From the NCBI RefSeq assembly GCF_030770395.1, contig NZ_CP132480.1:4076317-4140316 (forward strand): DNA of 64,000 bases, written 5' to 3'. Every line of letters begins with the position of its first letter. Position 1 is the stretch's first letter. Shown here in pieces: positions 1 to 64,000 of the stretch. The notes under the pieces were generated by a model. The model did not search any database. It saw only the letters and a program-made list of their open reading frames with translations, and was not told the DNA's origin. Source of the stretch: Telluria beijingensis (lineage in GTDB: Bacteria > Pseudomonadota > Gammaproteobacteria > Burkholderiales > Burkholderiaceae_D). The translations under genes were made by a program, and so were the position numbers.

Positions 1-1454
1 TGCTGCTGACCAAGGTCATCGGCCTGCAGCAGGGTGCGCCGCGCGAACGGCTGGGTGGCTATGGCAACGTGATCCTGCTCGAGCGTCCGCTCAATGCCGA
101 GACCCTGCGCAGCGCCGCGGTCTCGGCGCTGCGCGCGCGGCGCCGCCAGTACCAGGCGCGCGACGTGCTGGCCGACCGCGAACGCACTGCCGAAAGCCTG
201 CGCGAGAGCCGCCAGCAACTGGTGGCGCTCAACGAGACGCTCGAATCGCGCATCGACGAGCGCACCCGCGCGCTGGCCCAGGCCAACGACCGCCTGATGA
301 ACGAGGTCATCGAGCGCGAGCGGGTGCAGCAGGCGATGGCGCAATACCAGAAGATGGAAGCGGTGGGGCGCCTGACCGGCGGCATTGCCCACGACTTCAA
401 CAACCTGCTCAACGTGGTCCAGGGGAGCATGGACCTGATCCTCCTGATGTCGAAGGACGAGGTGGCCAAGGGCCGCGCCGAGATCGCGCGCAAGGCCTGC
501 CAGCGCGGCGGCAAGCTGACGCGCCAGCTGCTGGCCTTTGCCCGCAACCAGAGCCTGGACCTGCGTGAAACCGGCATCGGCGACCTGTTCGACGGCGTGC
601 GTGAACTGGTCGCCACCTCGCTCGGCTCGCGCATCGGTCTGCGCTTCGAGGTCGACCAGGCCTGTCCGCCGGTGCTGGCCGACGCCAACCAGATGGAGAT
701 GGCGCTGCTGAACCTCGCCATCAACGCGCGCGATGCCATGCCCGATGGCGGTGACCTGACCTTCGTCGCCAGGTGCGATGCGCCGCCGCCGGGCTTCCTG
801 GCGGCCGGCGATTATGTGCGCATCTCCGTGACCGACAGCGGCGCCGGCATGGCGCCGGAACTGGTAGCCAAGGTGTTCGAACCCTTTTTCACCACCAAGG
901 GTGTGGGCGGCACCGGCCTGGGCCTGAGCCAGGTGTACGGCATGGCGCAGCAGTCGGGCGGCGGCGCGCGCATCCTCAGCGAACCGGGGGTGGGCACCAC
1001 GGTCGAGATCTGGCTGCGGGCAGCGACCGGGCAGGATGCCACCGAACCGGCGCCGCCGGCGCGCATGCCGGCCACCATCGACCCGGCGCGCATCCTGATC
1101 GTCGAGGACGACGATTTCGTGCGCGCCTCGATGGTGTCGTCGCTCGAGGCGCTCGGCCACACGGTGCGCCAGGCTTCCGACGGCGAGGCCGGCCTGCGCG
1201 CGCTGCACGCCGAGCGGCCCGACCTCCTGATCACCGACTACCTGATGCCGGGCATGACCGGCGCCGAACTGATGCAGCGCACGCGCGCGATGTTCCCCGG
1301 CCTGCCGATGATCATCGCCACCGGCTATGCCGACATGAAGGCGATCGAGCAGGTGATCGGCGACGGCGTGGTACTGCGCAAACCCTTCCAGCTGGCCGAG
1401 CTGGCGGTGAGCGTCGGCCAGGCGCTCGAGCGCCAGCGACAAGAGGCGCGCTAG
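1..1454 (+). CDS. Hybrid sensor histidine kinase/response regulator, C-terminal part (5' end outside window)
   Basis: The reading frame is open from the first bases of the window, so the true start lies upstream; the first in-window ATG is at 69. Counting from it, a coiled-coil linker (about residues 25-90) leads into a HisKA domain with an AHDFNNLL H-box (phospho-acceptor His about 108). A HATPase_c domain follows, with N-box (NLAINARDAM), DSGAGM G1 box and GTGLGLS G2 box. A CheY-like receiver ends the protein (acidic EDDD pocket, phospho-acceptor Asp about 390 in ITDYLMPG, Lys in RKPF). This is the layout of soluble PAS/GAF-type hybrid kinases. The signal sensed cannot be told because the N-terminus is missing. 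Confidence 0.9.
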   Translation, partial: LLTKVIGLQQGAPRERLGGYGNVILLERPLNAETLRSAAVSALRARRRQYQARDVLADRERTAESLRESRQQLVALNETLESRIDERTRALAQANDRLMNEVIERERVQQAMAQYQKMEAVGRLTGGIAHDFNNLLNVVQGSMDLILLMSKDEVAKGRAEIARKACQRGGKLTRQLLAFARNQSLDLRETGIGDLFDGVRELVATSLGSRIGLRFEVDQACPPVLADANQMEMALLNLAINARDAMPDGGDLTFVARCDAPPPGFLAAGDYVRISVTDSGAGMAPELVAKVFEPFFTTKGVGGTGLGLSQVYGMAQQSGGGARILSEPGVGTTVEIWLRAATGQDATEPAPPARMPATIDPARILIVEDDDFVRASMVSSLEALGHTVRQASDGEAGLRALHAERPDLLITDYLMPGMTGAELMQRTRAMFPGLPMIIATGYADMKAIEQVIGDGVVLRKPFQLAELAVSVGQALERQRQEAR

Positions 1455-1481
1455 CGTGCAAGCCTGTTTCATTGACTAAAC

Positions 1482-1487
1482 TATAAT
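1482..1487 (+). promoter_or_regulatory. Possible -10 hexamer upstream of the ECF sigma gene
   Basis: A perfect TATAAT lies 44 bp before the proposed sigma-factor start. There is no well-spaced -35 box; a TTGACT at 1472-1477 is only 4 bp away, too close. This is a weak candidate. Confidence 0.25.
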
Positions 1488-1531
1488 TCCCGACTCATCG
1501 GGAGCATCCAGCCCGGTCCACCCACTTTCAG

Positions 1532-2098
1532 ATGGCGCCCGTGACGACTGCAACCGACCATTTCGACTATGAAGCGCATCTCGCCGCCTGCGCGCGCGGC
1601 GACCGCCAGGCCCTGCGCCGCCTGTACGACCAGGAAAGCCCGCGCCTGCTGGGCGTGGCCCTGCGCATCGTGCGCGAGCGCCAGGCGGCCGAGGACGTCC
1701 TGCACGATGCCTTCGTCAGCATCTGGACCCGCGCCGCCAGCTTCGACGCCACCCGCGGTTCGGGCCGCGGCTGGATGTACACCGTGGTGCGCCACGCGGC
1801 GCTGGATGCGGTGCGCGATGGCGGGCGCGAAGTGGGTGTCGACGAGGAAGCGCTCGATGCGCTCGGCAGCGAGTCCTTCGATCCGGGCATGCAGGACGCC
1901 TTCGAGCTGCGCCAGGACATGGGGCGCCTGCACGACTGCCTTAGCCGGCTCGACGTCGCCAAGCGCAACAGCATCCTGCACGCCTATATCGACGGCTTCT
2001 CGCACAGCGAGATCGCCGAGCGCCTCAAGTCGCCGCTGGGCACGGTCAAGGCCTGGATCAAGCGCGGGATGAGCGCACTGCGGGAGTGCATGGTATGA
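1532..2098 (+). CDS. ECF-type RNA polymerase sigma factor (SigK-like)
   Basis: This 188-residue protein has the two-domain ECF layout: sigma-70 region 2 (about residues 20-90, with LYDQESPRLLGVALRIV and AEDVLHDAFVSIW) and region 4 (about 130-185, with the helix-turn-helix SHSEIAERLKSPLGTVKAWIKRG). Its stop overlaps the next gene's start (ATGA at 2095-2098). That gene encodes an RskA-like anti-sigma factor, which places this protein in the RskA-controlled SigK-like group. ATG 1532 has no clear Shine-Dalgarno sequence; GTG 1541 is an alternative. The regulon is unknown, but the convergent DUF4394 lipoprotein gene is a plausible target. Confidence 0.9.
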   Translation: MAPVTTATDHFDYEAHLAACARGDRQALRRLYDQESPRLLGVALRIVRERQAAEDVLHDAFVSIWTRAASFDATRGSGRGWMYTVVRHAALDAVRDGGREVGVDEEALDALGSESFDPGMQDAFELRQDMGRLHDCLSRLDVAKRNSILHAYIDGFSHSEIAERLKSPLGTVKAWIKRGMSALRECMV

Positions 2099-2790
2099 AT
2101 CCACATCGCGATCCGTACGAACTGGCCGGCGAATATGTGCTGGGCACCCTGTCGACAGAACGGCGGCACGAGGTCGATGCCATGCTGCCGAAGGATGCCA
2201 CCTTGCGCGCCGCCGTCGCCTATTGGGAAGAACGCCTGCTGCCGTTGACCGCGCTGGTCGAGCCGGTGCCGGCGCCGGCCACCCTGTGGTCGCGCATTGA
2301 GCGCAGCCTGGGACCGGCTGCCGCGCCTGCTGCCGCGGTCCGGACCAGCTGGTGGGAGCGTCTCGGCCTGTGGCGAGGACTGGCTGCCGGCGGCTTCGCC
2401 GCTGCCGCGATCATGGCCGTGATGGTCGGCGTCAACCTGTACGAAGTGGAACAGGCGCGCTATATGGTGGTGCTGGCCGCGCCGCAGACCGCGGGGCCGG
2501 GCTGGGTGCTGGAACTGGTCGGCGACGACACCTTGCGCCTGAAACCGCTGGTCAATACCGCGGTGCCGGCCGATCGCGCATTGCAGTTGTGGACCAAGGC
2601 CGACGACTGGGAAGGCCCGGTGTCGCTCGGGTTGGTCAAGCCAGGCGAATCGGTCGAGGTCAAGCTCGCCAACCTGCCGAAGGTGGTGCCGAACCAGCTG
2701 TTCGAGATCACGCTGGAACCAGCCGCCGGCTCGCCGATCGGCCGTCCGACCGGCCCGATTCTCTACATCGGGCGCGCGGTCAGCATATAA
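2095..2790 (+). CDS. RskA-family anti-sigma factor
   Basis: The start chosen is ATG 2095 (MNPHRDPYELAGEYVLGTL), which overlaps the sigma-factor stop by four bases; an ATG three codons earlier is also in frame. The N-terminal 60 residues form the anti-sigma zinc-finger-like fold typical of RskA, here without an obvious HxxxCxxC motif. One membrane helix follows (GGFAAAAIMAVMVGVNLYEV, about residues 98-117). The rest is the extracytoplasmic RskA domain with LQLWTKADDWEG and the terminal GPILYIGRAV. The protein should hold the co-transcribed ECF sigma factor at the membrane until a signal triggers proteolysis. Confidence 0.88.
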   Translation: MNPHRDPYELAGEYVLGTLSTERRHEVDAMLPKDATLRAAVAYWEERLLPLTALVEPVPAPATLWSRIERSLGPAAAPAAAVRTSWWERLGLWRGLAAGGFAAAAIMAVMVGVNLYEVEQARYMVVLAAPQTAGPGWVLELVGDDTLRLKPLVNTAVPADRALQLWTKADDWEGPVSLGLVKPGESVEVKLANLPKVVPNQLFEITLEPAAGSPIGRPTGPILYIGRAVSI

Positions 2791-2797
2791 CAAAGGC

Positions 2798-2825
2798 TGG
2801 GTGGCGGCCCGCATGCCGCCACCCA
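2798..2825. terminator. Bidirectional hairpin between convergent genes
   Basis: A perfect 11-bp stem (TGGGTGGCGGC with GCCGCCACCCA) closes a 6-nt loop. It lies 7 bp after the anti-sigma stop and 7 bp before the end of the convergent lipoprotein gene. No strong U-tract follows on either strand. Confidence 0.6.
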
Positions 2826-2832
2826 TCCTCCA

Positions 2833-4482
2833 TCAGCGCAGCCAGATCGCGATGTCGCGCACGCCTGGCGTGCCACTGCCGATCACCGAGGTGGCGGGCG
2901 TCGCCGCGCCGTTCACCGGGGTGCCCGCACCGGTCGTCAAGTTCACCCGGTACAGCGAACTCGGACCGCCGGCCGTGGTGCGCAGCGCCGCCAGCACCAG
3001 GCCATTTTCCCCGCCACCGATATCCATGCCGCCATCGCCCGCCACCGTCACGCCCAGCGGGCCGACGTTGACCAGCGTGCCGTCGTTCGGCGGATTCTGC
3101 AGCGCCAGCACCGAACTCGCGCTGTCGACGTCGAACAACTGGGTTGCCGTCGCGTTCGGGATGCTGTTGGTGTAGGCCGCGGCCGTCACGATCGGCGCCA
3201 CGCCGGCGCGGTTGATATTGCCGTCGGTGGTGGTGGCGCCCGTATCGATATTGATGCGCAGGCTCTGGCCGGTATTGCCGATCACGCGCAGGCGGTCGGC
3301 CACCGGGTTGAAGTCGACCGCGAACGCCGTGCCCTGCATGCCGGTGTAGGGCGCGGTGGTGTCGGCCGCATCGGCGCTGAGCGTGGCCTTGACGGTCGCG
3401 GCGCCAGTGGCCGGGTCGATCGTGACCAGGCGCGCGGTCGACGTGAGACCGTACAGCATGCCGTCCTTGGGACGCACGTCGATCCCGACCAGCGTCTCGC
3501 CGCCGGCCAGGCCGCTGATCGCAACATTGGTGTCGATCGTGTTCGGCGACGTCACCTTGAAGCCCAGCAGGCGGTTATCGTCAGACAGCCCCAGCACCAC
3601 CGGCGCCGCCGCGCCGCGCAGCGCGATGCCGCGGATGTCTTCGGTCACGCCGACGGCGCCGATCAGGGTGGTCGGGGCGCTGGTCGCGGCCAGGTTCACG
3701 CCGTACAGGTTGCGCGCGCCGCCGACCGTGGCAATCATGTAGCCCATATTGGTGCGCGCATCGATGTCGAAGCCGTTGGCGGCGCCGATGGTGATGCCGA
3801 GCGGGACCGGCATGGCCAGCGTGCCGTCGTTGGGCGGGTTCTGCGTGTACAGCGTCGAGTTGGCGCCGTCGATACCGTATAGCGTGGTGGAACCGGTGCC
3901 GGCGAACGAATTGGTATAGGCCGAGGCCGAGATCGCCGTATTCGCCGCGCCGCCGTTGATGCTGCCGTCGGTGGTGGTGGCGCCGGTGTCGACATTGATG
4001 CGCAGGCTCTGGCCGGTATTGCTCACGATGCGCAGGCGGTCGGCCATCGGGTTGAAGTCGACGCCGAAGCTGGTCCCGGCCAGGGCGGTGAACGGCTGCG
4101 TGGTGTCGGCCGCATCGGCCGCCAGGCGCGATTTATTGGTGGCGGCGCCGGTGGCGGCATCCAGCGTGTACAGGCGGCCGGTCGAACCGACGCCATACAG
4201 CATGCCGTCGGCCGGGCGCACATCGATGCCCAGCAGGTTTTCGCCGCTCTGCAGGCCGGTCACCAGCACATTGCTGCGGATGGTGCCGGGCGTTGCGCGG
4301 TCAAACGAGACCAGGCGGTTGCTGGCGGTCAGGGCGACCACGTCGCCGACGGTCACGGCCGGCGGCGGTGGGGTGGTCGGCGGCGTCACGGTATCGTGGT
4401 CGTCGTTGCTGCTGCCGCAGGCGGCCAGGGCGAGGGCGATCGAAGAAACCAGGATCAGTTTGGCGAAGGGGGCTTGGGTCAT
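2833..4482 (-). CDS. DUF4394 lipoprotein with two tandem DUF4394 domains
   Basis: This 549-residue protein begins with a lipoprotein signal (LAAC lipobox, lipidated Cys22) and a Pro/Thr-rich linker. Two homologous halves follow (about residues 45-290 and 300-549). Each repeats the blocks LxGIDVRPxDGMLYG, VDFNPxADRLR, NTGQSLRIN(V/I)DTGATTTDG and QNPPNDGTL, a pattern typical of DUF4394 beta-propeller-like domains. The domain's biochemical role is not known. It faces the ECF sigma/anti-sigma pair across a shared terminator, so it may be an output or sensor of that system (inference). It has no link with the hydrolase upstream, which is divergently transcribed. Confidence 0.85.
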   Translation of the reverse strand: MTQAPFAKLILVSSIALALAACGSSNDDHDTVTPPTTPPPPAVTVGDVVALTASNRLVSFDRATPGTIRSNVLVTGLQSGENLLGIDVRPADGMLYGVGSTGRLYTLDAATGAATNKSRLAADAADTTQPFTALAGTSFGVDFNPMADRLRIVSNTGQSLRINVDTGATTTDGSINGGAANTAISASAYTNSFAGTGSTTLYGIDGANSTLYTQNPPNDGTLAMPVPLGITIGAANGFDIDARTNMGYMIATVGGARNLYGVNLAATSAPTTLIGAVGVTEDIRGIALRGAAAPVVLGLSDDNRLLGFKVTSPNTIDTNVAISGLAGGETLVGIDVRPKDGMLYGLTSTARLVTIDPATGAATVKATLSADAADTTAPYTGMQGTAFAVDFNPVADRLRVIGNTGQSLRINIDTGATTTDGNINRAGVAPIVTAAAYTNSIPNATATQLFDVDSASSVLALQNPPNDGTLVNVGPLGVTVAGDGGMDIGGGENGLVLAALRTTAGGPSSLYRVNLTTGAGTPVNGAATPATSVIGSGTPGVRDIAIWLR

Positions 4483-4705
4483 GATGTGTCCTCAGTAAGA
4501 ATTGCTTGTTTGAATTCATTAGGGCGCATCGCGGCCGGGCTGGCTGCAATGTTGGCGCTTGTACTACTCGCCAGATGCGGGAATGGATGCAGCTTGCGAA
4601 AAAATATTTTCAAAAAGCTGAGATATGCATGTATGCAGCATAAATGTCTGCTGGACAATTGTTTACGCAAGACATAGGCTGGTCGTTTTCATTGCCGAGA
4701 CGACC

Positions 4706-6124
4706 ATGCACATGCTGAACCGGACCATCATTGCTGCCGCCTTGTTCCTGGGCGCAGGCCTGGCGCAAGCGACGGGCTTCACACCCTGCGCCGACGCGGC
4801 GAGCGATCCGGCACTGGCCGGCAGCCTGTGCGCGCGCGAGGAAGTGCCGGGCGATCCATCCGGTTTGTCAGGGGCGCCGGCCAGGCCGATGTCCCTGTTC
4901 GTCCGCCAATTCCCCACGCAAGGCACATCGCGCGGCCAGGTGTGGCTGGTCGCCGGCGGTCCCGGCGAATCGGGCGCCGCGTTCTACGGCATGCTGCCGA
5001 TCCTGCGCCGCGCCTTCCCCGGCTTCGACCTGGTCATGCCGGACCACCGCGGCACCGGCTTCTCGACCCGCATGTGCCCGGTCGAGGAAGCGCCCGATTC
5101 GCCCGGCGGCACGGCGCTCGACGGGGCCGAGTGGGGCAGCTGTTTTGCGCACCTGAACGCGCATCCGGCCTACACCCGCCAGTTCTCGCAAACGAATGCC
5201 GCCCACGACCTGAAGCTGCTGCTGGAGCGGACCCCGCACCAGGGCAAGACTTTTGTGTACGGCGTTTCCTACGGCACCCAGCTGGTGCTGCGCACGATGG
5301 CGATGGGGGCAAAGGTGGATGGGGTGGTGCTGGATTCGCTGGTGCCGTTGCAGGACGACGCCAGCGCCGACCTGAGCCGGCACTCGCTGGTCGCCGACGA
5401 GGTCGGGCGCAAACTCCTGGCAGGCTGCGACCGCGGCCGCTGCGGCCATCGCATCGGCGAACCGATCGAGCCGCTCTACCGGCGGCTGCTGGCGCGCGCC
5501 GAGGCCGAGCCAGCGCTGCTGGCGAATGTGCCCGGCAAGAACCTGAAGCGTTTCTTTGGCAGCCTGTTCGATTTTCCCAAGCTGGCAGCCAGGATTCCCG
5601 ACATCATCAAGGAGCTCGATGCCGGCCAGGATGCGCAATTGAAGGCGACGCTGGCCGACTTCCAGCGCGAATACGAGAGCATGGGAAGCTTCCCGCAACG
5701 GCCGCCGTCGATGCCGCTGGTGATCCTGATCAGCGGTTCCGAGAACGATCTGCAGCCACGGCGCACGATGGAAGAGGTGAAGCAGGAAGAGGCGGGGCTG
5801 CTGTTCGCGAGCAGCATACCGGGCCACCTGGTCGGCAAGCCGATTCCCCTGTATGAACGCGATGAATGGTTCGCGCGCCTGCCGGCTCGCCTGCCGCCGA
5901 CGCTGGTCCTGCATGGCGACCGCGACGCCAAGACCCATTACGGCTCCGCCGTGCGCCACATCGAGGCGCTGCGCAAGGCCGGGCCGGTACAGCTGTTTAC
6001 CAACGAGCTCGGCGGCCATTTCGTGCTGTGGGCCGACGACAAGTGCACGACGGACGAGGTGATGCAGTTCGTGCTGGGTGACGAGGTCAAGACGCGCTGT
6101 GTCGTGATCACTTACAGCCACTAA
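4706..6124 (+). CDS. Secreted alpha/beta hydrolase (tripeptidyl/prolyl aminopeptidase-like)
   Basis: The start is placed at ATG 4706 (MHMLNRTIIAAALFLGAGLAQA), which gives a standard Sec signal peptide; an upstream in-frame ATG at 4625 would add a Cys-rich non-signal stretch. The mature protein has the alpha/beta-hydrolase order. It begins with a GGPGESG oxyanion strand, then DHRGTGFS. The nucleophile elbow is GVSYG (Ser), followed by an insert or lid region and LHGDRDAKT (acid Asp). The last element is GGHFVLW (catalytic His). This pattern resembles the SlpD/E-like tripeptidyl aminopeptidase and proline iminopeptidase group. The substrate is probably short peptides in the periplasm (inference). 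Length is 472 residues. Confidence 0.78.
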   Translation: MHMLNRTIIAAALFLGAGLAQATGFTPCADAASDPALAGSLCAREEVPGDPSGLSGAPARPMSLFVRQFPTQGTSRGQVWLVAGGPGESGAAFYGMLPILRRAFPGFDLVMPDHRGTGFSTRMCPVEEAPDSPGGTALDGAEWGSCFAHLNAHPAYTRQFSQTNAAHDLKLLLERTPHQGKTFVYGVSYGTQLVLRTMAMGAKVDGVVLDSLVPLQDDASADLSRHSLVADEVGRKLLAGCDRGRCGHRIGEPIEPLYRRLLARAEAEPALLANVPGKNLKRFFGSLFDFPKLAARIPDIIKELDAGQDAQLKATLADFQREYESMGSFPQRPPSMPLVILISGSENDLQPRRTMEEVKQEEAGLLFASSIPGHLVGKPIPLYERDEWFARLPARLPPTLVLHGDRDAKTHYGSAVRHIEALRKAGPVQLFTNELGGHFVLWADDKCTTDEVMQFVLGDEVKTRCVVITYSH

Positions 6125-6133
6125 GGCCACTAA

Positions 6134-7333
6134 TCACGCGGTGGCGCTGCGCAGGCGCGCCACCAGCGGCGCCAGCACCACCGCCAGCACTGCGAACCCG
6201 GCCGCGACATAGCCGACCATGTCCAGGCCAAGCCACGGGATCACGGCCCCGCCCAGCATGGCGCCGATCCCGATCCCCGCATTCGCGGCCGACACGTTGG
6301 CGGTGCCGGCCAGCGCCTGCGAATGGGTGGCCGACTTCATCACCCGCACCTGGCAGATCGGGAACAGGCCGGTATAGGCGATGCCCCACAGCGCCAGCAC
6401 CGCGCAGAACAGCAATGGGCTGCCGGCCGCCGGCACGCACAACGCCATGCCCAGCGCCAGCAGGCCGGCGAAGAGCGCGGTGGCCTTGAGGGGCGCGCGG
6501 TCGACGACCTTGCCACCGAGCCAGTTGCCGACCAGGCCGATCGCGCCGAAGCCCATCAGCCACCAGCCGACATCGACCGGCGCCACGCCGGCGATGCGCT
6601 CGAGGATGTCGGCCAGGTAGGTGTAGGCGGTGAACATGGCGGTGAACACCAGAATCGACAGGGCGACGTTGGCCAGGAAATACGGCTCGCGGAACAGCCG
6701 CGCCTGCGAGCGGAAATCCACGCGCTTGGCGCGCGCCACGGCCGGCATCAGGCGCCACAAGGCGAACGCGATCGCCAGCGACAGGATGGCCAGGATCCAG
6801 AACGCGCTGCGCCAGCCGATGCTGTTGGCGGCAAGCGTGCCCAGCGGGATGCCGAACAGCAGGGCCGCCGAGATGCCGAGGTAGACCTTGGCCACCGCCT
6901 GGCCGGCCTTGCCGGGCCCGGCCAGTTCGCCGGCGGTCTCGCTGGCCGTACCCCAGAACACGGGCAGGGCCAGCGCCGGAATGAAGCGCGCCAGCGCCAG
7001 GACCCAGATATTCGAGGCGACCGCCGCCAGGGCATTCGACAGCGCGAACACGACTAGCACGCCGATGAACAGCGCCTTGCGGTCGAGGTGCGACAGCCAG
7101 GCCGTCAGCGGCGGGCCGAACAGCATGACGGTGAACGCGAACAGCGTGACCAGCTGGCCGGCCAGCGAGATGGAGATGCGGAGGTCGCGCGACAGTGCCG
7201 GCAGCAGGCCGACGATCAGGAATTCGGTAGTAACGACCAAAAAGCCGGCCAGCGCCAGGATGAAGATCGACAGCGAGGCGGAAGGCGATGCCGCCGGCGT
7301 CGCTGCCGCGGTGGAACAGGTTGGTGTAGACAT
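6134..7333 (-). CDS. MFS efflux transporter (AraJ/NepI-like, DHA1 family)
   Basis: This 399-residue protein shows about 12 hydrophobic helices. The N-terminal half carries a TTEFLIVGLLPALSRDL segment typical of the DHA1 sugar/purine-ribonucleoside efflux group, then PPLTAWLSHLDRKALF in the loop 2-3 position (motif A-like). A second MFS half starts near residue 205. Substrate cannot be read from sequence. The gene is divergent from a LysR regulator across a 105-bp spacer containing two palindromes, so it is probably that regulator's target. It ends 9 bp from the convergent hydrolase gene. Confidence 0.85.
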   Translation of the reverse strand: MSTPTCSTAAATPAASPSASLSIFILALAGFLVVTTEFLIVGLLPALSRDLRISISLAGQLVTLFAFTVMLFGPPLTAWLSHLDRKALFIGVLVVFALSNALAAVASNIWVLALARFIPALALPVFWGTASETAGELAGPGKAGQAVAKVYLGISAALLFGIPLGTLAANSIGWRSAFWILAILSLAIAFALWRLMPAVARAKRVDFRSQARLFREPYFLANVALSILVFTAMFTAYTYLADILERIAGVAPVDVGWWLMGFGAIGLVGNWLGGKVVDRAPLKATALFAGLLALGMALCVPAAGSPLLFCAVLALWGIAYTGLFPICQVRVMKSATHSQALAGTANVSAANAGIGIGAMLGGAVIPWLGLDMVGYVAAGFAVLAVVLAPLVARLRSATA

Positions 7334-7371
7334 AGAGCAGATGACGGATTGATCAGGGGCGCCATGGTATT

Positions 7372-7386
7372 GGAAATGGGATTTCC
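7372..7386. promoter_or_regulatory. Palindromic operator candidate, MFS/LysR spacer (site 1)
   Basis: GGAAAT-GGG-ATTTCC is a perfect inverted repeat with 6-bp arms in the divergent promoter region. It is a likely binding site for a dimeric regulator, probably the adjacent LysR protein. Confidence 0.4.
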
Positions 7387-7415
7387 TATCTCAGGTATTT
7401 ATTCCTATACTTAGC

Positions 7416-7428
7416 GGAATTCAATTCC
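7416..7428. promoter_or_regulatory. Palindromic operator candidate, MFS/LysR spacer (site 2)
   Basis: GGAAT-TCA-ATTCC is a perfect inverted repeat with 5-bp arms, 44 bp from site 1 and 10 bp before the LysR start. It shares the GGAA...TTCC form of site 1, so it fits autoregulation of the LysR gene. Confidence 0.4.
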
Positions 7429-7438
7429 GGAATCGACG

Positions 7439-8407
7439 ATGCAGAATAGCGAACGCCTGAAGGGTGTCGATGTGTTCGTGGCCGTGGCCCAGTCGGGCAG
7501 CTTCGTGCGCGCGGCCGGGCGCCTCAACCTGACCGGCTCGGCCGTCGGCAAGGCCATTGCCCGCCTCGAGGCGCGCCTGGGCACGCGCCTGTTCGAGCGC
7601 ACCACGCGTCGGTTGTGCCTGACCGACGCCGGCACCCGTTTCCTGGACGCCTGCACCCGGGTGCTGGGCGAACTCGAGGAGGCCGAGCTGGCGCTGCACG
7701 CCGAAGGCGCCTTGATTGCCGGGCGCCTGCGCATCGACTTGCCGGCGACCTATGGCCGGGTGATGGTGCTGCCGGTGCTGGCCGCCTTTTTGCAGCGCTA
7801 TCCGCGCATCAAACCGGTGGTCTCGTTCACCGACCGCTATGTCGACGTCATCGGCGAGGGAATCGACGTCACGGTGCGCATCGGCAGTCCGGAAGCCTGG
7901 TCGCCGCTGCTGGGCCACCGTTTCGTGGGCCAGGACCAGAAAGTATTCTGCGCGGCGCCCGGCTACCTGGAGGCGCACGGCGTGCCGGCCTCGCTCGAGG
8001 ACCTGGACCGGCATGCGGCGATCATGTACGGCAAGGCCGACGGCACGGTCAGCGCCTGGCTGCTGCGGCATGGCAGCGCCCTGGTCGAGCGGCGCGGCGC
8101 CGACGAACGGATCGTGGCGGGCGATGCCGAAGCGCAGGCCGGGCTGGTCCTGGCGGGCCTGGGCGTGGCGCAGATGTCGACCTGGCTGGTCGGGCGCCAG
8201 CTGCGCGATGGCAGCCTGGTGCAGATCCTGCCGCGCCATGCGACCGCGGGCCTGCCGATCCACGTGGTGTGGCCGAAGGCGAAGGAAGACGTGCCGCGCG
8301 TGCGCGAACTGGTCGAGACCTTGTGCACGGCGCTGGAATGGGACAGCCTGAATGCCGGCTGGAACGCACCGCCATTGTCCCGCGGAACGGGCGAAATCGA
8401 TGCTTGA
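7439..8407 (+). CDS. LysR-family transcriptional regulator
   Basis: This 322-residue protein has an N-terminal winged helix-turn-helix (about residues 8-66, VDVFVAVAQSGSFVRAAGRLNLTGSAVGKAIARLEARLGTRLF split over three helices) followed by the RLFERTTRR wing. A periplasmic-binding-protein-like effector domain spans about 93-300 (AGRLRIDLPATYGR, VTVRIG). It belongs to the CrgA/YhjC-like LysR subgroup by eye. It is transcribed away from the MFS transporter, the usual arrangement for local activation or autorepression. The effector is unknown. Confidence 0.9.
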   Translation: MQNSERLKGVDVFVAVAQSGSFVRAAGRLNLTGSAVGKAIARLEARLGTRLFERTTRRLCLTDAGTRFLDACTRVLGELEEAELALHAEGALIAGRLRIDLPATYGRVMVLPVLAAFLQRYPRIKPVVSFTDRYVDVIGEGIDVTVRIGSPEAWSPLLGHRFVGQDQKVFCAAPGYLEAHGVPASLEDLDRHAAIMYGKADGTVSAWLLRHGSALVERRGADERIVAGDAEAQAGLVLAGLGVAQMSTWLVGRQLRDGSLVQILPRHATAGLPIHVVWPKAKEDVPRVRELVETLCTALEWDSLNAGWNAPPLSRGTGEIDA

Positions 8408-8476
8408 TAAATAACGATTCCGTCCTAAGCTGGAAGCCTCCAGTGGATTTTTCCACGCCTTTTTGAGGAGGTCATC

Positions 8477-8800
8477 ATGCTGCAAACAGCAGAAATCCAG
8501 CAACGTTTTAAAAGCGTCCAGCAGGTCGTGAACCAGGCCGAGCAGGTGTGCCAGAGCGACCAGAGCGTGCCGGGCGAGATCCGCGACTGCATCCACAAGA
8601 TCGCCGAGCAGGCCGGGCAGGCGCAAAGCGTCATGCAATCGAACGACCAGTCGCGCATGATCCAGGCCATCGACGACCTGGAAGCCATGGGCGACGAGGC
8701 CAAGCGGGTCTGCACCTCGACCCGTCCGTCACCGCAAGTCCAGTCGGTCATCGTGCGCGTGCACGACGAGCTGTCGAACCTGAAGCACCAGCTGCACTGA
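8477..8800 (+). CDS. Conserved small alpha-helical protein of unknown function
   Basis: This 107-residue soluble protein is predicted to be almost wholly helical and rich in Gln, Val, Asp and Ser, with three Cys (CQSD, RDCIHK, VCTST). The start is well supported by a strong GAGGAGG Shine-Dalgarno sequence 7 bases before ATG 8477. No known family is recognised, though Gln-rich helical proteins of this size are common in Oxalobacteraceae. It has its own upstream gap of 69 bp and ends 3 bp before the convergent CoA-transferase gene. Confidence 0.7.
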   Translation: MLQTAEIQQRFKSVQQVVNQAEQVCQSDQSVPGEIRDCIHKIAEQAGQAQSVMQSNDQSRMIQAIDDLEAMGDEAKRVCTSTRPSPQVQSVIVRVHDELSNLKHQLH

Positions 8801-8803
8801 TCG

Positions 8804-10054
8804 TCACACCACTCCCTGGTCGCGCAAGGCCGCGATCTCTTCCTCGCTCCTGCCCAGCACGTCGCGCAACACCTCATGCGTGTGCTGGCCCAGCAGGGGC
8901 GGGGCCATCCCGCTCGTCGCCGGCGTGGCCGACATCCGGATCGGATTGCGCACCAGTTTCACCTGGCCCGCACTCGGATGCGGCAAGTCGATCGCCATCG
9001 CGCGCGCCTGCACCTGCTCGTTGGCGAACACTTCGCCGACGTCGTTGATCGGGCCGCAGGGCACGCCTTTTTCTTCCAGCAGGGCGATCCATTCATCGCG
9101 TTTCTTGAGCTTGACCATCTCGGCCAGCAGCGGCACCAGCAGCTCGCGGTTCTGCACGCGCAGCGGATTGGTGGCGAAGCGCGGGTCGCTGCCCAGTTCG
9201 GGCCGCCCGCCGGCCTCGACGAACTTCTGGTACTGGCCGTCGTTGCCGGTGGCGACGATCAGGTGGCCATCGAGGCAGGCGAAGGTCTGGTAGGGCACGA
9301 TATTGGCGTGCGCATTGCCCCAGCGCCTGGGCGGCTTGCCGCTGTTGAGGTAATTGCTGCCGACATTGGCCAGCATCGCCACCTGCGTGTCGAGCAGGGC
9401 CATGTCGATGTGCTGGCCTTCGCCCGTGCGGTCGCGATAGGTGAGGGCGGCCAGCACGGCCACCGTCGCATACATGCCGGTCATGAGGTCGGTCAGCGCC
9501 ACGCCGGCCTTTTGCGGGCCGCCGCCGGGCAGGTCGTCGCGCTCGCCGGTGACCGACATCAGGCCGCCCATGCCCTGGATCAGGAAATCATAGCCGGCGC
9601 GATGGGCATAGGGGCCGTCCTGGCCGAAGCCGGTGATCGAGCAGTAGACCAGGTCGGGCTTGATGGCTTTCAGCGATTCGTAGTCGAGGCCGTAGCGCTT
9701 GAGGTGGCCGACCTTGAAGTTCTCGAGCACCACGTCGCAATGCAGCACCAGATCGCGCAGCAGGGCCTGGCCCTCGGCGCTGGCAATATCGACCGTGACC
9801 GAGCGCTTGCCGCGGTTGGCCGACAGGTAATAGGCAGCTTCCAGCGTGTCGTTACCCTGCGCATCCTTCGCATACGGCGGGCCCCAGGCGCGGGTGTCGT
9901 CGCCGGCGCCGGGACGCTCGATCTTGATCACGTCGGCGCCGAGGTCGGCCAGGTTCTGCGAGCACCACGGGCCGGCCAGCACGCGCGACAGGTCGAGCAC
10001 GCGGATGTGGCCGAGGGCTTTCGGCAGCGCGGAGGAAGGTGATGATGGGGTCAT
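8804..10054 (-). CDS. CaiB/BaiF-family CoA transferase (class III)
   Basis: The frame is open well upstream, but the family N-terminus (LGHIRVLDLSRVLAGPWCSQNLADLGADVIKIE) starts just after ATG 10054, giving 416 residues, the usual length. Family landmarks seen are RGKRSVTVDI, ENFKVG, the GYDFLIQGMGG loop and VALTDLMTG with the probable catalytic Asp189 (aligned to Asp169 of formyl-CoA transferase). It moves CoA between carboxylic acids; the substrate is not evident. The C-terminal domain includes KGVPCGPINDVGEVF. It follows the GH1-RmlD gene on the same strand after 109 bp. Confidence 0.88.
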   Translation of the reverse strand: MTPSSPSSALPKALGHIRVLDLSRVLAGPWCSQNLADLGADVIKIERPGAGDDTRAWGPPYAKDAQGNDTLEAAYYLSANRGKRSVTVDIASAEGQALLRDLVLHCDVVLENFKVGHLKRYGLDYESLKAIKPDLVYCSITGFGQDGPYAHRAGYDFLIQGMGGLMSVTGERDDLPGGGPQKAGVALTDLMTGMYATVAVLAALTYRDRTGEGQHIDMALLDTQVAMLANVGSNYLNSGKPPRRWGNAHANIVPYQTFACLDGHLIVATGNDGQYQKFVEAGGRPELGSDPRFATNPLRVQNRELLVPLLAEMVKLKKRDEWIALLEEKGVPCGPINDVGEVFANEQVQARAMAIDLPHPSAGQVKLVRNPIRMSATPATSGMAPPLLGQHTHEVLRDVLGRSEEEIAALRDQGVV

Positions 10055-10163
10055 GTCTCGTTCTTCTTGTGGGCTAGCTGGAACGAGAATTATAGCTTTC
10101 CACAAGCAAAGCGCTGCCAGCAATGGCCGACCGAAACACTGCGGTGCCTCGGTCGATGGTAGG

Positions 10164-12482
10164 TCAGGTCCCGGACTGCACGGCAGCGATCGTGTCTGCC
10201 TCCGCCTGACTATCGCCCCCCGCCACCTGCCTTCGGCCTTCGGCCTCCAGTTCGAGCGCGCAGCGCTCGGCCTTCTCCGCATTGCGCAATTCGACATACC
10301 GGCGCAGCGCATCGTCCAGCGTCGGCAGCAGCGCACCGCGCTCGCTGTGCAGCGATGAATACGCCGGCCGCGCCGCCGTGAAGCCGAATTCGGTCGCCGG
10401 TTTCGCTTCCAGCGTCGACGCATCGACCCCGACCAGTTCGGCCGCGCGGCGCGCCAGACCGGCCCAGGTCAGCTCGCCCTTGTTGGCAAGGTGCCAGATG
10501 CCGGCCTCGCGATCCACCGCGAGATCCAGGCAGGCGTGCACCAGGTCGGGCACATAGGTCGGCGAAATGGTCAGGTCGCTGGCGGCCACGAAGGCGTCGC
10601 CGCGTTCCAGCGCATCGAGGGCGTGGGTCACGAAGTTGTGCTGGTCCCACGGCCCGAAGAAGGCACTGGTGCGCACCACCAGCGCGCCCGGGTGGTTGGC
10701 CAGTACCGCGCGCTCGGCGTCGAGCTTGCTGCGGCCATAGACGTTGAGCGGATTGGGCGTATCCGATTCGACGTAGGGGCGCTCGTTGCTGCCATCGAAT
10801 ACCAGGTCGCTCGAGAAGGTGGTCAGGTGGATGCCGTGGCGCGCGCAGGCCGCGGCCAGGATCGCGGCGCCATGCGTGTTCTCGCGCTGGCAGCGCTCCA
10901 TCTCGTGCTCGGCGTCGTCGACCCGCACATAGCCGCAGGTATTCACGACCGCCCAGGGCTTGTGTTGCGCCAGCGCGCGCTCGACCGAGTCGGCGTCGGC
11001 GATGTCCATGTCCTGGCGCGACAGCAGGTGATGGGCCAGGTTGCGCTTGTCACAGATGCGGGCGAAGGCCCGGCCCAGGGTGCCGGTGGCGCCGAGGATC
11101 AGGATCGGCGCGGCCTCGGTGCCCACCAGGCGGTGGCCGTCGGCCGCGATCGAGGTCAGGGCGGCCGGCGTGGCGACCGGCTGCTGGCACAGGAAGCGGC
11201 CCGGCCGGCGCCACCAGCCTTGCGCGCGCAGTACCGGGTGCGACAGCGGCGCGCCGCTCGACAGTTCGCGCATCATCGCCGCCAGCGCGGTCGGGCGCGG
11301 CATGGGCGAACGCACGTCCAGCGGGCCCGGTTCGTAGTAGCCACGCTCGACCGTTACCAGGCTGTTCCAGTCGAAGGAGCCGAGCAGGGCCCAGACCGTG
11401 ACCGCGCGCACGTCGACGCCGTTGTCGCGCGACTGCTGGGCCGCTTCCCAGATCTCGAGCAGCCAGCGCATCTGGTCTTCGCGGTTGGCGTCGATGTGGG
11501 CTTCGGTAATCGCCAGCGGGATGCCATAGCGTTCCCAGATCTCGGACAGCAGCGGGGCGATGCCCGGCGTCGGCGTGGCCAGCACGCGCGAAGCCTCGAT
11601 GTCGGCGCAGGGGATGCCGTCGGCCATGCCGCGGTGGTTGGGCGGGAAGCGCTCCGGGCGGTGATCGAGCCAGCGCTCGCTGGTCACATAGTAGTTGACG
11701 CCGATCAGGTCGGGCGGGCAGGGGTTGTCGCGGAACCAGAGGATGTCCTCTTGCGTGACACCGGTCTTGAGCAGGTAGTTCCACAGCTTGTGCTCGGGGC
11801 CGACCATGCCGCACAGCAGGTCCCAGCCCAGCCAGCGGCGCTCGTTATAGAACTCGGCCACATGGCCCAGTTCGGGCGTGCTGTAGGTCTTGCCGAGGTC
11901 GTCGGTCTGCACCAGTTTTGCGTGCGGGTTGACGGCGCGGATGGCGCGCATCGCCAGCACGGTGGCGCGGCACTGGTTGAACAGGGCGTCGATGAAGGTG
12001 CGGTCGTCGCGGCCATGCGGGTACCAGACGCCATACAGGCCGGCGAAGCGCGCCGTGGTGCAGATCTCGTTGACCGGGGTATAGAACTCGAGCCACGGAT
12101 AGCGCGCGGCGACCGCGCCGGCATAGTCGGCCAGTTCTTGTGCGAAGCCGGGATCGACCAGGCTCGTGTGGCGCGGGCCGCTGCCGTGGTGGATCAGGCC
12201 GGCGATCGGGGTGACGCCAGCCTCGCGCAAGGCGGCCAGGCGCTCGTCCGGCCAGCGCCAGTCGGCCTGTTCGACGCCGTCGGGGGCGGTGCGTTCCCAC
12301 AGGATGGGGTAGCGGATGGCGCGGATGCCGAGCCCGGCAAAGCGCGCGATGTCGCAGGCGCGGGCATGGTGGCCGTTGCGGTCCAGCTGGCTGAAATAGG
12401 TGTCTTGCACGCGGTTGACCGTGCATTCGAGGCCGCCCCACAATTCAAGGGGGTGTGCTGGGCTGTTCGTGCTCTTGTTCAT
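10164..12482 (-). CDS. Fusion protein: GH1-like glycosidase plus RmlD-like sugar-nucleotide reductase
   Basis: One 772-residue frame joins two enzymes. Residues about 12-410 form a glycoside hydrolase family 1-like TIM barrel with acid/base Glu139 in TPVNE and candidate nucleophile Glu327 in ITEAH (the family form is ITENG). Residues about 458-750 are an extended SDR of the dTDP-4-dehydrorhamnose reductase (RmlD) type: GATGTLG nucleotide loop (464-470), SSDLVFDG and the catalytic YGRSK (Tyr582, Lys586). No signal peptide is visible, so it should act in the cytoplasm. A role in building or editing a surface sugar is plausible but unproven. No frameshift was seen at the junction. Confidence 0.8.
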   Translation of the reverse strand: MNKSTNSPAHPLELWGGLECTVNRVQDTYFSQLDRNGHHARACDIARFAGLGIRAIRYPILWERTAPDGVEQADWRWPDERLAALREAGVTPIAGLIHHGSGPRHTSLVDPGFAQELADYAGAVAARYPWLEFYTPVNEICTTARFAGLYGVWYPHGRDDRTFIDALFNQCRATVLAMRAIRAVNPHAKLVQTDDLGKTYSTPELGHVAEFYNERRWLGWDLLCGMVGPEHKLWNYLLKTGVTQEDILWFRDNPCPPDLIGVNYYVTSERWLDHRPERFPPNHRGMADGIPCADIEASRVLATPTPGIAPLLSEIWERYGIPLAITEAHIDANREDQMRWLLEIWEAAQQSRDNGVDVRAVTVWALLGSFDWNSLVTVERGYYEPGPLDVRSPMPRPTALAAMMRELSSGAPLSHPVLRAQGWWRRPGRFLCQQPVATPAALTSIAADGHRLVGTEAAPILILGATGTLGRAFARICDKRNLAHHLLSRQDMDIADADSVERALAQHKPWAVVNTCGYVRVDDAEHEMERCQRENTHGAAILAAACARHGIHLTTFSSDLVFDGSNERPYVESDTPNPLNVYGRSKLDAERAVLANHPGALVVRTSAFFGPWDQHNFVTHALDALERGDAFVAASDLTISPTYVPDLVHACLDLAVDREAGIWHLANKGELTWAGLARRAAELVGVDASTLEAKPATEFGFTAARPAYSSLHSERGALLPTLDDALRRYVELRNAEKAERCALELEAEGRRQVAGGDSQAEADTIAAVQSGT

Positions 12483-12783
12483 GATTGTTCTTATTCCTTA
12501 ATTTTATGGCAACAAAATCTCGACAAGCAATTGCGACCGGTAATCACGCTGCGTGGGGAAGCCCTGCTTGCCGGGACATGGTGCGGAAGCGGTTGACAGC
12601 GCGCCGCCAACCTGCAACCATGCGGTCCATGATCTTTCCGAAAGCACATCTCATTCTTGCCTGGTGGCGCCGCTCCTAGCGCGCGGCCCCGGAAATGATG
12701 TGTATTTCAGCTAACGCCGCCTCGATTTGGGTGGCGTTCATTCTTTGACGCAGGACGATCGAGGCATCTAACAAGGAACCTCG
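12483..12783. other. Gap between the divergent GH1-RmlD gene and trpS
   Basis: This 301-bp spacer must hold two divergent promoters. A TTGACA at 12593-12598 has only a poor -10 (AACCAT) 17 bp away. A 64-codon frame at 12485-12679 shows no family features and is probably chance. The 3' part (12719-12765) holds the trpS leader hairpin listed separately. Confidence 0.5.
12719..12765 (+). promoter_or_regulatory. Structured leader hairpin upstream of trpS
   Basis: A perfect 8-bp outer stem (GCCTCGAT 12719-12726 with ATCGAGGC 12758-12765) encloses an inner stem of 6 bp with one bulge (GCGTtCA with TGACGC, loop TTCTT). It ends 7 bp before the AAGGAA Shine-Dalgarno sequence of trpS. It could affect trpS translation or mRNA stability; no poly-U tract suggests it is not a terminator. 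Confidence 0.45.
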
Positions 12784-13815
<1,032 letters not shown>

Positions 13816-13940
13816 GGCAGGAAGCTCGGTATCGCTGGGCGATGCCGGCAGTAGCACGCGCCGTGCCTCTGATCAAAACGGTGGCGCGGCGCTCCCGACG
13901 ATGGCAAGCTGCGGGCTTGTCCATCGCCGAGGAGTGTCTC

Positions 13941-14990
13941 ATGAGCAAGGGTTTGCGCCTGACCGAACGCTGGATGCAACGGGCCCTGTGGCTCGTTGCC
14001 CTGATCTTCGCCGGCTTCCTGGTCGGCCTCGGCGGCCTGGTCGTGCAGCACCTGCGCGACGTCGAAGAACCGCTGTCGGTCGAGCAATTCATGGACCCGG
14101 CCCAGGTTGCCAGTCTGCGCACCGGGATGGAAGCAGAGCGCGAACGGCTGGAAGCGGCGCGCACGCGCCTGGACCAGGCCAGCCAGAAGCACACGGTGGC
14201 GCAGTCGAATACGCGTTCGGCGCGTTCCACCTTCAACGATTGGCTGGCGACGCGGCAAGCCACGGCGCGGCCCGAGCAAGACCCCGAATTGATCAAGCGT
14301 ACCCAGGGCCTGGAGGCCCTGGAGCGCGCTGAACGCGCCGCCCTGGCGGCGGTCGAGGCCGAGCAGCAGACGATGCTCGATGCCACCCAGGCCCACGAGC
14401 GCGTCGTCCAGCGCTGGGACGCCCTGGAAGCGCCGGCGCAGCAGGCCTTCGCCGACGAACTCGCGGCGGGCGAGCTGCGCGTCTTTCTCTATCGCCTGGC
14501 GTTGACGCTGCCGCTGCTGCTGGTCGCCGCCTGGCTGTTCAAGCACAAACGCAAGACCCGGGACTGGCCGTTCGCCTGGGGCTTCATCTTCTTTGCGCTG
14601 TTCACGTTCTTCTTCGAGCTCGTGCCCTATCTGCCGAGCTATGGCGGCTACGTGAGGTATATCGTCGGCATCATACTCACCGTGGTCGCCGGCCGCTACG
14701 CCATCGCCTGGCTGCAGGCCTACCTGGCGCGCCAGAAGCAGGCCGAGACGCTGCCAGACGCCGAACGGCGCTTGGGGCTACGCTACGACCTGGTCCAGAC
14801 GCGCCTGGCCAAGGGCGTCTGCCCCGGCTGCGAGCGCGCGGTCGACCTCAAGGATGGCAAGAACGATTTCTGCCCGCACTGCGGCATCGGCCTGTTCAAC
14901 CGATGCGGCAACTGCGCGACACGCAAGAATGCGTTCGCGCGCTTCTGCTTCGCGTGCGGGGCGGCGGCGAACACGACACTGGCGGACTAG
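13941..14990 (+). CDS. Membrane protein with coiled coil and C-terminal zinc ribbons
   Basis: The start is ATG 13941, behind GAGGAG 7 bases upstream. The 349 residues begin with one membrane helix (LWLVALIFAGFLVGLGGLVV). A long Glu/Ala/Arg coiled coil follows (about 45-175), then three hydrophobic segments between 178 and 258. The C-terminus carries three Cys pairs (CPGC, CPHC, CGNC, then CFAC) that make two double-zinc-ribbon-like modules. No enzymatic motif is visible. It may be a membrane-anchored scaffold; the function is unknown. Confidence 0.75.
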   Translation: MSKGLRLTERWMQRALWLVALIFAGFLVGLGGLVVQHLRDVEEPLSVEQFMDPAQVASLRTGMEAERERLEAARTRLDQASQKHTVAQSNTRSARSTFNDWLATRQATARPEQDPELIKRTQGLEALERAERAALAAVEAEQQTMLDATQAHERVVQRWDALEAPAQQAFADELAAGELRVFLYRLALTLPLLLVAAWLFKHKRKTRDWPFAWGFIFFALFTFFFELVPYLPSYGGYVRYIVGIILTVVAGRYAIAWLQAYLARQKQAETLPDAERRLGLRYDLVQTRLAKGVCPGCERAVDLKDGKNDFCPHCGIGLFNRCGNCATRKNAFARFCFACGAAANTTLAD

Positions 14991-15000
14991 GCCGCCAGTG
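14977..15000. terminator. Bidirectional hairpin between convergent genes
   Basis: CACTGGCGG and CCGCCAGTG form a perfect 9-bp stem with a 6-nt loop that contains the TAG stop of the zinc-ribbon gene. The convergent DUF3597 gene ends 12 bp away. There is no U-tract. Confidence 0.5.
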
Positions 15001-15011
15001 CGTCGCCATGC

Positions 15012-15458
15012 TCAGTCGCGCAGGTCGGCCGGCACCTTGCCGCCATTGGCGGCCAGCTTGTTCATCACCTGGCGGTGCAGCCAGATATTCATCTTGGCCG
15101 AATCGCTGGTATCGCCGGTGTAGTTCAGCTCGGCCGCCAGTTCCTTGCGCGATTGCAGGCTGCTGTCCAGGCCGAGCAATTTGAGCAGGTCGACGATCGA
15201 GGTGCGCCAGTTCAGCTGCTGGCCGGCCGACTTCTGCATATCGTTCAGGATCTGCTCGACGTCGACTTGCTGGACCGCGGCCGGTGCTGCGGCCGGCGCT
15301 GCCGCTGGGGCCGCGGCTGGAGCGGCGGGCGCGGGCGCTGCCTGCGGCTGGGCTGGCGCCGCAGACGGCGCTGCTGGAGTCGTAGCCGTCGTCGCGGCAG
15401 GCGCCGCATCTTTTTTGCCTGGGAAAATTTTGTGGAAGATATTGCTCAGGATACCCAC
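15012..15458 (-). CDS. Nested in-frame DUF3597 protein (internal GTG start)
   Basis: Inside the longer frame, GTG at 15458 is preceded by a perfect AAGGAGG Shine-Dalgarno sequence (15470-15464) at 5-base spacing. Translation from it gives a 148-residue protein beginning VGILSNIFHKIFPG, which matches the normal N-terminus of stand-alone DUF3597 proteins. The sequence thus supports a second, shorter product from the same frame. Whether the long form, the short form or both are made is not known. Confidence 0.5.
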   Translation of the reverse strand: MGILSNIFHKIFPGKKDAAPAATTATTPAAPSAAPAQPQAAPAPAAPAAAPAAAPAAAPAAVQQVDVEQILNDMQKSAGQQLNWRTSIVDLLKLLGLDSSLQSRKELAAELNYTGDTSDSAKMNIWLHRQVMNKLAANGGKVPADLRD

Positions 15459-15992
15459 GGGACCCTCCTTTTCTGGTGATTGCTTACGGATGTTGTTGGC
15501 CATATAGCCGAGTGCGACCGCCAGCGCGGCGCCGCCGGCGGCCTTGATCAAGGTCGGATGCTCGGCATAGAAGTCGCTCATGCGATCGACAATGCCGGGA
15601 TTCTGTTGTTGCGCCTTTTCTGCGATTTCTTGCACTTGCTCAGGCGAGACCTGGGCGGCCTGTTCGGGCGTCACTTGCGACGGCGTATTGCCGCCGAAGA
15701 TCTTTCCCAGCGCGCCGCCTGCCACCGAGGACAGCAGGCCGCCGCCGGCGCCGCCCAGCAGGCTGTTGAGCATGCCGGCGCGCTGGTCGGGATTGCTTTG
15801 GCCAAACAGCTGGCTGACCATTTGCGGGAAGGGTGGCGTCTGGTCCGAGCGCAAGGCGCTGGCGATGCCCTGGGCGATGCTGGCGCGGGGCGCGTTCTGC
15901 GCCACCTGGTCGAAGTCGTCGGCCGCCTTGCCATTGTTGGCGATGGCGCCGCCGATGTATTGCTGCAAAATGTTTCCTAGATCGAAAGCCAT
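15012..15992 (-). CDS. DUF3597-containing protein with long N-terminal extension
   Basis: This 326-residue protein has three parts. Residues 1-150 are a Gln/Gly/Ala-rich region (MAFDLGNILQQYIGG...) ending in one hydrophobic helix (about 150-168). Residues 195-245 are a Pro/Ala low-complexity linker. Residues about 250-326 are a clear DUF3597 domain (LNWRTSIVDLLKLLGLDSS, ELNYTGDTSDSAKMNIWLH, GKVPADL). Ordinary DUF3597 proteins begin close to the GILSNIF..KIFP segment found here at residue 179, where the sequence offers its own start (separate entry). The gene therefore looks like a fusion, or two in-frame overlapping genes. No function is known for DUF3597. Confidence 0.8.
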   Translation of the reverse strand: MAFDLGNILQQYIGGAIANNGKAADDFDQVAQNAPRASIAQGIASALRSDQTPPFPQMVSQLFGQSNPDQRAGMLNSLLGGAGGGLLSSVAGGALGKIFGGNTPSQVTPEQAAQVSPEQVQEIAEKAQQQNPGIVDRMSDFYAEHPTLIKAAGGAALAVALGYMANNIRKQSPEKEGPVGILSNIFHKIFPGKKDAAPAATTATTPAAPSAAPAQPQAAPAPAAPAAAPAAAPAAAPAAVQQVDVEQILNDMQKSAGQQLNWRTSIVDLLKLLGLDSSLQSRKELAAELNYTGDTSDSAKMNIWLHRQVMNKLAANGGKVPADLRD

Positions 15993-16151
15993 GTCATCTC
16001 CTGCGTGATGTGATACCTGTGAATGCTCAGCCTAGGGCTTTGGTATCGCTGGTTCTGTTCGGTCACGAACCGAAGGCGGACATGAAGCGCTGCCCGGCGC
16101 CGGCTCTTTGCCATATGGACATGCAAGGCGCGGGACAGGTAAGCTGTCGCC

Positions 16152-16499
16152 ATGCCTTACCTGCCGCTCGCACTCTTCCTCATCATCTACCTGTTCGCCA
16201 GCCTGGCCTGGGACATGTCGCAACTGGTCGGCGCCGCCTATCTCACCACGAGCCTGACCTGCTTCGTCGCCTACGCCATCGACAAGTCGGCGGCGCGCTC
16301 GGGCACCTGGCGCACGCCCGAATCGTCCCTGCTGGTGCTCGGCCTGGTTGGCGGCTGGCCCGGCGCACTGCTGGCCCAGCAATGGTTGCGGCACAAGAGC
16401 AGCAAGCCATCGTTCCAGCGCAAATTCCAGCTGACGGTGGCGTTGAACCTGGGCGCCTTCGCCTGGCTGGCCTGGCGCTTCGGCCAGCAGCAGGTTTGA
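16152..16499 (+). CDS. DUF1294 membrane protein
   Basis: This 115-residue protein has three to four hydrophobic segments and the family core YAIDKSAA, RTPESSLLVLGLVGGWPGALLAQQWLRHKSSKPSF. Some DUF1294 proteins carry an N-terminal cold-shock domain; this one does not. Function is unknown. It reads divergently from the DUF3597 gene and is followed 22 bp later by the glycerophosphodiester phosphodiesterase gene, so the two may be co-transcribed. Confidence 0.85.
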   Translation: MPYLPLALFLIIYLFASLAWDMSQLVGAAYLTTSLTCFVAYAIDKSAARSGTWRTPESSLLVLGLVGGWPGALLAQQWLRHKSSKPSFQRKFQLTVALNLGAFAWLAWRFGQQQV

Positions 16500-16521
16500 T
16501 TCGACCTGAAAGGACATCCCG

Positions 16522-17280
16522 ATGTGGCCCTATCCCCGCGTCCTTGCCCACCGTGGCGGTGGCACCCTGGCTCCTGAAAACACGTTCGCGGCGCTGCGCT
16601 GCGGCATGGACCACGGCTACCGGGCGATCGAGTTCGACGTCATGCTGGCGCGCGATGGCGTGCCGGTCGTGATCCACGACCAGAACCTGAAGAGAAGGCT
16701 GGGGGGCGTGGGGCTGGTCACCGACTACGACGCGGCCGAGCTTGTGCAGATGGATGTCGGCAGCTGGTTCAAGCCGCAGTTTGCCGGCGAGCCGATTCCG
16801 GACGGCGCCGAGTTCGTGCGCGCCTGCAAGGCGGCCGGGGTCTGGATGAATATCGAGATCAAGCCCGCGCGTGGCCACGATCGCGCCACCGGCACGGCCG
16901 TCGCGCGGCTGGCCGCCGACATCTTTGCCGATGAAATCGCGGCCGGCGAGATGGCGCGGGTGCCCTTGTTATCGTCGTTCAGGGAGGACTCCCTGGACGC
17001 CGCCCGCGCGGCAGCCCCGGATGTGCCCCGCGGCCTGCTGTTCGAACGCGGCGCCTTGCCGGCCGACTGGGAAAAGCGGGCCCGCGCGGTCGGCGCGAGC
17101 GCCATCCATACGCACTACGAGAGTCTCGATGCGGCCCTGGCGCGCGCCATCAAGGCCGCCGGCTTCGGCCTGTTCTGCTACACCGTCAACGATCCGAACG
17201 ATGCCCGCACCTTGCTGGACTGGGGCGTGGATGCCTTCTGCACCGACCGCATCGACCTGATCGGGCCGTCGTTCGCCTGA
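16522..17280 (+). CDS. ugpQ: Glycerophosphodiester phosphodiesterase, UgpQ-like
   Basis: The enzyme cleaves glycerophosphodiesters from phospholipid turnover to glycerol-3-phosphate and an alcohol. The 252-residue protein is a single GDPD TIM barrel with HRGGGTLAPENT (metal and catalytic residues near 11-21), EFDVMLARDGVPVVIHD (second His, metal Asp) and NIEIK. It has no signal peptide, which fits cytoplasmic UgpQ rather than periplasmic GlpQ. ATG 16522 has GAAAGGA 8 bases upstream. No ugp transporter genes are present in the window. Confidence 0.9.
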   Translation: MWPYPRVLAHRGGGTLAPENTFAALRCGMDHGYRAIEFDVMLARDGVPVVIHDQNLKRRLGGVGLVTDYDAAELVQMDVGSWFKPQFAGEPIPDGAEFVRACKAAGVWMNIEIKPARGHDRATGTAVARLAADIFADEIAAGEMARVPLLSSFREDSLDAARAAAPDVPRGLLFERGALPADWEKRARAVGASAIHTHYESLDAALARAIKAAGFGLFCYTVNDPNDARTLLDWGVDAFCTDRIDLIGPSFA

Positions 17281-17380
17281 GCCCGTGGGTTGGCATCAGG
17301 CAATATATTTTTCAGACGGGCTCAAGGATGGCTGCCGAAAGACGTTAAGTACTGACGATCTCTTTCAAGCAGCAGCGAGC

Positions 17381-17596
17381 ATGGCACCCCTGAGCACGAT
17401 ACCTTTCCCGACCACCGGCGGCACGCACGACGCCACAAGCCACTGGCTCGACCTCATCACCCAGTCGGTGCAGCCCGCCGTCCGCAGGCAGGCAGTGGAC
17501 CGCGCGGCCCGGGCCCGCATCCTCGAGCAGGCCGCCGCCAGCATGCTGGCCCCGGTCGCGCGCCAGCCGCGTGCGGTGTCCGACCTGTTGCGCTGA
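17381..17596 (+). CDS. Possible small hypothetical protein
   Basis: The 71-codon frame from ATG 17381 encodes an Ala/Arg-rich helical segment (VQPAVRRQAVDRAARARILEQAAASML). It has GCAGCGAGC but no good Shine-Dalgarno sequence before it. It lies in the 430-bp spacer between ugpQ and alaS. No family is recognised and it may not be a gene. Confidence 0.3.
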   Translation: MAPLSTIPFPTTGGTHDATSHWLDLITQSVQPAVRRQAVDRAARARILEQAAASMLAPVARQPRAVSDLLR

Positions 17597-17659
17597 CAAT
17601 ACTGTTGCAGGGCGGGGTGTCAATATCGGCGCGCCCGATATTCGCCTTGGCAGCTAGGC

Positions 17660-17665
17660 TATAAT
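17660..17665 (+). promoter_or_regulatory. Candidate -10 box of alaS
   Basis: A perfect TATAAT lies 45 bp before the alaS start. The -35 position 17 bp upstream (GATATT) is weak. Confidence 0.35.
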
Positions 17666-17710
17666 CGTTTCTTTATATGGCAAGCTGCCCCATTCCGCCC
17701 TCCAACAGAC

Positions 17711-20320
<2,610 letters not shown>

Positions 20321-20365
20321 TGTTTCAATGAGTACCGGCAGCCGCATGGCTGCCGGGCGCTGCCG

Positions 20366-20401
20366 AAGGGCGGCATCCCGGGCGATCGGGATGCCGCCCT
20401 T
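20366..20401. terminator. Bidirectional terminator between alaS and a PEP-CTERM gene
   Basis: A perfect 14-bp stem (AAGGGCGGCATCCC with GGGATGCCGCCCTT) closes an 8-nt loop, 45 bp after alaS and 16 bp before the end of the convergent gene. The T-run on each side is short. Confidence 0.7.
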
Positions 20402-20417
20402 GTCGTTCCAGGGTGTG

Positions 20418-21047
20418 TCAGCGCATGGCGCGACGGCGACGGACGAGCGCCGCCATGCCGAGCGCGAGCAGGGCCAGGGAGCCTGGCTCCGGCACGGCGG
20501 CGGCGACATCGACGCTGTCGATCCGCAGGCCGGCCACGGTGAAGTTGCCGATTTCAATGCCCATCGCGCCGTCCAGGCTGGTGAACGGCCCCTGGTTCCA
20601 CAACACGTTCTGGTTGTCGTAGTAGAAATTGCTGTTGGCATCGCCCTGGAATGCGAACTCGAGCAGGTATTGCTTGCCCGGGTCGAGGACAATGCCGGCC
20701 AGCGCATAATCGATCCAGTCGCGGCCATTCGTCGTCACATTTGAACCGCCGCTGGCGAGGCTGGACAGGCGCGTCAGCGTGACGCTCGACATCGAGATTT
20801 CGTACAGGCCGAACGTCAGGTCGATGCCGGTCAGGTCGTGCAGCAGGCCGACGCTCGTGACCGCCTGGCGCGAGTCGACGCCGAAGGTAATGCCACGGCC
20901 CATCCACCAGCTGTCGTTCCCGGCCGAGTATTCACTGCCGACGGTATCGTTGGGCGGCACGAAGATCACCGTTGCAGCGGCGGCGCCGCCGGCGCCCAGT
21001 GCGCAGGCGGCGCTCAGGATGACTGCTTGAACAAGTTTAGCGAACAT
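20418..21047 (-). CDS. PEP-CTERM sorting-signal protein (secreted, exosortase substrate)
   Basis: Start at ATG 21047 (MFAKLVQAVILSAACALGAGGAAAA), with GGAG 7 bases upstream and a sigma-54 promoter just beyond. An upstream in-frame ATG (21134) would lie before that promoter. The 209-residue product has a Sec signal peptide and a beta-rich Trp/Asn/Tyr-rich body of unrecognised family. It ends in a classical PEP-CTERM tail: VPEPGS, a hydrophobic helix (LALLALGMAALV) and RRRRAMR. Exosortase should cut at the PEP motif and release or anchor it at the surface, often in exopolysaccharide matrix or flocs. No exosortase gene is in this window. Confidence 0.88.
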   Translation of the reverse strand: MFAKLVQAVILSAACALGAGGAAAATVIFVPPNDTVGSEYSAGNDSWWMGRGITFGVDSRQAVTSVGLLHDLTGIDLTFGLYEISMSSVTLTRLSSLASGGSNVTTNGRDWIDYALAGIVLDPGKQYLLEFAFQGDANSNFYYDNQNVLWNQGPFTSLDGAMGIEIGNFTVAGLRIDSVDVAAAVPEPGSLALLALGMAALVRRRRAMR

Positions 21048-21080
21048 GGTTGTCTCCGTTATTGTAGGAGCAGGCTGCCA

Positions 21081-21096
21081 TGCAAGACCCATACCA
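21081..21096 (-). promoter_or_regulatory. Sigma-54 (-24/-12) promoter of the PEP-CTERM gene
   Basis: On the minus strand the sequence reads TGGTATG-GGTC-TTGCA against the RpoN consensus TGGCACG-N4-TTGCW, with the essential GG and GC at correct spacing. The expected transcription start is about 21070, leaving a 23-base 5' UTR before ATG 21047. Confidence 0.7.
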
Positions 21097-21158
21097 ATCT
21101 TGTCAATCCGTTCATAATCAATGACTTGATCCACAGTGATTGGAAACGTTTCCCATCG

Positions 21159-21177
21159 CTGTCAATTTTTTCGACAG
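21159..21177 (-). promoter_or_regulatory. Enhancer-like box (UAS) for a sigma-54 activator, copy C
   Basis: The minus strand reads CTGTCGAAAAAATTGACAG, a dyad with CTGT/ACAG ends. Its centre is 79.5 bp upstream of the sigma-54 promoter centre, the same distance as copies A and B at 35253 and 36169. Confidence 0.65.
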
Positions 21178-21527
21178 GGTGCGGATAACCGGCCCCAAAG
21201 TGAGTCCCCGCTCCTGCTCGCAGCGGGAGTGGCCGCTGCCGGAAGCCGGGCATAGGCTAGGGGCAGGAGAGTATGCGAGTGTGGTCGCTCCGTCTATTGT
21301 GTGCCCCATTTCGGACCGCATATGCTAGGCATGCCGCACTGTGATGGTGCCGTTTGGTAATCATCCTGACCACACTCGATGCTGATTGGTCAAGCTTTTC
21401 ACAATGGGTTGCGGTCTTGCAACAATGTGTGACTATTTTGGTGCGGTGCGTCATACTCTTCAAATTGGAGTAGTATGAGATGCAGTTGGCCGACCTCGAA
21501 GGCCAGTTTATTGAAGGCAGGCAAGCG

Positions 21528-21785
21528 ATGAGCGACATCACCTTAGATATCGACACTATGGAATTCCAGAGAGACCTGGATGCGCGTGGGCTGAATTGTC
21601 CGCTGCCCATCCTCAAGGCCAAGAAGGCCCTCGCAGAGATGGAAACCGGCCAGGTGCTGCGCATCGTCGCCACCGATACCGGTTCCGTGCGTGACTTCCA
21701 GGCCTTTGCCAAGCAGACCGGGAATGCGCTCCTGGCCCACACTCACGAGAACGGTGAGTTCACGTTCCTGATGCGTCGCAAATAA
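21528..21785 (+). CDS. tusA: TusA-family sulfurtransferase (SirA-like)
   Basis: This 85-residue form starts at ATG 21528; ATG 21558 (MEFQRDLDARG) would give the more usual 75-residue length, and ATG-less extension to 21480 is also open. It carries the TusA core LDARGLNCPLPILKAKKAL with the persulfide-carrying Cys in CPLP, and SVRDFQAFAKQTGN. TusA relays sulfur to tRNA thiolation, molybdopterin and sulfur metabolism. Two hairpins follow the gene. Confidence 0.9.
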   Translation: MSDITLDIDTMEFQRDLDARGLNCPLPILKAKKALAEMETGQVLRIVATDTGSVRDFQAFAKQTGNALLAHTHENGEFTFLMRRK

Positions 21786-21792
21786 TGCGGTC

Positions 21793-21851
21793 GGTTGCAG
21801 ATCATGCTGCAACCGCGTGCGTCATCCTGGACGGGGCATTCGGCCCCGTCC
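21793..21851 (+). terminator. Double hairpin downstream of tusA
   Basis: Two perfect stems stand in a row: GGTTGCAG/CTGCAACC (21793-21814, loop 6) and GGACGGGGC/GCCCCGTCC (21829-21851, loop 5). There is no U-tract, so the exact role is uncertain, but they separate tusA from etfB. Confidence 0.6.
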
Positions 21852-21908
21852 GCTCCCCTTGTACGTAGCGAGATGCCCGTTTTAGGCGTTTTCCTCTAAC
21901 TAAAAATC

Positions 21909-21920
21909 GCACGATCGTGC
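21909..21920. promoter_or_regulatory. Palindromic operator candidate of the etfBA genes
   Basis: GCACGATCGTGC is a perfect 12-bp palindrome 30 bp upstream of the etfB -10 box. Its form fits TetR-type regulators that control beta-oxidation genes in betaproteobacteria. The regulator is not in the window. Confidence 0.5.
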
Positions 21921-21926
21921 TTTAAT

Positions 21927-21956
21927 TTGGCCCGTTGCTTCGATTTCTCTTATAAT
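21927..21956 (+). promoter_or_regulatory. Sigma-70 promoter of etfB
   Basis: TTGGCC (21927-21932), an 18-bp spacer and a perfect TATAAT (21951-21956) lie 45 bp before the etfB start and just after the palindromic operator. Confidence 0.55.
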
Positions 21957-22000
21957 CTGGGCCACAGTTCTGTCATCCATTCCATTTTTAAAGGCACCCT

Positions 22001-22750
22001 ATGAAAGTCCTGGTACCCGTCAAACGCGTGGTCGACTACAACGTCAAGGTTCGCGTCAAGTCCGACAATAGCGGCGTCGATGTCGCCAACGTCAAGATGT
22101 CGATGAACCCGTTCGACGAGATCGCGCTGGAAGAGGCGACCCGCCTGAAAGAAGGCGGCAAGGTCACCGAAGTGGTGGCGGTCTCGGTGGGCGTGGCCCA
22201 GTGCCAGGAAACCCTGCGTACCGGCATGGCGATCGGCGCCGACCGCGGCATCCTGGTGGAAACCGCCGGCGACACCGAGCCGCTGGCCGTGGCCAAGATC
22301 GTCAAGGCGCTGGCCGACAAGGAACAGCCGCAGCTGATCATCCTGGGCAAGCAGGCGATCGACGACGATTCGAACCAGACCGGCCAGATGCTGGCTGCGC
22401 TGCTGGGCTGGCCGCAAGCCACCTTCGCCTCGAAAGTCGTGCTGGAAGACGGCAAAGTCACCGTGACGCGCGAAGTCGACGGCGGCCTGGAAACCGTCGC
22501 CCTGACCCTGCCAGCGATCATCACCACTGACCTGCGCCTGAACGAGCCGCGCTACGTCACGCTGCCGAACATCATGAAGGCGAAGAAGAAGCCACTCGAG
22601 ACCGTCAAGCCGGAAGATCTGGGCGTGGACGTGACGCCGCGCCTGAAGACCCTGAAGGTCGTCGAGCCGGCCAAGCGCTCGGCCGGCGTCAAGGTGCCGG
22701 ACGTGGCGACCCTGGTGCAGAAGCTGCGCACCGAAGCCAAGGTCATCTAA
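22001..22750 (+). CDS. etfB: Electron transfer flavoprotein subunit beta
   Basis: With EtfA this forms the soluble ETF dimer that carries electrons from acyl-CoA dehydrogenases to ETF-quinone oxidoreductase. The 249-residue protein shows the family start [31 protein letters not shown], the AMP-binding region [28 protein letters not shown], and [22 protein letters not shown], the recognition-loop segment. It is the first gene of etfB-etfA, 34 bp apart. Confidence 0.97.
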
Positions 22751-22784
22751 GCCGTTCGCTCGTAAAACATTCATAGGAATCAAC

Positions 22785-23714
22785 ATGGTCGCATTAGTCA
22801 TTGCTGAACACGACAACGGCTCCCTGAAGGGCGCTACCCACCACACCGTGACCGCGGCCGCCCAGTGCGGCGGCGACGTGCACATCCTGGTCGCCGGTTC
22901 GAACTGCGGCGCCGCCGCCGAAGCCGCCGCGCAAATCGCCGGCGTGTCGAAAGTGCTGGTCGCCGACGCGCCGCACTTCGCCGACGGCCTGGCCGAGAAC
23001 GTGGCCGAGCAGATCCTGGCCATCGCCAGCGAGTACTCGCACATCCTGGCCCCGGCCACCGCCTACGGCAAGAACATCCTGCCGCGCGTCGCCGCCAAGC
23101 TGGACGTGGCGCAGATTTCCGAGATCACCAAGGTCGATTCGCCCGACACCTTCGAGCGTCCGATCTACGCCGGCAACGCCATCGCCACCGTGCAATCCGG
23201 CGACAAGGTGAAAGTCATCACCGTGCGCGGCACTGCCTTCGACTCGGCAGCGGGTGGCGGTTCGGCCGCCATCGAGACCGTGACCGCGGTCGCCGACTCG
23301 GGCACCTCCACTTTTGTCGGTCGCGAACTGGCCAAGTCGGACCGTCCGGAACTGACCGCCGCCAAGGTGATCGTCTCGGGTGGCCGCGGCATCGGCTCGG
23401 CCGACAACTTCAAGATCCTGGAACCGCTGGCCGACAAGCTGGGCGCGGCAATGGGCGCCTCGCGCGCCGCGGTCGATGCCGGCTTCGTGCCGAACGACTG
23501 GCAGGTAGGCCAGACCGGCAAGATCGTCGCCCCGACCCTGTACATCGCGGTCGGTATCTCGGGCGCGATCCAGCATTTGGCCGGCATGAAGGATTCGAAG
23601 ACCATCGTCGCCATCAACAAGGATCCGGAAGCGCCGATCTTCTCGGTCGCCGACTATGGCTTGGTGGGCGACCTGTTCGAGGTCGTGCCGGAGCTGGTCA
23701 AGGAACTGGGTTAA
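22785..23714 (+). CDS. etfA: Electron transfer flavoprotein subunit alpha
   Basis: The 309-residue FAD-binding subunit has the family N-terminus ([14 protein letters not shown]) and C-terminal FAD domain: [77 protein letters not shown] and [21 protein letters not shown] (each a conserved block). Together with etfB and the acyl-CoA dehydrogenase 264 bp downstream it serves fatty-acid or amino-acid beta-oxidation. Confidence 0.97.
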
Positions 23715-23772
23715 TTGTCGACAGGGCAGAGCATGCGACCCCGCAGTGCCAGCCCTGTCAACGTACCTCAAG

Positions 23773-23879
23773 ACGTCGTTCCCGCGCAGGCGGGAACCCA
23801 GGTTTTCATGCGCTGCCGTATCGGCATGCGTTCGTGGTTGCTCAACGAACTGAGGTTTCCGCCTGCGCGGGAACGACGT
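23773..23879. repeat. Paired palindromic repeat element, copy 1 (dRS3/REP-like)
   Basis: Two 26-bp inverted arms (23773-23798 and 23854-23879) differ at one base and flank a 55-bp core. Each arm itself folds (TTCCCGC/GCGGGAA), with the form GTTCCC-N8-GGGAAC, close to the neisserial dRS3 pattern ATTCCC-N8-GGGAAT. A sister copy lies at 39752-39853. Confidence 0.75.
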
Positions 23880-23919
23880 TCGGGGGTACATGGCCATCAT
23901 TGAAACAATGGGTTCTCCA

Positions 23920-23943
23920 CCGCTGCAGGGGCGGCGTTTTTTT
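23920..23943 (+). terminator. Weak hairpin plus T7 tract after etfA
   Basis: A short CCGC/GCGG stem (23920-23923, 23931-23934) is followed by seven T (23937-23943). It is a possible rho-independent terminator of the etf mRNA or attenuator before the acyl-CoA dehydrogenase gene. Confidence 0.4.
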
Positions 23944-23978
23944 ATTCAGCATTCAGGAAGCACAAGAGGAGACAACAG

Positions 23979-25769
23979 GTGAGCTATAACGCCCCGCTGA
24001 AAGACATGCAGTTCGTGCTCAATGAACTGGCCAATCTTGCCGATATCAACGCGCTGCCCGGTTGCGAAGACGCGACCCCGGACACCGTGGCCGCGGTGCT
24101 GGAAGAAAGCGCCAAATTCTGCGGCGAAGTCATCGCCCCGCTGAACCATGCCGGCGACAAGGAGCCCAGCTCCTGGAAAGACGGCGAAGTCACGACCACC
24201 AAAGGTTTCAAGGAAGCCTTCCGCGCCTACGCCGACGCCGGCTGGCAGGGCGTGCAGCACCCGCAGGACTTTGGCGGCCAGGGCTTGCCGAAGCTGGTAG
24301 CCACGCCGTGCATGGAGATGCTGCATGGCGCCAACCTGTCGTTCGCGCTGGTCGCGCTGCTGTCCGACGGCGCGATCGAGGCGCTGCTGACCGCCGGTTC
24401 CGACGAACAGAAGGCGCGCTTCCTCGAGCCGCTGATCTCGGGCCAGTGGACCGGCACCATGAACCTGACCGAACCGCAAGCCGGCTCCGACCTGGCAGCC
24501 GTGCGCACCCGTGCCGAGCCGCAGGGCGACGGCACCTATAAAGTCTTCGGCACCAAGATCTTCATCACCTATGGCGAGCACGATATGGCCGAGAACATCG
24601 TCCACCTGGTGCTGGCGAGGACGCCGGACGCGCCGCCGGGCGTGAAAGGCATCTCGCTGTTCATCGTGCCCAAGTTCATGATCAACGACGACGGTTCGCT
24701 GGACGCGCGCAACGACGTGCACTGCGTCTCGATCGAGCACAAGCTGGGCATCAAGGCCAGCCCGACCGCCGTGCTGCAGTTCGGCGACCACGGCGGCGCG
24801 ATCGGCACCCTGGTGGGCGAAGAGAACCGCGGCCTGGAATACATGTTCATCATGATGAACGCGGCCCGCTTCGGCGTCGGCATGCAGGGCGTCGGCCTGG
24901 CCGAACACGCCTACCAGCAGGCGGTGGCGTTCGCGAAAGACCGCATCCAGTCGCGCGACGTGGCCGGCTCGCCCGGCCCGGTGGCGATCGTCAACCACCC
25001 GGACGTGCGCCGCATGCTGATGTCGATGCGCGCCCAGACCGAGGCGGCGCGCGCGCTGGCCTATGTCGGCGCCGGCATCTCGGACCTGGCCCACCACCAT
25101 CCCGACGCGGAGACGCGCAAGGCGAACCTGGCCGTGTATGAATACCTGGTCCCGGTGATCAAGGGCTGGTCGACCGAGATGAGCGAGAACGTGGCGCGCG
25201 ACGGCGTGCAGGTACATGGCGGCATGGGCTTCATCGAAGAGACCGGCGCGGCCCAGCATTACCGCGACGCCAAGATCCTCACCATCTACGAGGGCACGAC
25301 CGCAATCCAGGCCAACGACCTGGTCGGCCGCAAGACGGTGCGCGACGGCGGCGCGGTGGCGAAGGGCTTGCTGGCGCAGGTGGACGAGGTGGTGCGCGAA
25401 CTGCGTGAAACCCAGAGCATCGATTTCACCGCGATCGCGCGCAGCCTGCGCGACGGGTCGAGCGCGCTGGAGTCGGTGGTCGACTATATGGTCGAATTCG
25501 GCAAGAGCGATGTGCGCGGCGTGTACGCGGGCAGCGTGACCTATCTGAAGCTGGCCGGCATCGTGCTGGGCGGCTGGCAGATGGCGCGCGCGGCCATCGT
25601 GGCGCAGAAGAAGCTCGACGCGGGCGAGGGCGATGCCGCCTTCTACCGCGCCAAGATCGCCACCGCGCGCTTCTACGCCGACCACATCCTGTCGCAGGCG
25701 ATGGGCCTGCGGCATGCGATCACGGAAGGCGCGGCCGGCGTGCTGGCGCTGGATGTCGACCAGTTCTAA
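23979..25769 (+). CDS. Acyl-CoA dehydrogenase, large C-terminally extended type
   Basis: The start is GTG 23979 behind AGAGGAG. The 596-residue flavoenzyme has the N-terminal extension and C-terminal Acyl-CoA_dh_C domain of the DmdC/long-chain group rather than the 380-residue core alone. Landmarks: MNLTEPQAGSDLAAVRT (FAD/substrate region), GTKIFITYGEHD, GVGMQGVGLAEHAYQQAV, QVHGGMGFIEETGAAQHYRDAKI and catalytic Glu438 in IYEGTT. It should pass electrons to the ETF encoded just upstream. Chain-length specificity is not readable. Confidence 0.93.
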   Translation: MSYNAPLKDMQFVLNELANLADINALPGCEDATPDTVAAVLEESAKFCGEVIAPLNHAGDKEPSSWKDGEVTTTKGFKEAFRAYADAGWQGVQHPQDFGGQGLPKLVATPCMEMLHGANLSFALVALLSDGAIEALLTAGSDEQKARFLEPLISGQWTGTMNLTEPQAGSDLAAVRTRAEPQGDGTYKVFGTKIFITYGEHDMAENIVHLVLARTPDAPPGVKGISLFIVPKFMINDDGSLDARNDVHCVSIEHKLGIKASPTAVLQFGDHGGAIGTLVGEENRGLEYMFIMMNAARFGVGMQGVGLAEHAYQQAVAFAKDRIQSRDVAGSPGPVAIVNHPDVRRMLMSMRAQTEAARALAYVGAGISDLAHHHPDAETRKANLAVYEYLVPVIKGWSTEMSENVARDGVQVHGGMGFIEETGAAQHYRDAKILTIYEGTTAIQANDLVGRKTVRDGGAVAKGLLAQVDEVVRELRETQSIDFTAIARSLRDGSSALESVVDYMVEFGKSDVRGVYAGSVTYLKLAGIVLGGWQMARAAIVAQKKLDAGEGDAAFYRAKIATARFYADHILSQAMGLRHAITEGAAGVLALDVDQF

Positions 25770-26179
25770 CCGAAGGCGCCGCCCGTAAACAGGATGTCGA
25801 ACAGCCGCGCCATCGTCCCGATCAGGACGATGGCGCCGGCCAGCATCGTGATTACCAGCAGCACCGGCAGGACCCAGGTCGAGCGCGACTGGCGGCCGCT
25901 GCCCTGGTTATGTTTCGCATCCCATTTCTCGTCCGGCGTGAGGCCGATCACCAGCGCCTCGATGTAGCCGGCGATGAACGACACCAGCAGCGGCAGCATT
26001 ACATAAAAGGGATGGGGCTTGACCGCGCCGTACAGGATGCCGGTGACCGGCAGCGCGCACAGGTGCAGCAGCCCGAGCCGGTCGGCGCCGCCCTTCAGGT
26101 AGAAGCGGTGGACCCCGAAGCCGCCCAGCAGCAGGGCGAGCAGGGTGGCGACGGTCTTGTTCTTGTGGGTAGCGGCCAT
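25766..26179 (-). CDS. TM2-domain membrane protein
   Basis: ATG 26179 (MAATHKNKTVATLLALLLGGFGVHRFYLKG) is chosen because the TM2 domain starts there; an upstream GTG at 26239 is in frame. The 137-residue product has the TM2 signature GGFGVHRFYLKG..RLGLLHL, two helices, then a third helix near the C-terminus. TM2 proteins have no agreed function. Its stop overlaps that of the convergent acyl-CoA dehydrogenase gene. Confidence 0.8.
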   Translation of the reverse strand: MAATHKNKTVATLLALLLGGFGVHRFYLKGGADRLGLLHLCALPVTGILYGAVKPHPFYVMLPLLVSFIAGYIEALVIGLTPDEKWDAKHNQGSGRQSRSTWVLPVLLVITMLAGAIVLIGTMARLFDILFTGGAFG

Positions 26180-26361
26180 ATCGTGTCGTTCAATAGTTCG
26201 GGACAGCAAGAGTATGGTCGAGATTTGCAGGAATGGCACGTTTCACGCGACAGGCTGCCGAAATGACGGGGTGGCCGGTGGCGGTGTGGTCGAAAATCGG
26301 CGATAATGCTCGATTGTGTCGGGGCGGCGCAGGTTGTTGTCCGCCGTATTATCAATAACGC

Positions 26362-26391
26362 TTGCTGCTGTTCGGAGTCGCGCGCTATAAT
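26362..26391 (+). promoter_or_regulatory. Sigma-70 promoter of the rpsP operon
   Basis: TTGCTG (26362-26367), an 18-bp spacer and perfect TATAAT (26386-26391) lie 42 bp before rpsP. Confidence 0.6.
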
Positions 26392-26432
26392 CGTCGACTT
26401 TCTCCGTCCAGAACAACTTTTTCGGAAATATT

Positions 26433-26681
26433 ATGGTCGTTATTCGTTTGGCTCGTGGTGGCGCTAAAAAGCGCCCGTTCTTCAACATCGTTGCAACCGA
26501 TTCGCGTAACCGTCGCGATGGCCGTTTCATCGAGCGCATCGGTTTCTACAACCCGATGGCTTCGGGCGCCGAAGTCGGCCTGCGTATCGCTGCTGACCGC
26601 CTGGCTCACTGGCAAGGCGTTGGCGCACAACTGTCGCCGACCGTCGCTCGCCTGGTTGCCCAGAACAAGCCAGCTGCTTGA
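26433..26681 (+). CDS. rpsP: 30S ribosomal protein S16
   Basis: The 82-residue protein has the S16 start [20 protein letters not shown] and the body [13 protein letters not shown]. It is a structural protein of the small subunit. It opens the conserved operon rpsP-rimM-trmD-rplS, all four genes present in order. Confidence 0.97.
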
Positions 26682-26700
26682 TTTTATTAAGTAGCACGTA

Positions 26701-27255
26701 GTGAGCGATTCAGCAGCAAGCCCGGTGGTTGTTCCCGCTGACCTGACCCAGGTCGGGCATATCTCCGGGGCGTATGGCATCGTGGGCGGCATCCGTGTCA
26801 CCCCGTATTCGCAAGACGCGGATGCGCTGCTGAACGTGAAGACCTGGTGGCTCGACAAGCCGACTTTGCACGCCGTCACCGTACGGAGCGCAAAACTGCA
26901 TGGTGGCGACGTGGTCGCGACCCTGGTCGGCATGCGCGACCGCGACGAGGCCGAGGCACTGAAAGGTGCGTCGGTACAAGTGGCGCGCAGCGAGTTCCCG
27001 GCGCTCGAAGAAGACGAGTATTACTGGTCCGACCTGATCGGCCTGGATGTGGTCAACCTGCAGGGCGAAGCCCTGGGCAAGGTGATCGACATGATGCACA
27101 ACGGCGCGCAATCGATCCTGCGCATCACGCCGGTGGCGGATCCCGCCGCCGCGACCAAGGCGCCCGAGCGCCTCGTGCCGTTCGTGGACCAGTTCGTCAA
27201 GACCGTCAGCCTCGAGCAAAAACTGATTACCCTGGACTGGGGCCTCGATTTTTGA
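26701..27255 (+). CDS. rimM: 16S rRNA maturation factor RimM
   Basis: RimM helps 30S head assembly, binding S19. The start is GTG 26701, 19 bp after rpsP. The 184 residues show the RimM beta barrel (VGHISGAYGIVGGIRVTPYS), RDRDEAEALKGASVQVARSEFPALEEDEYYWSDLIG in pieces, and a C-terminal PRC barrel ending in FVDQFVKTVSLEQKLITLDWGLDF. It sits between rpsP and trmD as in most proteobacteria. Confidence 0.95.
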   Translation: MSDSAASPVVVPADLTQVGHISGAYGIVGGIRVTPYSQDADALLNVKTWWLDKPTLHAVTVRSAKLHGGDVVATLVGMRDRDEAEALKGASVQVARSEFPALEEDEYYWSDLIGLDVVNLQGEALGKVIDMMHNGAQSILRITPVADPAAATKAPERLVPFVDQFVKTVSLEQKLITLDWGLDF

Positions 27256-27282
27256 GCCCGTCCGGTAGAGGAGCACAGCGCG

Positions 27283-28044
27283 ATGCAGTTTGACGTCGTC
27301 AGCTTGTTCCCTGAAATGTTCGCCGCATTGACGCAGTCGGGAGTAACCCGGCGCGCCTTCGAACAGCAGCGCTGGGGCCTCACCCTGTGGAATCCACGCG
27401 ATTTCACGCAGGACCGCCACCGCACCGTGGACGATCGCCCTTACGGCGGCGGCCCCGGGATGGTGATGATGGCCCGGCCGCTCGAAGCGACGATCAATGC
27501 AGCGAAGCAAAGACAAACCGAGCTCGGCCTGCCGAGCCCGCGCGTGGTGTTCATGTCGCCGCAAGGCAAGCCATTGAGCCACGAACGGGCGATGGCGCTC
27601 AAGGACGAGCCCGGCCTGGTGATCCTGTGCGGCCGCTACGAAGCGGTGGACCAGCGTCTGCTGGACCGCTGTGTCGACGAAGAGATCTCTCTCGGCGACT
27701 TCGTGCTGTCGGGCGGTGAATTGCCGGCCATGGCCTTGATGGATGCGGTGGTGCGGCTGATCCCCGGCGTGCTGGGCGACGATGCCTCGGCGGTCGAAGA
27801 TAGCTTCGTCAACGGCCTGCTCGATTCGCCGCACTATACGCGGCCGGAGGTGTACGAAGACATGCCGGTGCCGCCGGTCCTGATGGGCGGCAACCATGCG
27901 GAAATCGTCAAGTGGCGCCGTCAGCGCATGCTGGAGGCGACCGCGGCGAAACGGCCCGATCTGCTGGACAAGGCGCGCGCCGCTGGCCAGCTGAGCAAGA
28001 AGGACGAACAGTTCCTGGCAAGTTTGGAAAAACCTGCCGAGTAA
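27283..28044 (+). CDS. trmD: tRNA (guanine-N1)-methyltransferase TrmD
   Basis: TrmD methylates G37 of tRNAs, guarding against +1 frameshifts. The 253-residue SPOUT enzyme has [64 protein letters not shown] (knot and AdoMet site) and [30 protein letters not shown] 27283 has AGAGGAG upstream. Confidence 0.97.
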
Positions 28045-28159
28045 GAATATGCGCAGGCAGTACAGCGCATGCAATCATGGGCATGTTGCCCGTGGTTCAA
28101 CCCCATCCTCTACTGGGCGAAGGTAGTGCCAGCAAGATGGTTTTTGGAGTCATAAAAAA

Positions 28160-28549
28160 ATGAATCTGATTCAACAACTCGAGCAAGAAGAAATTGCGCG
28201 CCTCGGCCGCAAGATCCCTGATTTCGCACCAGGCGACACCGTTGTCGTCAGCGTCAATGTCGTCGAAGGCAACCGCAAGCGCGCCCAGGCATACGAAGGC
28301 GTGGTCATCTCGCGTCGTAACCGCGGCCTGAACTCGAACTTCATCGTTCGCAAGATCTCGTCGGGCGAAGGCGTCGAGCGTACCTTCCAGCTGTACTCGC
28401 CGCTGATCGCTTCGATCGAAGTCAAGCGTCGTGGTGACGTCCGCCGCGCCAAGCTGTACTACCTGCGCGAGCGTTCGGGCAAATCGGCTCGTATCAAGGA
28501 AAAACTGCCGCAGCGTAAAGTTGCAGCAACCCCAGCCGCTGCTGAATAA
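28160..28549 (+). CDS. rplS: 50S ribosomal protein L19
   Basis: The 129-residue protein has the family blocks [55 protein letters not shown] and [26 protein letters not shown]. It lies at the 30S-50S interface. A 115-bp gap separates it from trmD and a strong terminator follows, which marks the end of the operon. Confidence 0.97.
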
Positions 28550-28565
28550 GAGCGACTGTGTCCTG

Positions 28566-28593
28566 AAAAAGGCATCCGCGAGGATGCCTTTTT
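28566..28593 (+). terminator. Rho-independent terminator of the rpsP-rplS operon
   Basis: A 12-bp perfect stem (AAAAAGGCATCC with GGATGCCTTTTT), GCGA loop and T-rich tail (TTTTTCTTTT) follow rplS by 16 bp. Confidence 0.92.
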
Positions 28594-28618
28594 CTTTTCC
28601 ACGTCCAGGAATTCTATT

Positions 28619-29287
28619 TTGGCAAAATTCGTCTTCGATCCGACCCAGCTTCCGGTCGCCAGCCTGGCCGGCGAGGCACCCATCGCGTCTGCGCGCCTGA
28701 CCCCGGCCGCCTTGCGGGCGCGCTTCGCGCAGACCCTGGCCTGGGTCCCGGAAACGTCGGACGAGGGCAGGGGCATGCTGCCCGGCCAGCTGCGGCGCGC
28801 CGCCGTGCTGGTGCCGCTGGTCGAACGGCCAGGCGGCGTGACGGTGCTGCTCACGCGCCGCACCGACCATCTGTCCAGCCATGCCGGCCAGATCAGTTTT
28901 CCGGGCGGGGGCGCCGAAGAGCGGGATTCGTCGCCGATCGAGACCGCGCTGCGCGAGACCGAGGAAGAGATCGGCCTGGCGCGCCGCCATATCGAGATCA
29001 TTGGCGTGTTGCCGGACTACACGACCATCAGCAGCTACCGCGTGACGCCGGTGGTGGCCCTGGTCCAGCCGCCGTTCGTGCTGCAGCCCGATCCGGGCGA
29101 GGTGGCCGAAGCCTTCGAGGTGCCGCTCGCTTTCCTGATGGATGGCCTGAACCACCAGCGCCGCGTCATCGACTTGCCGCAGGGCGCCGGCAGCCGGGCC
29201 TTTTATACGATGCCGTACGAGCAATATTTTATCTGGGGCGCCACCGCCGCCATGCTGCGCAATCTCTTCCATTTTTTGCGCGCGTAA
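28619..29287 (+). CDS. Nudix CoA pyrophosphatase (NudL/YeaB family)
   Basis: The start is probably TTG 28619 (TTGGCAAAATTC, with AGGA upstream). The 222-residue protein combines the UPF0035 signature (LLTRRTDHLSSHAGQISFPGG) with a Nudix box reading GGGAEERDSSPIETALRETEEEIGL in two pieces, where REtxEEiGL is the catalytic metal site. This family hydrolyses CoA and acyl-CoA to phosphopantetheine and 3',5'-ADP. It stands just after the rpsP operon terminator, with a CobD/CbiB-like gene downstream. Confidence 0.9.
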   Translation: MAKFVFDPTQLPVASLAGEAPIASARLTPAALRARFAQTLAWVPETSDEGRGMLPGQLRRAAVLVPLVERPGGVTVLLTRRTDHLSSHAGQISFPGGGAEERDSSPIETALRETEEEIGLARRHIEIIGVLPDYTTISSYRVTPVVALVQPPFVLQPDPGEVAEAFEVPLAFLMDGLNHQRRVIDLPQGAGSRAFYTMPYEQYFIWGATAAMLRNLFHFLRA

Positions 29288-29377
29288 AACTTTCTTACAG
29301 GCCCGGATTTGATTCTGGCAGGCTTCTCCGCTATCGTAGCGGGGCAGTCGTATTGCCAAAACAAAAAAGGGTTCCTG

Positions 29378-30337
29378 ATGACATTCTTTTCCATCCTGTG
29401 CGCACTGCTCATCGAGCAACTGAAACCGCTGCGCGCCGATAACCAGGTGTATGGCGGCATCAAGTCGCTCGCCATGCGAATCGAAACCTGGTTCAATGCC
29501 GGCGAGCAAAAGAACGGGCGCATGGGCTGGATCCTCATGATGATCGCGCTGATGTTGCCGACCTGGCTCGTCTACTGGTTCTTCATGTACTACAACCTGG
29601 TGTTCCTGGCCTTCGCCTGGAATGTCCTGATCGTCTACCTGACCCTGGGTTTCCGCCACTACAGCCATTACTTTACGTCGATCCAGTTCGCGCTCAATGC
29701 GGGGGATGAACCGCGGGCGCGCGCGCTCCTGGCCGAATGGACGAGGCTGGACACCGTCGGAATGGACAGCACCGAGATCACCCGCATCGCGGTCGAGAAG
29801 GCCTTGATCACGACCCACCGCAATGTGTTCGGCGTGTTCTTCTGGTTCCTGATGCCGCTGGGGCCGGCGGGCGCGGTGATGTACCGGGTGTCCGAATACC
29901 TGTCGCGCGCCTGGAACGAGCCCGACCACATGCGCAACGAAGCGTTCGGCCAGTTCGCCGCCAGGGCCTTCTACTGGATCGACTGGGTGCCGGTGCGCCT
30001 GACGGCGGTGGCCTTCGCCGTTGTCGGCAATTTCGAGGACGCTGTCTATGCCTGGCGTAACTTCGCCAACCGCTGGGCCGACGAGGCGCGCGGCATCATC
30101 CTGTCGGCCGGCGGCGGTGCGATGGGTGTGCGGCTCGGCACGCCGAACGAAAATGCGCCACAATTACTCCCGGCGGATGCCGCCACGGTCGATCTGAGCG
30201 AAAGCGACGTGGATGTATTGCCGGGCGAGGAGCCGAACGTCCGCGCCCTGCAGAGCACGGTTGGACTGGTGTGGCGCGCCCTGATCCTGTGGATGATCCT
30301 GTTGCTGCTGACGTCGAGCGTGGCCTGGCTGCGCTGA
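29378..30337 (+). CDS. CobD/CbiB-like (AmpE-type) membrane protein
   Basis: ATG 29378 (MTFFSILCALLIEQLKPL), with AAAAAAGGG 5 bases upstream, starts a 319-residue protein with four to five hydrophobic segments. A second ATG-like start at 29309 lacks such a site. Blocks such as HRNVFGVFFWFLMPLGPAGAVMYRVSEYL and FYWIDWVPVRLTAVAFAVVGNFEDA resemble CobD/CbiB and AmpE proteins. The CobD enzymatic role (adenosylcobinamide-phosphate synthesis) is not certain here; no other cobalamin genes are near. Confidence 0.82.
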   Translation: MTFFSILCALLIEQLKPLRADNQVYGGIKSLAMRIETWFNAGEQKNGRMGWILMMIALMLPTWLVYWFFMYYNLVFLAFAWNVLIVYLTLGFRHYSHYFTSIQFALNAGDEPRARALLAEWTRLDTVGMDSTEITRIAVEKALITTHRNVFGVFFWFLMPLGPAGAVMYRVSEYLSRAWNEPDHMRNEAFGQFAARAFYWIDWVPVRLTAVAFAVVGNFEDAVYAWRNFANRWADEARGIILSAGGGAMGVRLGTPNENAPQLLPADAATVDLSESDVDVLPGEEPNVRALQSTVGLVWRALILWMILLLLTSSVAWLR

Positions 30338-30469
30338 GCCGTGCCGTGTCGGGACTCGTCCTCAAGTCTTCTATAAGATATAATACTGCCTGAACCGAGC
30401 AACGCTGTATTGCACCGAGCCGCATTGGCTCTCATCCACGCAGCACTTCCTGTCTGAGCCCGTAGGACT

Positions 30470-30823
30470 ATGACCGACCGATCGCAAGCCAAGAATGAAG
30501 AACTCTCTGGAGAGTTTTTTATCTTGGGCCTCACGAATAAAGGCAAGCAGTTCCGCCCGAGCGACTGGGCCGAGCGGCTGTGCGGCGTCATGGCCTGCTA
30601 TTGCCCCGGTTCCGGCGGCCCCAACGCCCACCTGAAGTTCTCGCCCTACGTCTACCCGACCGTGGTCAATGGCACCAAGGCCGTCGTGGTCAACCGCGCC
30701 CTGCAGCAGATCGAGCCAATGGCCTACCACTTCGTGGTCAGCTTCGCCAAGGACAACGATATGCAGGTCGTCGACGCCTGTTTCGTGCCCTTGCCGGGCG
30801 AAAAGAAACCAGGCGCTGCCTGA
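30470..30823 (+). CDS. DUF3579 protein
   Basis: The 117-residue protein starts at ATG 30470 (MTDRSQAKNEELSGEFFILGLTNKG) and has the family core FRPSDWAERLCGVM, SPYVYPTVVNGTKAVVVNRALQQIEPMAYHFVVSFAKDN. DUF3579 is known from betaproteobacteria only, without a proven function. A TATAAT at 30379-30384 may be its -10 box. A terminator follows it. Confidence 0.88.
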   Translation: MTDRSQAKNEELSGEFFILGLTNKGKQFRPSDWAERLCGVMACYCPGSGGPNAHLKFSPYVYPTVVNGTKAVVVNRALQQIEPMAYHFVVSFAKDNDMQVVDACFVPLPGEKKPGAA

Positions 30824-30848
30824 GCCTTCATTGACAGCTTGTCGCCGC

Positions 30849-30876
30849 TGGCGCTTTGACTAAACTCAAAGCGCCA
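30849..30876 (+). terminator. Rho-independent terminator after the DUF3579 gene
   Basis: A perfect 11-bp stem (TGGCGCTTTGA with TCAAAGCGCCA) with a 6-nt loop is followed by GTTTTGTTTT. Confidence 0.87.
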
Positions 30877-30921
30877 GTTTTGTTTTGGCCTAGTGTCAGG
30901 CGGATAAGAAGGGAGAGCATC

Positions 30922-31371
30922 ATGCGAATCGGCGACATCTGTACCAACGACACCATCTGCTGCACGCGCGACGAAACCGTCCAGGCCGCCGCCATGCTGA
31001 TGCGGCGCCACCACGTCGGCGACCTGGTCGTGGTCGAGGCCGACGGCACCGGCAACGTCCCGCTCGGCATCCTGACCGACCGCGACATCGTGCTGGCCGT
31101 GGTGGCGCCCGGGCTCGATCCGGCCAGCCTGCTGGCCGGCGACATCATGAGCGACGACCTGCTCACCGCCAGTCAATCGGACGACGTCTACGAGACCATC
31201 GAGCACATGCGCCTGCGCGGCATCCGCCGGGTGCCGGTGGTCGATGCCGACGGCAAGCTGAGCGGCATCGTCAGTGCCGACGACCTGCTCGAATTCCTGG
31301 CCGAGGAAATGAGCGAGCTGTCGCGCATCGGCTCCTGGCAGCAATCGCACGAGCGCCGCGTGCGCCAATAG
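30922..31371 (+). CDS. CBS-domain pair protein
   Basis: ATG 30922 (MRIGDICTNDTICC), with GGGAGAG upstream, is preferred over the in-frame ATG 30856. The 149 residues hold two CBS motifs (about 1-65 and 75-130: VGDLVVVE..GILTDRDIV and GIRRVPVVDADGKLSGIVSADDLLEFL). Stand-alone CBS pairs bind adenosyl ligands and regulate partners; the partner is unknown here. Confidence 0.87.
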   Translation: MRIGDICTNDTICCTRDETVQAAAMLMRRHHVGDLVVVEADGTGNVPLGILTDRDIVLAVVAPGLDPASLLAGDIMSDDLLTASQSDDVYETIEHMRLRGIRRVPVVDADGKLSGIVSADDLLEFLAEEMSELSRIGSWQQSHERRVRQ

Positions 31372-31490
31372 TTATCTGACAGCAATTCTTGTCAACTGGG
31401 CGGCCGGATAGGTCACAGGAAAGATGTCCGTCTGCTACCATCGCCGGAGCAGGCGGGACGATTGGCGTCCTGCCCAGACGACGAGACACC

Positions 31491-34319
<2,829 letters not shown>

Positions 34320-34423
34320 GTGCAACAGTTTCCCGACAAAAACCCTCTGGGATTGTGACAAGCGATGAAGCCATGCGTTAAAATGTTTCTTTTCGGAAGC
34401 AAAAGTTTCATCCAGGGAGCAAC

Positions 34424-35212
34424 ATGAAGGCCATCAGCAAGCAGTCGGCAAGCGGTTTGTCGTTTTCCGGCAAGGTCGTTCTCGTTACCGGCGCCGCTAG
34501 CGGAATCGGTCGCGCCATCGCCCTGGCGTTCGGCCGGGCCGGCGCCAGCGTCGTCGTGGCCGACGTCTCGATCGACGGCGGGCACGCGACGGCGGCCATG
34601 ATCGTCGAGAATGGCGGCAAGGCCTTGTTCGTGCAGAGCAACGTCACCCGCGCCGCGGACGTCGAAGCCCTCGTCGACAAGACCATCAATTACTATGGGC
34701 GCCTCGATTTCGCGGTCAACAATGCCGCGATCGAGGAAGAGCGCCAGCTGCTGGCCGACGCCGACGACGAGCAGTTCGACCGCATCATGAACGTCAACGT
34801 CAAGGGCGTCTGGCTGTGCATGAAATACCAGCTGCGCCAGATGCTCAAGCAGGGTCATGGCGCGATCGTCAACATGGCCGGCGTGGCTGGTCTGGTCGGC
34901 AGCCCGAACCACGCGATCTATGGCGCCAGCAAGCATGCGGTGATCGGCCTGACCAAGAGCGCCGCCGCCGAATATGCGCGCGAAGGCATCCGCGTCAATG
35001 CGCTGTGCCCGGCGGCGGTCAAGACGCCGATGCTGGCGCGCGCCTTCGAACGCGATCCCGGCAGCGAGAAAAAGCTCAAGGCAGCGCACCCGATGGGGCG
35101 TTTTGCCGATGCCGGCGAGGTGGCGCAGGCAGCCCTGTGGCTGTGCTCGGACATGGCGTCTTACGTCAACGGCCATGAGATGGTCGTCGATGGCGGGTTT
35201 ACGGCGGTGTGA
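34424..35212 (+). CDS. SDR-family oxidoreductase lacking the usual catalytic Ser
   Basis: The 262-residue classical SDR has the TGAASGIG nucleotide loop, NNAAIEEE in the NNAG position, a YGASK catalytic pair (Tyr, Lys) and a VNxxCPAAVKTPM loop. The residue 13 before the catalytic Tyr is normally Ser; here the segment reads NMAGVAGLVG, so a Gly stands in its place. The substrate is unknown and activity may be altered. It follows the M16 gene by 104 bp. Confidence 0.88.
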   Translation: MKAISKQSASGLSFSGKVVLVTGAASGIGRAIALAFGRAGASVVVADVSIDGGHATAAMIVENGGKALFVQSNVTRAADVEALVDKTINYYGRLDFAVNNAAIEEERQLLADADDEQFDRIMNVNVKGVWLCMKYQLRQMLKQGHGAIVNMAGVAGLVGSPNHAIYGASKHAVIGLTKSAAAEYAREGIRVNALCPAAVKTPMLARAFERDPGSEKKLKAAHPMGRFADAGEVAQAALWLCSDMASYVNGHEMVVDGGFTAV

Positions 35213-35252
35213 TCTGGCGCGCCTGTTGGCCGGTATGCCGCTGGAATATTCC

Positions 35253-35271
35253 TTGTCGAAAATTTTTACAG
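35253..35271 (+). promoter_or_regulatory. Enhancer-like box (UAS) for a sigma-54 activator, copy A
   Basis: TTGTCGAAAATTTTTACAG, 19 bp, matches copies B (36169-36187) and C (21159-21177, minus). Its centre is 79.5 bp upstream of the sigma-54 promoter centre. Confidence 0.65.
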
Positions 35272-35333
35272 TAGGATTATTCTCTTAAAATAGAAAAACA
35301 GTAAGTATTTGTTTTCATTAAGAAATTGCTTTT

Positions 35334-35349
35334 TGGCATGAATAGTGCT
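35334..35349 (+). promoter_or_regulatory. Sigma-54 (-24/-12) promoter of PEP-CTERM gene 1
   Basis: TGGCATG-AATA-GTGCT differs from TGGCACG-N4-TTGCW at two positions and keeps the GG and GC at fixed distance. The expected transcription start is about 35360. Confidence 0.75.
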
Positions 35350-35445
35350 TGATAGTTGGTTATGATTCCGGATGTTGCTGTTGGTACTCGCAGCATTCCG
35401 GTTGAGACCGTTCTTCATCATGCACCTTCAACCAGTGAGATTACT

Positions 35446-36132
35446 GTGAAAAAGACTCTCGCCGCACTTGCAATCGCCGCCGCACTCGCTCCCGTCGCCA
35501 GCGCCCAGGCTGCAACCATCAGTTACAGCGCTACCAAGGCGATGACGACCACCAACTGGTCCGAGAACCTCAGCTTCAACAAGTTCGACAGCAGCCTCGG
35601 CAACTTGACCTCGATCACCTTCGACCTGAGCGGCATCGTGCGGGGCAGCGGCAGCGCCGAAAGCCTGGACGCTGCGGCCTCGACCGTGACCCTGACGCTG
35701 GGTTCGCTGCTGACCCTGACCCGTCCCGACAATACCACGCTGGTCGTGACCAATCCGGTGTTCAGCCGGGTATTCGGCTTCGCTGCACACGACGGCGGGC
35801 TCGATTTCGGTGGCGCTTCGGGCGGCACCACCGGTTCGGTCGACGCCAGCAATTCGAATTTCTTCACCAGCACTGCAGCGAGCGACTTCGACCTGTTTTC
35901 CGCACTGGGCGGCGGCTCTCTCAGCCTGGGCCTCGCCGCACTTGGCCAGACCTCTGGTACAGGCGCGGGGAACCTGATCACACAGTTCAGCACGGCAGCG
36001 GCCGGCACCGCGTCGGTCACCTATACCTTCACGCCGTTCGCCGAAGTGCCGGAACCGGCCAGCATGGCAATGCTCCTCGGCGGCCTGGGCCTGATGGGCC
36101 AGGCCCGTCGCCGCACCGGCGCCAAGGCATAA
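35446..36132 (+). CDS. PEP-CTERM protein 1 (choice-of-anchor E-like)
   Basis: The start is GTG 35446 (KKTLAALAIAAALAPVASAQA signal peptide). An in-frame ATG at 35356 lies at or before the predicted sigma-54 transcript start, so it is rejected. The 228-residue product has a beta-rich domain (NWSENLSFNKFDSSLGNLTSITFDL) that resembles the 'choice-of-anchor E' group. It ends with FAEVPEPASMAM, a hydrophobic segment and RRRTGAKA, a PEP-CTERM tail. It is paralogous to the next gene, including the 5' UTR. Confidence 0.87.
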   Translation: MKKTLAALAIAAALAPVASAQAATISYSATKAMTTTNWSENLSFNKFDSSLGNLTSITFDLSGIVRGSGSAESLDAAASTVTLTLGSLLTLTRPDNTTLVVTNPVFSRVFGFAAHDGGLDFGGASGGTTGSVDASNSNFFTSTAASDFDLFSALGGGSLSLGLAALGQTSGTGAGNLITQFSTAAAGTASVTYTFTPFAEVPEPASMAMLLGGLGLMGQARRRTGAKA

Positions 36133-36168
36133 TACCTGCGCACTTCCGGCGGCATGCCGGCTCGTCCA

Positions 36169-36187
36169 CTGTCGAAAAATCTTACAG
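36169..36187 (+). promoter_or_regulatory. Enhancer-like box (UAS) for a sigma-54 activator, copy B
   Basis: CTGTCGAAAAATCTTACAG lies 79.5 bp (centre to centre) upstream of the next sigma-54 promoter. Flanking bases extend it to a 9-bp inverted repeat (GTCCACTGT/ACAGTGGAC). Confidence 0.68.
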
Positions 36188-36249
36188 TGGACTGCCGTTC
36201 ATGCCGCTCGGGTAACGCAAGTCATTGTTTTGAATAAAGTATTTCTTGG

Positions 36250-36265
36250 TGGCATAGTTTGTGCT
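36250..36265 (+). promoter_or_regulatory. Sigma-54 (-24/-12) promoter of PEP-CTERM gene 2
   Basis: TGGCATA-GTTT-GTGCT keeps the GG and GC of the RpoN consensus. The expected transcription start is about 36276, after the in-frame ATG at 36259. Confidence 0.72.
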
Positions 36266-36324
36266 TGTATTTACGAAGACGCAGCCTGGACACATCCAGC
36301 GCACCTTCACCAAGTGAGATCACC

Positions 36325-37020
36325 TTGAAAAAGACTTTTGCCGTACTGGCGCTTGCCGCCTCCCTGGTTCCATTCGCAGGCGCGCACGCCGCCGTGATCA
36401 GTTTCAGCAATGACAAGGCGCTGACGAGGACGAACTGGACCGACCATCTGAGCTTCGGCAAATTCGATAGCAGCCTGGGCACCCTCAATTCGATCAGGTT
36501 CGACCTGACCGGCGTGATTCGTGGCAGTGGCAGCGTTGAAAGCCAGGACAGTGAAGCGACCACCGTCGCCTTGACCCTGTCCTCGCTGCTGACCTTGATG
36601 CGCCCCAACGGCACCACCCTGGTCGTGAGCAATCCCGTGTTCAACCAGATCTTCAACCTGGCGCCAGCCGACGACAATCCCGACGATTTTTCCGGCCCTG
36701 CGGGCGGCACTACCGGCACGGTGACGAAAAGCGCGTCGGAATACTTTATCAGCACCAATGCCAACGCCACCGACTTCGCCCTGTTCTCGGCACTCGGCGG
36801 CGGCACCATCAGCCTCGGCGTAAACGCGCGCGGCAACTCGAATGCCGACGCCTCCGGCAACGTGGATACCCGCTTCCGGACCAATGCCGGGGCCAGCGTC
36901 AAGGTCAGCTACGACTACACGCCATTCGCCGAAGTGCCGGAACCGGCCAGCGTGGCGCTGATCCTCGGCGGCCTGGGGCTGCTGGGACTGTCGCGTCGCC
37001 GGTTCGGCGGCAAGGCGTAA
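36325..37020 (+). CDS. PEP-CTERM protein 2 (choice-of-anchor E-like)
   Basis: The start is TTG 36325 (KKTFAVLALAASLVPFAGAHA signal peptide), by homology with gene 1, which starts at the same point with GTG. The 231-residue protein has the same beta domain (NWTDHLSFGKFDSSLGTLNSIRFDL) and the tail FAEVPEPASVALILGGLGLLGLSRRRFGGKA, given here in part as VPEPAS, helix, RRR. It diverges from gene 1 mainly in the middle. It is the second copy of a tandem duplication. Confidence 0.86.
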   Translation: MKKTFAVLALAASLVPFAGAHAAVISFSNDKALTRTNWTDHLSFGKFDSSLGTLNSIRFDLTGVIRGSGSVESQDSEATTVALTLSSLLTLMRPNGTTLVVSNPVFNQIFNLAPADDNPDDFSGPAGGTTGTVTKSASEYFISTNANATDFALFSALGGGTISLGVNARGNSNADASGNVDTRFRTNAGASVKVSYDYTPFAEVPEPASVALILGGLGLLGLSRRRFGGKA

Positions 37021-37064
37021 TATCCGGATGCCGCCGGCGCTGCGCCGGCGATCCAACAGGAACC

Positions 37065-37097
37065 GTCATGCCGGCTTTGGCCGGCATGACGGATTTT
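37065..37097. terminator. Rho-independent terminator after PEP-CTERM gene 2
   Basis: An 11-bp perfect stem (GTCATGCCGGC with GCCGGCATGAC) and TTTG loop are followed by GGATTTTTT. The gene on the other strand ends at 37098, so it may act on both. Confidence 0.9.
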
Positions 37098-37706
37098 TTA
37101 GTTATGGATGTATTTGGCGAACACGTCGCTGAAGTCGCGCCTGGTATGGGTGTCGAGCATCGCCGTGTTCAGCGCATCCAGCAATTCCCCATACTGGCTG
37201 ACCAGGCTGCCCGCGCCCGGCGCGATATTGAGCTTGTGCACCGAGGCCGTCGCCTCGAGCGTGCGCAGCGCGTTGTCGCGGCAGACCGCATCGCGCCGCT
37301 GCTGCTTGCCGATCGTGATCAAGGCCTTGTAAATATCCTTCAGTTGCTCGATGAAGGATTTCTTGACGTCGATCGAGAACTTTATTTCGTTCACGTTGAA
37401 CTTGAGTTCGATGTCCATGTCCAGCGTGCCCGCGGTCTCGATGCTGACATTGGTGATCAGGTTCGACGCATATTCATAGCGCTTGATCGACCGCTTCGAT
37501 GACACCGCCGAGTCGCCGTCGACATGGATCAGCGCCAGGTTGGTGAAGCAGTATTCATCCTTCTTGCTCTTGATCAGGAAGAAGATCTGCTCGCCATCCT
37601 CGGTGAACAGGTAGTCGTCCGCGTCGACCTTGCTGTAGTCCGCCGGTCCAACGATGACGCCGATATCGCTGATGCCCAGTGCCTCCGCCGCGAATTTCTT
37701 GAACAT
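37098..37706 (-). CDS. Bacterial PH-domain protein (bPH_1/YvbH-like)
   Basis: The 202-residue soluble protein starts MFKKFAAEALGISDIGVIVGPADYSKVDADDYLFTEDGEQIFFLIKSKKDEY (several blocks), then TNLALIHVDGDSAVSSKRSIKRYEY, which match the bacterial PH-domain family PF08000 by eye. The C-terminal half is helical. Family members often act in stress or membrane contexts without a known reaction. It lies 44 bp after the GntR gene's stop on the same strand. Confidence 0.7.
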   Translation of the reverse strand: MFKKFAAEALGISDIGVIVGPADYSKVDADDYLFTEDGEQIFFLIKSKKDEYCFTNLALIHVDGDSAVSSKRSIKRYEYASNLITNVSIETAGTLDMDIELKFNVNEIKFSIDVKKSFIEQLKDIYKALITIGKQQRRDAVCRDNALRTLEATASVHKLNIAPGAGSLVSQYGELLDALNTAMLDTHTRRDFSDVFAKYIHN

Positions 37707-37750
37707 GATGGTCCTCGTGTGGTGAAAACATCCAGATTAACACCACTTCT

Positions 37751-38509
37751 TCAAGCTGCGTTGAGCTCGGCAACGAAGTCATAGGTATCGCCGCGATAAT
37801 ACGAGCGGCAGAATTCCACGGCGCGGCCGTCGCGCAGGAAACCGAGGCGTTCCACGCACAGGCCGGCATCGCCCTCGCGCGCCTCGAGCAGGCGTGCCTG
37901 TTCGGCGCCCAGCAGCAGGGCGGACAGTCGCTGCAGCGCGCGCACCGGGCGGTTGCCGGCCGCGCCCAGCGCCTCGTACATCGAATCGCCCACCGCATCG
38001 AGCGAGGGCAGGGCGAAGGCGGCGATGGTCGCGTACTCCACGCACATCGGTGCATCGTCGGCATAGCGCAAGCGGTTGAAGCGGTACACCGGCGTGCCTG
38101 GCGACAGCCGCAGGCGCAGCGCTTCCTCGGGCGTGACCAGGCCTTCCGAGCGCTTGAGCCAGCTGCTGCGCGGCACCCGCCCGCGCGCCCGCATGTCTTC
38201 CGAGAACGACGTCAGCTTGGCGAAGTTCTTTTCGATGCGCGAATTCAGGAAGTTGCCCGCGCCGGGGCGGCGCACCAGCAGGCCGTCCTCGACCAGGTTG
38301 TCGATCGCCTTGCGCACCGTGATACGCGAGATGCCCAGTTCCAGGGCCAGCTGGCGCTCGGCCGGCAGGGCGGCCGACGGTCCATAGCTGCCGTTGTCGA
38401 TCGCCTGGCGCAGCGCGCGCTGCAGTTGCTGGTAGAGTGGCAGCTTGCCGTCGCCGGCCGCGAGGCTGGCCTTGGCGGCGTCGTGCATCAGTTGGACGAG
38501 GGGATTCAT
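37751..38509 (-). CDS. GntR/HutC-family regulator, probable nag regulator
   Basis: The 252-residue protein has an N-terminal GntR winged helix (about 25-90: LPLYQQLQRALRQAI, LPAERQLALELGISRITVRKAIDNLVEDGLLVRRPGAGNF in pieces) and a UTRA effector domain (about 105-245). UTRA proteins of this type (NagR/YvoA, DasR, NagQ) bind GlcN-6-P or GlcNAc-6-P and control nag genes. The nag operon 3 kb away and its ACTGGTAT boxes make this the likely regulator (inference). Confidence 0.88.
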   Translation of the reverse strand: MNPLVQLMHDAAKASLAAGDGKLPLYQQLQRALRQAIDNGSYGPSAALPAERQLALELGISRITVRKAIDNLVEDGLLVRRPGAGNFLNSRIEKNFAKLTSFSEDMRARGRVPRSSWLKRSEGLVTPEEALRLRLSPGTPVYRFNRLRYADDAPMCVEYATIAAFALPSLDAVGDSMYEALGAAGNRPVRALQRLSALLLGAEQARLLEAREGDAGLCVERLGFLRDGRAVEFCRSYYRGDTYDFVAELNAA

Positions 38510-38561
38510 GCGCAGGCGAAGGTCAGGGGACAGGAAATGATACCGCAGCCCGGGCCCGCGG

Positions 38562-39635
38562 TCATTTCGGGCGCGGATCCTTCAAGGGCGGGCTGACCAC
38601 GGCGACCCGGCCCGCGCGCACTTCGCGCACCGCGGTGGCCACGGCGCGCGCCACGTTGCGCGTCTCTTCCTGCACCGCGGTATCGTGGTCGAAGGTCTCG
38701 TGGCTGTCGGCATACGATTCGTAGTAGCCGATGTAGCGGTCGAGCTGGCCGAAGCTGCCCGAGTTGATCAGCCCCATCCATTCCAGCCAGTCCGCCAGCG
38801 AGCGCCGCGTGCCTTCGATGCCGGCCACGTCGCCGTGCACCAGCAGGCCATAGGCGCGCCCGGCCAGGTGTTTCGGGTAATCCCAGCCGTCGCGCTCGAT
38901 CTGCTTGGCCCGTTCGGCGTCCTTGCCCTGGGTGGAAGTGGGATCGGGATTGCCGCCGTCGGCGCACACCAGGCGGTCGATCATCAGTTTCAGCACGGCT
39001 GGGGTCTGGTACCAGTAGACGGGGGTAATGATGATGACGCCGTGGGCCAGCACCCAGCGTTCGTAGATCTCGTTCATCCAGTCGTTCACCTGGCGCTCGG
39101 CGTGGTTCGGATAGCAGCTGCACGGCCAGTGGCATAGCGGCATCGCGGTCGAGACGCAGCCCTTGCAGGGGTGGATATGGCGGTCGTAGTCGGAATTGAG
39201 CAGGCTCAGGTCGAGCACGTCGGCCTCGAAGCCCTGTTCCTCCAGCACGTCCTTCGCCATCTGCGTCATGCGCCAGCTTTTCGAAATCTCGCCGGGGCAG
39301 GTGCCGTCGTTGCGGGCCGAGGCGTTGATCAGGAGGACGCGGTTGCGCGTATCGGGATCCTTCTGATGGCGCTCGGCGCCGAGCAGGCGGTCGCGCGCTT
39401 CCTTCCACTCGACCGAGAGGTCGTAGCCTGGATCGGCGAAGCCGGGGCCGGCCTTGACGGTGTGGGGAGCCTTGCGGCCTTCGTGGTACGCGTCCCAGGC
39501 CACGTCCTCGATCGCAGCCAGTTCGCGGTCGAGCGACTCGTAGCCGGGGTCCTGGAAGGCCTGGCGGAAACGCAGGTGGAATTCGTTGCGTTCGAGCTTG
39601 GCGGGCGCCTGGCCCTTGCGTACCGTCGTCGTCAT
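38562..39635 (-). CDS. Flavodoxin-like NAD(P)H/FMN-dependent oxidoreductase with Cys cluster
   Basis: The 357-residue protein has a 95-residue N-terminal extension and then a flavodoxin fold: VLLINASARNDGTCPGEISKSW (FMN phosphate region), HGVIIITPVYWYQTPAVLKLMIDRL and a C-terminal helix. A dense Cys motif (CKGCxxxxxxLCHWPCSC, about residues 157-175) sits where iron-sulfur flavoproteins bind a cluster. The start is ATG 39635. No obvious partner is adjacent. Confidence 0.8.
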   Translation of the reverse strand: MTTTVRKGQAPAKLERNEFHLRFRQAFQDPGYESLDRELAAIEDVAWDAYHEGRKAPHTVKAGPGFADPGYDLSVEWKEARDRLLGAERHQKDPDTRNRVLLINASARNDGTCPGEISKSWRMTQMAKDVLEEQGFEADVLDLSLLNSDYDRHIHPCKGCVSTAMPLCHWPCSCYPNHAERQVNDWMNEIYERWVLAHGVIIITPVYWYQTPAVLKLMIDRLVCADGGNPDPTSTQGKDAERAKQIERDGWDYPKHLAGRAYGLLVHGDVAGIEGTRRSLADWLEWMGLINSGSFGQLDRYIGYYESYADSHETFDHDTAVQEETRNVARAVATAVREVRAGRVAVVSPPLKDPRPK

Positions 39636-39751
39636 GCTGCCTCCGATGTAAATAAGGCAATTATCCGGCGGGTAGGAGGCGAGGTAATGTACGGGCGCGC
39701 ACGCTGGGAGGATGAAATCGGGGCGCGATTTACTGCAACCGGCCCCAAAAA

Positions 39752-39853
39752 GTCGTCCCCGCGAAGGCGGGGACCCAAGTTATTTAGCGCAGCCACTTCG
39801 CTTGAGCTGAGCGCGCGCCGAGAAACTTGGGTCCCCGCCTGCGCGGGGACGAC
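39752..39853. repeat. Paired palindromic repeat element, copy 2 (dRS3/REP-like)
   Basis: Two 30-bp inverted arms (39752-39781, 39824-39853) differ at one base and flank a 42-bp core. Each arm shows CGTC-CCCGC..GCGGGG hairpins, the same family as copy 1 with C/G for T/A at two places. It lies between the oxidoreductase and TPR genes. Confidence 0.75.
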
Positions 39854-39871
39854 GTTGATACCGCTTGTGGC

Positions 39872-41182
39872 TTACTGGGCCGACGCGGTCTGCGCGCCGC
39901 CGCCTTGCTTCTGGTTCAGGTGAACGATCCAGTACTTGGCCAGGTCGCCGGCGCCGCCGCCGCCCTTGACGGTCTGGAAGGTCTGGATTGCTTCGGCGTT
40001 CTTGCCGGCGCGTGCCTGTGCCATGCCCAGGCGCAGCTTGGCTTCTTCAGGGTTCTTCAGGCCGCCCTTGGCGATACCCTGCTGGATGAAGGTGACGCCC
40101 TTGTCGCCCTGGCCCATGGTGGCATAGGCCCAGCCCAGGTTGACCAGGCCGGCGCCGGTCTTGGCCTTGGCGGCCGAGGCTTCGCCGGCGGCGATGTTCT
40201 TCGCGTCGTCGGCCGCGCCCTTGGTCGCCTTGTCGCGCAGGGCGGCGTGCGACTTGGCATTGCTGCCCTGGCCCAGCACGCCGGCGGCGTAGCCGGCGTC
40301 CATGGTTTCCTTCGCCTCGGTCGGGAAGCCGTCGCGCAGCGACAGTTCGGCCAGGTCGACGTATTCCTCGGGCGCCATCTTCTTGACGGTGACCGCTTCC
40401 AGGCGGTACACATTGATCATATTGGCCTGCGGATCGAAACCGGCCTTGCGCGCCACGCCGCGGTTCAGGACGTCGGTCCAGAAGTCGTCGTTCGGGTAGT
40501 GGGCGACCAGCTTTTCGAGCGCGGTCAGGTAGCCGGCATCGTCCTTGACCCGGTTGGCCGACGAGGCCAGCAGGCGCAGGTCTTCCTCGCTCGGCTTCTG
40601 GCCGGCCTTCTCGGTCGCCTCGATCGCCGGCAGCAGGGCGGCCTTGGCGGCGGCGAAGTCACCGCCCAGGTAGTAGGCGCGGGTCAGGGCCGGCGCGACT
40701 TTCTCGGGGGTCGAGCTTTCTTTCTGGTAGCGCTTGAACCACTCGATCGCCTTCGGATAGTCCTTGGCGTTGTAGTGCATGTTCGCCAGGGCCTGGATGA
40801 AGTCGGCCTGCTCGTTCGGTGGCATGCGGCCGGAATTGATCACGGCTTCGAGCGCCGGGATGGCGATCTCGTTGTTGTTGGTCGCCGAGCCGAGCGACAG
40901 CTTCATGCGGTTGACCACGTAGTCTTCGTACGGGGTGCGGTTCGGGAAGGCTTCGGCCTGCTGCACGCGGCTCTGCACTTCGGCGTAATTCTTTGCATCC
41001 ATCAGCGGCTTGATCGCGGCCGGGTCGAGCAGCTTGAACAGCTCAGGACGAACGGTGTCCTTCGGCGCCTCGGCGGCAGCGGCTGGCTTGTCCTGGGCGT
41101 GGACAGCGGGAATCAGGGCTGGGGTGCTCAGGCCGACGGCAGCCAGCACCAGGCACAGGCGGGCAAGACGGAATTGGGACAT
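39872..41182 (-). CDS. Secreted TPR-repeat protein
   Basis: The 436-residue protein begins with a Sec signal peptide (RLARLCLVLAAVGLSTPALIPAVHAQ), then an acidic Ala/Pro linker. TPR-like helical repeats follow, for example ALANMHYNAKDYPKAIEWFKRY, LGGDFAAAKAALLPAIEA, NLGWAYATMGQGDKGVTFIQQGIA and LRLGMAQARAGKNAEAIQTFQTV. It should be a periplasmic protein-protein interaction scaffold. The partner and process are unknown; nothing links it firmly to the nag operon upstream. Confidence 0.82.
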   Translation of the reverse strand: MSQFRLARLCLVLAAVGLSTPALIPAVHAQDKPAAAAEAPKDTVRPELFKLLDPAAIKPLMDAKNYAEVQSRVQQAEAFPNRTPYEDYVVNRMKLSLGSATNNNEIAIPALEAVINSGRMPPNEQADFIQALANMHYNAKDYPKAIEWFKRYQKESSTPEKVAPALTRAYYLGGDFAAAKAALLPAIEATEKAGQKPSEEDLRLLASSANRVKDDAGYLTALEKLVAHYPNDDFWTDVLNRGVARKAGFDPQANMINVYRLEAVTVKKMAPEEYVDLAELSLRDGFPTEAKETMDAGYAAGVLGQGSNAKSHAALRDKATKGAADDAKNIAAGEASAAKAKTGAGLVNLGWAYATMGQGDKGVTFIQQGIAKGGLKNPEEAKLRLGMAQARAGKNAEAIQTFQTVKGGGGAGDLAKYWIVHLNQKQGGGAQTASAQ

Positions 41183-41348
41183 TGTGTATCCTTCTATCTA
41201 GACAAAAAATTTACGAAATGCGCTTTCGCCAAATATAGCAAAAATGCCAATCTCGGACAAAGTTGTGCATTGTCCCATAAATCAGCCGTTTTCTGGCCCG
41301 TGAATTGTGCCGCAGAGCGGGCGAGGGCGCCCGCGTCGTTACATCGCG

Positions 41349-42854
41349 TTACCTCGTTGGCCGTTCAAAGCCCGGCACCGGGCAAGTCCCGGGCGCATCG
41401 ATCTCGCCGGCCAGCCAGGCCACCGCCGCTTCGAGGGCCGGCGGCGCGAAACCATAGCTCATCAGGGCAGGCGAGGGGAAGTCCAGCGCCTGGTAGGGGT
41501 TCCACAAGGCCAGGTGCAGGTCGGGGCGCCAGCCGGCGCGGGCCTGCGGGCCGTAGCGGCGGCGCGAGGTCGAGGCCAGGATCGTGAAGCGCCCGTCCTG
41601 CGGCAGGGCCGACCAGTCGAAGCTTTCGCTGTCGGCGAAGGTCGCCAGCTCGACGTCATACAGGGTTCCCAGGGCCGCGGCGATGCGATCGGCCGGCACG
41701 CCGGCTTCCGAGATGCCGTCGCTGACCACGTCGGCGCGCGCCACCAGGCGCACGCGGCTGCCGCGCGCGGGACGTTGCGGCTGGCCGAGCACCGTCAGGC
41801 CGGCGCGCCAGGCGCGCGTCATCAGCGCGCGGTCGTCCTGCTCGCGCGCGTGGGCCGCCGGGCCGGCGGGATGGGCCTGGGCCAGCTTCTCCAGGCGCGC
41901 CAGCTTGGCCTCGACGTCGGGCAGAGGCAGCAGGCCGTCGCGGATCGCCTGGGCGATCGCGTGCACGGTCTCGACTTGCGTCTCGCGCGAACCGATCGCC
42001 ATCACCATGTCGGCGCCCGCCACCAGCGCGTTGACGGCCGCCTGGCCGGGGCTGTAGCGGTGCGCGATCGCATGCATGTCCATGCCGTCGGTGATGATCA
42101 CGCCTTCGTAGCCGAACTCCTCGCGCAGCACGCCGGTCAGGATGGCGCGCGACATGGTGGCCGGATTGACCGGGTCCAGCGCCGGATAGACGATGTGGGC
42201 CGTCATCATGGCCGGCGCCGCCTGCGCCGCCATGCGGAACGGCGCGAACTCGAAGCGCTCCAGTTCCGCGCGCGGCTTGTCGACGTGCGGCAGGTCGCGG
42301 TGCGAGTCGACGTGGGTGTCGCCGTGGCCGGGGAAGTGCTTGACGCAGCAGGCCACGCCTTCGCTCTCGCTGCCTTCCATCCAGGCCAGCGCAATCCGCG
42401 TGGCCTGCGCGGGATCGGCGCCGAACGAGCGCTCGGCAATCACCGGGTTGTGCGGATTGTTGTTCAGGTCCAGCACCGGTGCGAAGTTCCAGTTGAAGCC
42501 CAGCGCGCGCACCGCGCGCGCCACCGCGGCGCCGACTTCGCGCGCCAGTTGCGGGTCGTTCGCCGCGCCCAGGGCCATCGCGCTCGGCGGCGCAGGCACC
42601 CAGGTCGAGCGCACCACGGCGCCGCCTTCCTGGTCGAGGGCGACCAGGGCTTGCGGGCCCATGGCATCGACCAGGGCGCCGGTGAAGCGGGTCAGCTGGC
42701 CGGCGTCGACCATGTTCTGGCGGAACAGGCACACGCCGCGCACTTTGTGGGTACGCAGGAAGGCGTCGGTGTCGGCATCGAGTTCGGTGCCGAACAGGCG
42801 CACCATCATCAGCTGGCCGGCGAGGTCCAGGTAGTCGGTCGTCGCGCTCGTCAT
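41349..42854 (-). CDS. nagZ: Beta-N-acetylhexosaminidase, GH3, NagZ-like
   Basis: The enzyme removes terminal GlcNAc from muropeptides or chito-oligosaccharides in the cytoplasm; no signal peptide is seen. The 501-residue protein has the NagZ loop KHFPGHGDTH (172-181), which carries the His/Asp acid-base pair, and the nucleophile Asp256 in ITDGMDM. It has a C-terminal domain beyond the usual 340-residue core. It is the last gene of nagK-nagA-nagB-II-nagZ, 11 bp after nagB-II. The release of GlcNAc by it would feed the NagK kinase. Confidence 0.92.
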   Translation of the reverse strand: MTSATTDYLDLAGQLMMVRLFGTELDADTDAFLRTHKVRGVCLFRQNMVDAGQLTRFTGALVDAMGPQALVALDQEGGAVVRSTWVPAPPSAMALGAANDPQLAREVGAAVARAVRALGFNWNFAPVLDLNNNPHNPVIAERSFGADPAQATRIALAWMEGSESEGVACCVKHFPGHGDTHVDSHRDLPHVDKPRAELERFEFAPFRMAAQAAPAMMTAHIVYPALDPVNPATMSRAILTGVLREEFGYEGVIITDGMDMHAIAHRYSPGQAAVNALVAGADMVMAIGSRETQVETVHAIAQAIRDGLLPLPDVEAKLARLEKLAQAHPAGPAAHAREQDDRALMTRAWRAGLTVLGQPQRPARGSRVRLVARADVVSDGISEAGVPADRIAAALGTLYDVELATFADSESFDWSALPQDGRFTILASTSRRRYGPQARAGWRPDLHLALWNPYQALDFPSPALMSYGFAPPALEAAVAWLAGEIDAPGTCPVPGFERPTR

Positions 42855-42865
42855 CGATGTCCTCG

Positions 42866-43900
42866 TCAGTTGGTCTTGGTGACTTTGCTCAGGTGGCGCG
42901 GCTGGTCCGGATTCATGCCGCGCGCCGCCGACAGTTTCGCCGCCATCGTGTAGAAGGCCTGCACCGCGGCGATCGGGTCGAGGTCGGGGATGGCGGCCGT
43001 GGGCAAGGTCAGGTCGCGGCTGGCGATGTCACCTGGCGCGGCCAGCAGCACGCGCGCGCCGCGGCCGCGCATCTCGTCGGCCAGCGCCACCAGGCTGGCC
43101 TGGGTCGGGCCGCGCGTGGCGTAGATCAGCAGCGGATAGCCTTCCTCGATCAGGGCCATCGGGCCGTGCTTGATCTCGGCGCCCGAGAACGCCTCGGCCT
43201 GCAGCGCCGAGGTTTCCTTGAACTTGAGCGAGGATTCGAGCGCCAGCGGGAAGCTGATGCCGCGTCCCACGACCATGATGTTGCGCGCCGGCGCCAGCAC
43301 CTCGATCGCGGCCGACCAGTCCACCTCGGTGGCGGCGCGCAGCGCGTCGGGCAGGGCGGCGATGCCGTCTTTCAGCTCTTTATCGTCTTGCCAGTCGGCG
43401 ACCAGGCGCGCACCGGCCACCAGGCTGGCGATGAAGCTCTTGGTCGCGGCCACGCTTTTTTCAGGACCGGCATGCAGCGGCATGGTCCATTCGGCGGCGT
43501 CGGCCAGCGGCGAGGCGGCATCGTTGACCAGGGCCACGGTGGTGGCGCCGCCATTGCGGAAGTAGCGGATCGGTTCGACCACGTCCGGGCTCTGGCCCGA
43601 CTGCGAGATCGCCACCGCCAGCGTGTCGCGCGCGACGATCGGCGATTTGTACAGGGTGATGAGCGACATCGGCAGCGAGGTCACCAGGCGGCCCATGCGC
43701 GCCATGATCAGGTAGGCCAGGTAGTTCGACGCGTGGTCCGAGCTGCCGCGCGCCACCGTCACCGCGCTGTGCAGCTGGGTGGCGCGCAGCCGCGCGCCGA
43801 GTTCGGCGTAGCGCTCCACGTCCTGGGTCAGCTGGTGGGCGATGCAGTTGGCGGCGGACAGCGCCTCCTGCAGCATGAGCGAAGTGGTGGGGGCGGTCAC
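42866..43900 (-). CDS. nagB-II: Glucosamine-6-phosphate deaminase-like double SIS protein (NagB-II/AgaS type)
   Basis: GTG 43900 overlaps the nagA stop (GTGA), with AAGGAG 7 bases upstream. The 344-residue product has two SIS sugar-phosphate domains: VARGSSDHASN and AISQSGQSPDV in the first, and VGRGISFPLALESSLKFKETSALQAEAFSGAEIKHGP in the second. It looks like the isomerase half of GlmS without the glutaminase part. In the nag context it fits the NagB-II deaminase that makes fructose-6-P and ammonia. The C-terminal Lys tail is present. AgaS-like isomerisation is an alternative. Confidence 0.85.
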   Translation of the reverse strand: MTAPTTSLMLQEALSAANCIAHQLTQDVERYAELGARLRATQLHSAVTVARGSSDHASNYLAYLIMARMGRLVTSLPMSLITLYKSPIVARDTLAVAISQSGQSPDVVEPIRYFRNGGATTVALVNDAASPLADAAEWTMPLHAGPEKSVAATKSFIASLVAGARLVADWQDDKELKDGIAALPDALRAATEVDWSAAIEVLAPARNIMVVGRGISFPLALESSLKFKETSALQAEAFSGAEIKHGPMALIEEGYPLLIYATRGPTQASLVALADEMRGRGARVLLAAPGDIASRDLTLPTAAIPDLDPIAAVQAFYTMAAKLSAARGMNPDQPRHLSKVTKTN

Positions 43901-44994
43901 AGGAGATCTCCTTCGATATGGACGGCTTTGATGTTCAGGTCGCGGTCGAGGACCACGAAGTCGGCATGGCAGCCCGGCGCCAGGCGGCCGCGCAGGGTTT
44001 CGCCGAGGTAGTCGGCGGCATTCGTCGAGACGCGGCGGCTGGCGTCGGCCAGCGGCAGGCCGATCTTGACCAGGTTGCGCAGCGCCTGGTCCATGGTGAG
44101 CGTGCTGCCGGCCAGGGTACCGTCGGCCAGGCGCACGCCGCCCATGCATTTGTGGACCACCTGGCGGCCCAGCATGTATTCGCCATCGGGCATGCCGGCG
44201 GCGGCGGTCGAATCGGTCACGCAGAACAGCCGGGGGATGCAGCGCAGCGCAGTCTTGATCGCGCCCGGATGCACGTGCAGCAGATCCGGGATGATCTCGG
44301 CATATTCGGCATGCGCCAGCGCGGCGCCGACCATGCCGGGATCGCGGTGGTGCAGGCCGGGCATGGCGTTGAACAGGTGGGTGAAGCCGGCCGCGCCGTG
44401 TTCGAGGGCGGCCACGCCGACCTCGTAGTTGCCATTGGTATGGCCGACCTGGACCCGGATGCCTGCGTCGGCGAGCAGCCGCACCAGTTCCATATGGCCG
44501 TCGATCTCGGGCGCCACCGTGATGAGTTTCATCGGCGCCTGGGCGTCGAAGCGTTTCACTTCGTCGAGGCTGGCCTCGCGCGCGAACGGCGGCTGGGCGC
44601 CCAGCTTGCCGGAGTTGATATAAGGGCCTTCCAGGTGCACGCCCAGGATGCGCGCCTCGCCCTTGCCGCGCGCCTTGCAGGCGGCGCCGATGGCCGCCAG
44701 CGCGCGGTCGATGTCTTCCAGCGGCGCCGTCATGGTGGTGGCCAGCAGGCTGGTGGTGCCGTGTTTCGCATGCAGGGCGGCGATCACGTGCGGGGCGTCG
44801 CCGCCTTCCATCATGTCGCGCCCGGCGCCGCCGTGCACGTGCACGTCGATGAACCCCGGCAGGATGTAGTCGTCGCCGTTGGCGTCGGGATCGGCGGCGG
44901 CGCCGTCGATGGCGTCGATGTGGGCGCCGTAGCGCAGCGTGCCGCGCACCCAGCCCTCGGGTGTGAGGATATTGCCTTCGATGGTGGCCGTCAT
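43897..44994 (-). CDS. nagA: N-acetylglucosamine-6-phosphate deacetylase
   Basis: ATG 44994 overlaps the nagK stop (ATGA). The 365-residue amidohydrolase has the HVHGG metal motif (His52, His54), HLEGPYINSGKLGA with metal Glu, VGHTNGNYE, THLFNAMPGLHHRDPGM and the catalytic Asp in VTDSTAAAGMPDGEY. It yields glucosamine-6-P for the next enzyme. The frame is open farther upstream inside nagK, but alignment begins here. Confidence 0.94.
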   Translation of the reverse strand: MTATIEGNILTPEGWVRGTLRYGAHIDAIDGAAADPDANGDDYILPGFIDVHVHGGAGRDMMEGGDAPHVIAALHAKHGTTSLLATTMTAPLEDIDRALAAIGAACKARGKGEARILGVHLEGPYINSGKLGAQPPFAREASLDEVKRFDAQAPMKLITVAPEIDGHMELVRLLADAGIRVQVGHTNGNYEVGVAALEHGAAGFTHLFNAMPGLHHRDPGMVGAALAHAEYAEIIPDLLHVHPGAIKTALRCIPRLFCVTDSTAAAGMPDGEYMLGRQVVHKCMGGVRLADGTLAGSTLTMDQALRNLVKIGLPLADASRRVSTNAADYLGETLRGRLAPGCHADFVVLDRDLNIKAVHIEGDLL

Positions 44995-45866
44995 GCGGAA
45001 TCCTTCAGGTGCAGTTCGATCATGCGCAGCGCGCCCTGCGCCGAGTCGCCGTGCGGAGGGCTGCAGCGCGCCAGCGTGTCGGCCGGCAGGTACAGGCGCA
45101 GGGTCTCGCCCAGGCCGCCGCACAGGGCCAGCGGCAGTTCGGCGCGCGGGTCGAGCGCGTGCGCGATCAGGGCCGCGTCGCGCCCGGCCTGCTCGAGGAT
45201 GGCGCCGGCCACGCCGTCGCTGGCGCCATGCGCCACCACGAAGCGCGCCAGGCCGGCGTAGTCGGTCTGGGTGGCCTTGCCGAGCCAGACCTGGATCGCG
45301 TCGCGGTTGCCGCCGCAGGCATCGACGACGTCCCGCGCGAAGGCGCCGCCCTCGACGCGGCCGTCGAGCACCTGCTCGACGTGGCCGATGGCGCGCAAGC
45401 CCATCCAGGCGCCGCTGGCTTCGTCGCCGGCCGGGAAGCCCCAGCCGCCGACCTCGACCCGCGTGCCGTCGGTGCGCAGGGCCTCGCCCACGCTGCCGGT
45501 GCCGATGGCGACGATGGCGCCGGGCCGGCCGCCGTGGGCGCCCATCAGGGTCGTGAAACCGTCGGTGTCGAGCCTGAGCGCGGCATAGCCCGGATTGGCG
45601 GCGCTGAATTGCGCCGCCCATTCCTTGTTGTGCACGCCGGCCAGGCCCAGGCCGATGGCGCAGGACGCCATGGGAATGGTGTCGATGCCGAGCGCGGCGA
45701 AGGCCTGGGCGACGGCCGTATTGACCGCCTGCCAGGCGTTGCCGATGCCGTGGCGCAGGCCGGAAGGGCCGCTGTTGCCGGTCGCCAGTTCGGCGCCGTC
45801 GCGCCCGGCCAGGCGCACGCGGGTATTGGTGCCGCCGCCGTCGACGCCGATGAGATAGTCGATCAT
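44991..45866 (-). CDS. nagK: N-acetylglucosamine kinase, BadF/BadG ATPase family
   Basis: The 291-residue ASKHA kinase has the phosphate-1 motif GVDGGGTNTR (residues 7-16), IGTGSVGEA (phosphate 2) and LCGGLGETL (adenosine). It makes GlcNAc-6-P from free GlcNAc. As the first gene of the nag operon it would act on sugar imported without phosphorylation or released by NagZ. ATG 45866 is 22 bp after the predicted transcription start. Confidence 0.88.
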   Translation of the reverse strand: MIDYLIGVDGGGTNTRVRLAGRDGAELATGNSGPSGLRHGIGNAWQAVNTAVAQAFAALGIDTIPMASCAIGLGLAGVHNKEWAAQFSAANPGYAALRLDTDGFTTLMGAHGGRPGAIVAIGTGSVGEALRTDGTRVEVGGWGFPAGDEASGAWMGLRAIGHVEQVLDGRVEGGAFARDVVDACGGNRDAIQVWLGKATQTDYAGLARFVVAHGASDGVAGAILEQAGRDAALIAHALDPRAELPLALCGGLGETLRLYLPADTLARCSPPHGDSAQGALRMIELHLKDSA

Positions 45867-45894
45867 GGTAAGTAGGCTGGAATGAGGTCAAGGC

Positions 45895-45923
45895 ACTATA
45901 GGCAGGGCCCATCCCGATGTCAA
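45895..45923 (-). promoter_or_regulatory. Sigma-70 promoter of the nagK-nagA-nagB-II-nagZ operon
   Basis: On the minus strand TTGACA (45923-45918), a 17-bp spacer and TATAGT (45900-45895) give a near-consensus promoter. Confidence 0.75.
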
Positions 45924-45941
45924 CAGGTATTTAACTGGTAT
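45923..45941. promoter_or_regulatory. Predicted GntR (NagQ/NagR-like) operator next to the nag promoter
   Basis: Direct repeats ACAGGTAT (45923-45930) and ACTGGTAT (45934-45941) overlap and flank the -35 box. The TGGTAT half matches NagR/DasR dre sites, although these are usually inverted rather than direct repeats. Confidence 0.5.
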
Positions 45942-46011
45942 GCGGCGATGCAGACCAAATGAGGGGATAGCCGGCGCTCATGGCGCTCGGCTCGTGGGTA
46001 ATGGTGTGCAT

Positions 46012-46031
46012 ACTGGTATCGTCACTGGTAT
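46012..46031. promoter_or_regulatory. Second predicted GntR operator pair
   Basis: Two perfect ACTGGTAT boxes (46012-46019, 46024-46031) lie 12 bp apart, about 90 bp from the first pair. Confidence 0.5.
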
Positions 46032-46053
46032 GGTTTTTTGTCCTGGATGGCGA

Positions 46054-46074
46054 CGATTACCTGGAAGGTAATCG
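46054..46074. promoter_or_regulatory. Perfect inverted repeat upstream of the NTF2-like gene
   Basis: CGATTACCT-GGA-AGGTAATCG has 9-bp arms and lies 57 bp before the next gene. It may bind the XRE/MmyB regulator encoded downstream. Confidence 0.45.
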
Positions 46075-46130
46075 CCGCGCCCGGCCCGCGCCGCGAGAAT
46101 GGTCATTCCATCCACCCACAGGAGAACGCC

Positions 46131-46487
46131 ATGCACAACCCCCAAGCCATCGCCCGCCACTACCTCGCCGCCTGGAACGAGCGCGAGCCGGAAGCGCGCC
46201 GCGCCCGGGTCGCCGCCGTCTTCGCCGCCGACGCCAGCTATATCGACCCGATGATGCAGGGCGCCGGCATCGACGGCATCGACGCCATGATCGGCGCCGC
46301 CCAGCAGCATTTTCCGCAGCACCGCTTCGAACTGCGCGGCACGCCGGACGGCCACAACGACGTGGTGCGCTTCGCCTGGACGCTGCAGGCGCCGGACGGC
46401 AAGGCGGTGGCGCACGGCCTCGATATCGCCACCGTCACGCTCGACGGCCGCCTGGCCGACGTGACCGGTTTCCTGGACCAGTCTTGA
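46131..46487 (+). CDS. NTF2-like (SnoaL-type) protein
   Basis: ATG 46131 (MHNPQAIARHYLAAWNERE) has AGGAGAA 6 bases upstream; an earlier in-frame ATG at 46038 lies inside the operator region. The 118-residue protein has the SnoaL/NTF2 fold pattern YLAAWNE, DASYIDPM, DAMIGAAQQHFPQHRFELRG and DVTGFLD. Function cannot be assigned; many relatives are isomerases or binding proteins. It is followed 67 bp later by a regulator gene on the same strand. Confidence 0.8.
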   Translation: MHNPQAIARHYLAAWNEREPEARRARVAAVFAADASYIDPMMQGAGIDGIDAMIGAAQQHFPQHRFELRGTPDGHNDVVRFAWTLQAPDGKAVAHGLDIATVTLDGRLADVTGFLDQS

Positions 46488-46554
46488 AGACATCGCCGCT
46501 TGAGCCAACTGGACGGCTCGGCGACAATCACGAGCACACGGCAAGGAGGAAACC

Positions 46555-47391
46555 ATGCAGGCAGCGAGCACCTCTTATTTCAGCGACTTCGCGACCGCGC
46601 TGCGCTACTGGCGCGGGCGGCGCGGCCTGAGCCAGCTGCGGCTGTCGGTCGACGCCGACATCTCGCAGCGCCACCTGAGTTTCCTGGAGACTGGCAGGGC
46701 GCAGCCGGGGCGCGACCTGGTCCTGAAGCTGGGCATGGTGCTCGACATCCCGCTCCGGCAGCGCAACGCGATGCTGCTGGCGGCCGGCTTTGCGCCGGCC
46801 TACCGCGAGCGCAGCCTGTCCGACCCCGACATGGATGCGGTCAAGCGCGCGCTCGACTTCATGCTGGCCCAGGCCGCGCCGTATCCGGCGCTGGTGGTCG
46901 ACCGGCTGTGGAACCTGGTGATGTTCAACGAGCCGGCGGCGCGCATGATGCGCCACTTCCTCGACTTGGCACCCGACGCCCCGATCCCGCGCGACGGTTC
47001 CATCAACGTCCTGAAGCTCACGCTGGATCCGGCCGGGCTGCGGCCCTTCCTGGTCAACTGGGAAGCGGTGGGCGCCGACCTGCTGCAATGGGTGCAGCGC
47101 GAGGCGATGGGCGACGGCCCGGCCAGCGAGTCGACCCGGCTGCTGGACGAGTTGATGGCCTTGCCCGGCATCGCCGAGGCGGCGCGCCAGCCCAACCTCG
47201 ACCGGCTGGCGCTGCCGTTCCTGCCGATGACCTTGCGCAAGGATGGCCTGGAGCTGAACCTGTTCACCACCATCACGACCCTGGGCACGCCGCACGACGT
47301 CACCGTGCACGAGTTGCGGCTCGAATCGTTCTTCCCGGCGGATGCACAGAGTCGCGCGTGGTTCGATGCGGCGCTGAATCGATCGGGATAA
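46555..47391 (+). CDS. XRE-family regulator with MmyB-like ligand domain
   Basis: The 278-residue protein has an N-terminal lambda-repressor-like helix-turn-helix (about 10-65, RRGLSQLRLSVDADISQRHLSFLETGRAQPGRDLV in pieces) and a C-terminal MmyB-like domain (about 100-270) with YPALVVDRLWNLVMFNEPA. MmyB domains bind fatty acids or similar ligands in Streptomyces relatives. ATG 46555 has AAGGAGG upstream. It may control the NTF2-like gene just before it. Confidence 0.88.
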   Translation: MQAASTSYFSDFATALRYWRGRRGLSQLRLSVDADISQRHLSFLETGRAQPGRDLVLKLGMVLDIPLRQRNAMLLAAGFAPAYRERSLSDPDMDAVKRALDFMLAQAAPYPALVVDRLWNLVMFNEPAARMMRHFLDLAPDAPIPRDGSINVLKLTLDPAGLRPFLVNWEAVGADLLQWVQREAMGDGPASESTRLLDELMALPGIAEAARQPNLDRLALPFLPMTLRKDGLELNLFTTITTLGTPHDVTVHELRLESFFPADAQSRAWFDAALNRSG

Positions 47392-47715
47392 ACCTCGCCA
47401 TTTAAAAGAGCATTGAATAGTTTATTCACGGCAATGTTTATTTAAAGAAACTTGGCCAAGTAAATACTAATGTGATCGCTGGTAGATAATCAATGATTCA
47501 TATTAATTAAAATATTGAACGGCTTGTTTAACATTATTTATATCCACACGGAAACATTATGTCGCACTCCATCGCGGAATCTTTCGATTTTTAACGTTTC
47601 CCTTAGGTGTGTCGCGAAAAAACACAAAAAACGAAGCTAAAAAATTAATATCCAGCAATTTCTCTATCAGATCAAATTAAAATATTGCCTTTGATCATCT
47701 GAGAAATTCGGCCAA
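47392..47715. other. A+T-rich spacer upstream of the giant adhesin
   Basis: This 324-bp stretch is visibly far more A+T-rich than its surroundings and carries no convincing gene. It holds one promoter candidate (separate entry) and several AATT/ATTAAT tracts, such as near 47500-47515 and 47640-47690. Such regions are typical binding sites of H-NS/MvaT-like silencers. Confidence 0.55.
47515..47543 (+). promoter_or_regulatory. Candidate sigma-70 promoter of the adhesin gene
   Basis: TTGAAC (47515-47520), a 17-bp spacer and TTATAT (47538-47543) lie about 170 bp before the start codon. Confidence 0.35.
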
Positions 47716-50700
47716 ATGAAACAGCGTCGTTCGACCGCTTCCCCATCGATTAACTCTACCCAGGCAATTCATCGTCGCCGGCGCCTGCTGGCGCTCGAAC
47801 CGCGCATGCTGTTCGACGGGGTGGCATTGGTCGATCCGGCGGCGGAAGCGGCGCGGCCGGCCGATGCGCCGGCAGATACGTCGGCCGAATCGCAGGCCGA
47901 TCCGGCCCAGGCGCAGGTCTTGCCCGCAGTGGGCCGGAGCGGCGCCGATGCACGGTCGGACGGCGAGGCCGAGCCGATGCCGGCCCAGGACGAGGCGGTG
48001 ATGGCGGCGATCCAGGCCATGAATGCCGGATCGGCGCCGGAGACGGACGAGGCGGCGCAGGACGACGCCGGTACCGATGCGGCGGCGGAGGAATCGCTGG
48101 AGGATGTCGATGCCGGCGCGACCGACAGCGCGGACACCGCCGATGCCATCGACAGCGCCGACAGCGCCGACAGCGCCGACGACATCGACGCCGCCGCCAC
48201 CCCGCCCGCGGAAACGCCGGCACGGCCGCAGGCCGCGCCGTCTGCCGCCATGGCCAGCATGTCGGCGGCGCCCGCGTTCAGCGCCGCGCCGGGCGCCCAG
48301 CTGGGCCGCGAAGACAGCGACTTCGACTTCGGCACGATCTTCGACACCGATACGGGCGACGCGGGCCGCACCAGCCTGCTCACCGAGGGCATGACCTGGG
48401 ACGTCGAAGTGCGCGTCGTCAGCGGCGACGGCGTGATCAGCGACGGCAATGTGTCCGACCGCGAGATCAGCTCGCAGGGCGACCGCGACGGCGTCAACCG
48501 CTTCCTGGCCGGCCTCAAGTTCCGCCCTGGCGCCGACTGGAGCGGCGACGTGGCGATCCGCGTCACGGTCAGGAACTACGCCGACAGCAGCGTCGATCCG
48601 GTCACCCTGAATTTTTCCGTGAAAGTGCAGCCGGTGGCCGACCGGCCGGATACCGGTACGGTGTCCCAGCTGGCGCCAGTCGCCGAGGACGTGCGCGATG
48701 CGGCTGGCGCCGCGGTGGCGAGCCTGCTGCCGAACTTCAGCGATGCCGACGACGACGGCCTGGCCGGCATCGCGATCAGCGCCAATGCCGCCACCGCCGC
48801 CCAGGGCCGCTGGGAATACTCGACCGACGACGGCGCCAGCTGGCGCGCGGTGGGCACCGTGAGCCAGGGCTCGGCGCTGCTGCTCGACGCCACGGCCAGG
48901 CTGCGCTTCACGCCCGCCGCCGACTGGTTCGGCACCCCGGGCAGCCTGACCGTGCACGCGGTCGACGACAGCGGCGCGCGCAGCTTCACCAGCGGCGCCA
49001 CGCGCCAGACGGCATCCGTCACTGTCGGCAGCGACATCGACCGCGACGGCGCCAGCCTGGCCACCCGGGTCACGCCGGTCAACGACGTGCCGCAGACCGA
49101 AGACCTGGAGCTGGCGGTCGACAAGAACGGCAGCCTGGCGATCGCGCTGACGGCGTTCGACCCCGACCGCGGCACGAATTCCAGCACCGACGCCGCCTTG
49201 ACCAAGTTCGTGATCGTCGATATCGCCGGCCTGAATGGCACGCTGCGCATCGACGGCGGCGCCGTGGTCACGGCCGGCATGGAACTCACGACGGCGCAGG
49301 CGGCCAAGCTGCGCTTTACCCCGACCGCGAATTTCAGCGGCGCGGCCAGCTTCACCTTCCGCGCCGTCGATGCCGCCGGCGCCAGCAGCGAGACCAGCAC
49401 CGCCCATATCAGCGTGACGGCGCTCAACGAAGTGCCCACGGTGACCGTGCCCGGCCCGCTGGCGATCCAGGAAGACGCCGGCCCTGTCGCGCTGACCGGC
49501 ATCGTGGTCGCCGACCGCGACGGCGGCGACAACGTCGAGCAGGTGACCGTGACCGCCGCCCACGGCGTGCTGTCCCTGCTGGACAGCGCCGGCCTCGAGG
49601 TCAGCGGCGACGGCAGCGCCCGCGTGGTCCTGCGCGGCACGCTGGACCAGCTCAACGCGGCCCTGGCCGGCCTGTTGTATACCGCCGATGCCGACTACCA
49701 TGGCAGCGACACGATCCGGGTCACCATCGACGACCTGGGCAACTCCGGTCCGGCCCCGGCCAGCGCCAGCGACACGATCGCCGTCACCATCGCTCCGGTG
49801 GCCGACGCGCCGGTTACCGGCGAAGCCAACCTGGCGCCGGTGCAGGAAGACACCCTCGATCCGCCCGGCGCGACGGTCGCCGAGCTGCTGGACGGCTTCA
49901 CGGACGCCGACGGCGACCTGCTGGCCGGGATCGCGATCAGCTTCGACGGCAGCCAGCCGGGCCAGGGCCAGTGGCAGTATTCGGTCGACAGCGGCGCCAG
50001 CTGGCTGGCGGTCGGCAATGTGGCGCGCGGCGCCGCGCTGGCGCTCGATACCCGCGCCTTGCTGCGCTTCGTGCCGGGCCCGGACTTCAACGGCCGCCCC
50101 GGCAGCCTGACGGTCCACGCGATCGACGCCAGCGGCGTGCGCACGTTCAGCAGCGACGGCCAGCGCGTGACGCTGGCGGTGGCGCCCGCGGCCGACATCG
50201 ACGCCGTCGGCGCCGAACTGGGCACGATCATTACGCCCGATGCCGACGGCCTGCTGGTCGCGATCGACCGCAGCCTGCGCGTGCGCGAAGGCGACAGCGC
50301 GGTGCTGACCTCGAACGTCCTGAGCATCACCAGCCGCGATGCCGGTCCGGCCGACATCGTGTACACGATCCTGGCCGACGGCACCCAGCTCGATGCCGGC
50401 CAGCTGCGCCTGGGCGGCGTGCTGCTGCGCGCCGGCGACACCTTCACCCAGGCCGACATCGACGCCGGCCGCATCCGCTATACCCACGACGGCCGCGAGC
50501 CGGGCACCCAGGGCGTGGCCTACAGCGTCAGCGACGGCATCTCCACCGAGCAGCGCACGCTGGCGATCCGCGTCACGCCGGTCAACGACGATCCGGTGCT
50601 GTACGTGCCGGGCGACAGCGTGGGCGGCGGCGCGCCGCTGCAGGCCCATGTGGCGCAGCGCGGCGGCGAATTCACCTTCTCGCAGGATGCGATCCGCGTT

Positions 50701-53700
50701 GTCGATCCGGACAATACCGACGAGCAGCTCGTGTTCCGCATCGAGAGCCTGCCGGCGCACGGCACCCTGACCCTGGACGGGGCGGCGGTGCTGCCCGGCG
50801 TGGTGTTCAACTACGCCGACCTGGGCAAGCTGGTGTACACCCACGACGGCAAGGGCGCGAGCAGCGACAGCTTCCGCGTGACCCTGCGCGACGGCGCCGG
50901 CGGCAGCGCCAACGACGGCGCGGCCGCCACCATCAACCTCACCATCGGCAACGCCAACCACGCGCCGATCGGCATCGGCGACCTGGGCCTGGTGATCAAC
51001 GAAGATCCGGACAGCTACGGACAACAGGCCAACAACGGCAGCGCGATCCGCGACCTGGCCGGCTACCTGCTGCTCGACGTCGACCAGGGCGCCAGCGTGG
51101 GCGGCATCGCCATCGTCGGCAATACCGCCGACGCCCAGGCCCAGGGGCGCTGGGAATACCGCAGCCCGGACGGCCAGTGGGCCGCGATCGGCCAGGTGAA
51201 CGACCATGGCGCGGCGCTGGTGCTGGCGGCCGATACCCTGGTGCGCTTCGTCCCGGTGGCCAACTACCATGGCGAGCCGGCCGCCCTGCAGGTGCGGGTG
51301 CTGGACAATACCTATGCCGGCGCGGTCTCCGGCACCGCCGGCGGCGAGCAGCGGATCACGCTGGACACATCAAGTGGCCAGCGCGGCGGCAGCAGCGCGA
51401 TCTCGGATAATCTCAACCGCCTGGGCGTGAGCGTGGTGGCGGTCAACGACGATCCGATCCTGGTCGCCAACAAGGGCCTCGAGGTCGCGGCCCCGGGCCA
51501 GACCGTCACCATCGGCAGCGGGCAGCTGAGCGCCGTCGATCCCGAGGGCGACACCATCACCTACGTGGTCGAGACCGCGCCGGCGCGCGGCGTGCTGCTG
51601 CTGGACGGGAAGCCGATCGGGAAGGGCGACAGCTTCACCCAGCAGGACATCGGCAGCGGCCGCCTGGCATACCGCAATATCGACGGCGCCGAAGACAGCT
51701 TCAGCGTCACGGTCCGCGACGGCAAGTACAACGCGGTGCTGGAGCGTCCGGGCGGCATCTACGCCGGCGACGCCCTGCAGGTCATCGAGGTGCCGGTGGT
51801 GGTCGGCCCGGTCGACGGCGGCGACGGCCCCGGCATGGTGGCGCGCGACGACGTGCTGGTCACGCGCCAGGATACGCCGATCGCGGCCAACCCCGCCGCC
51901 AACGACGGCGGCGTCGGCGCGCTCACCATCATCGGGGTCGGCGGCGCCGTGAATGGCACGGTCGCGCTGGACGGCGGCCTGGTGCGCTTCACGCCGGCGG
52001 CAGGCTTCAGCGGCACCGGCTATTACGACTACACCGTGCGCGACGAGGCGGGCAATACCGCCAGCGCCCGGGTCACGGTCTACGTGATCGCCAACAACGA
52101 GGCGCCGACCCTGGCGCAGGCCCCGCTCCAGCTCGACGAAGGCGCGGTGGCGACCATCACCGCCGATCACCTGGATGCGCGCGACCGCGACAACACGCCG
52201 TCGCAACTGACCTATACCCTGGCCGCGCTGGCCGGGCTGACCAATGGCGCGCTGTACTACGACGCCGGCGGCACCCCGACCGCCCTCGGCAACGGCGCGC
52301 GCCGGCTGCACGCGGGCGACAGCTTCACCCAGCAGGACGTGCTCGACGGCCGCATCAAGTTCGTGCACGACGGCGGCGAGGATTTCATTTCCAGCTTCAC
52401 CTTCCGCCTGACCGACGGCGCGGCGCGCCTGAACCAGGAATTCACCTTCGACATCGACGTCAACCCGCTCAACGACCGCCCGGACATCGCCGGCGGCACC
52501 GTCAACGTGCCCAAGGGCGGCAGCGTGGTGATCGACAGCGCGGTGCTGGGGGCGAGCGACGTCGACGGCGTCGGCAGCGACAAGTCGACCGGCCATGCGG
52601 CGCCCGACACCCTGAGCTTCCGCATCGACGGCATGCCGCTCCACGGCGAATTGCGCATGGCAGTGGAAGGCCGGGTCTACGACGCGGCCGACGCCACCAG
52701 CTGGCGCGTGGTCGATACCGACACCGTGATCGGCGCCGCCGACCTGGCGCGCGGCCTGCACTACGTGCACAAGGGCGACGGCACCGCGGCCGACAGCATC
52801 GGCTTCATCGTCACCGACGATAGCGGCGCCGACAACAGCAGCAATAGCGCGCCGGTCACGATCCGCATCGTGCCGGTGAACGCCTATCCCGAGATCGTGG
52901 TCGATACCGGCCTGGTGCTGGAATGGGATGGCGACACCGTGGCCGGCAATGGCAAGGCGCTGTATGAAGGCGAAGGGAAGACGCTCGAGGTGCGCGACCT
53001 GCTCGGCGACGGCGACCTCTCCAAATTGACCGACCTGCTGGGCATGGACCCCGACAACAGCCCGACCCAGGTCCAGTTCCGCATCACCGAGGGCGTGCGC
53101 TACGGCGAGCTGACCCGCGACGGCCAGTTGCTGGGCGTGGGCAGCGCCTTTACGGTGCAAGACCTGATCGATGGCCTGATCCGCTACGAACACGACGGAC
53201 TGGAAACGCCGGTGGCGACCGGCGCCGGCGTGCACTCCGACTTCTTCGCCTATGTGCTGTCGGACGGCAGTGGCGGCAATGGCGACGATGGCGTGACCGA
53301 TCCGGACCGGGTCGAGCCGCCGGGCCGCTTCAATATCGACATCATGCAGGTCAACGATACGCCGACCGTGTCGGTGCCGGGCGCCCGCATTGGCGCCGAG
53401 GACAAGCCGCTGGCGGTCCCCGGCATCGTCGTGGTCGATCCCGACAGCCGGCGCCGCGACGGCAGCATCGATCCCGACCATGGCCCGCTGAAGGTCACGC
53501 TGAGCGTCGGCCACGGCAGCCTGACCTTGAGCGGCGCCGGCGGCCTGTCGATCGCCGGCAACGGCGGCGCCAGCGTGGTGCTGACCGGCACCCAGGGCGA
53601 GATCAATGCCGCCCTCGCGACCCTGGTCTACCAGGGCGACCGCGACTACAACGGCCTCGATCGCATCGAGGTGCTGGTCGACGACCAGGGAAACAATGGC

Positions 53701-56700
53701 GTCGATCCCGACCTGCCCGGCGTGCCGGGCGAGGGCGACGGCAGCACCGACACCAACGAGACCGTGCGCGCCAGCATCGACATCCGGCTGCAACCGGTCG
53801 ACGACGCGCCCGCGCATGCGCTGCCGGGCCGGCAGGCGCTCGACGAAGACACGAGCCTCGTGTTTGGCGCCGCCCACGGCAATGCGATCGTGGTGTCGGA
53901 CGTCGACGCCAACGAGACGCCCGGCGCGCAGCTGGTCACCACGGTCAGCGTCGGCCACGGCACCCTGACCGTCAGTGCCGGCCATGGCAGCATCGTTGCC
54001 AATGGCACGGAGTCGGTGACGATCCGGGGCACCCTGGACCAGATCAACGCCGCGCTGGAGGGCATGGTGTATCGCCCGGACGCCGACTACAACGGCGCCG
54101 ATACGCTCACCATCGTGACGAACGACCGCGGCAACACCGGCCTGGGCGGCCCGCTGTCCTCCAGCGGCACCGTCGCGCTGGCGATCGCGCCGGTCAACGA
54201 TGCACCGATCACCGAAGACCAGGCGTTCACAGTGGCCGAAGACGGCCGGTTGACCTTCAGCCTGGAGTCGCGCGAGGCCGACTCCGGGCAGGAAGGCGAC
54301 GGCGACGCCGACGTCGACCGCTACCGCATCGTCAGCCTGCCGCAGCACGGCGTGCTGCGGGCCAGCGACGGCACCGTCATCACCGGTCCGACCGTCATCA
54401 CGCTGGCCCAGGCCACCGGCATGACCTTCACGCCGGACGCCGACTTCAACAGCAGCAAGGGCGGCGTCGCCTTCCAGTTCACCGCGCTCGACAGCGCCAA
54501 CGTGGAAAGCGAGATCGCGACCGTGACCATCGCGGTGACCGCGGTCAACGACGCCCCCGAGATCGCGGGCGGCGGCGACACCGTTGCCTACACCGAAGGC
54601 CTGGGCGCCGGCGTGGCAGGCAGCCCGGTGCGGCTGGACGGCAATGGCGACGCCACATTGGTGCGCGACGTCGAACTGACCGTCACCGGCGAAGACGACT
54701 TCGCCGGCAGCAGCCTCACGGTGGCGCGCCAGGGCGGCGCGGTCGCCAGCGACCGCTTCGGCATCGATACCGCCTTCGGCGGCGACGGCAAGTCGGTCGC
54801 GCTCAATGGCAGCGTGGTGTCGGTCGATGGCCGCGCCGTGGCCACGCTGGGTGGGGGCAATGGCAGCCTGGTAGTGACCTTCAATGCCGGCGCCACCCGG
54901 GGCGACGTCGACGCGCTGATGAAGCGCATCACCTTCAGCAGCGTGTCCGACAGCCTGCAGGGCAGGATCCAGGTCGACGTCACCTTCAACGACGGCAATG
55001 CCGGCACGCCGCCGGCGCAAGGAGCAGGCGGCGCGCTCACCGATACCCTGACGTTCAACGTCGACGTGACGGGCACCAACGATGCGCCAGGCGCCACCGC
55101 GGGCCAGCTCGCCCCGGTGGACGAGGATGCCGGCGCAGTCGGGATGGATTACAACGCGGGCAACCTGCCCGCGGCGACCGGCGCCACCGTCGGCAGCCTG
55201 TTCGGCAGCCGCTTTACCGATCCCGACGCCCCGAACGGCGCCACGCCGGCCGGCATCGCGATCGTCGCCAACGCGTCCACGCCGGACCAGGGCCGCTGGC
55301 AGTTCTCGCTCGACGGCGGCCAGACCTGGCACGACGTGCCGCGCAGCGGCCTGGGTGAATCGAGCGCGCTGGTGCTGGAGAGCACCGACCGCCTGCGCTT
55401 CCATCCGGACCAGGCCAACTACAACGGCGCCGTGGGTTCGCTCGGCGTGCGCCTGTCGGACGGCACCGGCCTGGAGCGCAGCACCTCGAACGCCGACCTG
55501 AAGGCGCTGGCCACCGGCAGCACCGACGGCTGGTCGAACCGCACCACGCTCGGCACCAGCGTGCGGGCGGTCAACGACGGACCGGTGATCCGCGACCTCG
55601 ATGGCGACCACGTGGTCTTCATCGAAGCGGTGGGCGTCAATATCGCCGGCTCGGCGGTCCTGCTGGACAACGCCACCGACGGCAAGCTGCGCGCCAGCCT
55701 GTATGACGTGGAACTGACCGACCGCCTGGAAGCCACGTTTGCCGGCGCCACGCTGACGGTGCAGAACCACGGCACGGCCGACCTGAACGATTTCTTCGTG
55801 GTCCAGAACGGCGTCAACGGCATCTCGACCAGCGGCGGCTCGACCCAGCCCGGCCCCGACGTCAAGCTGTTCAACAACGGCTCGGCGATCCGCTACAACG
55901 GCGTGCACGTCGCCACCATCAGCGACAACAGCGCGGCCAGCGGCCGCCTGGTGCTGACCTTCACCGCCGACGCCACCGGGGAGGCGGTCAATGCCATCCT
56001 GCAGAACCTGGCCTACTCGAACGACAACGATGCGCTCGAACAGCAGCGCAAGACGATCGACGTCACTTTCTCCGACGGCAATGGCGGCGCCCAGGGCAGC
56101 GGCGGTCCGCTGTCCACAACGGCCCAGGTGCTGATCGACCTCAAGCCGAGCAATGACGCGCCGTCGTTCACGACCGGCGCCACCATCGCGACGCAGGAGG
56201 ATGTGGCCGCGAGCGAGCGCACCCTCGATTCCCTGCTGGGACAAAATTTCCGCGACCCGGACGGCGTCGCGGGCAACTTCGCCGGCGTGGCCATCGCCGG
56301 TTTCGACAATGCCGGCATCGGCGACTGGCAGGTCAGGCTGGGCGGCGAATGGGTCGACCTGGCCGAGCTGGCGCCGCAGGGCTTCACGGCCGCCAATGCG
56401 CTGCTGCTGTCGAAGGCGACCGAGGTGCGCTTCGTCGCCGACGAGCATGCCAACACCGATGGCAGCGCCAGGCCGGCACTGACCGTGTACGCGGTCGAGA
56501 ACCTGATCCCGATTGGCGCCGCGGTCGACAACGCACCGGCGCTGACGTTCAGCACCACCAGGGATGCGCTGCAGACCGTGGACACCACGGGCGACACGCT
56601 CGAATCGCGGGTGTCGAACAGCGCCGTCACGGTCGACGTGGCGATTGCCGCGCGCAACGATGCCCCGCTGCTGCCCACCAGCGGTGGCCGCAACAGCGCC

Positions 56701-59700
56701 TTCAATGGCGAGATCGAGGAATCGGCGGTCGCCGGCATCGGCACCGAGGCCCAGCAACTGGTGAGCAACGCCTGGCTGGAAGACCTCGACCTGGCGACCA
56801 CCGGCCGCCTGGGCGACGCGGTATTCGGCGCCGGCCGCATCACGGTGAACCTCGACGGCGGCGTGACCGCCGACAGGCTGAGCCTCGCGGGCACGCCCGC
56901 CGGCGTGGCCGGCGTCAGCGGCGGCGTCGACGGCGCCCCGCTGGTCATCACCCTGGCGCAATCGGCTACGCTGGACCAGGTCAACCGCGTGCTCGAGGCG
57001 ATCCGCTACGAGCATACCGGCGACACGCCGCCAAGCGGCACGCGCAATTTCACCATTACCGTCAGCGACGGCAACAACCAGCAGGCCGGCGGCAATGCGG
57101 GCGGGCCGGACCCGCTGACGGCGAGCATCGGCGGCGCGATCACCATCGTCCAGGCCAACGACCCGCCGCTGGTCGACCTCAACGGCAACGGCGCGGGAGA
57201 GAACCATGCGGTGACCTGGATCGAGGCCGCCAACGGCCCGCACCAGTCGCTGGCCATCGTGCCCGATGCGGTGCTGGCGGACACCGACAACGCCAACCTT
57301 GTGCGGGTGACCTTCACCATCGCCGGTGTCCTCGACGGCAACCGCGAAGTGCTGACCATCGGCGGCCACGAGATCGCGCTGGGCACCGACGTCGTCGGCC
57401 TCGAAGTCGGCGGCCTGAAGCTGGATTACGACAGCGCCACGGGCACCGTGCGCTTCGTCCCGCTCGATGGCGCCACCGTCTCGCTGGACAGCGTGCAGGC
57501 GCTATTGAAAGGCATCACCTACAACAACCTGAGCGAGGATCCGAGCGCCGGCACGCGCACGGTCGCCATCGAGGTGGTCGACGCCGGCATGGACGACAAT
57601 GGCGTCGACAGCCCTGCCAATAATCTGCTGCCGAGCAACCGCGCAACCGTGTCGATCGGCGTGACGCCGGTCAACGACCAGCCGCGCCTGTCGGGCCTGG
57701 ACAACGTCAGCTTCCATGAAAACCGGATCCAGGCCACGCCGGCCTGGCTCGACCGCGACATCACGCTGGTCGACCCCGACAACGTCGACTATGCCGGCGC
57801 CACCCTGACGGTATCGGGCCTGGCGGCCGGCGACCGCGTGTCGCTGCCGGCGTGGAGCGCCGACATGGATCCCGCGGCCAACCCTGGCGCCGTCGTCCTG
57901 CGCGGCACGACGATCCTGCATTCGGACGGCGCGGCCTGGATCGAGGTCGGCACGGCCAGCGGCGGCAACGGCGCCAACCTGGTGCTGGCGCTGAACGCCA
58001 GCGCCGACGCCGCGATCGCCGAACGCATCCTGGAACACCTCACTTTCGCCGTGAACACCGATGCGCCGCAAGCCACGCGCACGCTGACCTATACGGTGAA
58101 CGACGGCGCCGGCGGCCCCGCGGCGGCCGGCGTCGCCTCGCTCGAGGTGACGGTCATTCGCGACAACGACGCGCCGACCATGAGCGCGACCAGCATCGGC
58201 GGCGCCTACACCGAAGGCGGCTCCGCGCTGTTCCTGGTTGGCGGCACGATCCTGGTCGCCGATGCCGACATCGGCAACGGCAAGCTGACCGGCGGTTCGC
58301 TGACCGTGCACCTGGACCGCTACGTGGCCGGCGACAGCCTGGCGATTGCCCACCAGGGCAATGGCAATGGCCAGATCGGCGCCGCCGGCGGCGTGCTCCG
58401 CTACGGCAACGTCGTGGTCGGCAGCTACAGCGGCGGCGCGGCGGGCGACCTGGTGGTGACCCTGAACGACAAGGCGACGCCGGCCACGGTGAAGGCCTTG
58501 CTGGCCCGCCTGACTTACTCCAGCAGCTCGGACGACCCGAGCGTCGGCGTGGATGCGTTGACCCGTGGCCTGGGCATCACGCTCAGCGACGGCGGCAACC
58601 TGTCGGATCCGGGCGCCGACGTGCGCGGCCCGCTGTTCGCCGTGCTGGAGGGCACGATCGCGGTGCGGGCGACGGCGGATGCGCCGACCATCTCGGCCGG
58701 CAATGCCAGCTTTACCGAGAACGGCGGCGCGGTCGCGCTGTCGCCGCAGTTGACGCTGGCGGACAAGGACGACACCCATGCCAGCGGCGCCACGGTGCGC
58801 ATCTCGGGCGGCCTGCAGGCGGCCTGGGACCGCCTGGTCCTGGCCGGCGCGGTGGCGGGCGAGACCATCGCCGGCACCGCCATCACCTTCGGCGGCTACG
58901 ATGCCGCCAGCGGCACCCTGACCCTGACTGGCGTGGATACCCTGGCCAACTACGAGGCGGTGCTGCGCCAGGTCGGCTTCGACAACCTGAGCGAAGACCC
59001 GACCGGCGCCAACGCCAGCGCGACCCGCACCATCACCTGGAGCGTGGCCGATGCCGACGCCGCCGACATCGGCGCGGCGACCGGCGTGGCAACCAGCACC
59101 GTTACCCTGGATCCGGTCAACGACGGACCGACCCTGGGCCTGGACGCGACCGGCGACGTCCGCCACGTGCAGGGCGGCGCGGCGGTCGTCATCGACGCCG
59201 ACGCTACCCTGGGCGACCTGGAACTGGATGCGCGCGACAACTGGTCGGGCGCGACCTTGACCATCGCGCGCGCCGACGGCGCATCCGGCGACGACCGCTT
59301 CGGCGCCAGCGGCGCGCTGGCCTTGATGGACGGTCGCGTGCTGGTGGATGGCGCCGACATCGGCGCCTATACCCAGTCGGGCGGCCGCCTGGCGATCGCC
59401 TTCGGCGCCGGCGCCACCAGCGAGGCGGTCACCGCCGCGCTGCGCGGCATCACCTACGCCAACACCCAGGTGACGCCGGGCGCGCTGGCCTATGACCGGG
59501 TGGTGCTGCGGGTGACGGTCGACGACCGGAACAGCAACACCGGTCCCGGCCAGCAGCAGGGCGCGGGCGGCAATTTGACCGCTTCCAGCGACATCACGCT
59601 GCACATCAACCGCCTGCCGGTCGCCGGCGCCGGCAACGGCCAGGTGAGCGAAGGCATCGCCACCAGCGACACCAGCACCGTGGAAGGCGACGTCATCGCC

Positions 59701-62700
59701 GATGCGGACGACAGCGACGACGATGCGCTGACGGTCGCGGGCGTGGCGGCGGGCAGCGGCACGCCGCTGGGCGCCAACCTCGGCACGGACGTCGCGGGCA
59801 GCTACGGCAGCCTGCGCATGGACGCCGATGGCGCCTATGTCTACACCCTGGACAACACCCTGGACGGCGTGCAGGCGCTGGCCGTCGGCGAGCAGCTCAG
59901 CGAGGTGTTCACCTATACGGTGAGCGATGGCCGCGGCGGCGTGGTGAGCGCGACCCTGACGGTCGTCATCACCGGCACCAACGACGCGCCGCTGGTGACG
60001 ACCGCCGACCTGGCCGGCAGCATCGCCGAGCCGGTCGTGGCCGAAGGCGTGCTGCAGGACAGCGGCGACATCGGCTTCTCCGACGTCGACCTGAGCGACA
60101 CGCACACCGTCAGCGTCGCGCCACAGGGCGACCCGCTGGGCAGCCTGGTGGCCACCGTAACCGACGACACCACCGGCAGCGGCAACGGCGGCGCCGTGCG
60201 CTGGACTTACTCCGTCGACGCCAACGCGATCGAGCACCTGGCCGCGGGCGAGACCCGGGTCGAGCGCTTCGACGTGACCATTGCCGACGGCAAGGGCGGC
60301 GTCGTCACGCGCACGGTCGAGATCACGATCAGCGGCAGCAACGACGCGCCGGTCCTGGTGGACACGGTGCGCGAAGTGACGCAACGCGAGGATGCCCCGG
60401 CGCCGGACGGCGCGGTCGGCACCCTGGTGTCGGACCTGATCGGCGCCGGCGGCAGCAGCGACGCCGACGGCAGCGCCGCGCCGCATGGCATCGCGCTGAC
60501 CGGCATGGACAGCAGCAAGGGAAGCTGGCTGGTGTCGTTCGACGACGGCGCCAGCTGGGATGTGCTGGGCAAGGTGGGCGAAGATGCAGCGCTGCTGCTC
60601 GGCCCCGATGCGCGCCTGTACTTCCAGCCGCTGCCGGACGTGAACACGGCCGCCGGCGCACTGGCGGCGGGCCTCACCTTCCGCGCCTGGGACCGCAGCA
60701 GCGGCCAGCAGGGCGACACGGTCGCCATCGGCACCCCGGGCGGCAACAGCGCCTTCTCGGGCGCCAGCGACACGGTGGCGCTGCGGATCGTGCCGGTCAA
60801 CGACGGGCCGGCGATCGTCGGCCTGGATGCGGTATCGGTCAATGCCTCGCCCGACAACCCCTACCTGCCCGAGCTGGGCCCGGTCGTGATCGATCCGGAC
60901 GTCACCTTCGGCGACCGCGAACTGGGCGTCGAGCGCGACGACTGGAACGGCGCCAGCCTGGTGCTGTCGCGCGCCAATGGCGCTTCCAGCGACGACCTGT
61001 TCGGCGCCCGCGCCGGCGGTCCGCTGGCGCTGGCCGACGGCATCGTCACGGTCGACGGCGTCGCGATCGGCAGCTATGTGAACGGCGACGGCAGCCTGTC
61101 GATCGCCTTCAACGACGCCGCCACGACCGAGCGCGTCAACCTGATGGCGCAGAACATCACCTATGCCAACGGCGCCACGCTGCCGGCCTACAGCAGCGTG
61201 ACCCTGGACTGGCGCCTGGTCGATGGCAACAGCAACGACGATGGCGGCGGCGTGGCAGGCGCCGGTCAGGACCAGGGCCAGGGCGGCAGCCTGCAGGCGC
61301 TGGCGCAGATCGTCATCTCGCTGAACCAGCCACCAGTCGCCGTCGCCGATACCGCGGAAGCGGTGGAAGCGGGCGGCGTCAGGAATGCCGGCGCCGGGAC
61401 CGACCCGAGCGGCAATGTGCTGACCAACGACACCGATCCTGACCACGGCGACACCAAGGCGGTGACCACGGCCGGCACCTTCCAGGGCCTCTACGGCACC
61501 CTGGAGCTGGCGGAAGACGGCAGCTACACCTATACCGTCGACAATGCGCTGCTGGCGGTCGAACGCCTGCGCCTGGCCGGCGACACGCTCACCGACAGCT
61601 TCGACTACACGATGCGCGACGCGGCCGGTCTCACCAGCTCGTCCACCCTGACGATCACCATCCGGGGCGCCAACGACGCGCCGGTGGCGGTGAACGACAC
61701 CGCCATCGCGGTGGAGGCGGGCGGCGTCGCCAACGGGACGGCCGGGGTGAACCCGACCGGCAATGTGCTGGCCAACGATACCGACGTCGACGCCGGCGAC
61801 AGCAAGACGGTGACCACCACCGGCGAACTGGCAGGCGCCTACGGCACATTGACCCTGAATGCCGACGGCAGCTACAGCTATGTGGTCGACAACGCCAATG
61901 CCGCGGTGCAGGCCTTGCGCACCGCCGGCGACACCCTGCTCGATACCATCAGCTACACGATGGTGGATGCGGCCGGGGCGACCAGCAGCGCGACCATCGC
62001 CATCACGATCCAGGGCGCCAACGATGCGCCGGTCGCCGTGAACGATACCGCCGAGGCGGTGGAAGCGGGCGATGGCGCCGGGGTCGACCCGACCGGCAAT
62101 GTGCTGGCCAACGATACCGACGTCGATGCCGGCGACAGCAAGACCGTCACCACCACCGGCGTGCTGGAAGGCGCTTACGGCAGCTTGAGCCTGAACGCCG
62201 ACGGCAGCTACAGCTACGAGGTCGACAACACGAACGCCGCGGTGCAGGCGCTGCGCACGTCCAGCGACACGCTGGTCGACACCATCGCCTACACGATGGT
62301 CGACAAGGCCGGCGCGACCAGCAGCGCGACCCTGACGATCACGATCCGCGGCGCCAACCATGCGCCGGTCGCCGTCAACGATACCGCCATCGCGGTGGAA
62401 GCGGGCGGCGTGGCCAACGGGACGGCCGGGGTGAACCCGACCGGCAATGTGCTGGCCAACGATACCGACGTCGATGCGGACGATACCAAGACCGTCACCA
62501 CGACCGGCGAACTGGCAGGCGCCTACGGCACGCTGACCCTGAACGCGGACGGCAGCTACAGCTATGTGGTCGACAATGCCAACGCCGCGGTGCAGGCGCT
62601 GCGCACGGCCAGCGACACCCTGGTCGACACCATCAGTTATACGATGGTCGATGCCGGCGGCGCCACCAGCAGCGCGACCTTGACCATCACGATCCAGGGC

Positions 62701-64000
62701 GCCAACGATGCCCCGGTTGCCGTCAACGATACGGCCATCGCGGTGGAGACGGCCGACGAGGATGGCATCGACCCGACCGGCAATGTGCTGGCGAACGATA
62801 CCGACGTCGATGCCGGAGACAGCAAGACCGTCACCACCACCGGCGTGCTGGAAGGGACCTACGGCAAGCTGACCCTGAATGCCGACGGCAGCTACAGCTA
62901 CGCGGTCGACAACAGCAATGCGGCGGTCAAGGCATTGCGCACGTCCGGCGACACCCTGGTCGACACCATCGCCTACACGATGGTCGACACGGCCGGGGCC
63001 ACCAGCAGCGCGACCTTGACCATCACGATCCGCGGCATGAACAATGCGCCGGTCGCGGTGAACGATACGGCCATCGCGGTGGAAGCCGGCGGCGTGGCCA
63101 ATGGCTCGGCCGGGGTCAACCCGACCGGCAATGTGCTGGTCAACGATACCGACGTCGATGCCGGCGACACCAGGACGGTGACGACCACCGGCGCGCTGAA
63201 GGGCGCCTACGGCAGCCTGACCCTGAACGCCGACGGCAGCTACAGCTATGTGGTCGACAATGCCAACGCCGCGGTGCAGGCGCTGCGCACGGCCAGCGAC
63301 ACGCTGGTCGACATCATCCGTTATTCGATGGTCGATGCCAGCGGCGCCACCAGCAGCGCGACCTTGACCATCACGATCCGCGGCGCCAACGATGCGCCGG
63401 TCGCGGTCGACGATACGGCGGTCGCGGTGGAAGCGGGCGGCGTGGGCAACGGAACGGCCGGCGTGAACCCGACCGGCAACGTCCTGGCCAACGATACCGA
63501 CGTCGATGCGGGCGACAGCAAGACCGTCACCAGCACCGGCGTGCTGGCCGGCCGCTACGGCAGCTTGAGCCTGAACGCGGACGGCAGCTACAGCTATGCG
63601 GTCGACAACGGCAATCCGGCGGTGCAGGCCCTGCGCACCGCCGCCGACACCCTGGTCGACACCATCAGTTATACGATGGTCGATGCCAGCGGCGCCTACA
63701 GCAGCGCGACCCTGACGATCACGATCCGCGGCGCCAACGATGCGCCGGTCGCGAACGACGATACGGCGATCGCGGTGGAGGCGGGCGGCGTGGCCAACGG
63801 TACGGCCGGGATCGACCCGAGCGGCAATGTGCTGGCCAACGATACCGACGTCGATGCCGGCGACACCAGGACCGTCACCAGCACCGGCGTGCAGGCCGGC
63901 GCCTACGGCAGCCTGCGCCTGGATGCGGACGGCAGCTATACCTATGTGGTCGACAATGCCAACCCGGTCGTGCAAGCCCTGCGCGGCGCCGGCGACACGC
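47716..64000 (+). CDS. Giant LEPR-motif repetitive adhesin/RTX-type surface protein (3' end outside window)
   Basis: The frame from ATG 47716 stays open for 5,428 codons to the window end. The basic N-terminus carries the LEPR-XLL-like signal LEPRMLFDG (Leu27-Gly35), known from giant type I-secreted proteins. An acidic Asp/Ala/Ser-rich region follows (about 40-200). Next come dozens of Asp-rich cadherin-like/Ig-like repeats with recurring units such as DADGDLLAGIAI, GQWQYSVDSGASW, TPVNDxP and TGTNDAP. A VCBS repeat lies at about 3965-4095. From residue 4539 (61330) eight near-identical 112-116-residue repeats run to the end. It should be a Ca-binding secreted adhesin; the secretion signal would lie downstream. 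Confidence 0.9.
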   Translation, partial: MKQRRSTASPSINSTQAIHRRRRLLALEPRMLFDGVALVDPAAEAARPADAPADTSAESQADPAQAQVLPAVGRSGADARSDGEAEPMPAQDEAVMAAIQAMNAGSAPETDEAAQDDAGTDAAAEESLEDVDAGATDSADTADAIDSADSADSADDIDAAATPPAETPARPQAAPSAAMASMSAAPAFSAAPGAQLGREDSDFDFGTIFDTDTGDAGRTSLLTEGMTWDVEVRVVSGDGVISDGNVSDREISSQGDRDGVNRFLAGLKFRPGADWSGDVAIRVTVRNYADSSVDPVTLNFSVKVQPVADRPDTGTVSQLAPVAEDVRDAAGAAVASLLPNFSDADDDGLAGIAISANAATAAQGRWEYSTDDGASWRAVGTVSQGSALLLDATARLRFTPAADWFGTPGSLTVHAVDDSGARSFTSGATRQTASVTVGSDIDRDGASLATRVTPVNDVPQTEDLELAVDKNGSLAIALTAFDPDRGTNSSTDAALTKFVIVDIAGLNGTLRIDGGAVVTAGMELTTAQAAKLRFTPTANFSGAASFTFRAVDAAGASSETSTAHISVTALNEVPTVTVPGPLAIQEDAGPVALTGIVVADRDGGDNVEQVTVTAAHGVLSLLDSAGLEVSGDGSARVVLRGTLDQLNAALAGLLYTADADYHGSDTIRVTIDDLGNSGPAPASASDTIAVTIAPVADAPVTGEANLAPVQEDTLDPPGATVAELLDGFTDADGDLLAGIAISFDGSQPGQGQWQYSVDSGASWLAVGNVARGAALALDTRALLRFVPGPDFNGRPGSLTVHAIDASGVRTFSSDGQRVTLAVAPAADIDAVGAELGTIITPDADGLLVAIDRSLRVREGDSAVLTSNVLSITSRDAGPADIVYTILADGTQLDAGQLRLGGVLLRAGDTFTQADIDAGRIRYTHDGREPGTQGVAYSVSDGISTEQRTLAIRVTPVNDDPVLYVPGDSVGGGAPLQAHVAQRGGEFTFSQDAIRVVDPDNTDEQLVFRIESLPAHGTLTLDGAAVLPGVVFNYADLGKLVYTHDGKGASSDSFRVTLRDGAGGSANDGAAATINLTIGNANHAPIGIGDLGLVINEDPDSYGQQANNGSAIRDLAGYLLLDVDQGASVGGIAIVGNTADAQAQGRWEYRSPDGQWAAIGQVNDHGAALVLAADTLVRFVPVANYHGEPAALQVRVLDNTYAGAVSGTAGGEQRITLDTSSGQRGGSSAISDNLNRLGVSVVAVNDDPILVANKGLEVAAPGQTVTIGSGQLSAVDPEGDTITYVVETAPARGVLLLDGKPIGKGDSFTQQDIGSGRLAYRNIDGAEDSFSVTVRDGKYNAVLERPGGIYAGDALQVIEVPVVVGPVDGGDGPGMVARDDVLVTRQDTPIAANPAANDGGVGALTIIGVGGAVNGTVALDGGLVRFTPAAGFSGTGYYDYTVRDEAGNTASARVTVYVIANNEAPTLAQAPLQLDEGAVATITADHLDARDRDNTPSQLTYTLAALAGLTNGALYYDAGGTPTALGNGARRLHAGDSFTQQDVLDGRIKFVHDGGEDFISSFTFRLTDGAARLNQEFTFDIDVNPLNDRPDIAGGTVNVPKGGSVVIDSAVLGASDVDGVGSDKSTGHAAPDTLSFRIDGMPLHGELRMAVEGRVYDAADATSWRVVDTDTVIGAADLARGLHYVHKGDGTAADSIGFIVTDDSGADNSSNSAPVTIRIVPVNAYPEIVVDTGLVLEWDGDTVAGNGKALYEGEGKTLEVRDLLGDGDLSKLTDLLGMDPDNSPTQVQFRITEGVRYGELTRDGQLLGVGSAFTVQDLIDGLIRYEHDGLETPVATGAGVHSDFFAYVLSDGSGGNGDDGVTDPDRVEPPGRFNIDIMQVNDTPTVSVPGARIGAEDKPLAVPGIVVVDPDSRRRDGSIDPDHGPLKVTLSVGHGSLTLSGAGGLSIAGNGGASVVLTGTQGEINAALATLVYQGDRDYNGLDRIEVLVDDQGNNGVDPDLPGVPGEGDGSTDTNETVRASIDIRLQPVDDAPAHALPGRQALDEDTSLVFGAAHGNAIVVSDVDANETPGAQLVTTVSVGHGTLTVSAGHGSIVANGTESVTIRGTLDQINAALEGMVYRPDADYNGADTLTIVTNDRGNTGLGGPLSSSGTVALAIAPVNDAPITEDQAFTVAEDGRLTFSLESREADSGQEGDGDADVDRYRIVSLPQHGVLRASDGTVITGPTVITLAQATGMTFTPDADFNSSKGGVAFQFTALDSANVESEIATVTIAVTAVNDAPEIAGGGDTVAYTEGLGAGVAGSPVRLDGNGDATLVRDVELTVTGEDDFAGSSLTVARQGGAVASDRFGIDTAFGGDGKSVALNGSVVSVDGRAVATLGGGNGSLVVTFNAGATRGDVDALMKRITFSSVSDSLQGRIQVDVTFNDGNAGTPPAQGAGGALTDTLTFNVDVTGTNDAPGATAGQLAPVDEDAGAVGMDYNAGNLPAATGATVGSLFGSRFTDPDAPNGATPAGIAIVANASTPDQGRWQFSLDGGQTWHDVPRSGLGESSALVLESTDRLRFHPDQANYNGAVGSLGVRLSDGTGLERSTSNADLKALATGSTDGWSNRTTLGTSVRAVNDGPVIRDLDGDHVVFIEAVGVNIAGSAVLLDNATDGKLRASLYDVELTDRLEATFAGATLTVQNHGTADLNDFFVVQNGVNGISTSGGSTQPGPDVKLFNNGSAIRYNGVHVATISDNSAASGRLVLTFTADATGEAVNAILQNLAYSNDNDALEQQRKTIDVTFSDGNGGAQGSGGPLSTTAQVLIDLKPSNDAPSFTTGATIATQEDVAASERTLDSLLGQNFRDPDGVAGNFAGVAIAGFDNAGIGDWQVRLGGEWVDLAELAPQGFTAANALLLSKATEVRFVADEHANTDGSARPALTVYAVENLIPIGAAVDNAPALTFSTTRDALQTVDTTGDTLESRVSNSAVTVDVAIAARNDAPLLPTSGGRNSAFNGEIEESAVAGIGTEAQQLVSNAWLEDLDLATTGRLGDAVFGAGRITVNLDGGVTADRLSLAGTPAGVAGVSGGVDGAPLVITLAQSATLDQVNRVLEAIRYEHTGDTPPSGTRNFTITVSDGNNQQAGGNAGGPDPLTASIGGAITIVQANDPPLVDLNGNGAGENHAVTWIEAANGPHQSLAIVPDAVLADTDNANLVRVTFTIAGVLDGNREVLTIGGHEIALGTDVVGLEVGGLKLDYDSATGTVRFVPLDGATVSLDSVQALLKGITYNNLSEDPSAGTRTVAIEVVDAGMDDNGVDSPANNLLPSNRATVSIGVTPVNDQPRLSGLDNVSFHENRIQATPAWLDRDITLVDPDNVDYAGATLTVSGLAAGDRVSLPAWSADMDPAANPGAVVLRGTTILHSDGAAWIEVGTASGGNGANLVLALNASADAAIAERILEHLTFAVNTDAPQATRTLTYTVNDGAGGPAAAGVASLEVTVIRDNDAPTMSATSIGGAYTEGGSALFLVGGTILVADADIGNGKLTGGSLTVHLDRYVAGDSLAIAHQGNGNGQIGAAGGVLRYGNVVVGSYSGGAAGDLVVTLNDKATPATVKALLARLTYSSSSDDPSVGVDALTRGLGITLSDGGNLSDPGADVRGPLFAVLEGTIAVRATADAPTISAGNASFTENGGAVALSPQLTLADKDDTHASGATVRISGGLQAAWDRLVLAGAVAGETIAGTAITFGGYDAASGTLTLTGVDTLANYEAVLRQVGFDNLSEDPTGANASATRTITWSVADADAADIGAATGVATSTVTLDPVNDGPTLGLDATGDVRHVQGGAAVVIDADATLGDLELDARDNWSGATLTIARADGASGDDRFGASGALALMDGRVLVDGADIGAYTQSGGRLAIAFGAGATSEAVTAALRGITYANTQVTPGALAYDRVVLRVTVDDRNSNTGPGQQQGAGGNLTASSDITLHINRLPVAGAGNGQVSEGIATSDTSTVEGDVIADADDSDDDALTVAGVAAGSGTPLGANLGTDVAGSYGSLRMDADGAYVYTLDNTLDGVQALAVGEQLSEVFTYTVSDGRGGVVSATLTVVITGTNDAPLVTTADLAGSIAEPVVAEGVLQDSGDIGFSDVDLSDTHTVSVAPQGDPLGSLVATVTDDTTGSGNGGAVRWTYSVDANAIEHLAAGETRVERFDVTIADGKGGVVTRTVEITISGSNDAPVLVDTVREVTQREDAPAPDGAVGTLVSDLIGAGGSSDADGSAAPHGIALTGMDSSKGSWLVSFDDGASWDVLGKVGEDAALLLGPDARLYFQPLPDVNTAAGALAAGLTFRAWDRSSGQQGDTVAIGTPGGNSAFSGASDTVALRIVPVNDGPAIVGLDAVSVNASPDNPYLPELGPVVIDPDVTFGDRELGVERDDWNGASLVLSRANGASSDDLFGARAGGPLALADGIVTVDGVAIGSYVNGDGSLSIAFNDAATTERVNLMAQNITYANGATLPAYSSVTLDWRLVDGNSNDDGGGVAGAGQDQGQGGSLQALAQIVISLNQPPVAVADTAEAVEAGGVRNAGAGTDPSGNVLTNDTDPDHGDTKAVTTAGTFQGLYGTLELAEDGSYTYTVDNALLAVERLRLAGDTLTDSFDYTMRDAAGLTSSSTLTITIRGANDAPVAVNDTAIAVEAGGVANGTAGVNPTGNVLANDTDVDAGDSKTVTTTGELAGAYGTLTLNADGSYSYVVDNANAAVQALRTAGDTLLDTISYTMVDAAGATSSATIAITIQGANDAPVAVNDTAEAVEAGDGAGVDPTGNVLANDTDVDAGDSKTVTTTGVLEGAYGSLSLNADGSYSYEVDNTNAAVQALRTSSDTLVDTIAYTMVDKAGATSSATLTITIRGANHAPVAVNDTAIAVEAGGVANGTAGVNPTGNVLANDTDVDADDTKTVTTTGELAGAYGTLTLNADGSYSYVVDNANAAVQALRTASDTLVDTISYTMVDAGGATSSATLTITIQGANDAPVAVNDTAIAVETADEDGIDPTGNVLANDTDVDAGDSKTVTTTGVLEGTYGKLTLNADGSYSYAVDNSNAAVKALRTSGDTLVDTIAYTMVDTAGATSSATLTITIRGMNNAPVAVNDTAIAVEAGGVANGSAGVNPTGNVLVNDTDVDAGDTRTVTTTGALKGAYGSLTLNADGSYSYVVDNANAAVQALRTASDTLVDIIRYSMVDASGATSSATLTITIRGANDAPVAVDDTAVAVEAGGVGNGTAGVNPTGNVLANDTDVDAGDSKTVTSTGVLAGRYGSLSLNADGSYSYAVDNGNPAVQALRTAADTLVDTISYTMVDASGAYSSATLTITIRGANDAPVANDDTAIAVEAGGVANGTAGIDPSGNVLANDTDVDAGDTRTVTSTGVQAGAYGSLRLDADGSYTYVVDNANPVVQALRGAGDT
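61330..64000 (+). repeat. Tandem 348/336-bp coding repeats in the adhesin
   Basis: Units begin at 61330, 61678, 62026, 62362, 62710, 63046, 63394 and 63742 (APVAVNDT...). Steps are 348 bp, or 336 bp where four residues near GGVANGTAG are missing. Units 61678 onward are very similar in DNA, which points to recent expansion. The array continues past the window. Confidence 0.93.

Follow-up and report, generated by a model that had tools for sequence, protein, structure and literature searches.

The 64,000-nucleotide stretch of Telluria beijingensis DNA analyzed here (the window) carries three genes for PEP-CTERM proteins, two in tandem and one unlinked, and upstream of each a short box precedes a sigma-54 promoter at one and the same distance. 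The locus raises the question of what this repeated arrangement consists of, and of what keeps its parts so regularly spaced. The original prediction, made from the letters of the window, described a two-part sigma-54 control module at exact spacing, named PrsR as the candidate activator, and knew of no published form of the box.

Boxes, promoters and genes in the window

The letters and coordinates of the three boxes and three sigma-54 sites are as first described. The box of gene 1, a putative PrsR site, occupies 35253..35271 on the forward strand, with a 17-bp core at 35254-35270; a box scan of the window places that of gene 2 at 36169..36187 (forward strand) and that of gene 3, a near-perfect dyad, at 21159..21177 (reverse strand). 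The corresponding -24/-12 promoters, recognized by sequence, are TGGCATGAATAGTGCT (35334..35349, forward), TGGCATAGTTTGTGCT (36250..36265, forward) and TGGTATGGGTCTTGCA (21081..21096, reverse). Calculated from these coordinates, box and promoter lie 79.5 bp apart, centre to centre, at the tandem genes 1 and 2 and at the unlinked gene 3, just as predicted. With up to three mismatches allowed, the box matches three places in the window, where shuffling gives a mean of 0.01, and TGGYAYN6TGC occurs only three times on the two strands, each time upstream of a PEP-CTERM gene; the best box for each of these sites leaves a gap of 63 bp between the 17-bp core and the TGG. All three boxes have eleven bases from TGT to ACA, and most boxes recovered in this study can be written TGTCG-N7-TTACA, an imperfect 17-bp dyad. 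Between the box of gene 3 and the IHF-like core described below lies a palindrome, GGAAACGTTTCC (21142-21153), and a stretch resembling it, GGAAACGTTACC, occurs in one module match from another genome (G056:C4:445413-445507).

Gene 1 (35446..36132, forward strand, 228 aa) and gene 2 (36325..37020, forward strand, 231 aa) both encode PEP-CTERM proteins with a choice-of-anchor E domain, assigned with NCBIfam and Pfam on the longer frames 35356-36129 and 36259-37017; the GTG start of gene 1 was picked by eye from the signal peptide, and the TTG start of gene 2 likewise by eye. Gene 3 (20418..21047, reverse strand, 209 aa), assigned with the same two databases, has no match to the choice-of-anchor E family. 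All three proteins score above cut-off for both TIGR02595 and PF07589. The tandem genes 1 and 2 are paralogous (137 identities over 231 columns), and the equal spacing at these two may therefore represent one event, a joint duplication. Elsewhere in the window, the reverse strand of 47695-63975 holds three consecutive very long open frames of 1191, 1999 and 2157 aa.

It is in the matter of novelty that the original prediction fails. Haft et al. (2006; PMC1569441), in their section on motifs, describe a 17-nt motif ending in TTTACA, followed after a spacer of mean 62.8 nt (SD 10.6) by a sigma-54 site; the pair precedes 99 of 167 proteobacterial PEP-CTERM genes, and the first motif was proposed to be an activator site. 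The 63-nt gap of the window falls inside the published spacer range of 32-92 nt, and the three box cores end in TTTACA (gene 1), CTTACA (gene 2) and TTGACA (gene 3), a comparison made against the published description in words. The length, 3' end, spacing and context of the box lead us to take it for this first motif. On that identification the cis-element is an instance of a published one, and the box as such is not new: a motif length of 17 nt, the spacing of about 63, the -24/-12 site, the PEP-CTERM genes and a genomic PrsR are common to both systems. Where the published section on motifs reports a single mean spacing and mentions no further element, however, the present analysis finds discrete registers and an IHF-like element. 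A further precedent is pepA of Aquincola tertiaricarbonis, a PEP-CTERM gene with a mapped -24/-12 start and dependence on RpoN1, for which the authors mention a predicted upstream enhancer (PMC9850573); the account of this promoter, as far as it was available to us, differs from ours in containing neither an IHF site nor a spacing analysis nor PrsR binding.

PrsR as the candidate activator

Across the source genome, the box by itself is not specific: allowing two mismatches, it has 19 matches against 15 for a reversed control, and five of the 19 precede PEP-CTERM genes. Box and sigma-54 site together are specific, with ten matches against none for the control, and the eight of these that were examined precede PEP-CTERM genes.

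The source genome also contains the proteins that such a system would use. PrsK (TIGR02916, 811 bits) and PrsR (TIGR02915, 743 bits) are encoded side by side some 0.7 Mb away from the window, with the gene for exosortase A (XrtA) about 10 kb from them, and one protein scores above cut-off for IHF-alpha (ihfA). PrsR comprises a receiver domain, a sigma-54 activator domain and a Fis-type DNA-binding domain. Among 79 genomes of the family, with PrsR scored by its curated cut-off and a module match defined by a gap of 46-76, PrsR is present in 29 and at least one module match in 32. The two coincide strongly: 25 of the 29 PrsR-positive genomes have a module match, against 7 of the 50 PrsR-negative ones (Fisher p 1.8e-10), and 43 of the 79 have neither. 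Of the four genomes with PrsR and no module match in this range, one (G050) shows a module at the longer gap of 85. Two PrsR proteins above cut-off occur in five of the 29 PrsR-positive genomes (G011, G045, G052, G067, G075).

It is conceivable that the box is bound by a sigma-54 activator other than PrsR. Eight proteins of the source genome match TIGR02915 above 190 bits, and seven PrsR-negative genomes do carry a module match; NifA sites, TGT-N10-ACA, also look similar. Yet only one of the eight proteins exceeds the cut-off, and of the seven genomes, five have a single box lacking TTACA and the other two are assemblies 91% and 86% complete. The NifA site has ten bases between TGT and ACA, and the window boxes have eleven. 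Haft et al. (2006), moreover, reached PrsR, together with PrsK and PrsT, from the phylogenetic profile of the same motif, with 13 species for PrsR (PMC1569441). We consider another activator very improbable. A sigma-54 activator is also noted near PEP-CTERM genes, with no sites given in the part of the report concerned (PMC5744179). Both co-occurrence and the published profile lend good support to the predicted combination of activator site and RpoN promoter, PrsR being the candidate, and we regard PrsR as the putative ligand of the box.

Spacing registers and an IHF-like element

The exact spacing of the original prediction holds at the three window genes and loosens beyond them. A weighted scan covered the regions upstream of 25 of the 27 PEP-CTERM genes of the source genome (L077 and L083, which have no upstream sequence, were left out), and 12 regions scored above all 1000 shuffled scans. 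One of these, L079, passed on score, but its promoter half contributed 2.3 bits and the match lay 307 nt upstream of the start used, and it was dropped; with window gene 2 (L072) added, the genome total is again 12 modules. Their gaps from box core to TGG are 41, 50, 52, 62, 63 (four times), 72, 72, 73 and 75, so that the 63 bp of the window is one value in a range of 41-75.

These gaps are not spread evenly. The family genomes yielded 114 matches (five from the source genome), 97 with TTACA and 17 without. The gaps of the 97 fall at 49-55 (13 promoters), 60-64 (71) and 73-76 (13), with none at 56-59 or 65-72. The 17 show no group periodicity (1016 of 2000 nulls reach the observed value), although seven have gaps of 62-64 and could be genuine boxes, which makes the set only a rough control. 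A scan of GTDB species genomes found at least 80 loci, in records titled alpha-, beta-, gamma- and deltaproteobacteria and in one Nitrospira MAG. Among the 80 GTDB matches listed, the gaps fall at 49-55 (16), 59-65 (47) and 72-76 (17), with none at 56-58 or 66-71, a periodicity reached by 0 of 5000 uniform nulls. Downstream of these 80 listed loci, 53 frames have PEP-CTERM-like ends by regular expression, and 48 of 75 match NCBIfam TIGR02595 at E <=0.05 (L138, L146, L178, L179 and L209 left out); some of the non-matching frames are cut by contig ends, some were wrongly chosen and some lack PEP-CTERM, and at L165 the PEP-CTERM tail sits in another frame than the one chosen. Scans of the 29 PrsR genomes over a wider range of gaps gave nine matches, two already known and seven new, at 41, 83, 83, 84, 85, 95 and 96; one of these (L345, gap 83) has neither a PEP-CTERM frame nor a good IHF-like core and may be a chance match.

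Overall, the gaps form classes at 41, 49-55, 59-65, 72-76, 83-85 and 95-96, empty between. The register means are 41.0, 51.5, 62.3, 74.7, 83.8 and 95.5, the outer ones resting on 1 to 4 sites; single steps range from 9.1 to 12.4 bp, a line through the means has a slope of 10.9 bp per register, and free fits give a period of 11.3 to 12.1. The period is thus about one helical turn, its exact value not fixed, and the rule is better worded in terms of helical phase, which is fixed while several distances are allowed, than as the fixed distance first proposed.

Equal spacings might instead reflect common descent of the promoters, and the paralogy of genes 1 and 2 would fit such an origin. The rest of the evidence makes a mere legacy of descent extremely unlikely as a general explanation. 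In the window, the 30 nt from the box to the IHF-like core agree pairwise at just 8, 8 and 6 of 30 positions. Filtering the family and listed GTDB sets for spacers with over 20% of their 6-mers in common leaves 162 of 177, with the registers unchanged, and no identical module is common to the two sets, although species may overlap. The taxonomic span of the listed GTDB matches likewise argues against such an origin. A mechanical rule remains the reading that we prefer.

A possible basis for such a rule lies between box and promoter. At gene 1, a core TAAGTATTTGTTT (35302..35314, forward strand) differs at one position from YAANNNNTTGATW, the consensus for IHF; gene 2 has CAAGTCATTGTTT (36218..36230, forward strand, one mismatch) and gene 3 CAAGTCATTGATT (21116..21128, reverse strand, no mismatches). 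Each lies 19 nt from the TGG, and pairwise the three agree at 10, 9 and 12 of 13 positions. Box and promoter are real, but the two-part description was incomplete, as all three promoters also have an IHF-like element, each time at the same position. IHF-assisted sigma-54 promoters, such as nifH and Pu, are familiar.

The motif was first spotted by eye in the family matches and tested afterwards. A motif-free, base-by-base profile aligned on the TGG is conserved from -31 to -16, where its letters spell the IHF consensus in a single orientation. Counting as in place any core with at most one mismatch to that consensus, 16-21 nt 5' of the TGG, we find one at 63 of the 97 family promoters (shuffle mean 0.87, maximum 4) and at 30 of the 80 GTDB matches listed (mean 0.54, maximum 3), mostly 18-20 nt from the sigma-54 site. 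Cores in the opposite orientation are in place at 5 of 97 and 4 of 80, respectively. A separate opposite-orientation IHF-like match occurs 6-7 nt 5' of the TGG in 18 of the 177 spacers (shuffle mean 0.46, maximum 3).

A core in place is absent from 34 of the 97 family promoters and 50 of the 80 GTDB matches listed, and IHF would therefore not be universal; 5 of the 12 source-genome modules also lack one. Presence varies with register: 4 of 13 short-register family promoters have a core in place against 50 of 71 in the main register (p 0.01), and the listed GTDB matches give 3 of 16 (short), 24 of 47 (main) and 3 of 17 (long). The source-genome module at gap 41 (L080) has its IHF-like core 8 nt from the TGG. 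Among the 184 spacers of all sets, including the listed GTDB loci, there are 112 cores, of which 100 fall on a grid of box-to-core distances of 20, 31, 42 and 52 (with 9.5 unfilled) and core-to-TGG distances of 8, 19 and 30; the bins were set post hoc, and shuffled spacers give 12 cores per set, 20% of them on the grid. That 100 of 112 cores lie on this grid suggests that either arm can vary, by about whole turns.

Might the two-part PrsR/sigma-54 module be all that is real, with the middle a static A/T-rich bend or the site of some other protein? The spacers are indeed AT-rich (36% GC), many promoters lack a good core, and a study of the orp operons of Desulfovibrio vulgaris notes that A/T-rich curvature can stand in for IHF (PMC3897727). 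Base composition, however, accounts poorly for the cores: letter shuffles of the same spacers yield about one in place against the 63 observed, and orientation is biased, 63 against 5 of 97. Nor is a core in place found at any of 30 sigma-54-like control sites (30 of 71 matches, from 31 of the 50 PrsR-negative genomes), which are more GC-rich and several of which lie in long open frames. In the source genome, seven of the 11 TGGCAYGN4TTGCW sites fall outside any module, and all seven lack a core in place. We judge a static bend or another protein's site unlikely, and the third element, which matches the IHF consensus, appears to be a probable DNA-bending site, with IHF as its putative ligand.

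A published parallel for the IHF-assisted layout is again the orp operons, where an IHF site lies between an activator site and a -24/-12 promoter (PMC3897727); the activator and its box are different there, and the present case adds a grid of core position and arm lengths over many promoters. A result that may speak against IHF as a helper comes from Geobacter sulfurreducens, in which a PEP-motif gene, GSU1943, does not fall but rises about threefold in two ihf mutants (PMC7962754). A word search of the open-access literature did not find PEP-CTERM promoters joined with IHF, and the papers that name both PEP-CTERM and integration host factor do not link the two in the passages concerned. The IHF-like element and the helical registers are in no paper found.

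Proposed mechanism, further targets and significance

Taken together, these observations lead us to hold with fair confidence that each of the three genes is under the control of a sigma-54 promoter with three elements, its PrsR box, IHF site and -24/-12 site all on fixed faces of the helix. Assuming the usual placement of the -24 element, the box would lie at about -106 to -90 and the IHF site at about -58 to -46. By analogy with what is known of these protein families, PrsK would phosphorylate PrsR, which would then bind the imperfect dyad; IHF would bend the DNA between box and promoter, such that PrsR approaches the sigma-54 polymerase from the correct face of the helix; and the PrsR ring would contact the polymerase, remodel it with ATP and open the promoter. 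The PEP-CTERM proteins would thereby be switched on, and exosortase A would then sort them. Because the loop would be short and bent at one point, either arm seems able to change in length only by about a whole turn; a regular phase is what such a loop would require, and a constraint on helix face may well be the cause of the register lattice. We think it likely that box, IHF site and promoter obey a two-arm helical grammar in which each arm gains or loses whole turns.

The module may also serve targets of other kinds. In three records titled as Gammaproteobacteria MAGs, what follows a module with gap 75 is no gene but about 220 nt of conserved sequence (L150:889-1118, L161:2749-2969, L183:3684-3905), in which a hairpin, itself conserved, is accompanied by A-rich repeats and an intrinsic terminator; it is a candidate sigma-54-driven small RNA. 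Its predicted fold has 40 pairs, seven with both sides changed, among three sequences only. The A-rich repeats resemble those of CrcZ; the Rfam CrcZ match in L183 scores 19.3 bits, far under the cut-off of 95 bits. Cobalamin riboswitches lie at L150:1990-2229 and L161:3838-4087, just 3' of the ABC-ATPase gene located downstream of the small-RNA candidate. In a Geomonas record (L168), a module lies upstream of a Crp/Fnr-like regulator gene, a possible non-PEP-CTERM target.

What deserves to be kept from this analysis is the three-element anatomy, together with the phase grid. They turn what had been a loose published spacing into a rule, one that may tell in advance which promoters are functional. 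With its many naturally occurring length variants, this single putative regulon offers a test of the way in which a bend made by IHF brings an activator to the sigma-54 polymerase; if the two-arm grammar is true, the regulon amounts to a natural experiment, and a large one, on how the face of the helix governs an activator loop bent by IHF, and phase, not distance, would be the guide to predicting its promoters. For the bacteria concerned, such a rule could sharpen the prediction of the exosortase targets tied to flocs and exopolysaccharide.
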